Source: Acanthamoeba sp. SK_2022b (Eukaryota > Discosea > Longamoebia > Acanthamoebidae). Taken from it: DNA of 64,000 nucleotides. The stretch is taken from positions 1 to 64,000 of the forward strand of contig JANDJZ010000033.1 of assembly GCA_027943245.1 (NCBI GenBank). Direction: 5' to 3'. Positions within the stretch are counted from its first letter, which is position 1; each line of letters begins with the position of its first letter. The position numbers were made by a program, and so were the translations under genes. A model generated the notes under the pieces. It was not told where the DNA came from, did not search any database, and saw only the letters and a list, made by a program, of their open reading frames with translations. Below, in pieces: positions 1 to 64,000 of this stretch.

Positions 1-1818
1 GCTACAGAAAAAATAATGTCAATTATTTTATGTATCTCCATAAATAAAATTATAAATACAATTATATTATTATAAAGGAAATTAAAATCGTAAAACGAAG
101 CACGCACTAATGACGGAGCGGTCTCGCGCAGAATAACGTCGATGCACTCATCCGACAGCTTGCTCAGCTTGAAACCGCCCAACACGATCCTACATCACCG
201 ACGCACAGGAGTGGGTGAGCGCTCGTCCATGCTTGTGCGTGCGTGCGTGTTGTGACAATGACTACCTCCTCTTCGAGTCGTTCTTAACGATGAAGCGCAC
301 GAGGCTGAGGCGTCGACGCTCCTGCTCCTCGGCGAGCAGGTCTGACGATTGGTTGGCCTTGGCCTTGACCTCAACCCGGTCCCAGTTCCCCGTCTTGCTC
401 AGCCCGGCGCCGGGCCGGGCCGGCGAGTCCCCGCCCTGCGCCCTGCGGCTCTTGCCTCCGCTGTCCCGCTTGATCCCGTCGCGCGCCGCCCGATCGTCGG
501 GAGCCTCGGAGCTGCGGGAGAGCTTGGCCTGCGACGACGTCTCGTGGGTCGGCGACGCCGCCGACATGCCCGAGTCCGTCGATCGCGAGTTGCCGCCCGA
601 CCCCATCTGTCCTCGCGTGATCTCTGCAAGGCATGTGAGCCACAATGGCACACACTTACGCGCGCGCGCAGGCTTACCTTTCTTGATGCGGCTGCTCTGA
701 AAGTTGCGCTGGAGGAGCGACGTGAGCTTGGCGAGCTTGGCCGAGTCGTCCCTGAGCGCCGAGTTGGGGAGCTGGACCTCGATGAGCGTCCAGTTGACCT
801 GCAGGCAGTCGATCCACGACTGCACGATCGAGTGATACGACGTGACGGCCTTGCCCCGCAGGTCCAGGTACATGAGCGTGTTGTTCTGCATCACGCACTC
901 GGCCATGAATTGGAGCGCTGTCATTCACACACAACCAACACACGGCGTCAATCGATGTGTGTGTCTGGTGTTGTGTTGTGTGTTGTTTATTGCAACTGGC
1001 GCACGACCTTCTTTGCTGGTTCGGGTCTTGGCGAGGTTGAGCTTGGTGAGGGAGTGGTTGCGCCGCAGGGCGTCGGCGAGCAGGGTCACGTCGGAGTGGG
1101 AGAGCATGTTGCCCGACAGGTCGAGCGTGGTGAGGGTGGAGTTGACGTGCAGGGCCCGCGCGAATGCGAGCATCGCCACCGACGATCGCCCGGTGGCGAC
1201 GCTCGACAGCGAGTTGGAGCGGAGGTCGAGCGTGTGCAGGGTCACGTTGGTGAGGAGGGCCTTGCCCAGGGCCGCGCCGCCCTTCTCGCCCACGTCCTTG
1301 CGCTCGGCCTCGACGAACTCGAGCGCCTTGGCCGTGACGTCGCCCGCGGCGAGGCTCAATTCGGTCGCGCGACAGGTCGGCCCGGCGAGCCAGTTGGCCA
1401 CCGCGGCCGCCCCGGCGTCTCCGATCCGATAGCCGTCCATGCGCAGCACGCCGACCACACTTGGGGCCGAGCGAGAGGAGGAGGGAGCAGTTGCCAAAGA
1501 TTTCGAAGAAGATGAAGAAGAAGATCGGGAAGTGGAGGTAGTAGCAGTAGAGGGAGTGGAGGAGGTGGAAGAGGAAGAGGAAGAGGAAGCCGCCGCCTCG
1601 CTCTCCTGGGCGATGAGGACCTCCATGAGGATCTCCACCTCCTTGGCGTTGAGCGAGTGTTTAGTGACATCGAGAAGGTAATCGGTCCGGCCCGATCTAT
1701 CTTTGGCCTTCTCGCGCTCCACCAGGTCAAGAATCTTTTTCCTCGTGGTTGAGTTTGCCGACGATGAAGATGACGAACTCGGAAGGCTGGACGACGCCGA
1801 GGTGAGAGATCCCAGCAT
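1..1818 (-). CDS. Roco-family LRR protein, left copy, 5' part (cut by window edge)
   Basis: Second copy of the 5' exons of the Roco gene that is complete at 11116-20145. Inferred exons on the minus strand are 1818-1008, 917-678, 623-266, 189-108, and one starting at base 1 that leaves the window. The encoded part starts MLGSLTSASS, is Ser/Thr-rich, then has ribonuclease-inhibitor-type leucine-rich repeats (LDLRSNSL and LDLSGNML type) and a charged tail. It differs from the right copy by one extra Ala codon in exon 3 (DAADMPES versus DADMPES). Whether a full second Roco protein exists depends on sequence left of the window. Confidence 0.8.
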
Positions 1819-2341
1819 CTTCCGCTTTTCGTCTTTCCTTTATCGATTCTGGTTTGCCACTCAGGTCCCCTCTTCACCTTCTGCCGTACCCTCTCTCTCT
1901 CTCTCTTTTCGATGTTCGACCCAGTGCTTCGTTCTTTTCCTTAGCACCGTGTTTTTTGAGTGGCTTGCAATTTAGGTCTATTTAATTAACACTTGCGGAA
2001 TTCAAGAGGGCAAGAAAAGTGCAGGCCATCAACGGAAACTGGATCGGTGTTGAAGGTGCCGAGCAGGCACAAGCTCAGCAGCAATCTCAAAGTGGACGAT
2101 GACACGGGCCAGTTCTTTTCCATTTTTTTTGGTAATTTTGATTTTGTTTTTTCGAGGTTAAAAGCCTTGTGACACAAAGAGACAGAAGAGGAAAGAGGTA
2201 TTCACTCTTTCGCTGTTGCAGCATCATCGCGGCGATGGTGGTGGAGTACCCCGAACGCAGACACGGGGTAGTGGATGGCGAAGAACAAGAGACAAGTGGT
2301 TGTGGTTGTGGTTGACAGACGGCGGCTTGACGGGCTACTGT
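1819..2341. other. Intergenic gap between Roco and UBE2E, left arm
   Basis: Region upstream of the Roco start and downstream of the UBE2E stop, mirrored at 10595-11115. It contains a CT-rich tract near 1890-1908 and a 63-codon ORF without recognisable features. I see no RNA gene or convincing coding region. It probably holds the Roco promoter/5' UTR and the UBE2E 3' UTR. Confidence 0.5.
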
Positions 2342-3303
<962 letters not shown>

Positions 3304-3875
3304 GGTCTTTGTAGCGTCTATGCATGCGTGAACAAATCACAACGTAAAATCTTGGCGTTAGCAATCAAGAGACCCCGGTGCGGATTGCTTGCAGATTCTC
3401 AATTTCCTGTTGAACCAGCTGACCGCTAGACGGCACCTGGCTTTCGACGGAGCACAGGTACCTGGTGAGAGGTTGAGGCTCGTGTCCCTCCTTGTTCTGT
3501 TTCCTTCTTGGCCTTGTCTACCTTTTCGCGCGTTCGATGTTTGCAGGACTGGAAGCAAAGACAACCCAACACCCGCTCATCGCCCCGGGTTTTAACCTGC
3601 CTCATGAATGGCGCCGTTGCCGCCAAAATTTTGGATGAAAAACATTTTGAGGGCAGGTTCTGCCTGACATTCCAGAGGTGTACCTCCCATGATTGCCAGA
3701 AATTTCCGACCAGCACCGATACGCGCGGATAGACGAAATTTCGTAAGATGGCACGCTTGCCAGTGGTGGGATAGCGCCCAGGCGACGTGTAAGGAAGCAC
3801 GCCACAAATTCAAAAACTTAAGTTTAGTTCGCCTCCGCGATACTCCAACCGACAAAAAGACCAAAAGTTCGATCG
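3304..3875. promoter_or_regulatory. Divergent intergenic region UBE2E / coiled-coil gene, left arm
   Basis: 572 bases between the UBE2E start (minus) and the coiled-coil start (plus), mirrored at 9040-9621. Small ORFs are present, but at least one changes frame between the two arms (3508-3732 versus 9137-9418), which argues against coding. Most likely it holds two promoters and 5' UTRs, possibly with a 5' UTR intron. I recognise no TATA box. Confidence 0.45.
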
Positions 3876-5990
3876 ATGAGCACAACGGAGGCACCGGCGA
3901 AGATGAAGCGCTTCGTGGAGGACGAAGCCGAGCCTGAGGAAGAGGAAGACGACTTCACTGGCTCCGATGACGTTGATGAAGATGAAGACGGGTCGGACGA
4001 TTTGGATGACGAAGAGGAGCTTCGGAGACTCGAAGATGAGATTCGGCGGCTCGAACATGAGGAGACACGCCTCACCGTCGAAGAATATGTGGACGACACA
4101 ACCTCAACCGACGGCACGCTCACTCCTCGCTCTCCTCGAACGCCTCGGTCCCCCAAGTCCACTCTTAAAGCGCAGGCGGCGGCAGTCAAGAAGAGAAAGG
4201 AGAAGAAGGAGAAGCAAGAGCACAAGAAAAAGGTGAAGAAGGAGCACAAGAGAGAGAAGAGAGAAGCAGGCAGCTCGAAAAAGGAGAAGAAGAAGGGCTC
4301 CTCCAAAGCGAAGAAAGGGGGCAAGGGCAGCAGCTGCGTCAACCGGAAAGCAAAGAACGAAAGCGATGAAAGCGAAGCTGAAAGAACGAAAGAGACGGAG
4401 GACACCTCCGCCTGTGAGGCCGCAGCTAACGAAAGGAGGGAGTCTAGAGCGGAGGACCAGTTCAAGCGTTCTGGCAGCGGGGTGAAGGCAAAGGAGAAAG
4501 GCGGGAGCAGCAAGAAAGCCAAGAAGGCAACGCACGGGACAAGCGACAAACACGAGAAGCGAACAACGCTTGTCTCGCCACGGCACTCCGTAGCTTCTGC
4601 CTTGGACGCGAAGGGCAGCAATGGTGTGGGCACTACCCGAGGCAACCCTGGTACCAGTTTATCCGTTCGTATTTGTTTCATTGCTGTCACTGCTTCGCGC
4701 CAGTTAACACTTGCCTTTCATCACCTGCATAGCCCGAGGAGGGTTGCGACTGTTCAGGAACTTTACATCGGCGCGAGGTATGCCCGTCCTACATTTTTTT
4801 TTGTTTGTTTTTATATTTATAAATAAAAATTCATGTGAAACTGTGAGCAAGATCTATAAAGACAAATAAGGAATACTGCACGCCATGTGCGTCGAGAAAG
4901 GAAGAGAGACAAGGCGGTTCGCACCAACCTTGACAACAAAACGGCCAGAGAGGAAGAGGGCTCCTCGCCAACGGCCGTAACACAACACGGAAGTGGTGGT
5001 GTGGCTTCGAACTCGCTGGTGAGCATTTGTTCACCCGAGCGTCTGTTCAAATATGGATGGATGTCTGGGGGCGGGTCAGATGGGAAAAATCGATTAGCCA
5101 CTTGAGGGGAAGCTTATGTTGGCCGTGCGTGCCTTCTCAAATACTCACGCCCCGTGTGCGGGTGGCTACAGAGCTGTTCTCGGGCGAGGCCAAGAAAAAG
5201 AGATCGAACGTAGACGCACTGCTCGGGCAACAGGAACAGGAGTGGGTAGCCGCAGCACCTTCTCCCAGCACAGTCGACAGGGTATCTCTACTTGCGTGCC
5301 CAACACAACACACAACACACAGCACACAACACGAGACGTGAAGTCCTATCACTTACGTTCAACGCCTTGAGCAACAGAAGCAGGCAGTCGAACCAGTGCC
5401 ACCACTGACCATCATGGATCACCTCAAGGCCGAGGACAGCAGGGTACGGCATCAGTGAAATGGTGGCGGAGCGGGGCTGCGTGGACGCCGCTCTTGTAAT
5501 TTCTTTCACACCATTAGTTTGTTCGTTTTTTATTTATTTCAAATTTCTTTAATTATTATTATCAAAGGCGAGGAAGGAGCGGAGCAGCACCGTGACGGCG
5601 GTATCCAAGACGGACGCAAAGCTCAAGAAGCTCAAGAAGAAGTTCCAAGAGAAAAATAAGGTGCGTTCAGTGAGGTGTGTGTGTGTGGTGTGTATGTGTA
5701 AAACGAATTTAATCAATGGGTGGTGGCCGTTTTGTTTCGCTTCTGTCGTGCAGGAGCTCAAGGACACGCTGATTGCCAAGGAGCAGGAGCGTCTGGAGAA
5801 GGAGATCTACGCCAGGCGGGTTAGCGAACTCGAGAACGACCTGTCCGAGCTGCGCGTCAATGCCACCCACAGCGAGCAGCTAGAAGATACCATCAAATTG
5901 CTGCAGACCAGCGTAGAGACCGAAGCGCAGCTGCTCCGCCAGCGGCTGGCTGATGAAGAGGAAAAGGAAGCTGCTAGAAAGGTGAGCGAG

Positions 5991-6030
<40 letters not shown>

Positions 6031-6834
6031 CGCGGAACATGTGGTGGCTGACCCTGGTGGCGTTCGATGATGACCAGGCTCTGGCGGTCGAGGTGGCCGC
6101 CCAGGTGTCCAATGTGATGAAGCTGCGCGATGAGGAGCGGTCCAACTGGCAACAGACGATGCTCGCCGCCGTCGAGGCGGCGCAGGAGGCCAAGAGGCGA
6201 GAGACCGCGCTGCTCGAGGAGAAGTCCAAGATCGAATTGGAGGGCCGGCAGAAGGACAACCTCATCGACCTCCTGCGCGAGCAGCTCGCAGACCTGAGGC
6301 AGGAGAACGAGCAGCACCTCGTCACCGTCGGCTCCCTCCGCAAGCAGCTCGAAGAGGTTCGTTGGCTGCACCATTTTTTGACAAAAGAAAAATTCGATGT
6401 TGTTACTGTTTATTTATTTAATTTAATTTAATTGCATATCGGTGCATGGCAGGCAAGGAACGAGCAGGACGAAGGACCACAGGGCAGTTCGGAGGTGGTC
6501 CTCAACAGCTGGGCCACGGAGAGACAGCACCTTCAGGAGGAGGTATGCGACCCCCCCCCTGCGCACGGCCAACGCGTATTAGGAATGCGTGGAAGCTGAG
6601 CTGTTGTCGGCTTGGCTTGTGATGGGCCGGGGACCGCGGGTGTAGGTGGAGAGCCTGCGCGAGCTTCTGCGCGAGGGAGACGAGGCGCACGATCGGGACA
6701 TCGAACAGCTGCGCAAGTCGTTCGTCGAGCGGCAGCGAGATGCCGACGACATGCTGCAGCGCGAGCAGGAGCGAAGCAATCGCCTGGAGGCGTCTCTAGA
6801 CGACGCCCTCGCGCAACAGCGGGCCCGACTCCGG
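3876..6834 (+). CDS. Long coiled-coil protein, left copy, 3' end missing at the junction
   Basis: Nine exons are consistent in phase: 3876-4650, 4733-4777, 5172-5281, 5378-5443, 5568-5660, 5754-5981, 6078-6356, 6453-6542 and 6646-6834. The N-terminal part is extremely charged: an acidic Glu/Asp stretch, then Lys-rich blocks (KKRKEKKEKQE) with Ser-Pro sites. From exon 5 on it is a long heptad-like coiled coil rich in Glu, Lys, Arg, Leu and Gln. No catalytic domain is visible. It resembles golgin, TMF or centrosomal coiled-coil proteins only in composition, so I give no function. After 6834 an intron donor leads into the CA tract where the inverted arm begins, so no stop codon or 3' exons are present. 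Confidence 0.8.
5992..6029. repeat. (GT)n microsatellite at the inner edge of the left arm
   Basis: Dinucleotide tract in the intron after the exon ending at 5981. Homology between the inverted arms stops inside it. Confidence 0.95.
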
Positions 6835-6849
6835 GTACACACACGCGCG

Positions 6850-6854
<5 letters not shown>
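6030..6854. other. Unshared centre of the inverted repeat
   Basis: About 825 bases that occur once, between the GT tract ending at 6029 and the CA tract starting near 6855. It holds three further exons of the left coiled-coil copy (6078-6356, 6453-6542, 6646-6834) on the plus strand. The intron after 6834 starts with a plausible donor (GTACAC) and runs straight into the CG/CA repeat where the right arm begins. Confidence 0.85.

Positions 6855-6909
<55 letters not shown>
6841..6909. repeat. (CG)n/(CA)n microsatellite at the inverted-repeat junction
   Basis: Starts as alternating CG/CA just after the donor at 6835 and becomes pure CA up to 6909, where right-arm homology begins. It is complementary in type to the GT tract at 5992-6029, so it is the physical join between forward and inverted sequence. 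Confidence 0.95.
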
Positions 6910-6910
<1 letters not shown>

Positions 6911-6919
6911 CTCGCTCAC

Positions 6920-9039
6920 CTTTCTAGCAGCTTCCTTTTCCTCTTCATCAGCCAGCCGCTGGCGGAGCAGCTGCGCTTCGGTCTCTACGCTGGTCTGCAG
7001 CAATTTGATGGTATCTTCTAGCTGCTCGCTGTGGGTGGCATTGACGCGCAGCTCGGACAGGTCGTTCTCGAGTTCGCTAACCCGCCTGGCGTAGATCTCC
7101 TTCTCCAGACGCTCCTGCTCCTTGGCAATCAGCGTGTCCTTGAGCTCCTGCACGACAGAAGCGAAACAAAACGGCCACCACCCATTGATTAAATTCGTTT
7201 TACACATACACACCACACACACACACCTCACTGAACGCACCTTATTTTTCTCTTGGAACTTCTTCTTGAGCTTCTTGAGCTTTGCGTCCGTCTTGGATAC
7301 CGCCGTCACGGTGCTGCTCCGCTCCTTCCTCGCCTTTGATAATAATAATTAAAGAAATTTGAAATAAATAAAAAACGAACAAACTAATGGTGTGAAAGAA
7401 ATTACAAGAGCGGCGTCCACGCAGCCCCGCTCCGCCACCATTTCACTGATGCCGTACCCTGCTGTCCTCGGCCTTGAGGTGATCCATGATGGTCAGTGGT
7501 GGCACTGGTTCGACTGCCTGCTTCTGTTGCTCAAGGCGTTGAACGTAAGTGATAGGACTTCACGTCTCGTGTTGTGTGCTGTGTGTTGTGTGTTGTGTTG
7601 GGCACGCAAGTAGAGATACCCTGTCGACTGTGCTGGGAGAAGGTGCTGCGGCTACCCACTCCTGTTCCTGTTGCCCGAGCAGTGCGTCTACGTTCGATCT
7701 CTTTTTCTTGGCCTCGCCCGAGAACAGCTCTGTAGCCACCCGCACACGGGGCGTGAGTATTTGAGAAGGCACGCACGGCCAACATAAGCTTCCCCTCAAG
7801 TGGCTAATCGATTTTTTCCTTCTGACCCGCCCCCAGCCATCCATCCATCCATATTTGAACAGACGCTCGGGTGAACAAATGCTCACCAGCGAGTTCGAAG
7901 CCACACCACCACTTCCGTGTTGTGTTACGGCCGTTGGCGAGGAGCCCTCTTCCTCTCTGGCCGTTTTGTTGTCAAGGTTGGTGCGAAACACCAGCCTTGT
8001 ATCTCTTCCTTTCTCGACACACATGGCGTGCAGTATTCCTTATTTGTCTTTATAGATATTGATCCCAGTTTGCACATGAATTTTTATTTATAAATATAAA
8101 AACAAACAAAAAAAATGTAGGACGGGCATACCTCGCGCCGATGTAAAGTTCCTGAACAGTCGCAACCCTCCTCGGGCTATGCAGGTGATGAAAGGCAAGT
8201 GTTAACTGGCGCGAAGCAGTGACAGCAATGAAACAAATACGAACGGATAAACTGGTACCAGGGTTGCCTCGGGTAGTGCCCACACCATTGCTGCCCTTCG
8301 CGTCCAAGGCAGAAGCTACGGAGTGCCGTGGCGAGACAAGCGTTGTTCGCTTCTCGTGTTTGTCGCTTGTCCCGTGCGTTGCCTTCTTGGCTTTCTTGCT
8401 GCTCCCGCCTTTCTCCTCCTTCGCCTTCACCCCGCTGCCGGAACGCTTGAACTGGTCCTCCGCTCTAGACTCCCTCCTTTCGTTAGCTGCGGCCTCACAG
8501 GCGGAGGTGTCCTCCGTCTCTTTCGTTCTTTCGGCTTCGCTTTCATCGCTTTCGTTCTTTGCTTTCCGGTTGACGCAGCTGCTGCCCTTGCCCCCTTTCT
8601 TCGCTTTGGAGGAGCCCTTCTTCTTCTTCTCCTTTTTCGAGCTGCCTGCTTCGCTCTTCTCTCTCTTGTGCTCCTTCTTCACTTTTTTCTTGTGCTCCTG
8701 CTTCTCCTTCTTCTCCTTTCTCTTCTTGACCGCCGCCGCCTGCGCTTTAAGAGTGGACTTGGGGGACCGAGGCGTTCGAGGAGAGCGAGGAGTGAGCGTG
8801 CCGTCGGTTGAGGTTGTGTCGTCCATATATTCTTCGACAGTGAGGCGTGTCTCCTCATGTTCGAGCCGCCGAATCTCATCTTCGAGTCTACGAAGCTCCT
8901 CTTCGTCATCGAAATCGTCCGACCCGTCATCATCTTCTTCATCAACGTCATCGGAGCCAGTGAAGTCGTCTTCCTCTTCTTCAGGCTCGTCGTCCTCCAC
9001 GAAGCGCTTAATCTTCGCCGGTGCCTCCGTTGTGCTCAT
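6920..9039 (-). CDS. Long coiled-coil protein, right copy, truncated after exon 6
   Basis: Mirror copy of the gene at 3876-6834. Inferred exons on the minus strand: 9039-8259, 8176-8132, 7729-7620, 7523-7458, 7333-7241 and 7147-6920. The reading frame reaches the intron with the repeat tract and then enters the unshared centre in antisense, where no matching exon 7 exists on this strand. Exon 1 is 6 bases longer than in the left copy, through four separate single-codon indels in the acidic and Lys-rich stretches. Function unknown; the visible features are a charged N-terminus and coiled coil. Confidence 0.75.
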
Positions 9040-9621
9040 CGATCGAACTTTGGTCTTTTTGTCGGTTGGAGTATCGCGGAGGCGAACTACTAAGTTTTTG
9101 AATTTGTGGCGTGCTTCCTTACACGTCGCCTGGGAGCTATCCCACCACTGGCAAGCGTGCCATCTTTCGAAATTTCGTCAATCCGCGCGGATCGGTGCTG
9201 GTCGGAAATTTCTGGCAATCATGGAGGTAGAAACCGTCTGGAATGTCAGGTAGAACCGCCCTCAAAATGTTTTCATCCAAAATTTTGGCGGCAACGGCGC
9301 CATTCATGAGGCAGGTTAAAACCCGGGGCGATGAGCGGGTGTTGGGTTGTCTTTGCTTCCACTCCGCAGGCAAACAGTCCTGCAAACATCGAACGCGCGA
9401 AAAGGTAGACAAGGCCAAGAAGGAAACAGAACAAGGAGGGACACGAGCCTCAACCTCTCACCAGGTACCGTGCTCCGTCGAAAGCCAGGTGCCGTCTAGC
9501 GGTCAGCTGGTTGAACAGGAAATTGAGAATCTGCAAGCAATCCGCACCGGGGTCTCTTGATTGCTAACGCCAAGATTTTACGTTGTGATTTGTTCACGCA
9601 TGCCTAGACTATACAAAGACC
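9040..9621. promoter_or_regulatory. Divergent intergenic region, right arm
   Basis: Mirror of 3304-3875, with several substitutions and indels, including about 12 extra bases near 9362-9373. Nothing recognisable beyond its position between two divergent start codons. Confidence 0.4.
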
Positions 9622-10594
<973 letters not shown>

Positions 10595-11115
10595 ACAGTA
10601 GCCCGTCAAGCCGCCGTCTGTCAACCACAACCACTTGTCTCTTGTTCTTCGCCATCCACTACCCCGTGTCTGCGTTCGGGGTACTCCACCACCATCGCCG
10701 CGATGATGCTGCAACAGCGAAAGAGTGAATACCTCTTTCCTCTTCTGTCTCTTTGTGTCACAAGGCTTTTAACCTCGAAAAAACAAAATCAAAATTACCA
10801 AAAAAAATGGAAAAGAACTGGCCCGTGTCATCGTCCACTTTGAGATTGCTGCTGAGCTTGTGCCTGCTCGGCACCTTCAACACCGATCCAGTTTCCGTTG
10901 ATGGCCTGCACTTTTCTTGCCCTCTTGAATTCCGCAAGTGTTAATTAAATAGACCTAAATTGCAAGCCACTCAAAAAACACGGTGCTAAGGAAAAGAACG
11001 AAGCACTGGGTCGAACATCGAAAAGAGAGAGAGAGAGAGAGAGGGTACGGCAGAAGGTGAAGAGGGGACCTGAGTGGCAAACCAGAATCGATAAAGGAAA
11101 GACGAAAAGCGGAAG
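10595..11115. other. Intergenic gap UBE2E to Roco, right arm
   Basis: Mirror of 1819-2341. Contains a GA-rich tract at about 11025-11043 and a 63-codon ORF (10753-10944) with no recognisable features. Probably UBE2E 3' UTR and Roco promoter/5' UTR. Confidence 0.5.
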
Positions 11116-14100
11116 ATGCTGGGATCTCTCACCTCGGCGTCGTCCAGCCTTCCGAGTTCGTCATCTTCATCGTCGGCAAACTCAACCACGAGGAAAAAGA
11201 TTCTTGACCTGGTGGAGCGCGAGAAGGCCAAAGATAGATCGGGCCGGACCGATTACCTTCTCGATGTCACTAAACACTCGCTCAACGCCAAGGAGGTGGA
11301 GATCCTCATGGAGGTCCTCATCGCCCAGGAGAGCGAGGCGGCGGCTTCCTCTTCCTCTTCCTCTTCCACCTCCTCCACTCCCTCTACTGCTACTACCTCC
11401 ACTTCCCGATCTTCTTCTTCATCTTCTTCGAAATCTTTGGCAACTGCTCCCTCCTCCTCTCGCTCGGCCCCAAGTGTGGTCGGCGTGCTGCGCATGGACG
11501 GCTATCGGATCGGAGACGCCGGGGCGGCCGCGGTGGCCAACTGGCTCGCCGGGCCGACCTGTCGCGCGACCGAATTGAGCCTCGCCGCGGGCGACGTCAC
11601 GGCCAAGGCGCTCGAGTTCGTCGAGGCCGAGCGCAAGGACGTGGGCGAGAAGGGCGGCGCGGCCCTGGGCAAGGCCCTCCTCACCAACGTGACCCTGCAC
11701 ACGCTCGACCTCCGCTCCAACTCGCTGTCGAGCGTCGCCACCGGGCGATCGTCGGTGGCGATGCTCGCATTCGCGCGGGCCCTGCACGTCAACTCCACCC
11801 TCACCACGCTCGACCTGTCGGGCAACATGCTCTCCCACTCCGACGTGACCCTGCTCGCCGACGCCCTGCGGCGCAACCACTCCCTCACCAAGCTCAACCT
11901 CGCCAAGACCCGAACCAGCAAAGAAGGTCGTGCGCCAGTTGCAATAAACAACACACAACACAACACCAGACACACACATCGATTGACGCCGTGTGTTGGT
12001 TGTGTGTGAATGACAGCGCTCCAATTCATGGCCGAGTGCGTGATGCAGAACAACACGCTCATGTACCTGGACCTGCGGGGCAAGGCCGTCACGTCGTATC
12101 ACTCGATCGTGCAGTCGTGGATCGACTGCCTGCAGGTCAACTGGACGCTCATCGAGGTCCAGCTCCCCAACTCGGCGCTCAGGGACGACTCGGCCAAGCT
12201 CGCCAAGCTCACGTCGCTCCTCCAGCGCAACTTTCAGAGCAGCCGCATCAAGAAAGGTAAGCCTGCGCGCGCGCGTAAGTGTGTGCCATTGTGGCTCACA
12301 TGCCTTGCAGAGATCACGCGAGGACAGATGGGGTCGGGCGGCAACTCGCGATCGACGGACTCGGGCATGTCGGCGTCGCCGACCCACGAGACGTCGTCGC
12401 AGGCCAAGCTCTCCCGCAGCTCCGAGGCTCCCGACGATCGGGCGGCGCGCGACGGGATCAAGCGGGACAGCGGAGGCAAGAGCCGCAGGGCGCAGGGCGG
12501 GGACTCGCCGGCCCGGCCCGGCGCCGGGCTGAGCAAGACGGGGAACTGGGACCGGGTTGAGGTCAAGGCCAAGGCCAACCAATCGTCAGACCTGCTCGCC
12601 GAGGAGCAGGAGCGTCGACGCCTCAGCCTCGTGCGCTTCATCGTTAAGAACGACTCGAAGAGGAGGTAGTCATTGTCACAACACGCACGCACGCACAAGC
12701 ATGGACGAGCGCTCACCCACTCCTGTGCGTCGGTGATGTAGGATCGTGTTGGGCGGTTTCAAGCTGAGCAAGCTGTCGGATGAGTGCATCGACGTTATTC
12801 TGCGCGAGACCGCTCCGTCATTAGTGCGTGCTTCGTTTTACGATTTTAATTTCCTTTATAATAATATAATTGTATTTATAATTTTATTTATGGAGATACA
12901 TAAAATAATTGACATTATTTTTTCTGTAGCGAGGCAAGTCGGAATCGCAGTACGATCCGCGGATGCAGAACGCCATCCACCCCTTCCTCATGATGGCCTC
13001 CGCCCGAGAGGAGAAGCGGAGCAGCGACAAGCGCGGTGACAAGTACGCCAAGGAGATCGAGACCGCCAAAGAGCTGCGAGCCCTCGCCACCGGCTCCACC
13101 GTACCTCCTCTCCTCCTTCCTGTCCCTGCGTGTGTACCTGTCCAGTGATGCGATAACACCGATCTCTTCTTCTTCTTCTTCAAAGGGGACCACGGAGTCG
13201 CTGCTGGCCATTCACTGCACATCGTCGGAGGACCTGGGCGGCGACTCGCACACCTCGCGAGAAGACGAGGGCGTGACCGAGCTCTATCTGCACAACAACA
13301 GGTAAGCAGAGCACACACGCACACACAAGGAGAGATTCACCTAACCATCGGCCAGGCTCGAACAGCTGCCGGAGACCGTCGGGGAGTTCAAGCGGCTGCG
13401 AGCGCTGGACGTGTGCGGCAATCGTCTGGTGGCCCTGCCCAATCAGCTCATGTTCCTGACCCGCCTGCAGGCACGTCGCGCCGGTCCCCCTGCGCGCGCG
13501 CCTGGCCGCGTTGCCGCTTAAAGCAAGCAATCTAAGGAATGCGATGATGTGTTTCTCTCTCTCTCTCTCTCCGCCAATGGGCGATGTGCAGCTCCTCGAC
13601 TGCAGCCACAACGCGCTCACGTCGATGCCCTTCATCCAGCCGATCTGCACGACGCTCACGCGGCTGTTCCTGAACCACAACAACTTCACCGAGTTTCCGT
13701 TCGAGGTGACGGACCTCGTCAACCTGCGCAAGCTCGACGTGTCGTTCAACCGCATAGCGCACATTCCGGTGGAGATCGGCAACCTGCAGCACCTCAAGTA
13801 CTTCTGGGCGCAGAACAACCGGATCACCACGGTCCCGCGCAGCATCGTCAACCTGCAGTTCAGCCTCATCGAGCTCCACCTGGACTCGAACCGGCTCGAT
13901 TTTCTGCCGACCGAAGTGGGCGAGCTCAAGCTCCTCGGCGTGCTCGGGCTCGAGGGCAACCCCCTGCGCACGCTCCCGCGCGAGGTCCAGCAGCTGGCCC
14001 ACGCCGGCGTAGTGCGCAAGGTCCAGGACTACCTCAACGAGCTCGAGGGCGGCAGCCGCTCGTTCAATCGGGTCAAGCTCATGTTCGTGGGCGACGGCGG

Positions 14101-14502
14101 CGTGGGCAAGTCGTCGCTCCTCGGCTGCTTCAACCGCGAACGCGACGACGACGACGACGACCGCGCGGACGACGGCGAGCCCGACGGCGGCAAGAAGGAC
14201 AAGAAGAAGGCCAAGAAGAAGTCCAAGAAGCACGAGCCCAACATCGCCACCGACGGCATCGACATCGCCACCGCCAAATGGAACAAGTGCGCAACACACA
14301 CACTGGCTTGGGTGGGGTCTCACCTGCTGACCGGTCTGGGCTGGGCCTGTGCGCAGCATCTCGTTCCGGGCGTGGGATTTCGCGGGGCAGGAGCTGTATC
14401 ACACGACGCACCAGTTCTTCCTGTCCAAGCGCAGCATCTACCTGCTCGTCTTCAACCTCTTGCACATGCTCCAGAACAAGTCCGACGCCACCGCCACGGT
14501 AC

Positions 14503-14601
<99 letters not shown>

Positions 14602-16048
14602 CTCGTGCGTGCGTGCGTGCGTGCGTGTGTATGACTGACAACGAGGCGTGTGGCGAGCAAGGTGGACTACTGGCTTCACAGTTTGCAGGCTCGCGTGCCG
14701 GGCGTGCCGGTGATCATCGTGGGCACCCATCTGGACCTCTACACCAAGGCGACCAAGAAGAGGAAGAAGAGCAAGGACGGTGCGTGCTGCGCTTGGCCGC
14801 TCGGCTCAGCTCGCGCGCGCAGCGGCGACGCGAGCTTCCTCGTCTCACGCGCGCAATTTTTGCCCGCGGACCAATCAGACAACGAGTCGACGGCGGTCAA
14901 CGAGCTGCTGAGCAAGATCCAGTCGCGGTACAAGCGGCGATTCCCCAACGTGCTGGACGTCATGGCCGTCTCCACCAAGACCAAGCGCGGAGTCAAGGTG
15001 AGACCGAGTCCAACCACGCTCAGCTCGACGCCGAGGCTGACCGATGGACTGTGTTGCGTGTTGTGTGTGGCACAGGAATTGCAAGCGCGCATCGCCGACA
15101 TTGCAGAGAAGAAAAAGTATGTGGGCCAGCAGGTCCCGACGCCCTATGTCATCCTGGCGCGCCAGGTCGACATCCTCACCAAGAGCAAGAGCCCGCCCAT
15201 CATGGTCCGCCGGTCTCCTCCCCAAAAAGAAATAATAATGATATTTTTCATTTATTTATTTGTATTTTTTCGTGAAACCAAACGCGTTTCGTTGTTGCGT
15301 TTCGGTCAGACGCTGAGCGAGTTCGAGGAGGTGGCGCGAGCCTACAACGTCGCCAGGGAGGAGGTCGTCGACGTGCTCCACTTCCTCCACACCATCGGCG
15401 AGGTGGCCTACTTCGACGATGACCCCTCCGACGGCTTGGCCGACCGCGTGTTCCTCGTACTGGAGCCTCCCTCCCTCTTCCCCCCCCCCAACAACCCACC
15501 TTCATCTCCTTCTTCTTCGTTCGGTCACACCCCTCGTCGACTGACTGCATTCTTGTCGTTCATCAATCAGGATCCCCAGTGGCTCACGAACGTCATGAGC
15601 AGCGTCGTCACTCTGCGACACAACATCGTGCGGTGCGTTCTCGTCGCTTGGCCTCTGCTTATGATCCATCTCACCGCCATCGTCGTCTTTGTCATCATCT
15701 TCATCATGACGTCGTCATCATCATCAAGGGAGGGCAAGCTGCGACACTGCGACCTGTCGTTCATTTGGAAGCCGCCACTGTTCCCGCCGTCGGTCCACCC
15801 GACGCTCATCCAGCTGCTCAAGAAGTTCGAAATCCTCTACCCGCTCCCGCGCAGCTCCGCCGACGACGCCGCGCCTCCCGCGGGCCACGGGACGGGCGGC
15901 CTCTCGGCGCGGCCGTCGTTGCAGCAGTGGAAGGGGAAGCAGAACGAGATCGAGACCGAGGTCTCGCTCGTGCCCTGTCTGCTCGACAAGGAGCGCCCCG
16001 AGTCCAAGAAATCGGAATGGTACACCTGCACCTTCAGCATCACGTCAC

Positions 16049-16089
<41 letters not shown>

Positions 16090-18588
16090 ACAGGCCGCTG
16101 TATGAGGACGAGCTGGAGCAGATATCGCGGGTGTGGGAGTTCCAGTTCCTGCCGCTGGGCTTCTTCTCGCGCCTGTTCGTTCGGTACTCGCCCCCCCCTC
16201 TCCCCCAATCCTCTTTCCTCTTTCTCTTTCTTCGTGTGAATGCCAAGAATGTAGGGCGTGAACGACCGCCTGACCCCCCCCCCAACCAACTACCACCACG
16301 TCACTGCGCAGCACGATGAACGTGGTGGAGAGGTGTTCGAAGAACGTTCAAGACGAGCAGGGCCTGGAGGTGGTCACCTACTGGACCAATGGCATCATCG
16401 TACGGGAGCCCCTCCTCAACAAACTCGGGGAGAGCTCACAGTGAGTGGCCGGTGTGTGTGTGTGTCGCAGGTTCGGATGGGCGAGCCCAAGAGCGATCGG
16501 AGCGAAAAGGGCTTCATGGAGTACATTCCCGATGAGTTTGTGCTCAAGCTTCACGTCCGCACAAAATCCGAGTCATCCAAGTGCGTGCCCCGTCCTCTTT
16601 CCCAACACCATGTCGACACAAATTGATTGGCGGACACGTGCGGTGTCGACACATAGGCTATTCGGCCTCCTGGTAGAGAATGTCGACAGCTTGATCGAGG
16701 GTTGGTTCCAGAACCAGATCAAGTCGGTCCACGTCCTGTGCCCGCACTGCATCAAGGCCCACCGGCATCCCCCCACGACGTTCAGCCTGAAGGAGATCCA
16801 GCTCGCTGTGACGCAGGGCAAGCAGCACATGCAGTGCCACGGCGCCCTCCTCGACATCCGTAAGCCACGCTCCCCCTCCCTCGCTTGCTCAGACCTGGTC
16901 TTATGGTGTGTTGTGTTGTGTTGTGTGTGCTTGGACTTGCGTGTCTACAGACAAATTCGCTGCAGACGTGGCGTTGGTCAATATGACCGAGTGGATCGTG
17001 AGCGCTGAGAGCCTGAAAATAGGCGAGTGCGTGGGCGCGGGCGCCTTCGCTCAGGTCTACCGAGCACACCTGCACGGCCAGGAGGTACTTTTCCTTTCTT
17101 TTCCTTTCTTTTCACACACACCGGACATGCGCATGGTCTGGTGGCTCACCGCTTGCCACGGCACAGGTGGCGGCCAAGAAGATCAATCTGGTCGAGGCAG
17201 GAGCGCCGCAGGGCGACATCTCGGAGAAGTTCCAAGACCTCCGGCGCGAGGTCATGCTGATGAGGTGCGGAGCCCCCCCTCACTTCCGTGTGCAGCATCA
17301 GCGTGCGCTCACGGACCCTTTCTCCCTCGCTGGTTCACCCGCGCGTCCCGTTCGTCAATCTGCGCAGCGGACTGAAGCACCCCAACACGGTTCGTTTGAA
17401 GGGCATATGCCTTTCGCCGCTGATGATCATCACCGAGTTTCTCTCCGAGGTGCGCACACGCACGCACACGCACACGCACACGCACACGCACACGCACACT
17501 TGTACGCGTGCACGCACGAGCAGCATACGGTCGATTGATGAGTTGTGGCGATGCACGTGCGTACGTAGGGCAATCTGTACGACTTCCTGAAGGCGCGCGC
17601 GGACCACGTCGAGCAAGTCGGCTGGGCGCTGCGGCTGCGCATCGCGCGCGACATCGCCGAGGGCATGAAGTTCCTCCACAGCGCCACCCCGCCCATCATC
17701 CATCGCGACCTCAAGAGTCCCAACGTCCTCGTACGCTCGCCTCTCCTCTTGGAATCGATGCTGGCGGTCGTCGTAGTCGCGAGTGTTTGACGTTGGCTCG
17801 TGTCCCGCCAACACCGCTCTGTGTGCGACACGGCGCAGCTGGCGTCTGCGTCGCCGACCACCAGCGCGGTGGTGGCCAAGGTGGCCGACTTTGGGCTGTC
17901 GACGCGCATGACCGCGATGACGGTCAAGGGGCGGAATGTGTGGAATCCAGTGTGGCTCGCCCCCGAGATCATGCGCAAGAAGGAGTACACCGAAAAGGCT
18001 GACGTCTACGGTTACGGTAACACCTCTCCCCTTCAATCCAAATTCGCCCACAGCTCAGCGCAGCGCAGCTCGCGTGCGCCAGTACTGACCGTGCCCACCG
18101 GCAGGCATAATGTTGTGGGAGATCCTGACGCTGAAGCATCCGTTCGACGAGTATCGGGCCAAGTACGAGGCCGACAGCCAGCTTGAGGAGGCCATCGTAA
18201 ACGGCCTGCGCCCCTCCACGCCGACCGAGCTCGTGGAAGGCCTGCAGGCGCACGACTATCTCGAGCTGCTCAGAGCGTGCTGGGACCCCGACCCGCAACA
18301 GTGCGCGTCGCTCTCTCGCTCGCTCGTTGTCGCGTTCGTTGCTGCTGCTGCAGGAACGCTCACTCCCAGATCGTTCGCAGGCGCCCCACGTTCGAGCGCG
18401 TTTGCAAGAAGCTGAGCGCCATCCAGAAGCAGCTCGCGCCTGCCACCCTGGCGGCCTACGGCGGCCAACGAACGCGCGACAGCAGCTGTACGTCCAGCTT
18501 CCCCCTTCGTGACCCGAGTGTGCCTGTGTGTGATGTGTGTCGTGTGTCATGTCGACTCGTGATGTGTGTTCGATTTACTGATTATATA

Positions 18589-18622
<34 letters not shown>

Positions 18623-19145
18623 ACGATAAAAAGCGAGCGAGTCATTGGAGCCGCCAGTTGTCGCCAGCCCAACCAACTCCTTCACCGTCACCAACATCAC
18701 CAAGGTACACGCACGCTTCTCGCTCTCTTCGGTTGTGCCAACCACTGATTTTCCCGCTCGCGCACTATGAACGCATAAGCTCGAGAAGGATCGGGGCATG
18801 GGGATCACGTGCCTTCTGGTGGTCGAGAGCGAGGACGACGGCGACGATTACGACAAGTCGATCATGCTCTGGGCCGGTTGTCAGGACGGCTACGTGTGCG
18901 TCTGGAACGCTCGGGTACGTCTCGGCCAAGGCCTTCTGTTCTGCCTGATTGACAATCAGGCGTCTCCCACCGCTCACACGCCGCGCGACACAATCCGACG
19001 ACACGCGCAGAGCGGCGATTTCGTGGCCGGCGTGCCTGCGCACAAGGGCCCGGTGACCAACCTGGTCATTACCGAGGCGGGCGTATGGTCGTCTTCGCCC
19101 AAGGACAACCAAATCCTCCTTTGGGACCGCAAGGTGGGTAATCGT

Positions 19146-19186
<41 letters not shown>

Positions 19187-20145
19187 GCCTTTGTTTTATA
19201 TTTTTCTGAATATTAAAAGAATGCTAATGGCTCCGACTCATACACCCCCCACTCCAGAAACATCGAGTGAGCAAGAAGATTAAAACGTCGACTGGCACCA
19301 ACGGGCTCCTCTACGTGGCGCCCTTCCACGTCTGGTCCACCTCGCAGAACACCGTAACGCTCTGGGACGCCAAGGTTGCAACAGCTCTCCCCACCACACA
19401 TGAGGGCGACGACGCTGATCATTGTCACCGTGTGAGCGCACACAGACGGCCAAGTCGTACAAGTCGTTCGAGATTGCGAGCAAGGGCGAACTGGGCACCA
19501 TGGCCTGCATCAAATCCAACGTCTGGATCGCCGCAGCCTCGTCCATCGTCGTCTGCCAGCCCACGGTACGCCCGCGTGTGCGCAGTGCGTTTTGCGTGTG
19601 ACTGACAACGGAGACGACGGCGGGGCAGACACTGGCGACGCTGGACACGATCGCGAGCCACACGGCCACGATCAACGCCATAGTGCGTGTGGGCCAGGAG
19701 GTGTGGTCCTGCGGCAACGACCGAAAGATAGTGACCTACAACCTGGAGGGCGAGGTGCTCCAATCGATCGACAACAACGACCGCGTGCTCGCACTGGCCT
19801 ACCAGCCCTCCTGCATGCGCGTGTGGTCGGCCTCTGCCGACGGCCTCGTCGCCGTATGGGACGCGAGGGTACCTCTTCTCTTTTCTACTTATTTAATTTA
19901 TTTATTTTTTTGATCATTTGTTGATTTTATTTTGCACGTGGCCCTGGCTTTGCTCATCAACCGATCTACCACCGGTTACAGACCTATCAGACGTTGCAGC
20001 GACTCGCGGGCCACCACACGCACGCGCAGAGGGAGGTGGTGGCGCTGGCCCGATACGCCGACAGCGAGAGCGAGACCGTGTGGAGCGCCTCGGCCGACGG
20101 CTCCGTCGTCGTCTATCGCCTGGGCGAGCCCGTCCCGGCCCACTG
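11116..20145 (+). CDS. Roco-family protein kinase: LRR, Roc GTPase, COR, TKL kinase, WD40
   Basis: About 30 exons encode roughly 2,000 residues with the LRRK-type domain order. Early exons: 11116-11926, 12017-12256, 12311-12665, 12742-12823, 12930-13100 and 13186-13301. RI-type LRRs come first, then classic LRRs (LLDCSHNALTSMP at 13592). The Roc domain has P-loop GDGGVGKSS near 14090, switch motif WDFAGQELYHT near 14380 and GTHLD near 14722. COR follows (about 15076-16857). The kinase has GAGAFAQVY at 17036, catalytic Lys in VAAKK at 17167, HRDLKSPNV at 17702, DFGLS at 17888 and APE at 17958. WD40-like repeats (VWSASADG, LLWDRK) run to the stop. In Roco proteins the GTPase module regulates the kinase. 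The 13470/13471 intron appears to use a GC donor. The 5' exons to 12930 lie in the inverted repeat. Confidence 0.92.
14519..14599. repeat. (GT)n microsatellite in a Roco intron
   Basis: About 40 GT units after a CT stretch, directly behind the donor of the exon that ends the Roc switch region. Confidence 0.95.
17456..17497. repeat. (CACG)n tract in a Roco kinase-domain intron
   Basis: Alternating CACACG/CACG units immediately after the exon encoding MIITEFLSE of the kinase N-lobe. Confidence 0.85.
18590..18622. repeat. (TTA)n tract in a Roco intron
   Basis: Trinucleotide tract between the kinase C-lobe and the WD40 part; a second tract of the same type lies at about 19148-19184. Neither is read as coding in my splice model. 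Confidence 0.85.
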
Positions 20146-20266
20146 AGTGCTGTCATTGGAGAGATCGACAAATGAACTCCGCGACAACAAACTTGTCGAC
20201 ACAGCGTTTTTATGTTTTGTTTTTGATTTATTGTTATCGTTGGGTTGTGTCTGATAGAGAGCAAAG

Positions 20267-23530
<3,264 letters not shown>

Positions 23531-23695
23531 CCCCCCCACCAATGTCCTCCCTCTTTTTTCCTACAAAGAGCGAATGGGTCTTCGTTTTATTGTGCGTGGG
23601 GCAAGGAGAATGGCCAGCAAGAGAGGATAAGGCGAAGGCGACGACGTGGCACACGTCTCTTGCACGCAAGCTTGTCGCGGGAACAGGATGGCCGC

Positions 23696-25188
23696 TTAGA
23701 GCTTGTCCTTCTGCTCGAGGTTGACGGCCTTGAGGGTCTTGTCGGTACCGAAGGCGAAGTGCTTCGAGATGTCGGGCGAGAAGCGGCTGCCGGGGGGAGC
23801 GCGGCCGAGGGCCTCAGCCATGCTGCGGATGTGGTGGGGACCTGCGCAGGTCATCGCCACACCACGCATAAGGGAAGCAGTCAGATTTGTTTAGAGTGTG
23901 GTGTGGTTCGTGTATTTTACCAGCGCCACAGCACACGCCGAGGTAGCGGACACCGAGCTCCTTGCAGCGAGTGGTGAACTCGGCAATCTCGAACCTGGTG
24001 CACAGCTTGCCGTCGAGGGCCACTGGGAACGGACGGTTGTTCACCGTGCTGGCGGGCAGCTGCAAGACCACGTTCGATGAGCCCCCGCTCGTAAACGAGT
24101 AAAAGGAGCAATAGAAGAAGACGTACGTGCTCGTCGGTGAGGCAGAAGAAGGTGGGCTCCTTCTCGGTGGTCCTGAAGGGGACAGGCAGCGAGGCGAGGG
24201 GAACCTTGACCTTGTTGGCCACTTCCTCGAGGAGGGGCAGCATGGTGACGGGACCACGGTAGCAGTTGAAGCCGGCCACGTCGGCGCCAGCCTTCTCGAG
24301 CTGCTGCATGGCCTCAAGGGGCGTGAAGCCGTCGCGGGTCTTGCCGTCCTGGTGGATGACGATGGTCACCACGGAGGGCAGGCCCGAGGCCTTGATAACC
24401 TCGTTGGCCAGGAGGGCCTCGCCGAGGAAACCAAAGGTCTCGGCGATGATGTAGTCGACCTTGGCGTCCTTGGCCCATTGGACCTGCTCGGCGAACATCT
24501 CCCTGATCTGTTCATCCACGGGAGGTGGCGCGCGTAAGCAAGTCCACCAACTGCATGACGGCAAGGAGAGTCTTACCTTGTCGGTGACCTCAGCGCTCTG
24601 GTTGGAACCCTCCCACAGGTTGGCTGGGAGTGTGCGATGTCAGCTGTGGGTGGGAGCAGAGAGAAGATAGGGCTATGGGCGATCAGTACAGTTGCAGATG
24701 TTGCCGGCAAACAGCGCGCCGGTCTCATCGACCACCTGCCTGGCGATCTTGAGGGCGGCGAGGTTGAGCTCCTCGAGAGCGTCCTCCTTACCCACGATCC
24801 TCAGCTTCTCGCGGTGGCCATAGTAGGTCAGAGCCTCAACAACGTCTAAACCAGCCAAGCGAAAATCACAACTCGTAAGTACAGTTCATCTATCTCTCGG
24901 AGCATTATTTCTTCAGCTCTTTTTGGTCTTCATAATGATCGCCTTCATCTTCATCTTCATCTTTATCTTTATCCAGCAAGAGATGCCAATCGTACCGGAG
25001 CCGGCGTTCACGAAATCCAGGTGGAGCTGACGCACGACCTGCGGCTGCTCAAGCACGCAGAGGGGCACGAACGGGCCAGCCTGGAGGTAGCCGCGCCTTT
25101 CCAGCTCAAACACGTAGCCCTCGGCGCAGATGATAGTCTCACCCTTCTCGAGGCGCTCGAGGAAACGATTCTTGGGTTGGGCTTCCAT
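23696..25188 (-). CDS. BHMT: Betaine-homocysteine S-methyltransferase-like enzyme
   Basis: Zinc-dependent homocysteine methyltransferase of the pfam S-methyl_trans family, making methionine from homocysteine with betaine as the usual donor. Exon 1 (25188-24996) joins the next exon in phase 1; about six exons give roughly 360 residues. Visible motifs: [11 protein letters not shown] near the start, [17 protein letters not shown], and the three zinc Cys positions in GFNCYRG and GVCCGAGPHH. It ends soon after the GCCG region, so it lacks the long C-terminal dimerisation arm of vertebrate BHMT and may use another methyl donor. The last residues are KDKL, but there is no signal peptide. It lies 256 bases upstream of the TBC gene on the same strand. 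Confidence 0.88.
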
Positions 25189-25444
25189 TTCCTGGTGGTG
25201 GTTTGGGTCAATCTATGGACGGACATGCGAAAGAAGGGGCTATGTACCAGCTTGAGAGGTGTGTCGAGGAGCTCAGGCACAAGACGAAAGACTAGGGGTC
25301 GGAGGACGGTCACACCACTGCCCACGGCCGTGTTTCCTTTTCGAGCAATTTATCCTTTTTTGAAATTGTTCGTTTACATCACGCAGATAATATATCGGAC
25401 AAGGCCACGTGTGGATCATTGGCTCTTTCGCTCTCTTTTAAACG

Positions 25445-26922
25445 TTATTCGAGGGGCCGTGTCGGCGTTCGGTTGGGGCGCTCGGGGATGGGCGGCGGCT
25501 GTCGCACGGCCGAGGCCAGGCTCGGCATGCTGCTCATCACCGGCACCGCCTCGCCGCTGCCGCCGCTGCCGGGCTCGCCCTCGAGCCCGAGCGCCTTGAG
25601 GCTCTCGAGCAGCCACTGGCTCTCCCCGCCGGCGCTCACCGAGTGTTCGAGCCGATGCATCACCGGCGGGCTGCCCATGTGGTGGTGCGGCGACGACGCG
25701 TTGTCGTCGACGCTCGATCGCGGCTCGAGGCTCGGGCGTCGCTCCTCCCCGTGCGCCTTCTTCTTGCCGGCCCCGCTCGAGCCAGCCACGCCACGCTTGC
25801 CAGAGGAGGCGGCGGAGGGCATCGAGGCGATGCTGGCGCTGTTGGCGTAGTTGCGCCGCAGGAACTGGGGCGACATGGGCGGAGAGGTCGCCAGCGCCGT
25901 GAAGTCTTCGCTTCGCTGCCGCAGGCGCAGCTCCTCGTCCTCGCCGCTGTTCACGTGTACACGTCAGCAACAACGGAGCGAAGCGGGGGGGGGAGTGGGG
26001 GAGCGGGCAAGGCCCTCACCTGAGGTCGTCGTCGCCCGAGTCGTCGTCGGAGTCGTCGGTGGTCGACTCCTCGTCCTCCTTGGCATCGCCATCGGCCTTG
26101 GCCGCCGCCGACCGGTGGTCCTCGTGGATCGCTGCCGCCGAGCGGCCTGGCCGCGTGATCCGCGGGCCCGGCATCGTGGTCTCCGTCTGATTGTTGTCGA
26201 CCGCACACGCACGCACACACACACACACACAAGAGAGAGAGAGAGAGAGAGAGAGAATCGAGCTTAGTCGCTGTTTCGACGACACAACGCGGCGGTGGCG
26301 TCAAAACGACTGCCGCACGTACTTCGAGCCACTGCTCGAGGGCTTCGAGCTCGCTGGCCACCTTGAAGCGGAACTCGACGAAGCTGAGCATGCCGCCCTT
26401 CTCCTCCACGTAGGGCCGAAGCTGTGCGCGCGCCCACAGGTCGTGAGCCATCGCAATAATTTTTATATATATATTAATATTAATATTAGTTATTATTAGT
26501 TATTTATTATTTATTTGTATTGGTTGGTGAAGAGGGAGACGGCCGGCACCTTCTTCCACAGGCCTTCGGTGTCGTGCTGTACCGTTGGCTGGACGTGCCA
26601 CGGCGTGCCGTCGCCCTTGTCCTTGTTAAGGAGGCGGAGCAGCCATTTGTAGTGCGTCTCCACGAAGAGCTGCATCTCCTTGACCGTGAGCCGGTTGTCC
26701 TTGTCCTCGTCGTACGCGTGGAAGCACGCTGTCCCCACACCGCACAACCCACGGCGTCATCGATGACCACGAGTGAGAAATCACGCCGCACTACAGGCAT
26801 GGCACGCATCCAGCGAGCTTACCCATGAGTTTCTGCAGGGGAGCCCCGTTGAACACCACCGACAGGCCGCAGATGAGTTCGAAGAAGTCAACCGTGTTCC
26901 GTGTGTCTTGATCGAATGCCTG

Positions 26923-27005
<83 letters not shown>

Positions 27006-27962
27006 AGTCAATCATACTGGAAGATTGAGGAGAGGGGACAACAGCGAAGGCGTTGGTCGAAACCTTGAAGAGGGTGCGGATGTGGTGTTCGTCGAGCAGG
27101 TGGTCGATCTCGAGCAGCACGCGAAGGAACGTGTCAAAGTCGACACGAAAGCTGTTGCTGGCTAGCGACGACGACGACGCGGCGGCGGCGGCGGCGGCGG
27201 ACTCGCCGCGGGGCGAGAGCTCGCCCGAGCCGACGGTCGAGAGCGACGGCATCGAGGTCGAGGCCAGCGAGGGTGACGAGCTGAAGGACGTCACCAGCGT
27301 CGGACGCAGTTCGGTCAGACGCGCAACGAACCGAATCAGGCTCTTTCCATCCAAAACTAAACCGCACACACGCGCACACGCGCGCACACGCACACACGCA
27401 CACATGCACAGGCACGGCGATGGTGAGGCGAGCGTAGGCCCACTGTGTAGAGGGAAGAGGAAGGGAAGGGGCGAGGAGGCGTACATCGGAAGGGCTGGCG
27501 GAGGGAAATGAAGTTGGAGAGGGACTCCTGCTCCTCGATCTCGCGGTAAGCGTTCCTGCGACGCGCCGATATCTTGAGATCCTTGAGCGACCCGAAATCG
27601 CCGTAGGCAGCCTTGAACAGGGCGTCGGCGTCATAGATGGAGCGAGGGAGGATCTTCAACAGATTCCAGCACTCCTCGAAATCCCTGCGTTCATAACCAG
27701 CCAATGTATTACCGAAACGTAAGTCATTGTGGTTTTGTTAAATAAAATAGACTAGTATATATGAATAATAGTAATAATTAATAGGAAATAAAAGGACACG
27801 CACTTGGTGGCCAGCAGGGCGCGCTCCTTGAGCTTGAAGATGGCGAGGCCCATGCGAAGCAGCACCACCGAGCCCTCATAGAGCAGCGCATCAAAGACGC
27901 GGAGCACCGTCTGCCCCATCACATCCCATCAGCCTTGATGTGCGTGCGTGTATGCGTACGTG

Positions 27963-28021
<59 letters not shown>

Positions 28022-30361
28022 GTGTGTGTGTTGTGTGTTGTGTGTGTGTGTGTGTGTGATGTGCGAGCGTGCCATACCTCTGTGGGCAAGAATTCGACGT
28101 AGAGGGAGAGGAGCCACTGGATGATGACCTGGTGGTAGGGCACGCTCAGGGCCTCCAAATGGGCGTGGAGCTGCGGCAGCTTCTTCTGCATGAGCTGCTT
28201 GAACACGATCTGGTCGGCCTTGGCGCCGATCATGGCGGGCGAGTAGTAGTCGGGCACGATCTCCTCGACCAGGTTCGTGAGCAGCCAGAACGCCGACTCC
28301 TCATCCATGAACAGCAACAGGAACCCGGCCACGAAGTTCATCGACTGGCAGTAGCCTGCAACGTGGCGTTGCATGTCAACCACGTGTTTTCGTTTGATTG
28401 TCGACACAAACAAATGCGATCGGAGGTGAAGGGAAGGGGGGGGGGCTCGATGCGCGGAGCAGTACCGATGGAGGAGTTCTTCCAGGCGTAGGCGGTGAGC
28501 ACCCGCTTGAGCGGCTCGCGGCCCTTCTTGGAGGCGAACACCTTGTGGCCCGGGAACGTTCGGCTGAGGTCCTACACAGCGTGTCGGCGTCGCAATATGT
28601 ATTTGCATCAGTCAAGCATAAAAAGAAGACACACACATACGGGGGGAGCAGCTAGCTCTACCTTGACGATCTGTGTGACATGAGGCGATGTCTCGTTGGC
28701 ATGGACCTCGAGCAGCGTCCAGTACATGCCCTGCTCGCGCCGCGAGGAGACAACCGAGTCAGCCACACACAGCACAGCGCTCGCGATGGGTAGCTGGAGG
28801 GGGGGGGGAGGCCAAGGCTTGCCTTGTTGTGGCGTTTCCGTTGCTTGGCGCGTGAGGTACAGAGCCAGATCTCTGCGCGGTGACACGACGGCATGCCCTG
28901 CATTCCACACACGTCATCGCGTGGTTGGGTTAGCCAATCCACTGCGGAGCTCTCTGGAGAGCTCGACACGCTGGTGGCAAGCAGACCTTTCGGGTGAGGG
29001 GCTTGTATTCTTTGATGCTCTTGACCTGCTGCCACTGCTTGCGCGTGAAGACCCTGGTCGGTGGATGCTTGGCCCGGTTTCGCAGGTGGCTCTTGTAGTC
29101 CTGCGCGGACAGGGACAACGAAAAAAGAGCGAACACGACAAGAGCAAAGAGCGAAAGCGAAATGACGCCAAGGAGAACGATCAGTCTCATCGACGCAACG
29201 GGCCTTCCAAAGGCCAACGAGGTCTGCGGACCTGCATGTCGCTTTCGGAGAGCCCGAAGCCGTAGCGGTCCTTCTTGAAGAGATCGAGGAAGGTCTGCTC
29301 GGAGATCATGGAGAGGTACTCCTCGTACTCCTTGGCCTCGGTCGGGGTGAACAGCGAGTAGTACTTGACCTGGAACCACACCAGCCCGCCCTCGGGCTTC
29401 GCTAGCTTCACGCAGAACGTCTGTGCGCCGCGCCATAACGCCAACCGAGCCCGCGACGCCACCCACGTAATTAGTGATGATCGCAAAGCGCGCAGAGGCG
29501 AGTGGCGGAGCAGGTCACGTACGTTTGTTTCGTATTCTGTGCAATCGCTGAGACTCACCGTGTGCGTGCCGATCACCTTGTCGCCCTCGACCGGGTGGCA
29601 GAGGAAGACGGTGACGTGCAGGTCCCTCACCTTGTGCTCCACCAGGAAGTTGAACACCTCGTCCCACACCTGCACACGCGCGTACACAACAGGCAATGGG
29701 CGCGCACGCGTCTTAATGATGGCGTTGTGGCGGGCGGTCAGTGACGAGTCATCGTGTACCAGTTCGACTTCGCCCCGCTTCTTGATGGGCAGGGCGTAGG
29801 CATTGGGCGGCAGCGAGGTGGCCTGGCGCGGCAACGAGGCCCCGGTCTCGGGCGAGTGGGGGTTTCGCAGGGAGAGCGCGGACGGGGACGCGACCGTAGT
29901 CGATGGCGAAGTAGAAAGGAGGGCTCCACCACCGGCGGTGGGTGCGCCTTCGGCCGGCGGAGGCGACACGGCCCGCCGGCCACCGAAGCGACTGTAGACG
30001 CGCTGCATGCCCAGGGTAAACTGGCAGTAGATGGCCTGCCTCGGGTCTGAAGGGCCAGAAAAGCAACGAATAAATCAATAAATATAAATTAATAAGATGT
30101 ATTAAGAGTTGTTTTTTGTTGACCACAAGTATAAACTTGTGGCATAATATAATAAAGTAATTATTATTCAGGTGAAAAATAAATAAATGGGGACACACCG
30201 CTGAGGTGGTGGGCGTCGTTGAGCTTGAGGGTGAGAAGGCCGGCGGCGGAAGCAGAAGGAGGAGCCTCGCAGGCTTCGGCATCTTTCACGCCCCCGCGGT
30301 CCGTTGAGCGCTTGAGCTTCGACACGCCAGACTTCTTGCTCCCGATGTGGAAGCTGTTCAT
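25445..30361 (-). CDS. C2-TBC-EF-hand Rab GTPase-activating protein
   Basis: Predicted RabGAP with many introns. The N-terminus (MNSFHIGSKKSG) is followed by a C2-like domain (LLTLKLNDAHHL, then DLHVTVFLCHPVEGD), broken by a Ser/Pro-rich insert. Next is a region with KEYEEYLSMISEQTF, then the TBC domain: the arginine-finger element IVKDLSRTFPGH near 28570-28680, the glutamine finger YCQSMNFVAG near 28340, and DALLYEGSVVLLRMGLA. After that, an EF-hand pair is suggested by AFDQDTRNTVDF and AYDEDKDNRLTVKEM (a good calcium loop). The C-terminus is Ser-rich and ends RTPTRPLE. TBC1D8/9 proteins have GRAM-TBC-EF order; here a C2-like domain replaces GRAM. The exact exon count is uncertain. Confidence 0.85.
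26918..26983. repeat. (CA)n microsatellite in a TBC-gene intron
   Basis: Plus-strand CA tract followed by a GA tract; on the gene strand it reads TC then GT. A shorter CA/GA pair lies at 26217-26254, and a long GT tract at 27965-28057 in another intron. Confidence 0.95.
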
Positions 30362-31165
30362 TTCGCTTTTTTCCTGTCAGATTACGCTTCTCCCCTCCTT
30401 AGTAGCATAAAAAAACAAAAAAAAACGTTCATTTATTAATTGCCCTCTGTCGACAAGGCAGCGTCTTCTCAGCAAGATCCTTCTTGGACCACATCTGCTC
30501 ACGCGCAGCTACACTCCAGCCTATGCTGTGCACCCGTTCTCCTTACTTTGTGTACGTTCCGCCCTACTCCAGTACAGGCCATTCCGAGAATGTCTCGTTG
30601 CATGTAGAGTCTCGTTTCCTGTGCCCCCCCTCAGAGTTCTCGGTTTCGGATGAAAACGTTGCCCTCGGAGGTGCGGCCGGGAATGGTCGGTTCTGGAAGA
30701 TTGTTGGGTGAGCTTCAATTTCCATTTGCGATCTGATGCTCAGATTAAATTATTTCAAAATGTACAATGGAGAAAGGAAGGAGCGTATGCCACTAATCCA
30801 TGACAAGAGGGCGTGATTGTAGTGGAAAGCAACGTTGAAATGAGAATTCGGGTGGATGCTGTACCCTTCATCAATCGACCACGTCGCGTCTGTTGAGGGA
30901 TAGAACGATGCGCCTCAAAGTCGGACGGTAGCTGTCCCATCGTTGAGCAGGCGCAACCCATCTTGTTCTGATCTGTTATGCGGAGCCGATCGAAGAGTGT
31001 AGCGCTACTTCTTAGGGTGGCGCCTTCTCGCGATCTTTTCCGTCGTTTTTCCTCCCACTTACCGCAACCGTTTGTGCGCCCAAACTCTGACACTTTGCCG
31101 TGATGTTCAGTTGTAACAAAACAACCATCTGCGCTGTGCGCCTTTTGCGAGTTGGCGGCCTTGTT
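30362..31165. other. Gap between TBC and rhomboid genes
   Basis: About 800 bases holding only short ORFs (for example 30755-31093 minus) with no recognisable domain. No RNA gene or repeat seen. The TBC promoter and the rhomboid 3' UTR should lie here. Confidence 0.5.
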
Positions 31166-32365
31166 TTATCGCCTGTGAGTAGCCCGGCGAGGGAGGCATA
31201 AGGCGTAGAGGAGGCCGCAAAGGGCGCCGCCTAGATGGCCTGCGTGTGATATCTCCGAATGGGGCAGGATAGCCGCAAAGAGCAAGTCCTGCACCAGCTG
31301 TGCTCCCACCAGAACTGGTGCCCTCATGGAGATCATGCCGTACTGGGGCACACACGCACCAAGTCAGGTGGAATTATGATTATGCTGTGGCAGTAGGTGC
31401 TTACCCATCTACAGACTACCCAGGGGAAGAGAGCTGCGAAGACAATCTCCAGACAGATCATAGACCCAGACATGCCTAACATGCTCTGTTCTGCACCAAT
31501 TCTGGGGGGGGGGCTGAATGGATGAGTATCAACAGGTGAGCAAAGGTGGGTAGCAGTTATTACCTCTTTAGCTCAGGGTCTTTGTTCAGGATGTGCGGTC
31601 TGATCTGGGTGACATAGACCAGGTGGCCAACACTTGACATCATTCCTGAGTGTCATGGTGTCAACAATCCTCAAATTCATGATGTAAGCGACCTGTGTAC
31701 CAGCAGTCAGGTAAAGGGCCAATGTGTGAGTAGGGCCCAGTGCAAACAGGAGCACAGGACCAAAAGATGACAGTGCTGAACTGCCACATAAGTGGTGAGC
31801 GCTTGGACAAATTGCCATGAGATAGGTGTGACAAACCAGTTGCCTGCAAGATGCAAAATGTCCTTGTGACTAAAGGCACTGGTCATCAGAGTCCAATAAC
31901 GCCCCTAACACTCAGGTGAGTCTTCAATCTGTTCTGTAGTTGCAGACTGGGCAGCGGTACCTCTCGGAGGTTACGCATGTCACACAGGAAGTGATTGCGC
32001 ATGAACTGTTGAGGCGCTAGTTGCCATGCAACATACACAAGCCCATTCAGTGCCAGCACCGCGTTGACAAGACCCAGTTCAGAGTTGGGCTGGTGGGAAG
32101 TCGCTGAATGTAGAAACACCTCGACACCTGTGGCCACGAGATCTGGGGCTGAAACGGGGAAGACATGATCCATCCGAAACTTCCAAACATTGGATGTGGC
32201 AATAGGGGCAAGTTTAGCTCGAACTAGGAGCTCTTCTAGGGTGGCCGCGGCTATGCCTCTGCGTTGGGCCGTCACGCTGTAGAGGTCGAGGTCACGTGGC
32301 CACTGCTGGCGACGCGAAGGCTTCAGCGGAGAGCTTATGAAGAGGAATGTGCTGTGCCTCCTCAT
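31166..32365 (-). CDS. PARL-like rhomboid intramembrane protease
   Basis: Serine protease cleaving within membranes; PARL members act in the mitochondrial inner membrane. Approximate exons: 32365 to about 31910, about 31850-31573, 31508-31406 and 31353-31166. The nucleophile motif GxSG is GMSGSMICL (31435-31465 region), in an exon preceded by a C-run acceptor. The catalytic His motif is HAGHLGGALCGLLYA, close to the HAAHLGG of PARL. Between them is SFGPVLLFALG and LALYLTAGTQVAYI, the core of the rhomboid fold. The join between exon 1 and exon 2 is not clean: the frame that gives SHGNLSKRSPLM differs from the frame that gives SSFGPVLL, so a frameshift, tiny intron or wrong border is possible. 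Start at 32365 is the first ATG of the open frame. Confidence 0.75.
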
Positions 32366-32524
32366 GAAGCGCTCACTAATTTGTCTAATCGTAAGCGTGT
32401 ACTTGAGTCGAGGGTTACTCCATCGACTGTGGCCATTGTCCTCGTGATGAATGGCGCTGCGCGGAGTAATGAAAATATAATATATATTTCCTCCGTTAAT
32501 TTTGGGTTAAAAAAGAAATAAAAG
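32366..32524. promoter_or_regulatory. Short divergent promoter rhomboid / mitochondrial carrier
   Basis: Only 159 bases separate the two start codons. An AT-rich patch (AATATAATATATATTT near 32474-32490) is the only evident core-promoter candidate. Both products are plausibly mitochondrial, so shared control is possible but not shown. Confidence 0.45.
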
Positions 32525-33815
32525 ATGGGTGGCGGGTGGGTGCAGCAAGAGGCGGAGCGTTTAGTAGCCGAAGTGCTTGCACGTGCAGTGACCACGCCAC
32601 TTGATGTGGCCAGTATTTTGCTGCAGTCTGCCACCACGACGGCTTCAAAGATTCCAGCACCTTGGGCTTCTTCCCTCAAGTTGAAATCAGCCCACTGGAC
32701 TGGTGTCCTCCTCTCCTGCGCTCGCCTCGTGGCGCATTCGGCCGTCAAGGTGTGCCCACTCCTCCTGCCCCGAGGCACTGCACTTTACCTCTTATTGACT
32801 GTGGTCTGTCACGCAGGCCGGGGTGAGATACGAAGCGCAGCAGCAGCTGAAAACGGCCCGCAGGAAGCGGCGGGTGGCGGAGGCCAGCGGTCCCCTTGGG
32901 CGGCACTCCCTGCACACGGAGTCATGGGGCCGGTGGTGGTGGATGCCCGTGCTTTCTTCCGCCATCGCCTCCGCTGGCGCGGTCGCCCTCTCCTATCCAC
33001 TCGCATCCCTACGGTACTCTTATGTGTAGTCGTGCGCACATACATGTCGTGTGTCGTGTGTCTCACTTGCAGCAACATCAGGGTGAGGCTCGTGGCGCAG
33101 CTGCTGCGGGCCGAGGGTCCACTGTATGCGGGCACGTGGGACGCCCTGCGTCAGGTCTACTCCTCCGAGGGCCTCCGCGGTCTCTACCGCGGCTTTGTAC
33201 CGCTCGTCATCGGCGCCAGTACGCCCAGCCAGTCCTCATCCTCTCTGTTATCGACCGCCGTGGCGCTCATGCTGCGCTGCTGTCTGACCTCCTGACGTTG
33301 CTGCTGCGCGCAGTCGTGTTCGATTTGGTGGCGTTTGGCAGTTATCGGCTTCTCCTCCGATTGTGGGCTCCTAGAGGACCGCGACACGCAGAGAAGATGC
33401 ACGAGGGTGATGCCCTGCCAGCGGACAGAGCCGAACAGGGCGACGGCGAGGTCAATGACGAGGGAGGCTGGCTGGCGCATTTCTGTCGAGGCTGCCTCGC
33501 GACTATGCTTGCGCTCGCGATCAGCCACCCCTTCGAATACGTCAGCCGAAGGTTCGTGCTCGCCAACACGTGTTGGCAAATGTCGCTGTGGACCAACGTG
33601 GGGCCTCCCTCACGACGCACTGCAGGATGGTGGCCGACCGCGTGCTCAGGGCAGCGACGCAGGACGACGCTGCAGGTCTCGTGGCGATGGTGCGACGAAT
33701 CGCGGCGGAGGAGGGCCTGCGCGCGTTCTTTGGCGGCCTGTGGCCTCTCCTGCTCCGGGTCGTCCCCTATGCCGCCCTCACCTACGTCTTCCATCGCCTC
33801 CTTTTTCAATGGTGA
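32525..33815 (+). CDS. Divergent mitochondrial carrier family (SLC25) protein
   Basis: Three-repeat carrier of the mitochondrial inner membrane in the known family. Each repeat shows a degenerate PxDxxK/R signature: TPLDVASILLQ in repeat 1, YPLASLRNIRVRL in repeat 2 and HPFEYVSRRMVADR in repeat 3. They are followed by the usual repeat ends, such as SSEGLRGLYRGFVP and AAEEGLRAFFGGLWP. About five exons; the last runs 33570-33815 and ends LLFQW. The weakened signatures (Ala for Asp/Glu in repeat 2, Ser for the basic residue in repeat 1) suggest an atypical or MTCH-like member. Substrate cannot be inferred. Confidence 0.8.
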
Positions 33816-34000
33816 ACTCCCTACTGCTCTCACGAACCCAGTGTGCTGTCCCTAACGCAATACCACGACAAACGATCACTAGGTGGTCTGTTCGTTCTTC
33901 GACCATCAACAAGAGCCGAGACTGAACCCTTCCACCAATACCATGTAACGAATTTTGGGGTCATAAAAAGGGCAATAGTTTTTGTAAACCCCCGCCAAGC

Positions 34001-36913
34001 ATGGCCGCGTCAGTAGAAGCCGTAGTGGCAGGTTCGGTCTTCCAGTTTCCCTTTCTCCCGCATTCTGAGCAGGAGGCTCTCGCTCTCGCTCAAGCCTGTC
34101 CTGGCGGCCTCTTCGTGCTTACCCCCCCCCCTCGCCTTCGCTTTCGCTCTTTTGCGTCGCGGGACAGCTTGCGAGTGGGTATTGACCGGAAGGCTCGCAG
34201 GTCGACACTGAGTTTCCGGCTGACGATACGTCCCTGTTCACTGATCCCGATGGCCCTGCCCAAGGTAAGTTTCTCTGCTGGCGGTAAGAGGGCTGTCTGA
34301 AAACAGGTGCTCCCCTACTACCCAGCGGCGTCGAGAGTGGGCTCGTGGCGGCGGCCCAGTGAGATCACCCCGCAGGCGAGGCTCTTCGTCAACTATTCCC
34401 ACGACAGCGACGTCGTCCAAGGCGCGCTCGGCGACTGCTGGTTCCTCGCAGCCCTCTGCGGTACACTCCTTTCTTGCATTTTTGTCGATTTGCCAAATGC
34501 TTGTGTTGCTCTAAAATTCGATCGCTGGGCTAGTGGTGGCTACGCGGTGGGATTTAATGAAGGAGTTGTTTGTATCATGTCATCCACAGCACGGCTTGTA
34601 CGTCATACCCGCCTCACCCTGCCCCCAGCCTTCTGATACGGTGCTTGTTCTTGGTGCTGGGCTCAGCTACCAGATTCGCTTTTGGAAGGAGGAGCAGTGG
34701 GTGGTACAACCGCTATCACGAATCGAGTCCTACGATGAATTCGCATATGACCAAAAATACTTTCCCTCCGCGCGCGCGCACACACACACACAGGTGGTCA
34801 CCATCGACGATCGGATACCGTGCAACTACCTGGGCCAACCCATCTACGCCAGGTGCCGCGATCGTGCGTGTCCTCCCTTACGTCACAGGTCGCGCCCAGG
34901 TCAGCAGCTGACCCGCATGGCGCGCTCATATAGCGCGGGAGATGTGGGTGCCGCTGGTGGAGAAGGCCTACGCCAAGCTCCATGGCTGCTACGAGGCGCT
35001 ACAGGGCGGCACCGTGCCCTACGCCTTGGCCGACCTTACCGTGGGCGAGTCCGAGAACGTGTACTCCACCTCCCTCGAGTTGGCCGCACATGCATTTCAT
35101 TCTAGCATTGGAATGTTGACTCGTTCGTGCGTTCTGCGCCTCTGCAGCGACTTTGAGTGTCTGGTGCGTGAGGGGCAGATGTGGGACCGCTTGTCTCTGT
35201 TCATGGCCGAGAAATGGCTCGTGGGCGCCTCCGTCGTGATGGAAGGCCGCACCGAGGCGCTCACCCCACATGGCTTGCTCAATGTACATCTTCACAAGCG
35301 TCGTCGTCGACTACGTCGTTAGCGTAGCGTACAGTTCTCACCAGCAGTGAGCGCAGAAACACGCCTATGGTGTGCTCAAGATTGCCGAAGTGGAGGGGGA
35401 GAAGCTCGTGCAGGTGCGCAATCCCTGGGGCAAGACCGAGTGGAGCGGCAAATGGAGCGACAGCGACCCCATCTGGTCTTCGACCGATCTCTGTGTAACG
35501 GCCCTGCTCCCTTCCTCGGTGTGGTGCTCCATTGAATCCTCTACGCTGATGTGCGTTGTTGCCGCTCACGCACGCAGGCCAAGCTCAACTACCAGCCAGG
35601 CGACGATGGCCTGTTTTGGATGAGCCTGCAGGACTTTGTCACGCACTTCAACCGCCTCTACGTGTGTCGGTAGGGCATCCCCCTCGCTAAGCCATCCCGG
35701 GCACCGACTGACCCGAGCTTTTCCCAGGCTCTACCAGGACAACTTCGGGGACAAATGGCACAGGACAGCGGTCGTCGGGGAGTGGAAGGGCCCCACCGCT
35801 GGCGGGTGCGTCCTCCGCATCTACGGTCCTTGACGGTCGCGATGAAGTGGGCTTGCTCTTATCCGAACGCCCGCATGTCCCATGCCCCTAACATAGGTGC
35901 GTCTACTACGACACGTGGCCCAACAACCCGCAGTACACCTTCAGGCCCACGGAAAAGACCCACCTCTTCGCATCGCTCGGTCAGAACGACGGCAAGCTGA
36001 CGAAGCGGCCCACCTCGAGCATCGGCCTCTTCCTCCTCCGCAACGATGGCACGCAGCCTTCGGTTTTGCCTGGACACGCTCTCTCTACCGATGCCATAAC
36101 CGGTGTGTTGTGGTTGTGTTTGTGTGGCAGATGTCAATGTTCGGAAGAGCCAGGCGGTGCCCGAAGAGGTGGCAGCCTCCTGCAGTTTCTCAGATACGCG
36201 AGACGGTACGACGACAGCATGATGGTCAATGAACTCGTCTGACCCCAGGCTATCCCAGTAACCGTGTGCGTCGAGCTGGAGCCCAACCAGAGCTACGTGC
36301 TCGTTCCTAGCACGCTCAAGCCAGGCTGCGAGGGGTAAAGCTCTCACACGAACGCATCCACTTAGCACACACGTAGACACGCATACGTCAGTTGCTGAGC
36401 TCCTGTCCCTCCTCGACTCAGGACGTTCGTGCTGTCGATCTACACGGACAAGCGGTGCCCGGTCAACTTTGTCTCCTCCACCGGGACCGTGCAGGTACCT
36501 GAGGCCCACTGGGTGGAGCGGTCGTTATGGTGGCGTCATCCTCCGCTGATCGGTTGGTGCGGGGGGTTAGGCCATTGAGGAACAGGCTGTCGACTTCACT
36601 ATCCCCGGATCGGGCTTGAGCGGCCTGCGGCAGTCAGACGACAATCTCACCCTGCACTTGAGCTCACATCAGGTCAGCCCGGCCGGCCACAAGATCGTTG
36701 CATCTCGGCTCGAGCGTGGCAACCAACGCAACTGCCCGTCCATCAGGTATTCTATATCTCTTATATCATTTTTCATCGATATATTTCCATAAATTTGTCC
36801 ACTAAATACGGCACAGTAAGGGAAACTGGAGGGAGAGACGCCTCGACGCTCCGACGTTCATCATGCTGGTCACCTCCCTCTTCCGTTCGTGGTGGTATAA
36901 TAACAAGGGATGA
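34001..36913 (+). CDS. Calpain family cysteine protease (first of tandem pair)
   Basis: Starts MAASVEAVVAG with FPADDTSLF upstream of the protease core, as in calpains. The catalytic Cys is in GDCWFLAAL near 34430; the His and Asn are in HAYGVLKI (about 35363) and VRNPWGKTEW. Also typical are [35 protein letters not shown] and [18 protein letters not shown]. Domain III-like segments follow: WPNNPQYTF, VELEPNQSYVLVPST and [11 protein letters not shown]. The last introns lead to a stop at 36911-36913 (TGA) after WWYNNKG. There is no EF-hand domain. Intracellular, calcium-type protease fold; calcium dependence is not provable here. The exon layout closely parallels the next gene, so the two arose by tandem duplication. 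Confidence 0.87.
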
Positions 36914-37164
36914 AGAAGGGCTGCACATTAAACGGACACGCCAGATACCGGGCTTTGAACGGATACAGGAGCTACTTAATGGTGTTGCTTTAGGGACATA
37001 TTTGTAATTCCTTGTCGGTCTATGTTACGTGGTAACGGACTTATTTTAGCTCTTCGTCACACGGTTAGTCTACAAGTCTGACATAAGAGACACTCCACAA
37101 CTCGAGCAGAAGGATATAATCGCGCTAACCCAGCAGCTGATAGCACAGCGCAAGACAAAGGTAG

Positions 37165-40100
37165 ATGAAGGCTTCGGCAGCGTCAGGTTTCAGGTTTCCC
37201 TTCCTTATCTACAGTGAGCAGCAGGCGCTCGCCTTGGCCAAGGCCTGTCCCAACAGCCTCTTTGTACCCACACCCTGCTATGCTGACCATATTATTCTGT
37301 TGTTCTGTTGTATCATTTTTTGATATTTTTGTTTAACAAATATGAAAACTTTATCGTTATACGAGCTATTGAAGTAAGCTTGAAAGCCACGATCTAGAAA
37401 CACTAATATCAGGAAAATATATATAATAATATTATGCCACACTCGCCTTGTAGATTCACGCGTGCTGGTGTCCACCTCACATACAACAGGTGGATGCCGA
37501 GTTTCCAGCCAACGAGGCGTCGCTGTTCATTGACGAGACCTGCCCGATGCACCGTAAGCCACAAAAACCGCCCTGTGCACTACCTCCCAACTCACATAAT
37601 CGCCTCACCCACTTTCTCTCTCTCTCTCTCAAAGCCGTGTCGGATGTGCGCTCGTGGCGCCGACCCAATGAAATCGACCCAAATGCCAAGCTCTTCATCG
37701 GCGGCGCTGATGACAGTGACGTCATGCAGGGCGCACTGGGCGACTGCTGGTTTCTCGCCGCCCTCTGCGGTGCTATTACTTCCCGCCTAGCTTTCTCTGC
37801 CCCACGTCTTGCTCACTCGGCGATTTGGCGCAGTGGTGGCGAGGCGAACCGACCTGCTTCAACAACTCTTCGTTTCGTGCCACCCCGAGCACGGCTTGTG
37901 CGTTGCTCCCCTTACCTCTTTTACCCGCCCACAAACTCACCTCATCACAACCTTACTGCACCTCAGCTATCAGATCCGATTTTGGAAGGAGAGCCAGTGG
38001 GTGGTACAGCGCCGCAGGCATCACCCGTCCCTCAGTGCGTGTGGTACACTGAAGATGCCGTAACGCGCTCGCGTGCAGGTGGTGACCATCGACGATCGGA
38101 TTCCCTGCAACTCGTCGGGCCTGCCGCTCTACGCCAGCGGGCGCGACAGTACTTGCCTCCTCTGACTCCCATATGATTGAGCGGCTGTGGCGGTGGCTCA
38201 TGACACGCACAACTCCGCGAACACAGAGGCCGAGATGTGGGTGCCGCTGGTGGAGAAGGCCTACGCCAAGCTCCATGGATGCTACGAGGCGCTCAAGGGC
38301 GGCAGTGTGCCCTACGCCTTTGTCGATCTCACGGCTGGCGTGTCTGAAGACATGTACGCCGTCGACCCCACGCCCGTCCATCATCAGTTCGCGGACGATC
38401 TCACGATCATTGTGCTACAGCAACTTCGAGAAGCTGGTCAAGGATGGTGAGATGTGGGAACGGCTGTCGCTGTATATGGACGAGCAGTGGCTTGTGGGCG
38501 CGGCCTCGGTCGTGCGCGAGGCTGACACGGAGAAGCTCAGTTCCACAGGACTGCTCAACGTTGGAGCCCCTCCCCCCACTCACCTCACCCTCGCATGACT
38601 GCCCCTGACCATTGCGCAACCTGTGATGCGCGGTCGAGTAGAAGCACGCCTATGGCATCCTTAAGGTGGTCGAGGTGGACGGGGAGAAACTCGTGCAGAT
38701 GCGCAATCCCTGGGGCCAGACCGAGTGGAACGGCCAGTGGAGCGACCAGGATCCCGTGTGGTCTGGTCCCATGGCCGTGCGTCGCCACCCATCTCACCTC
38801 ACCCAACCAATCCACCTCACCCGCCCATCGGTGGTGCACGCAACAGGCCAAGCTAGGGCACACGCCCGGCAACGATGGCCTGTACTGGATGAGCCTGCAG
38901 GACTTCGTCACGCATTTCAATCGCCTTTACGTGTGTCGGTAAGCGTAGGAGACACTTGATCGCCGGATAGATGTCGGTTGACTCACTTTGTCATGGGCTG
39001 CAGGCTGTACCAGGACGAGGTCGGTGAAAAATGGTGCCGCACTGCGGTCAACGGCGAGTGGCGCGGTCCCACAGCGGGAGGGTGAGTAGAAAAGATCGCC
39101 TGACAGTGTTCATGGCTAATAATGGCCCACCCCCCTGATCGTTCAGATGTGTCAACAACAGCACGTGGGTTCGCAATCCGCAGTACAGTCTTTGCCCCTC
39201 TCAGCCCACTCAGCTTTTCGTCTCGCTCGTACAGGTACGGTGAACGAGCCAATACCACCTCGCTTCCCGTATCCTCACTCCCATGTTGCCACGTTACAGC
39301 ACGACAGCCGCCTCACGGGCTGGCCGACAACCAGCATCGGCGTCATGTTGTTGCGCACTGATGGTACAGCCTGCAGACCTCAGCTCGCCCTTCTTCACAT
39401 TTGTTTAGCTATGTTTAACTATTTCATTTTATATTTTCAATGGGTTTGGATGATCAATTCTGCCAGACCCCAACGCCCGCAAGACCAGGGTAGTGGCGGC
39501 CGACGTGGTCGCCACGTGCGACTTTACTGATGATCGCGAAGGTAAACCCCGCGCGCCAACCAACTTGACCGGAGTAGCGACTTACTGCCCAACGGTCGTG
39601 GTTCAGTGTCGCTGTGCGCAAAGCTGGAGGCCAACAAGTCCTACGTGGTCATCCCCAGCACGTTCCGCGCCAAAGAGGAGGCGTATGGGCACCCGCTGTG
39701 CATGAGTGTATTCACTCACTCACTTAACTTGACCGCGCGCGCAGGCCCTTCGTGCTGTCGATCTATACGGACAAGCCGTGTCGCGTGCAGACGCTCTCCG
39801 ACGGCGGATCAGTCGAGGTACAGCCACGGGGCGCCTGCAGGCAGCGCAACCATGCACCACCTGATGTTCACAACTTCATCAAAATGAGCAGGAGCTCGCG
39901 CAGACGGACCTCGATTTTGCCAAGGACTCGAGCCTGAGCGACGACGACCTCGCTGCACTCGGCATATGCGATGTGTCCAAGAACAGGTGAGCCAACCACG
40001 CTCTCCTGTACCCCTCCCCCATTGCATTCTATTGTGGTTCTATTTCCAATCACCGTGCACGCATTGTATGTTCTTTGTTGGCCATTCAACAAGGAAACAC

Positions 40101-42330
40101 AAGGGCAACAAGAACACGGCGTCCAATACAAAGAGCCTGATCGACCAGTTCGCGTCGATCCTGGACCACGCGACGGTTCTGCCCTACCACGTGCTCTCGC
40201 CCGTGCTCCAGCACAGCTCCTTCCGGCCGAACCTCACCCCTCCCCCTCCGTCCTCGTCTGAGTTCATCTACACGCATCCGGCCTACAAGAAGCTGTGCTC
40301 GCTGGACGAGACTGGCCTAGCGCGCGTCGAGGCCAAGCACCCCGTGCTCGGGCCCGTCATCGACAAAATCAGGTTGTCTCGCTCGTCGAACAACAACAAA
40401 AGCGATGTTGAAGCGGCAAGCTTGGCGACGGTGAAGAACGATAAGAAGAAGGAAGAGGAGGTGGACACAGATGACGAGGAGGAGGAAGAGGAGAGCCCCA
40501 AGAAGATGCGGCCGGTGGTGTCAGCGAGGGCGTCGAGAATGTTCTCAACGTCGCCGATGCTGGGCAGCGGGGTGGTCCTCCCCAACGGGGACGTGTACCG
40601 GGGCGATCTCAAGAACGGCGTGAAGCACGGAAAGGGCGTCTACACCTTCAAGAACGGCGACCGGTACGTGAGGGAGCATGCGAATATGAAGATAGAAGAA
40701 GGTAGCCACCACCATTCACAGGTTTCATTTGCCGCCAGGTACGAGGGCGACTATCACATGGGCGAAGCGCACGGGCACGGCAAGTTCTCGTTCGGCAATG
40801 GCACGTCATACGAAGGTAGCCGACGATCACAGCGTCATCCCAGATGCCTTTCCTATACTTACAGACGCTCTGCAGGAGCGATCAACATGGGCTTTTTCGA
40901 GGGCCAGGGCAAGTTCATCTTCGCTGGCGGGGCCACCTACGAGGGAGAATTCAAGGCAACCTCACTGCGCTCTGACCCATCACAACAAACAACATTTGTT
41001 GACGCTGACAATTCCATAGGAGGACAGGTTCAACGGCAAGGGCAAGACTACCTTTGAGAACGGCGACCAACACTTGGGCATGTACAGGTAAAGGGAGGGA
41101 GTCACTGATCTTTTGGTTGCCTTTGCCTCACCGCTAATGTGGCCCGATCGCTAGGGACGACAAATATCACGGCAAGGGAGTCTATCGCGCCGCCAACGGC
41201 GACATCTTCATGGGCCTGTATAAGGTGAGCACCCCCCCCCCAGCGCACTGAGCTGCAGCTCAGAAGATCTTCCTGCTGCAATCTTCGACCACTAACTTGG
41301 CCAACTGTCACACACAGAACGGCGCGATGAAGGAGGGCGAGCTTATTTATGGCAACGGCGATCGTTACAAGGGCTTGTTCAAGGTGCGCCTAGGCTTAAC
41401 ATCGCAAACACCAGTGCAAGCGCTCAAGAGTTTGCTCGTGTGTATGTGTCGGTGTGGCGATACGCCAGCACAACCGCCCGTCGGGTGGGGCAGGAACATT
41501 GACCTACGCCAACGGGTCCGCCTACAGAGGCGAGTTCAAGGTCGCTGCAAAACGTCACCTACCCGATGCCCTTGTGCCGATCTCTCACCCCCCCTCCCCC
41601 CCGGGTCTCAACACGAGCAGAAGGGGCTCATACACGGCTATGGCGAGATGACCTTCCCCAACGGCGACAGCTACCTCGGCTACTGGAGCGCGGGTCTGCG
41701 CCACGGTCAAGGTGCGTGGAGTAAAGGGAGGGAGGGCGCGGTCGAGCGGTGTGGCCTGACGGGTGGTGCACAAAGGGACCTACAAGCGCGCAAACGGCGA
41801 CTACTACATCGGGGAGTACGACAAGGGCGATCGACATGGGACGGGCGAGCTGGTGGAGGAGGGAGACAGGTACGAGGGCGACTTCGCCAACGGCTACCCG
41901 CATGGCCGGGGCAAGTACGCCTACCGCTCCGGGGCTCGCTATGAGGGCGAGCTACGCGAAGGTGAGCCGGATGGCCAGGGCACGTTGTGGAGCTCCGACG
42001 GCTCCGTCTACGTGGGCGACTTTGTGGTGCACTACCCTTTCCTCCTCTCCGTTCGTTTGCTGTCTCGACTCAGTCTCTCCTCTCGACGCACAGGGCGGGC
42101 TGAGGCATGGGCGGGGCAAGCACGAACGCCCCAACGGGGCGACGTACGAGGGCGAGTTCGTGAGAGGCGAGATGGAGGGCCACGGGCGGTACGTCTACCC
42201 AAACGGCGACGCCTATGAGGGCGCCTTCTCTCGCAACAAGTTCAACGGGCGAGGTCGCTACACGTTCGCGACGGGCGGCGACCCCATCGAGGGCCTCTTT
42301 GTCGACGGCAAACCTGTCGACAATAACTAG
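37165..42330 (+). CDS. Calpain family protease fused to a MORN-repeat array (second of tandem pair)
   Basis: Exon 1 (37165-37263) starts MKASAASGF. The protease core repeats the first gene: [10 protein letters not shown] near 37740, [21 protein letters not shown] near 38645, [10 protein letters not shown] and [11 protein letters not shown]. Domain III-like parts follow ([33 protein letters not shown]). The exon ending CDVSKNR near 39987 joins in phase 2 to one starting KHKGNKNT at about 40094. That exon carries a linker with an acidic tract and then MORN repeats ([19 protein letters not shown]) that continue through about ten exons to 42330, ending KPVDNN. MORN arrays often bind membranes or scaffolds, so the array could localise the protease. 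If not fused, a separate MORN gene could start at 39966 or 40505, but both starts are weak. Confidence 0.78.
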
Positions 42331-42487
42331 GCCCGTTGCCGGCGCTTTCGCGTGTCTTGTACAAGACGAGGGAGAGCCCAACGCGTGTGAAGGAAGATGA
42401 AGAGTGCGTGTAGTTTGGTAAATATATGATACAGCTGATACCAAAAGGCGGGCAGAGGGGTAGAGAAGGGCGGACGAGGTGCGTAGT

Positions 42488-44007
42488 TCAGGACTGTTTT
42501 CGTCGAGCTGTGTATAGAGACGATGTGGTTAGTAGAGAGGTCACTGGTAAAGAAGGAGAAGAGGAGAGGGCGCACCACTGTCGGAGGAGGCCATCTCCTG
42601 GAGGAAGTGAGAGATGGGCTCCTGGTTGGAGGTGATGACAGAGTTGAGGCATGCGAGGTGCTGCCCCTTGGCGAAGGTCGAGTTGTTGGCCGCCTTCTGC
42701 AGCGTCTTGGTGATGACCAGCAGCGTCTTCTGCACCTTCTCCGGCTCCTTCTCTGTAGTAGGCAACGAGCACACGTCAGCAAGAGCCAACAACAATGGGG
42801 TTGTTGCAGACGGGGACACGCACGAGCTACTTCGGCCGAGATGAGCTGGTACTTGACCGGGGACACGATGGCAGGGCAGAAGAGTCGCAGGAAGATGAAG
42901 CCGCCTACGCAAGAGAGAGAGAGAGGTGAGCGGGCTCGTCGTTACAAGCCAGCGAGAGGTGGCAGAGAGGGAGGGGGCGCAGCCTACCGATGTAGGACGA
43001 GTCCTTGGCGGCGTCCTGCCACTTCTTCTCGGCGGCCTTGCGCATCTCCTTGCACAGCTCGCGGATGCTCCTGTACACGAGAGACCAGAGCCGAACGCGT
43101 TTGGAGTGAGCCAGCGAACTCACGGAGAGAGGGGAGAAGGGAGGGCGCTCGTACGGAGGGCAGTGGCGAATAGAGTCGATGATGGTGTCGATGAACAACT
43201 GCACGGTGACCGTCAGCTTCTCCAGGTTGCGCTTCAGGTCCTTCTTTGTGATCAAGCTGTTCTCGATCTGTTTGCAACCGAAGTACACCGCGTGAGTCCT
43301 ACGATCGTTGCTTCTTATTCTTCATCATTGAAGAGAGAAGGCCAGCCCAGTATACCTCGTAGTTGTCGGGATGGAGCCACACGCGGTTGATGAGCGGCTC
43401 CAGCGTCTGGTAGAGGTAGCTCAGCCCCACCATCCGCGCGTACACTGTTGCCCCGAAAGGAGGAATGTTAGCGCACGGTCGAGCCAACGCAGTTCACGAA
43501 CCCCGCTACTCAAGATGAAGCATGCTCGCGGTACCCTTCATGAGGTTGGTGCAGTTGCTGTCCGCTCGGAACAGAACGTCCAGGCTCTCTGTGAATACGA
43601 GTTGAGAAGATGTGCGCGTTGCCTGGTATTATTTGGGGGGGGGGGTTGTAGCTACCAGTACGGGAGACCTCGCGCTTCATGGAGTACTTGATGAGGGCGA
43701 GGAGGGCATCAACGGCCTGATTCGAACGAACGAGGGCCACGTAGTGGGGGCTCTGTGTTTCCGCCTCCTTGAGAAGGCGCTCGACAAAGTTGGCCTCTTT
43801 GTCGAGTCCATTCATCACGATTTCGAATGAAGAACTCGACGATTGTGATGTAGAAGTTGAAGAGGAGGGAGAGAATCCCTCGGCACTCGCTGAAGAGTCG
43901 TTCCCATTCGTTTTGCTCCTCTTGCTGTCGCGTTTCTTCTTCTTCAGGCGTTTGTGCTCCTTGATGAGGCTCCGCATGCACGTCAACAGATCATCTTGGT
44001 CTGCCAT
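42488..44007 (-). CDS. RasGAP-domain protein
   Basis: Ras GTPase-activating domain protein converging on the calpain-MORN gene (157 bases between stops). Starts MADQDDLLTCM at 44007; an upstream in-frame ATG at 44070 is an alternative. A Ser-rich acidic stretch is followed by the GAP domain. It has an arginine-finger element DVLFRADSNCTNLM (near 43580), YLYQTLEPLINRVW, KLTVTVQLFIDTI, and the family hallmark FIFLRLFCPAIVSP (about 42870-42910), then KTLQKAANNSTF and FLQEMASSD. Seven or so exons; the last short exon ends RRKQS at 42488. The protein is little more than the GAP domain plus a short N-terminal extension, so targeting domains are absent. Confidence 0.88.
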
Positions 44008-44917
44008 CTCAATTCTGCACCACATACGCATCACATCGTCAACACATGGAGTAGAATTTTGGCCCAGCATTAACGATTACAATAATTTTAGAAGATGGAA
44101 GGTAGGGAGAGGGCCACCTGCCTTGTGTTTGAAACGTGCGAGGGGCCAGAGTCGTTGTCCGCTGTAGCTAGGGTAGTCGGTGGTCTGTAGGGAGGGTGGT
44201 GAGTTTGAACGTGACCACCGCGGACCGCTGTCTGCGGAGTGACCTCGCCAAGCGACCCAGCCCTCCTCCCGTGGCTTGTGCAACCACGGTGACCTCTACC
44301 CCGAAACCACCAACTGCGAGGGGCATACTTACAACTTTAGGGTGGGCGCCTGCAGACGATGTCTCTAACGGCTGGTGGTGACAAGCAAGCACGAGAATTG
44401 GGGGTGAGAGGAGAAAGCGGTCAAGTGATGATGATGTCTTCCTCGCGAGGCTTGTGCGTCGCCGCGTTGTTCGCTCCACTCCCGCACTCGCGCGACCGTC
44501 GTGCTGTGAATGTTGCAAGCACGGGGGTTTCCTGGAAACGGTCGTTCCGGCATCACCGCCGAAGTTCACCACCAACCACGTTCGCTCCGGTTCCTACTAC
44601 CATTCAGGATTCTGAACAATGTTCTAAGAGTGGGCTGGGGATTGATGGCCACCTGGTACCCTTCTTGGCTAGAGGAAAGATACACCTCCCACCAAAACAC
44701 AGAGGAAGCTGATGATCACAGAACGCAACCCTGCGCTGGACGGGCCTTAGCTGCAGTTTTGGTCGTGGCCTGGCGCGGGCAGCTGCCGTAGGCGTGCAAG
44801 TGGCCAGTTTTTTAATTGCCAGTTTTCTCCGGTTGGTGCGAGGACCTTAGGTCGGTTGTTGGGCAGGGCCCCTGAACACAAAAAGCACAGGTTTGCTCTT
44901 AAGAAGCGAGAGGACAC
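44008..44917. other. Divergent gap RasGAP / globin
   Basis: About 900 bases with short overlapping ORFs on both strands and no recognisable domain or RNA. Promoters and 5' UTRs of the two divergent genes should lie here. A separate small gene cannot be excluded. Confidence 0.45.
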
Positions 44918-46767
44918 ATGCAGGGGTCGGGCGAGTATGGGAAGGGCGGGTGGCCGAGCAAGAACGAGAGGGCGATCGTGCAGGCCACCTGGCGTGCGGT
45001 AAATCAGGCCGGGGTGGAGGCCCTCGAACGCCTCCTTGGCCACTTCCTTGACGCCAACCCTAACCTCCGACCCTTCTTCGTTACCGGTAGCCCCTCTTTA
45101 CAGATTTTCCATAAATCAAACACCACACTTCTCCTGCCCATCTCTAGATTTTTTTTTTTAATATATATGATTTTATCTGAATTAAAAATGAAAAAAATTG
45201 GCAGACCGACACCAGCATGCAAGAAAGATGTTTATATTTATGAATAAAATTGTGGAACAGCTCAGCAAGCCCGAGGAGTTGGGTACGCTCCACCCCCCTC
45301 CCTTTCTCTTTCGTTCTTTGGTTGCTCACGTGGTTGCGTGGGACAGCACCGGAGTTGGAAGCGCTGGCGCGACGGCACCTGGCCTACCACGCCACCAAGA
45401 AGGACTACCAGAGCATGCGTACGACTGCCGCCACCTCGCCCCCTCGGCGCGTGCAAGTGCCAACCAAGCGTTGACATGCGCATGCAACACACAGAGGACT
45501 CCCTGCAATGGTTGCTCGCGCATTACTTGGGCGGACAAATCACGGATGAGGTGCGCCATTCAGCTTTCACAACACAACACAACACAACACAACACAACAC
45601 AACACAACACAACACAACACAACAGCTGAAAGCCAGAGTGGACACTCCAGATAAAGAGCGCGTGGAGCAACACGTACGAGGCCGTGTGTGCGGTGATGCT
45701 GCGGGCAGCCGACGAGTACGTCGCCGCCAACGGTGGCCCGGACAGCTTCGCCATCACCAACGGCAAGGCGGCCGAGGCCTCGGCCCAGCAGGTAAGCAGC
45801 AGCAGCGGGACTGCTGAGGCCGTGGGCGAGGACGGCGAGGAGTCAGACCTCTCGGAGCTCAGCTCCGAGGAGGTGATCCTCATCCGCGAGACGTGGCCAG
45901 CCATCCGTTCCATCACTGACTCCAACGGCAACGAATTCGATCGTACGTCCCTCCATAAACCACAGTGCTGAGTTCAGTATTTTAATAATTAATTTGTTTT
46001 TTTATTTGTTTTTTTAATTGGAATGTTTTTTAATTTTATTGTACCTCCCATCTCCGCAGTGCTGCGAATTCACGTGAAGGAGAAGTATCCCGAGAAGAAG
46101 AAGTACTGCCAGTGCCCTGAACTCAAGGTTCGACACGCACAGTCTTTGGTGTGGCTCTTTTACTGCTGCAAACTCACCCTCCCTCGCACGCACGCGCGCA
46201 CGCACGCACAGAAACTGTATGAGAAGCAACAGAGAGAGAAGTCAGCCGCGTCGTTCCTGGCGCAGGTGGGCTTCGCCTACGAGCAGATCTGTCAAACCCC
46301 GCCCGCCTGGGCAGCACTCCAGGACCACTTTGCGCGCCTCGGCAAGTCTCACACTGGCAGTCGCGCCTCCCTACCGGAGGTACAGGAGTTCGGTAACGTT
46401 CCCCCCCTCTTTCCCCTCACTGTGTCCTGTCATATGCCGACTCTGCGTTCGCCTGTGCAGGCAAGGTGATGATGTTGATGATCAACGAGGCCTTGGGCAA
46501 CCTCTACACGCAACAGGTATGCGACCACCTTAACTACGCTGGAATGCACATTCCTCACCATTGCGTGCCAGGCGTTTTACGCGTGGGACAAGCTGGTGCG
46601 GATGCTCCTGGAGTGGTTCGTGATGGGCGCGTCGGAGAAGCGCAAGAAGATCTTCTTCTCGCCGCTCCTCAAGCGCAGCAACTCCACGCAGGACCGCGCC
46701 GGCACCCTCAACAAGGAAGGCTCCGGCTCCATCCCCACCTACAAACGCTCCGCCTCCCGCACGTGAT
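44918..46767 (+). CDS. Two-domain globin-like haemoprotein
   Basis: The first domain begins after a short Gly-rich leader: NERAIVQATWRAV, then GHFLDANPNLRPFF, a distal-His-like QHARKMFIFMNKIVEQL, a proximal His in LARRHLAYHATKKDY, and AWSNTYEAVCAVML. After a Ser/Glu-rich linker (about 45790-45880) a second globin-like domain follows: SEEVILIRETW, KEKYPEKKKYCQ, SFLAQVGFAYEQI, a proximal His in FARLGKSHTGS, and INEALGNLYTQQ with AWDKLVRMLLEW. It ends in a basic Ser-rich tail SASRT. Such proteins bind haem and O2/NO; the tail suggests regulation or localisation. Borders around 45625-45665 are uncertain; the AACAC repeat sits in that intron. Confidence 0.78.
45567..45623. repeat. (AACAC)n pentanucleotide repeat in a globin intron
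   Basis: About eleven units directly before an ACAACAG acceptor-like site. A shorter tract of the same unit is at 51518-51543 in an SCC3 intron. Confidence 0.95.
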
Positions 46768-46944
46768 GCTACTTCACCTTTTTCCCTTCTTCACCTTCTT
46801 CTACAACTTGTTCTACTCGTTCCTCGTGCGCGAGCTCCACTTCATTCATTGCATTGCATTGATAGGATTCAAACTTGCTTGAAGTGAATAAGTACACACG
46901 TACAACACAAGACACAAGACACGAGACGTTGTCTCCTCCTCCCT

Positions 46945-47920
46945 CTACTCCTCCATCTCTTCCACGAGCTCCTCGCCCGAGAGGCCGTCTACGTCCCCTT
47001 CTTCTTCTTCCTCCTCCTGGTGGGTGGTCTTGCTCTTCTTCGTCTTCCTGGTGGTCGTCGAGGCGCCCTTGCCCTTGCCCTTGCCCTTCTTGCCGCCTCG
47101 CCTGAGCGTGGTCTCCTCCTCCTCTTCCTCGCCCTCCTCGTCGCGGGCCTCGGCCGCGATGCGAGCGGTCTTGGACATTTTGGGCCGGTCGGGCACCTTC
47201 TCCAGCTCGAGGGCGGGGATCCTGCTCTTCTTCTTCTTGCCCTTGCCGCTGGCCGCCGCCTTCCGCTTGCCCTTGCCGCTGCTCGCCGCCGCCGCCTCGT
47301 CCAGCTCGTCCTCGATCTCGTGCTCGTCCGTCGCCACCTGGTCCACACACACCGGACGACAGTGAGCGCGCGCACACGCGACACACGACACGACACGCGC
47401 GCAGGCAGAGAGAGAGAGAGAGAGAGAGAGGGAGCTCACCTTGGCGGCCTTCTGGAGGTGGGCCAGGAAGGCAAAGTAGGGATCGCACGCCTTATCGCTC
47501 TTGTCGAAGCTGTACTTGCCGTCCAGCTCCTCGTGGAAGGTCGTCAAGCTGCACACGACACACGACACACGGCGATGAGCGCTCTCGGCCCTGGGCGGTG
47601 GACGGAGGGGGGCGCACATGTATTTGGCGGTGGTCTGGCTGGCGAGGGAGGAAACGAAGCGGGGCAGGCCGCTGAGGAAGTGGAGGTTGGCGGGCACGTC
47701 CTCGGCGGCGTACATGATGCCCGAGTGGACGAGCGTGATGAGCGCGTTCCTCACCTTCTTCTGCGCCACGCCGAAGCTGAACGCCAGGCGGAGCGAGAGC
47801 TCCTTGAAGTCCTCCAGCACCACCGACTTGACGTCGTCCGCCGCATCCAGGTAGTTCTGGTACTCCTGCACGATCCCACCACCACCACCACGAACGTCAA
47901 CACACACACGACACGCACAC

Positions 47921-47956
<36 letters not shown>

Positions 47957-49727
47957 CACGCACGCAGTGAGGCGTTGCGACGGACCTTCTTCATGGTGTC
48001 GAGGATGATGACCCAGGCCTTGTCGGTGTCGTCACGCACAGAGTCGTCGCCGGCGCGGAGCTGGGCGAGGAAGTGGCGCAGGGTGGCCTTGACCTGCTTG
48101 TCGTGTCGCACGTAGTGGACGAGGAGCGCGGGGGCGTTCTCCGCGCGGGGGATCACGTTGTAGACCACCAGCTTGGCCAGCCCGCCGATCAGCCGGACCT
48201 TGCGCTCCGCCGATTCGTACGGCGTCAACGCGCGCTCTCGTCGTTCTTGCGTTTGTGTGTGGCGCGCGTTTGGCGTTTGTCGTGGGTGAGCTCGGTCGGC
48301 AAGATCGCACGCGCATGCGGGGAGGAGAGAGACTGGGGAGAGGAGTGGGGAGAGGCGGGCCTACCCTTGTTCTGCTCCTCCTGATCGACCTCGGGCTCCA
48401 CGTCCTCGTCGGCGGCGGCCTTCTTGGCCTTCTTCTTCTGCTTGGCGGCGGCGGCCGCCTTCTTGGCGTCCTGGGCCTGCTTGGCCTTTCGGGCGGCGTC
48501 GGCGGCCTTCTGCTTCTTGCTCTTCTTCTTCGTCTTGCCGGCGGCGTCGCTGTCGTCATCATCATCATCGTCGTCGTCGTCGTCGGTCTTCTTCTTCTTG
48601 TCCTTCCTCTTCTTGGCGGCCGCGGCCTTGCGCTTGGCCGCGGCGGCGGCTTCGGCCTCCAGGGCATCGGCCTCGTCGTCCTCGTCCTCGTCCTCGTCGG
48701 CGGCGGCCTCCTTGGTCTTCTTCTGGCGCGGGACGTCGAGCGCGGCCTCGACGTACTCACGCAGGGTCCCGGGCAGGGCGCCCAGCGGGGTGGCGATCTG
48801 ACGCTGGACCTTGTGCTTGATGCCCGGGCGGAACACCAAGGCCAAGTCGCACAGCAGGAAATAGGCCTGCGCCCACCAACCAACACACGTCAGCTCGGCT
48901 TGTGGGCAGGTCGTGTTGTGTGTGTGTGTGGGGGAAGTGAGGCGAGACCTTGTCTTGGACGTCGGGGGCGGCGACGTCCGGTTGCAGGAGCCTGCCCAGC
49001 TGCCGAATGAACTCGTCGCGCTCGTGTGCGACGGCGGCGGCGTCGCCGGTCTTGGGCTTGAACGCCGCGGCGCTCCACAGCAGGTGCTGGCCCAGCACGC
49101 CGACAACGAACACCATCACCTGCTCGCCATCGATTGGCAACGCCAGCCACACGCCATGAGCCAGTTGCCCCTACCGCCCGAACGCGCGGGGGGCCGGGGG
49201 GGAGTCGATGAACGAAACCTTTTCGTATCGCGGCGGGAAGAGCCCAGAGACCTGAGCGTCGAGGAGCTGCTTGACGGGATCGTAGAGGTCCAGGCGAGCG
49301 AGGTTGAGCACCGTGTAGAGGTGGTAGATGCGCGCGAGGGACATGCGCAGCGCGAACTCGGCCTCCTCGCCCAGGTCCACCGGTCCCTCCTGTCGAGACA
49401 GACCGCACGCCACACGAGCCACGCGGTCAGCCGAGCTCGTGCCAGTGACCCCCTCCCCTCCGCCTCCCCAAAGCCAAGCAGCGCAGCCAAGCGCGGGAGG
49501 CCGTCGGAAAGGTGGCGTACGGCGGCGTCGAGGGTGGGGAGCGCCTGGAGGAACCTGTCGGCGAGCTCGTCGGTGAGCCTACCAAAGGCTACCTCGGCCT
49601 CCTTGCGCATGGCGTGCTCCTGCGAGAGCATGGCCTTGTAGGTCTTGGCGCACGTCTTCAGGATGCTCTCCCGGGTATTGTTCAGGTAGATGTCGTGCAG
49701 CTGCTCCAGCAGCATGCCAAAGTGCTG

Positions 49728-49787
<60 letters not shown>

Positions 49788-52588
49788 TGTGCAGAGTGAG
49801 GATATGAAAGTGAAGCCAGCCAATGGGAGAGTGGTGGCTGCGGACCTTCTCCAGGCGGTCGGTGTGGTAGGCGTCAAAGTCAAAGTACTGCGGGAGCTCC
49901 ACCAGCTCTTCGATCTGGTCGGGCTCGGTCTTGCACTGCTCCAGGAGCGTCGGCAGGTGCTCCCCAAAATGCTTGGACAGCTTCTGCTGGTTGGCGACCT
50001 TCTCCTTCTGCACACGGCGCGGCGAATCGGCCAAGGCCAAGAGCGACGGCAGAGTGGCTCGCTGACGTCAGCAACAACACACGACACGAGAGAAGGAGGG
50101 AATGGGCAGAGCTCTGGGGTCGGTGATGTAGACGTACGGTCTTGACGTGGGCATCGGGGTCGGACTTGTCCTTGGGGCAGATCGAGAGGCCCGACGCCTT
50201 CTTCACGCAGGCATTGATGAGGGCCGCCAGCGCGGCACGCTCGCGCATGTCGGGCTCGTCCTGGGCCTCGGTCATCAGGCGCGACATGGCGTTCCAGGCC
50301 TTGAGCGCCGAGGTCTGCTCCCAGAGGGCGTCAACGACGTAGTTGGGATTCTTGGGCTGGTGAGTGTGCTTGATGATGAAGGTGAGCAGCTCCTTCAGCT
50401 GGAGCCGCTGCGCATCCTTCTTGTCTGCAAAAAAAGAGGGCCAGCGACACCACGCATCAGCGCCACTGCGCAGCGCGTATGATAGCGGCACGCGGCTGCG
50501 TAGAGAGACAAACTTACCCAGCACGTTGGTCGTCACCTCCTTGAGCACGGTGTTGTTGAGATACTCGGCCGCAGCGAACCTGATTCGCACGTTGCTGTCG
50601 GACAGGAGGCCGTTGAGCTGGTTCATGTCGTCATCGTCCAGCGCGCCCAACCTGTCATCATTCAATCCGGAGAAGTGAGCCAAACGATCGCCGATGGCGT
50701 GTGCAGGGTCAATGTGGGCGGGAATGGATAGAGAGGGAGGGGGTGGTTACCCCGCGAGCCTCGTAGCCAGCTCGATGGCGGCGAGCGACACGGTGGTTTC
50801 GGTATCGAGCGTGCATTGCAGGATGCGCCCCTTGAAACGCTGCGTGAAGACGTCGAGGGTCGCGTAGTTGTCGTCATCCGCGTACAGCGTAAGGAGCGCC
50901 TTCACAGCGTTCAGACGAACGTCGGCGTTCTAGAGAGAGAGAGAGAGAGAGAAGGAAAGGAAAGCCGCGATTAGACCCACGCATGTTCGGTGGCGTTGGG
51001 TTGCGTGTTTCAGCGAATACCCTGTCGCTCAGCATCCAACCCGCATATTTAAGGGTCTTGTCGTTGAGGAATTTGATGGGATAGGCGGCCACCCACTCGC
51101 CCAGGCTGATCACGCACTCGGCCCTGATCTCGGCGAAGATGTCGCGGTAGCGATGCACGAAGATTCTGCACAAGCGAGTGGCCACACGCGAGTCAGCGAG
51201 AAAAATGGCCTCGGGCCAGCGTTGCCCTCAGAGCCACGAGACGCACCCCTTGAAGATCTGATCCATGCGCTCGTCGAGAATGTCGATCTTGTCCTTGAGG
51301 TCTTGTGCCTTCTCGGTCAGGTCGCGCACTTTGGCAGTCTCGTTCTTGGTGGGCCGGGCGCTGGCCTTGCTCTTGGCGCTCTTGATCTGGCGCAGCGTCA
51401 CCTGCAGCTCCTTGGTGATGATGTTCACGACCTTGATGATCGAGCCCATCAGCTGCAACCCGAGCAGGGTGCCCGTGTGACGGAAAGGACGCAGCGCCGA
51501 GCTGTAACAGAGAGACACAACACAACACAACACAACACAACACAGACGAGAGAGAGAGAGAGAGAGAGAGCCACTTAGCGCAAGGCTCTGAATTTCCAAG
51601 AGAGTTCATGCTATGCCGCACCTGGACACGACCAGGGCAATGGTGACCAGGTTGCCGAGGAAGGCTTCGTCGTAGATGATTGTGTATTGGGTCTTGTTGA
51701 TGAGCTTGTCCCAGAACTCGAGGAAGTTGTTCTTGAACTTTCGCATCTTGCCGCGTCCGATGATCGGGTACTGTCCGCCCTCCTGCATGCAGCACGAGCC
51801 AGCGTCGGTCAGGCCCCCCGGGTGGCGTACAAGGAGCCAGCTGGGGCGTACTGTACCGCTTTGTACTTTTCATCCTCCACGATGTTGGCCAGGATTCGGC
51901 CAATGTCCTGCTTGAGGTAGACTGACTTGCTGACCTCGAGCGGGTAACCGCAAGCCTACACAAAGTGACGATGAACATTTAGAAGACGAAAGAGAGGTTG
52001 GACGCTCTTGCTGTTCGGCAAGCAGAGGAGAGGTTTGAATACCTTGAGAATGAAATTGAGAAGTTCGCGCATCGCCTCATGAGCCTCCTCTTGGTACCGA
52101 GAAATCCACTCGGCGACCGTGACAGACATGGCAGTGCGATTTTTGACCATTCCTGCAATCCAATCAAGAAATTAAAATAAATAATTTTAAAGGTTCCATT
52201 AGCGGGAGCATACCGAAGAGCGAAGTGTCCTCTTCCTCTTCTTCTTCGGGGGCATTCTTCTTGCCTCTGCCTTTCTTCCCCTTCTTTGCAGGCTGCGCCT
52301 CGGCGTTCTCAGCCTCTTCGCCAGCTGAAGAAGCGCTGCGCTTCTTGCCCGCCTTTTTGCCCTTCTTTTGCGATGTCTTCCTCTTCTTAGTGGGTGAATG
52401 GTATTCTTCTTCCTCCTCCTCCTCTTCAGCGTCCTCTTCTTCTTCATGCTCGCTTCCTTCCTCCTCTCGCTCTTCCTCCCTGAATACGGGTCAAATTAAT
52501 CCCAAATACGGCGTAACAAAAAGAATGATAGCACGCACCTATCGCTCTCCCCCTCATCTTCCGACCTGTGCTTGCGCTTGGAGGACAT
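46945..52588 (-). CDS. SCC3: Cohesin subunit SCC3 / STAG
   Basis: HEAT-repeat cohesin subunit that binds the kleisin and DNA during sister-chromatid cohesion in the nucleus. Starts [12 protein letters not shown] at 52588, then an acidic/basic nuclear-type N-terminus. The stromalin conservative domain is clear: [18 protein letters not shown] (about 51460-51490), a coiled segment, then [17 protein letters not shown] and [17 protein letters not shown] (about 51020-51170). HEAT-like exons continue through [11 protein letters not shown], interrupted by a long Lys/Asp/Glu/Ala-rich low-complexity block at about 48370-48740 that includes a run of eleven Asp. The C-terminus is Lys- and Glu-rich, ending EEMEE. 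About 20 exons, many introns with CA/GT repeats. It converges with the globin gene (178 bases). Confidence 0.92.
49727..49786. repeat. (GT)n microsatellite in an SCC3 intron
   Basis: On the gene strand it is a CA tract leading into the acceptor of the exon starting HFGMLLEQ. A smaller CA tract lies at 47927-47954 in another intron of the same gene. Confidence 0.95.
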
Positions 52589-52760
52589 GATTATGACGCT
52601 AGCGTTAAATCCAATTCAACGACGTTCGTGCTCGCTCTACTCTGGCCGAATGTAATGGTCAAAAAGGCGCCAAAGCGGTACGTCTCCCGCCATTTTTGCC
52701 AATTCATTTGAAGAAATTCGAAGAAAAACTTTGTAATTCAATTTGGGCTTGGCTGCCGCT

Positions 52761-54148
52761 CTACTTGACCTTGATGATGCCGGCAGCGATAAGCTTCTGG
52801 ATGTTGTTCATGATGACTGGGTCCTTCATGTACCTGTTTGAAACAAGGACCCCATACACAATAAAATTTTCAATTATATAAAAACTGTGTAGCGCCAGCG
52901 ACAGGCAGGTAGACGTACGTTTGAACGGCGGCCGGGTTGCTGCCAAGCTCGGAGAGGACCTTCTTCATCATGGGGTCGCTGAGGATGCGCTGGATCTCGG
53001 GATCATTGGCAGCGGCGGCCATGGCCTCCTTGTCCTCGGCCTCGCTGGAGCCCTCCTGCCTCCTGTTGATGGCTTCCATCGTCCGCCTCAGGCCCTCGTT
53101 GAGCTCCTCGTTGTTGGGCTCCACCTTGAGGCCCTGCTCGTAGGTCTCGAGGCACTTGTGGTACTGCTTCATGAAGAACTGGCAGTGGCCCTTACGCGTG
53201 TACGCCTTGACTGCAGCCGAGACAAAATGCCCCAAATAAATACACAAAATAATCATTAAATATATATATATATATCACACACAGCGCGCGTCATGCGGGC
53301 GAGGGGGTTACCAAAGGTGGGGTTGAGCTCGATCGCCTTGTCGCAATCCTTGGTGGCCATGGGGAACTCGCCAAGCTTCATGTAGCACGCGGCACGGTTG
53401 CTGTACAGCACGTGATCCTGCGTGTGCGTGTTTTTTTAGCCATTTATATTTGATATTAGATTTGATATTTGATATTTTATGGGCCACGCATGTGGGGGGC
53501 GTACGGTGGGGTTCCTGCGGATGGCCTCGGTGTAGTGCTTGATGGCCTCGGGGTACTGGGCGTTCCTGAAGCAGTCGTTGCCCTTCTCCTTCTCCTGCTG
53601 GGAGATCTCGGGGTTGATGTAGTTCTTCTCCTCGCTCTCCTTCTTCAGCTGTTCGGCCTGTGGAAGAGAGGGAGGTGGTGAGTGAGATCATGAGGAGCGC
53701 CTCTTGCAAGAGGACCTACTCCCCCCCCCAAGTTGAGCCTGGCGTGGGCGTTTCAGTCGAACGCACCTTTCGGAGGGCGTTGAGGGAGTCGGGGTTGCGG
53801 TGCTCGGTGAGGGCTCGGTTGTAGGAGTCGATGGCTTCGGCGTACTTCTCCTGCTTCATGTAGGCGTTGCCCTTGCGGTGGAAGGCCCTGTGCCACACAA
53901 GCCGCCACATGTCAGGTCGGCCCATATGAAGTGCGTGTATGTATGTATGAAAGAGAAAGAGAAAGAGTGGAGCTCTTCGTACCTCGAGATGAGCTTGTAG
54001 TCGGCAAACACTCTACGTCCGACGTCGATGGCCTCGGTACAGGCCTTGATGCACTCGTCAAAGTTACCCTGCTCAAAGTAGACGGCTACTCACCCAAAAA
54101 CGCTCATCGTGAGTTCTCCGTATCGCGTGCGCTCTTGACGTGTTGTGT

Positions 54149-54199
<51 letters not shown>

Positions 54200-55424
54200 T
54201 GCGTGCATGCGTGGTCGAGGTACCAGCCAGGTTGGTGAGGAAGGTCATGTTGTCGGGGTCAAGCTCAATGGCCTTCCTGTAGTGGACAATGGCGTTGTCA
54301 AAGTCCTTCTTCTTGTAGGCCTGGTTGCCGAGCTCCTTCTCATCCAGGGCCTGCTTCTTCTCGGCAGGAAGCTCGGGCTCGGGCTCCTTGGGCTTCTCTT
54401 CGGTCTTGGGCTTCTCCTCCTTCTTGGGCGCCTCCTTCTTCGGCTGCTGGGCGGGCTCCTGCTGAGCCTCCGCGCCCTGAAAACGAACCGTGGCAACACA
54501 GCAATAACGCCATCCAGGTCAGGCTCGTGATCACTGGCGCCAGCATAGGAGGAGCGGGCAAGCGGTACCGGTGGCTTTTGGCTGATGCCAAGGATCACTG
54601 CGAACACGTTGGCAATGCGAGGGTCGCTCTGGAGGTACCTGCTCGCGAGGACGAGGAGTGGACAAGGAGGAGGAGGATGAGTGCCGCTCAGTTGAGCGTT
54701 GATAGGGCGTCGCGAGAGTGGCGTGTGCGTACATGGGCAGTTCGCTGGGGTTCTTCTGAAGACGAGAGAGCAGCGACACAAAGGCGGGATCGTCGAGGTA
54801 GGCTCGGGTGAGGTCGTTCTGCCTGAGCTTGGTCCAGATGTCGCCCTGAAGCATCTGGCCGAACACATTGCCGAGTTCCTCGCCGCCACCGCTCTCGGCC
54901 TGCTCTTGCTGCTCTGCCTCCTGCAGGGCCTGCTTGAGCTGCTCGTTCGTGGGCTCCACCTCCAGGCCGGCGGCGTAGGCGGCCTTGGCCTCGGGGTAGC
55001 GGCCCAAGTAGCATAGTGCCGCGCCCTTGCGCGAGTAACCCTGGCACCCACGCAACGTTGATAAGAGTCCGTTGCGTGGAGGTTTTGAACAGCTGCTGCC
55101 CAAAGAGCATACCTTGGACCAGTCGGGCTTCAACTCGACGGTCTTCTCAGCGTCGGCGAGCGCCTGATCGTAATTCTTGAGGCTGGCATGAGCAGCCGAG
55201 CGATTGCTGTACAGAACATGATTCTTGGCATCGTGCTGAATGGCAGCTGTGTAGTGCTCCACAGCGGCCTTGAAATCGCCAGCGGACATAGCCGCATTTC
55301 CCTTGTTCTTCTCCTCGAGCGCCTGAAGTAGTACACGATTAAATTAAATTAATAAATTCAAATTGCAAGGTTCCACATTTAAAGTGAGGTGCCTCTGTGG
55401 GAGAGACCGTACAATATCAGCCAT
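52761..55424 (-). CDS. STI1: Hsp70-Hsp90 organising co-chaperone STI1/HOP
   Basis: Scaffold linking Hsp70 and Hsp90 in the cytosol. Exon 1 is only 12 bases (MADI, 55424-55413), spliced in phase to [12 protein letters not shown]. The full HOP order is present: TPR1 ([29 protein letters not shown]), DP1 ([26 protein letters not shown]), a Pro/Glu/Lys-rich linker, TPR2A ([29 protein letters not shown]), TPR2B ([30 protein letters not shown]), and DP2 ([13 protein letters not shown] to GIIKVK). The upstream region is shared with the GT47 gene and is interrupted by the LINE. Confidence 0.95.
54149..54198. repeat. (GT)n microsatellite in an STI1 intron
   Basis: On the gene strand a CA tract, in the intron between the TPR2A exons that encode MTFLTNLA and AVYFEQGNF. 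Confidence 0.95.
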
Positions 55425-55579
55425 CTCGTTGACGCGGTGTGGTTCTGTGATCTGATCGCAAATCTGCGGCCGTGCAAATAAGAAAATGCACCAACACCGA
55501 ACGCGTTCTTCTCTTGCGAGAATGAGGGCAGAATTCGCGTGCGCGAGCCAGAAATTCCAAGGGCGCTTACTTTTACCGC
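55425..55579. promoter_or_regulatory. STI1 upstream region, former divergent promoter with GT47
   Basis: 155 bases between the STI1 start codon and the left target-site duplication. Without the LINE, the STI1 and GT47 start codons would be only about 170 bases apart, so this stretch probably served both genes. No confident motif seen. Confidence 0.5.
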
Positions 55580-55595
55580 GTCTGTCCCTGCAAGA
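55580..55595. repeat. Left target-site duplication of the LINE (16 bp)
   Basis: GTCTGTCCCTGCAAGA, identical to 62157-62172. Confidence 0.95.
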
Positions 55596-55935
55596 AGTGT
55601 CAGGATCAGCCAACGGCGGGAGAGGATGGAGGAGGCATCAAGAGCAGCTGCGGATCGATTTTTTGCGTATTGAAGTGGATAACCAGCCACTATAAAAAGC
55701 GGTTACGCACCACATATGTGGGGCCGTTCTTTGCTCATTTATTCTGGCTGATTTACACATTCATTGTATCAATCGATCCCCCTCGTCTCTTCGCCTCTGT
55801 CCTCCACGTCGCGCTGCCCCCGTACCCGTCCCATCCTCCCCTCTCGATGCCTACCGGTCGCCCCCCCCCAGGCCTGAATGTCCAAAGGGGCTACCGATTT
55901 TTTATTATTAAATCCCCGACGACCTTGAGAATTAG

Positions 55936-57261
55936 ATTAAAACGGAACCCTTTCTCTGGCGCGCTTTTCGTAGCCGTCACTCTCACTGCCCTGACCGCAA
56001 CACACACACACCTAACCCAAACTCTAGTACACGCGCACCTTATCCAAATGGAAGGTCAAGGCCCCACCTCTACCCAAGTGCCCAACCGCACGCCACCCAA
56101 TCGACCCTGTCATCAGCGCCCTCCCTGTCGACCCAGCAGCCTAACCCGGGCAAGCGGCCTAGTAACAGTAAGGACGATCAGCGCTCTGTGCAAGCTCGCA
56201 TAGGCGATGGATCCAGCCCGAGGGACCTGGCTTGGAGGGAAACCGTAGAAACGGAAGCGGAGGCTCTGCGAATGTCAGCAATCCAGTCGCGGATGGAGGC
56301 GGCCCGCAAGGCCATAGCCCAGAAGCGCTCTCTCGGAAAACGCCGGTTCAACAACGCTAACAAGAGGATCGACAAGGCACTCGAGGAAGCCGAGAAGAAG
56401 TCGAGAGTCAATGAGCTGAGCGAGCAGGGCCTGATCGACCTCACCAAGCTTTCAGGGGTCGATGATCGTACTATCCGCGACATGGAGGACCAACTTGAAA
56501 GCCTGATCCCGGTGGTCTGTGTGGGCCAAGTCACGGAGGATGATTTCGCCAACATCCGCCGTCAAGTGAGGGCAATCTGCAGAGGTCTTGTTGAGGACGA
56601 CAGCAAGCTCGAACCCGAAAAGCAGGCTCTCACGTTGGCCTTCGAGAATGAGACGGACGCAGACCGAGTCAGGACCTCCGACTACATCGCCAAGCTTGGC
56701 AAAGTGGTGGAGGTTTACTCCCTCCCTCGTAAAATACTGACTGGCGACTGCCGCTGCGTAGGCCTGGTAGAAACTGGAGAAGGCTTGGAGCTAGCAGACG
56801 TCATACGTGATGCCCGCACCCTGGACACGAACTACAAGAGCGTCCGAACTACGGCCACTGGGGGATACCTAGTAGAGTTCTGGGACCCGGTATCACTCAC
56901 AACGTGGCTCCGCTCTCCCATTCTGAAGGAAAGACGTGAATGGGCCAAGAGCGAGTCTATCTACTCGAGAGCTCACCTCACACGCTGGATCGGACGGCTC
57001 CCTGCCTCGCTCACCCCTACCATGGCGGCCAGCATCCTCCTCAAGGCCTGGGGGGTATCTGGCAAGGTAAAACTGATCAGAGAGCCAAAAACTAACCGGT
57101 TCAAGAGGTGCGGCTACGTAATCTGTGACTCGGCAGCAGACGCAGCCCGCCTCTCAGGGCTCAAAGGCTCCCTTTCCTTTGATGGCCTGACGACGAGTGT
57201 GGTGGACACCATCAACAAGCCCAGACCCGAAGATGAGTCAGTCTCTACCAATGATGACTGA
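55936..57261 (+). CDS. LINE ORF1 protein
   Basis: The frame is open from just after a stop at 55933 to the TGA at 57259-57261. No early in-frame ATG is visible before the GTG at 56188, so the start is uncertain (the ATG at 56048 is in another frame). The N-terminal part is Pro/Ser/Thr-rich, then a charged helical segment (SLGKRRFNNANKRIDKALEE), then a globular C-terminal half with an RRM-like feel (YLVEFWDPVSLTTWLRSP, FKRCGYVICDSAADAARL). No zinc knuckle is seen. ORF1 proteins usually bind the element RNA. It overlaps ORF2 by about 29 bases in a different frame. Confidence 0.7.
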   Translation: MKTEPFLWRAFRSRHSHCPDRNTHTPNPNSSTRAPYPNGRSRPHLYPSAQPHATQSTLSSAPSLSTQQPNPGKRPSNSKDDQRSVQARIGDGSSPRDLAWRETVETEAEALRMSAIQSRMEAARKAIAQKRSLGKRRFNNANKRIDKALEEAEKKSRVNELSEQGLIDLTKLSGVDDRTIRDMEDQLESLIPVVCVGQVTEDDFANIRRQVRAICRGLVEDDSKLEPEKQALTLAFENETDADRVRTSDYIAKLGKVVEVYSLPRKILTGDCRCVGLVETGEGLELADVIRDARTLDTNYKSVRTTATGGYLVEFWDPVSLTTWLRSPILKERREWAKSESIYSRAHLTRWIGRLPASLTPTMAASILLKAWGVSGKVKLIREPKTNRFKRCGYVICDSAADAARLSGLKGSLSFDGLTTSVVDTINKPRPEDESVSTNDD

Positions 57262-60200
57262 CATCGCTGCAACACTGATGGTCCACCCCAATAAACCTTT
57301 CTTCAAAATCCAATCAGTCAACCTCCATGGAGGTTGGGACCATAAGTTACCCCACCTGGTCCATTGGCTTGCTAAGCACGCTCCTGACGTCCTACTCATC
57401 CAAGAACTGATGTTAACCAAGGAGCAGGCCAGCTTCGCTCAACTTGATGGATATACAGCGTTCACCAACTGCCTCTCCAGAGAGCAACTAGCAGTAATGA
57501 GTTTGGGACAGGTGCCCAATGGTAGCCACGCAGTCCCGCTCATGGAACGCCTCCCAAGCCCCAAATGGGGCACAGGAGTATGGGTCAAAAAAGGTCTGGA
57601 AGTGACTGATGTCACGCCCACGGCAACATGGGCAGCTGGCCAGGTGTGTGCAGTTTATGTCGCCACACCCACTGCGCCACTCCATATAGTAAGTGTCTAC
57701 GCACCGGCATCAGGTCATACAATAAAGGAGGACTTCTACACCCAACTTTGGGATTGGTCATCCAAACTTAAAGGGGAGTTACTCTTAGGTGGGGACTGGA
57801 ACATGACCCTCTCACAAAAAGACCAGAAACTTGGCAAGTTCAACCACGAGAAAAATGCCCCCCTCCGACAACTGGATGATGACCTCTCACTTACAGACCT
57901 CTGGCGTAAACTCAACAAGGGGCGCCCGGTAGAGTTCATGTGGAAAGGGGCGTCCAGCAAAAAGGCACAATGAAAGAGGCTTGACGCATTCCGCACTAAC
58001 CAGCCTGGCGAGTATGTCCAGTGCCGAGTCATCAAGACTGGGTCATTTGGCTTGGACCACAAACCCATTGAGACCATCTGGCAGTGGACCCCATTACTGG
58101 AGGCGCCTACAGTACTGCACGTCAAGTGGAGACTTCCCTCTGACGTCACACTGGAAGAGCGCGTGAAATTCAACTCAGTCTTTACTTTGCACACTGACCC
58201 AGCTAACACAGTCCTCCCTCTGCTGGACGCTCCTACCCAGATGGACATTGATGTGGCCTCCTGCCGTATAGCTGACGCCCTCCTGGAGGCCACCAGTGCA
58301 GTACTTGCAGATCATGCATCTGCAACTCCCCCTCCCCGCCCAGATGAAGGTATCAGGCATAACAAAGAGTGGGGCTTGGTCCATAAGGCGCGCAAACGGC
58401 TCTTAGTGGGGCAGAAAGCGCTCAAACGCCTCACGAGTAGTACACCAGACAACCCTCGTGACTACGATCGCCTTGTCCGCAGGGTTAAGAGAGCCCTTAG
58501 AGTGCTGCCTCACCTGGACTACAGAGATGCCCTCCAATTCATCCAAGACCAAGTGGTGTGCCAACAATGGTTGGCCAACACGGCAGCTAAGGCTAGAAGC
58601 CTCCGCGTCGAAATGAACACCATATGCGATGAAGACAAAGCCAGAAGGATAGGGTACATCATTGAGCAGTTGCGCAGTGAAGGCGACACCAGGTCCAAAA
58701 GGTTCTTTTCTAAGATACGCCGCGCCCTCCGCCCAGAGAGCAACCAAGCCGTCAAGATGGCCATTGAGGACAAAGATGGGGAGAGTAGGGTGCTCACTGA
58801 ACCCACGCAAGTGAGCGATTACATCCGCAGAGTGTGGGGTGAATACTTTGGCCCTCGCCCCCATCCTGAACATGAGCTCGAAAAGCCTACTGACTGCCCA
58901 CAAATCCCGCCACACTTATCAGATTGGCTCCTCTCCCACATCTCACTGGATGAGTTGAGGACCGCGCTAGCCAGTATGGCCAACAATAAAGCACCAGGAC
59001 CCACTGGGGAAACAGCGGACATGCTTAAGCTCCTAGACACAGACAACCTCCAGGCCATTGCACACCTCTACAACGCAATCCTCAACACTGGCATCACGCC
59101 ATCCATATGGAAAGAGGCCCTCCTCTATGGCATCTACAAAGGCGGCAACCCCAACTATCCGCTCAACTACCGCCCAATTGCCCTGCTCTCGGTACTGTAT
59201 AAGCTCTTCTCTAAAGCCCTCACTTCTCGCTTGTCAGAAGCAGTAGAAGATAGTGGTGTACTGAGCTCTGCACAAGGAGGCTTCCGCAAACAACGCTCCG
59301 CCCTTAGCCACGTTGCGGCACTCAGAGGCATCATGGAAGAAGCCAAAGCGCTTAATAAAGAGCTTCATGTAGCCTACATTGACCTAGCAGGGGCGTACGA
59401 CTCAGTACCACTTAACCTACTATTTAACACTCTGAGCCATTACGGAATGCCGCCCAGATTCGTAGCCCTCCTCAACAGCCTTTACGCGGACAACACTCTT
59501 AGAGTGGTGACAAGGTATGGACTCACAGGGGGAGTGAAGGTTGCACAAGGGGTGCGCCAGGGAGACCCTATGTCCCCCCTACTCTTTAACCTTTTTATCA
59601 ATCCCATCGTACACCAGATCAACGCCAACAGAGAAGGTTACACACTTGAGAGTGGCGATTGTGTTGGCATTCTAGCCTACGCAGATGACATAGTCCTGAT
59701 CAACAGCTCCAGTCAAGGCGCCGAGGCATCATGGGGCGTGTTTAAGGAGTGGTGCAGCCGATCGGGCATGACGATCAAGGCTGCTAAGTCGGCCTACGCA
59801 ACAAACCGCCCACAGACAAGCACCCTTATGACAGTAGAGGGAGAGCCTATCCGCAATCTGGGCACTGATGGCGCCTATAGGTACTTAGGCGTGCACCTCC
59901 GCCTGGACCTCAAATGGGATACACATGTCTTTGAGGTCCGGCGAAAGTTCAACAGAATCATGAACTACCTGGCACACCGGGCCATCACTGCTGCCCAAAA
60001 AGTGCTTCTTGTAAATGCCATGGCTCAATCCATGGTGGGGTACAGCATGGGCGTAGTCAAATACCCATTAGAAACACTCACCCAGATGGACCGCACTCTT
60101 CTCAAGGTCGTAAAGCGCGCCCTCAGACTCCCCTCCGACACGCCATCAGCGTGGCTTTGGGCGGACACCTCGTGTGGTGGTATGGGCCTATGCCGGCTTG

Positions 60201-62053
60201 AGGACACGCAGGCGGCAGAATTCCTCAGCACTACGGTCGACCACATTCTCAAAGGACCGGACGTACCGGGCAGGAGGGTCCTGCTGAGTAACATCTACTG
60301 CTATCGAAATAAAGGCGACAGGGAGCTCCTCACGATTAAAGGGACCGTAGGACAGACCTCACGCCCGTCTCTGCATACAGTACACCAGCTGGTCAAGGAG
60401 ATGAAAGCAAGCCACCTGGACATTATCTCAGAAGCGGTGGAAGAGCAGGCCCGCTCAGTTAACATGAGCCCTCTACCAGAAGAGTTGGCCAATTCAGCAG
60501 AGAGACGCCACGCTGCCCGGTCCTCAGTCGCGATACTCCAGTCGGATCCTCGCTTCCTGGCCGCACTCCATCGGATACCCCCCCCTGCCCCACTTACCCC
60601 CAGCCCGATGGTAACCAGGGTCACGCTAGACACCCGTACGACAACAGAGGAACCTGGAAGTGTAGTGTTGCGAGAGATCCGCTGCAAACGCATCACCCGC
60701 CTACACCACACCGCTAGCAATGGCAACAAGCACTACACGTCTGAGGGGGAGCTCCTAGTGTGGACAGACGGGTCGCGCACTAGTAATAGTGCAGGATATG
60801 GGGTGTACGTGGGGGTAGGCAACCCAGCCAATGTAGCAGCCCGCGCCATAGGTGACCAGACGTCAGACAACGCAGAGCGACAAGCAATTCTACACGCTTT
60901 GGAGACCCACGCCACGATACCCAGGCTGTGCATCATCACTGACAACGAATCAGTACAGACACTCGTCCAATGGGCAGCGGGCTCAAGCTCCAACAGAGTC
61001 TCTAAAATACACAGGGCAGTAGAAAAGAGAATAGTGGCCCTGGTCAGACAGCGCACATCGCAGGGATTCGCCACCAGATGTGAACACGTGTTCAGCCACA
61101 TCGACAAGAAAATCAAAGAACGCAAGAACGACAGTAAGTGGCAAGCTAGGTTGGCGGCACAGAAGGGCAAATGGGGCCCTCTGTTCCGGAAGATCGTCAA
61201 AGGGAATGAGGCCGCAGACCAGCTCGCGGCCAAAGGGGCGGCTATGCCGTGCCCGCCAAAGTACTCACGCTTGGCAGGCCAACAGGCCGACATTGGCGTC
61301 TTCGTACAAGGACAGTGGACGGATGAGAAGCTTGGCCGCGTCGCCAAGGCGGGGCGGAAAGAGGCGTACAACACGTACGTAAAACAACGTGGCTGCGCCG
61401 GGGTCGTGGAACCAACGGAAGTCAACTGGGGGGTGGCCAGCCTTGCCACCAAGCGCCCACGACACAAGGACGAGCCGTCCCTCCGCGTGGCGATCGCCCT
61501 GAAGTCGGGGCGGTCGAGATCGGCCCTTCACCGCTCCCGGATACCGGGAGAGCTCAGCGATGGCCCATGGTGCCCACTGTGCGTACGCACAAGTGGGAAC
61601 AAGGTGGAGGAGGACAATGTCCACCTCCTAGGTGGATGCCCGGTTACGGAGATGGTACGACTCACAGCCGTGGAAGAAGTCACGAAGGTACTACAATCCC
61701 ACGCCACTACTTCTGCTGACGCCAGAGCGTGGGCCGAATGCAGCCCGCAGCGCACCACGCAGCTCCTGCTAGGGCTCCTCCCTTGCTCCCTCTCGAAGTT
61801 ACTCAAGCCCAGGGATATACATACGGCAAAAGGTACGGTCCGCTGGAAAACCAAGTACTCGAGCGCAGCCCTCCACGCCGCAAGAGCCATCTACCAGGAC
61901 CGCAACCTCCGACTCCGCGACACCCTCAACAGCCCTCCACCCCGAGAGCCGACACCCTCAACACTCACAGGAACAAGCCCACCACACACAAACCAGCTCA
62001 CCGACGTCCACCTCGTAACGAATTCCAGTCAGACCGCCGACCAATCCCCCTAA
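57233..62053 (+). pseudogene. LINE ORF2: endonuclease, reverse transcriptase, RNase H, with one in-frame TGA
   Basis: A single frame from ATG 57233 (or 57251) to 62053, broken only by TGA at 57971-57973. The endonuclease runs from SVNLHGGW through LIQELML, YAPASGHT and GGDWNMT; its conserved DH (GLDHKP, about 58046) lies after the stop. RT motifs: NYRPIALLSVLYKLFSK, AYIDLAGAYDSV, GVRQGDPMSPLLFN and the catalytic YADDIVLI (about 59680). RNase H residues appear in VWTDGSRTS, DNAERQAILHAL, IITDNES and GNEAADQLA. A Cys/His motif CPLC...HLLGGC follows near 61574-61640. Either a pseudogene by one nonsense mutation or an element needing readthrough; the rest of the frame is intact. Confidence 0.88.
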
Positions 62054-62156
62054 TGTAAATAACCAGAGCAGGAGGCGCCACGGAACACTTCGTGTGACGT
62101 CATTATGACGTAGCGCTAGGCTCAATAAAAGACCGTTAGAAAGAAAAGAAAGAAAA
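62054..62156 (+). other. LINE 3' UTR and tail
   Basis: Short 3' end after the ORF2 stop, with poly(A) signal AATAAA at 62124-62129 and a purine tail of GAAA-like units at 62139-62156 instead of pure A. Confidence 0.85.
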
Positions 62157-62172
62157 GTCTGTCCCTGCAAGA
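62157..62172. repeat. Right target-site duplication of the LINE (16 bp)
   Basis: Identical to 55580-55595. Its last base is the A of the downstream gene's ATG. Confidence 0.95.
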
Positions 62173-64000
62173 TGGAGAGGCAGCGCTGTTTACGCAGATG
62201 TGGCTATCGAGAGCTACTCTTCTTCATGATCGCTATAGTCGGGATCTACTTTGGGATCGTCGTCGTGGAGATCGACACCCAGAGCTTCCTTGTCGACACG
62301 CTCATCCCTGCAGATGAGGGCGAACCCTGCTCGCCGTTGTTCAAGCCCGTTTGGCCCCCCATAAGATCTCTCCTTGCTCCTCGCTCTTCCGCCGCATCCG
62401 CACTGGGTCCTGCCCAATGGTCCCCTTACCGAGAGGATCCTACCGATCTTCACGCCCAGCTCGCCAAAGTAACCTTTTACCTCATCACTTCCTTCATGAC
62501 CACTCACAACAACGTCTGCACTTCCGGCACCAAGAGCTACATGCCACCATTGATTTGGCCTGATGCCAGGGCACCCACGGACATGAGAAGTGAGCTGCTC
62601 TTCTCCTCGATGCTCCGTCGCTCTCCTTACCGCACGTTCGACGCGGCGCAGGCCTCGCTGTTCTTCGTCCCCGTGTGGCCCTCCTGCGTGGGTCGGGCGG
62701 CCAACACTACGCAGGCGTGGCTCTTGAATTCGACAGAGTGGCGAGACCGGTATAGGGCAGCTCCCGGCACCTTTCTAGTTCTTCATGAGGAGGCCAACCA
62801 GGACAAGGTCTTCCTGGGCGACGTAAACTTCACGGTCCTGCTCACCGACGGTGTCAAGAAGAAGGGAAAGGGGTTCGGGCTGCCCAATGCTGGGAAGGAT
62901 ATCGCGATGCCTTACGCTACCTCGGCCTCCTTCCTCTACGCGCTCGCCGACGAGCACCTCCACGGCATCTCGCGGCCGTACCACTTCTGCGCGCATTGGA
63001 ACAGGGCCAAGATGGCCTTCAAGCCCAACATCTTCATGCGTATCCACGACCTCTTCACCGATCCCGAGGGCGGTTTGGCCGGGCAGCTGGCCCCCGATTT
63101 TGCCAACACTATAGCGCACGACCACTACGTCCAGCGAATGGTGGAATCAGTGTTCTGCGTGGTAGCCAATATCCGGGCACTCTTCGACATGCTCGCTGGG
63201 GGCTGCATCCCCATCCTCTTCTATGACCGGTGGCAACTGCCCTTCCTCAACCAGATCCCGTGGCATGAGATGGTCATCTTCGCCCCCGAGACCACCAAGG
63301 GCAACTACTCGCACCTAGTTACGCAGCCACAACCCTCCCCCTCGTCTACGCCCCGTCAGGAAGAGAGAGTTGATCAGCCAGCCGGCAATGCGACCGACCC
63401 TGCCAGAGTCGATCAGCCAGCCGGCAATGCGACCGACCCTGCCAGAGTTGATCAGCCAGTCGGCAGTGCGACCGACCCTGCCAGAGTCGATCAGCCAGCC
63501 GGCAATGCGAACGACCCTGCCAGCTCTGCAGAGGAGCCAGAGAAGGACAGCGATGCGACCCAACCTGTGCTCCATATGTCGCAACAACCCTCCCCCTTCA
63601 CGACGCTCCGCCAGGAAGAGAGAGACAATCAGCCAGCCGGCAATGCGACCGACCCCGCCAGCTCCGCAGACGAGCCAAAGCAGGACTTCAACGCTACCCA
63701 ACTTGAGCTCCGTGTGTCGCAACCCTCCCCCTCGACAACACTCCGTCAGGAAGAGAGAGTCGATCAGCCAGCCGGCAATGCGGCCGAGCCTGCCAGGTTG
63801 GGTGGCGTTGCTGCCCTTCTCAGTCGGGAGTGGTCACTGCCACAACACTCCCCCTCGGCGACACTTCGTAAGGAAAAGCGAGACGATCCCGGCAACGCTG
63901 TCAAGCCTGCCAGCTCCGTAGAGGAGCCAAAGAAGGACAGCAATGACGCCCAACCTGAGCTCCCTGTGTTCGAGAACAAGCAGGCCTTACAGGCCCAGCT
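62172..64000 (+). CDS. Exostosin-family (GT47) glycosyltransferase, runs off the right edge
   Basis: An open frame from ATG 62172 to the window end, with no intron or stop. The N-terminus (MERQRCLRRCGYREL) is followed by one membrane segment (LLFFMIAIVGIYFGIVVV), giving a type II Golgi-type topology. The lumenal part has the exostosin fold: SLFFVPVWPS, an internal region with NxT/S sequons, then FCVVANIRALFDMLAGGCIPILF and YDRWQLPFLNQIPW, the family's conserved C-terminal block. GT47 enzymes transfer sugars such as glucuronic acid, GlcNAc, galactose or xylose to polysaccharides; the substrate here is unknown. From 63345 on the frame enters a repetitive hydrophilic tail that is not part of the family. 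The LINE lies directly upstream of the ATG. Confidence 0.87.
   Translation, partial: MERQRCLRRCGYRELLFFMIAIVGIYFGIVVVEIDTQSFLVDTLIPADEGEPCSPLFKPVWPPIRSLLAPRSSAASALGPAQWSPYREDPTDLHAQLAKVTFYLITSFMTTHNNVCTSGTKSYMPPLIWPDARAPTDMRSELLFSSMLRRSPYRTFDAAQASLFFVPVWPSCVGRAANTTQAWLLNSTEWRDRYRAAPGTFLVLHEEANQDKVFLGDVNFTVLLTDGVKKKGKGFGLPNAGKDIAMPYATSASFLYALADEHLHGISRPYHFCAHWNRAKMAFKPNIFMRIHDLFTDPEGGLAGQLAPDFANTIAHDHYVQRMVESVFCVVANIRALFDMLAGGCIPILFYDRWQLPFLNQIPWHEMVIFAPETTKGNYSHLVTQPQPSPSSTPRQEERVDQPAGNATDPARVDQPAGNATDPARVDQPVGSATDPARVDQPAGNANDPASSAEEPEKDSDATQPVLHMSQQPSPFTTLRQEERDNQPAGNATDPASSADEPKQDFNATQLELRVSQPSPSTTLRQEERVDQPAGNAAEPARLGGVAALLSREWSLPQHSPSATLRKEKRDDPGNAVKPASSVEEPKKDSNDAQPELPVFENKQALQAQ
63345..63960 (+). 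repeat. Degenerate tandem repeats encoding an N-glycosylation-rich tail
   Basis: In the GT47 frame, a 13-codon unit of the type RVDQPAGNATDPA recurs four times at about 63367-63525 and again near 63630 and 63760. It is embedded in a larger repeated block of about 140-170 bases that begins QPSPS and TLRQEER. Many units carry NAT or NAN. Confidence 0.85.

Follow-up and report, generated by a model that had tools for sequence, protein, structure and literature searches.

A Contig-Start Inverted Repeat That Probably Reflects a False Join in the Assembly of a Heterozygous Genome

The inverted repeat and its genes

The window analyzed here, a stretch of 64,000 nucleotides, comprises bases 1-64000 of contig C498 (115,015 bp), which belongs to a 44.9-Mb genome assembly of 1129 contigs. 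Its position 1 is the first base of that contig. The first 12.9 kb contain two mirror-ordered arms that carry 5′ exons of a Roco gene, a UBE2E-like gene, and part of a coiled-coil gene, followed by a flank that continues the Roco gene. The features are given below by window coordinates; contig C907 and the protein P0001 are described in the next section.

1..6029, plus strand: arm 1, which begins at C498 base 1 and carries putative allele X in 2507-5084
262..1818, minus strand: 5′ Roco (LRR) exon ORFs of arm 1, from a gene cut by the contig start
2342..3176, minus strand: UBE2E-like gene of arm 1, three exons read
3876..6836, plus strand: coiled-coil gene, 5′ part, across arm 1 and the centre, matching P0001 residues 6-630
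5992..6029, plus strand: (TG)19 run of 38 bp, just after the intron 3 donor of the coiled-coil gene and reverse-complementary to the (CA)n run at the fold
6030..6857, plus strand: centre between the dinucleotide runs, holding coiled-coil exons 4-6 (C907 numbering) and also present in C907
6858..6909, plus strand: (CA)n run of 52 bp, where C498 turns into arm 2 and C907 leaves C498; the probable false junction
6872..12930, minus strand: arm 2, which carries putative allele Y where it corresponds to 2507-5084 and is joined to the flank
6872..9039, minus strand: second coiled-coil 5′ fragment, in arm 2, where the P0001 match stops at residue 457
9749..10594, plus strand: UBE2E-like gene of arm 2, three exons read
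11116..19283, plus strand: Roco gene leaving arm 2, with LRR, COR-A, and kinase stretches found; the gene end is approximate
12931..18800, no strand assigned: tested flank adjoining arm 2, which continues the Roco gene and, simple repeats and weak gene-family matches aside, is single copy in the assembly

Comparison of the window with itself by BLASTN affords a single large minus-strand alignment, pairing 1-6029 with 12930-6872 over 6081 columns at 98.125% identity, with 74 gap positions and E = 0. A repeat finder recovers the same arms as pieces of 93-100% identity among the 25 longest of its 94 pairs. These alignments confirm the original prediction that the first 12.9 kb form an inverted repeat with nonidentical arms (98.1% identity, 49 substitutions plus gaps) that reaches the window start, which is also the contig start. 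The differences are unevenly placed. In a MAFFT alignment, every one of the 49 substitutions falls within 2507-5084. The outer part of the arms, 1-2506, shows three indels and no substitutions, and the inner part next to the fold, 5085-6029 (945 bp), is identical in both arms.

The three genes had been described as lying head to head. This orientation holds for the UBE2E-like gene and the 5′ Roco exons, which point outward, whereas in each arm the coiled-coil gene is directed inward. The Roco exons of arm 1 end at contig base 1, leaving only a 5′ fragment, and the Roco portion of the arms (1-2300) has no substitutions between arm 1 and arm 2. Divergent Roco duplicates are rejected on this absence of substitutions, and the proposed native palindrome bearing two divergent LRRK-like genes is not supported. 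A protein search with one Roco exon ORF returned no match at E ≤ 0.001 among 7984 candidates. The assignment of the E2 gene in both arms as UBE2E-like is supported by its best PDB matches, which are to UBE2E1-E3, at up to 266 bits as compared to 225 for UBE2D among the 60 listed of 88 matches. The peptides from the three exons read are the same in both arms. A coiled-coil gene had also been read in each arm. It is indeed present in both, but only as its 5′ part, cut at the fold and complete in neither.

An alternative continuation and a homologue across the joint

A second contig, C907 (28,409 bp), carries the same locus. Its first 4591 bases (C907:1-4591) match window 2346-6909 at 98.8% identity, and the reversed segment C907:1-3711 aligns with arm 2 at 96.8%. 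The centre is nearly invariant, with two substitutions between C498 and C907 in the 806 aligned bases of 6030-6836, and the simple sequence just before the fold differs between the two contigs. The two contigs diverge within the (CA)n run (6858-6909), at the place where C498 turns back. Past this junction, the C907 intron runs to an acceptor site and then to in-frame coiled-coil exons at C907:4640-5157, 5284-5424, and 5497 onward, all with GT/AG borders and fitting phases. The same arm thus occurs on another contig, where what follows is different and fits the gene. When C907:4600-10000 was used as a query, no other near-identical copy was found on another contig, simple repeats aside, and gene-family stretches reached at most 87%. 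The flank 12931-18800 likewise gave no other near-identical copy in the assembly, only simple repeats and weak gene-family matches, and an assembly search found no contig extending arm 1 outward past base 1. C907 likely holds the true continuation of the C498 locus.

The coiled-coil gene was examined across the joint. Nine exons spliced from C907 give a reading of 586 amino acids. In a search of a protein collection, P0001 (927 aa) showed 71% identity over 95% of this spliced protein, and P0002 covered 47% of it at 51% identity. The contigs encoding P0001 are at most 2936 bases long; therefore, the gene is close to intron-free there, and these contigs probably come from transcripts. The P0001 alignment has no gap at the border of exons 3 and 4, where arm 2 ends, nor at the border of exons 6 and 7, where C498 turns. 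In a tblastn search against the window and C907:1-10000, P0001 residues 6-630 map to arm 1 and the centre, residues 9-457 to arm 2, and residues 630-922 to C907:4637-5670. Within the window, the same search found nothing for residues 630-922 beyond a match of residues 752-874 at E = 0.009 and 20.8% identity, which is chance level. The first 270 residues of P0001 also match a separate ORF at 3876-4826, which indicates that the coiled-coil gene originally read in each arm is the 5′ part of a gene of ~900 aa. By sequence comparison, both coiled-coil copies in C498 are predicted 5′ fragments of a gene homologous to P0001. P0001 spans the joint, and the junction in C498 interrupts a gene found unbroken elsewhere. 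C498 and C907 are probably neighbors, with one coiled-coil gene of ~900 aa split between them.

The (TG)n run and the (CA)n run, each the reverse complement of the other, lie in two introns of the coiled-coil gene; the C907 versions of these runs are 38 and 37 bp long. The window contains 11 AC/GT runs of at least 36 bp, and both borders of the fold sit in such runs. Because these runs make up only 1.0% of the sequence, the placement of both borders within them is unlikely to be due to chance. The junction lies within a short repeat able to mislead an overlap.

Informative sites in a three-way MAFFT alignment of arm 1, arm 2, and C907 were used to compare alleles. At 2346-2769, C907 shares the state of arm 2 at all five informative sites. 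At 2770-5084, it agrees with arm 1 at all 44 and with arm 2 at none. The stretch 5085-6029 has no substitutions; one 6-bp repeat-length state there is common to both arms and is not found in C907. Where C907 switches alleles, a 25-bp tandem duplication unique to this contig interrupts the UBE2E exon. This duplication and the 6-bp length state in 5085-6029 are the only places where the arms agree against C907. In a native palindrome, the arms should be closest to each other; here, arm 1 sides with C907 at 44/44 sites and arm 2 does so at 5/5. Given the agreement of arm 1 with C907 at 44/44 sites in 2770-5084, arm 1 and arm 2 look like two alleles, and C907 is a mosaic of both. Raw-read error is not favored as the source of the arm differences, as the 49 substitutions are confined to 2507-5084 and the arm-1 state recurs in C907 at 44/44 sites.

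Origin of the fold

Other contigs were searched for fold-backs. The first 6 kb of 12 other contigs were compared with themselves, and 0/12 folded back, one showing a 47-bp inverted pair; a 6-kb probe of this kind would miss the fold of C498 itself, which lies at 6.4 kb, and the first 6 kb of C498 also gives nothing. Five of the 12 sampled contig starts (C110, C810, C610, C1110, and C410; the other seven were left out) were then used as queries against the whole genome, and 0/5 matched their own contig in inverted orientation at near identity among the best candidates scored. Inverted same-contig matches on the queried contigs were weak only, at 71% and 75% for C110 and 78% for C410. The start of C210 was considered as a fold-back and rejected: its 224 unmasked minus-strand matches (72-76% identity in the six listed) fell to 0 with low-complexity masking, leaving a degenerate CA/TG-rich repeat. 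Recurrence of the same fault at other contig ends, which would support a false join without being required for one, was not seen in this sample. If the fold of C498 is a fault, it is a sporadic one. A telomere-proximal hairpin was also rejected, as neither TTAGGG nor TTTAGGG occurs on either strand in the first 3000 bases, where TTGGGG is found at three scattered places.

These data suggest that the palindrome probably stems from a false join in the assembly of a heterozygous genome rather than from the chromosome itself. It sits at a contig end, which is consistent with a false join and counts in its favor. The original prediction had offered the joining of two haplotypes in assembly as one of its outcomes, and this outcome is upheld by the continuation in C907, by P0001 across the joint, and by arms that behave as two alleles, one of them matching C907. 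The haplotypes are not plain mirror images, in that C907 is a mosaic of both alleles and the join appears to run through (TG)n/(CA)n repeats that lie inverted in two introns. The chromosome would then read from the far end of C498 through Roco, UBE2E, and coiled-coil exons 1-3 into the (TG)n intron, and from there through exons 4-6 and the (CA)n intron to exons 7-9 and the rest of C907. A path leaving the centre into the (CA)n run would have been extended as though the upstream (TG)n run were being read on its complementary strand, and would then have turned back along the opposite strand of the same locus. With two alleles at hand, arm 1 may have been built outward from one and arm 2, on the return, from the other, and stretches without allelic differences would have been used twice. 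We infer a diploid or polyploid organism. One contig changes allele with an error at that point, another turns back at complementary runs, and together these point to confused assembly of a heterozygous locus.

The turn could also have been made by a molecule. Priming at the inverted (TG)n/(CA)n runs, whether in whole-genome amplification or in library preparation, would yield a hairpin or template-switch chimera that was then built into the contig, the chromosome itself having no palindrome. The 945 bp next to the fold would fit such an origin, being the same in both arms down to a repeat-length state that C907 lacks, as if read from one molecule, and a passage of PMC13265396 describes palindromic reads from whole-genome amplification. 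However, the 49 substitutions further out would demand an extra switch to the other allele at ~5085, and the small sample of contig starts contains no second fold-back. We consider a chimeric molecule unlikely. A real inverted duplication on one homologue is less probable again. Here, a break or template switch at the inverted dinucleotide runs would have led to the neighboring arm being copied back, with the other homologue (C907) intact, and the chromosome would carry a mirror-ordered set of 5′ Roco, UBE2E, and an interrupted coiled-coil gene. Fold-back copying may plausibly be seeded by inverted repeats that lie 0.8 kb apart, and arm-to-arm gene conversion could produce arms that are identical by the fold and differ by only three indels in the outer 2.5 kb. 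Yet at 44/44 sites in 2770-5084 it is arm 1, and not arm 2, that equals C907, so that the other homologue would have to be the source of the copied arm; the tested flank is present in one copy, with no contig found that carries arm 1 past base 1; the structure ends exactly at the contig end; and both coiled-coil copies inside it are broken. A young fold-back duplication of this kind, seeded by the (TG)n/(CA)n runs in two introns and drawing its second arm from the other homologue, has little probability. If true, this would make the palindrome a natural one, heterozygous and seeded by microsatellites, observed before its arms had been homogenized.

Several observations count against a false join. 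The 945-bp identity next to the fold and the 6-bp state absent from C907 also fit a real fold-back or a hairpin molecule. In addition, no other fold-back was seen in the sampled contig starts, and C498 and C907 differ just before the fold. On grounds of parsimony, a join made by the software is preferred over a chimeric molecule and over a real heterozygous duplication, and we infer that the turn was made by software rather than by a molecule. The inverted repeat of C498 is most likely not a biological feature.

Consequences and known parallels

If C498 were read literally, the genome would gain one further 5′ Roco fragment and one further UBE2E gene, along with a pair of truncated coiled-coil genes. 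These extra copies should not be counted, and both the gene models and the gene counts drawn from the start of C498 need correcting, as does any report of a palindrome there. The probable false fold also hides the probable adjacency of C498 and C907 and the split of one coiled-coil gene of ~900 aa between them. More generally, inverted dinucleotide runs in neighboring introns can yield a false hairpin in a heterozygous assembly.

Several known systems resemble the structure described here. The palindromic (inverted chimeric) reads of multiple displacement amplification, as described in a passage of PMC13265396, share with C498 a molecule or contig that turns onto its own complement; unlike those reads, the arms here differ by alleles over 2.6 kb. 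The human and chimpanzee Y palindromes with arm-to-arm gene conversion, treated in part of PMC7953838, likewise have gene-bearing mirror arms and stretches free of differences. In contrast to these Y palindromes, C498 has an arm 1 that over 2770-5084 resembles C907 more closely than it does arm 2, and the mirror structure stops where the contig does.

The allelic palindromes of Adineta vaga resemble C498 in that collinear homologous regions are mirrored on one contig. A chromosome-level genome of A. vaga has reportedly settled the palindrome question there. As related in a section of PMC7749112, the first A. vaga genome showed palindromes of collinear regions and a later assembly a single one, with the authors' caveat of a low N50. 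Among the sources of artificial palindromes, Jaron et al. list erroneous scaffolding in one passage of PMC7953838. In the present case, as compared to A. vaga, C907 offers the likely true continuation and P0001 a homologue that spans the joint, and the turn probably lies in inverted dinucleotide runs of introns.

AC/GT runs and possible further false joins

The contig that holds the window, C498, carries an inferred assembly fold-back between inverted (TG)n/(CA)n intron runs. AC/GT runs of at least 36 bp are frequent, occurring at 11 places in the window, for example:

14520-14599, AC/GT run
21822-21891, AC/GT run
26924-26983, AC/GT run

Because such runs are common, other parts of the assembly may contain similar false joins.

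Repeats in the window and on other contigs

BLASTN of the window against itself, and sequence from two further contigs (C210 and C610), gave the following repeats:

34324-35672 and 37633-38941, same-strand pieces forming a direct repeat
63326-63796, local direct-repeat array, pieces 83-96% identical among the matches listed
C210:1239-3865, degenerate repeat whose listed stretches are rich in TG around 2475 and in CA around 3400
C610:2832-5129, 2.3-kb stretch with copies at 98% on C94 and C763 (partial on C209) and at 94% on C313

The copies of the direct repeat are spaced about 3.3 kb apart, their pieces share 76-87% identity among the matches listed, and the pair is probably a tandem gene duplication. 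The C210 repeat matches its own complement because of its TG-rich and CA-rich stretches. The C610 stretch is either a dispersed repeat or a mobile element.

Features of contig C907

C907 carries the locus at window 2346-6909 and the likely true continuation of the coiled-coil gene. Within C907:1-450 (window equivalent about 2769), the conserved UBE2E exon contains a 25-bp tandem duplication, which is private to C907, coincides with the point of its allele change, and looks like an assembly error. Near the 3′ end of the coiled-coil gene, at about 5600, the frame shifts relative to P0001, a 927-aa homologue, reflecting either a sequence error or a short intron. The next gene or genes follow:

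C907:6744-9635, minus strand, animal haem peroxidase, DOMON and tyrosine/serine-threonine kinase stretches

If encoded by one gene, this combination is unusual-looking. A comparison of C907:4600-10000 with the assembly found related stretches in C283, C628, C501 and C896.
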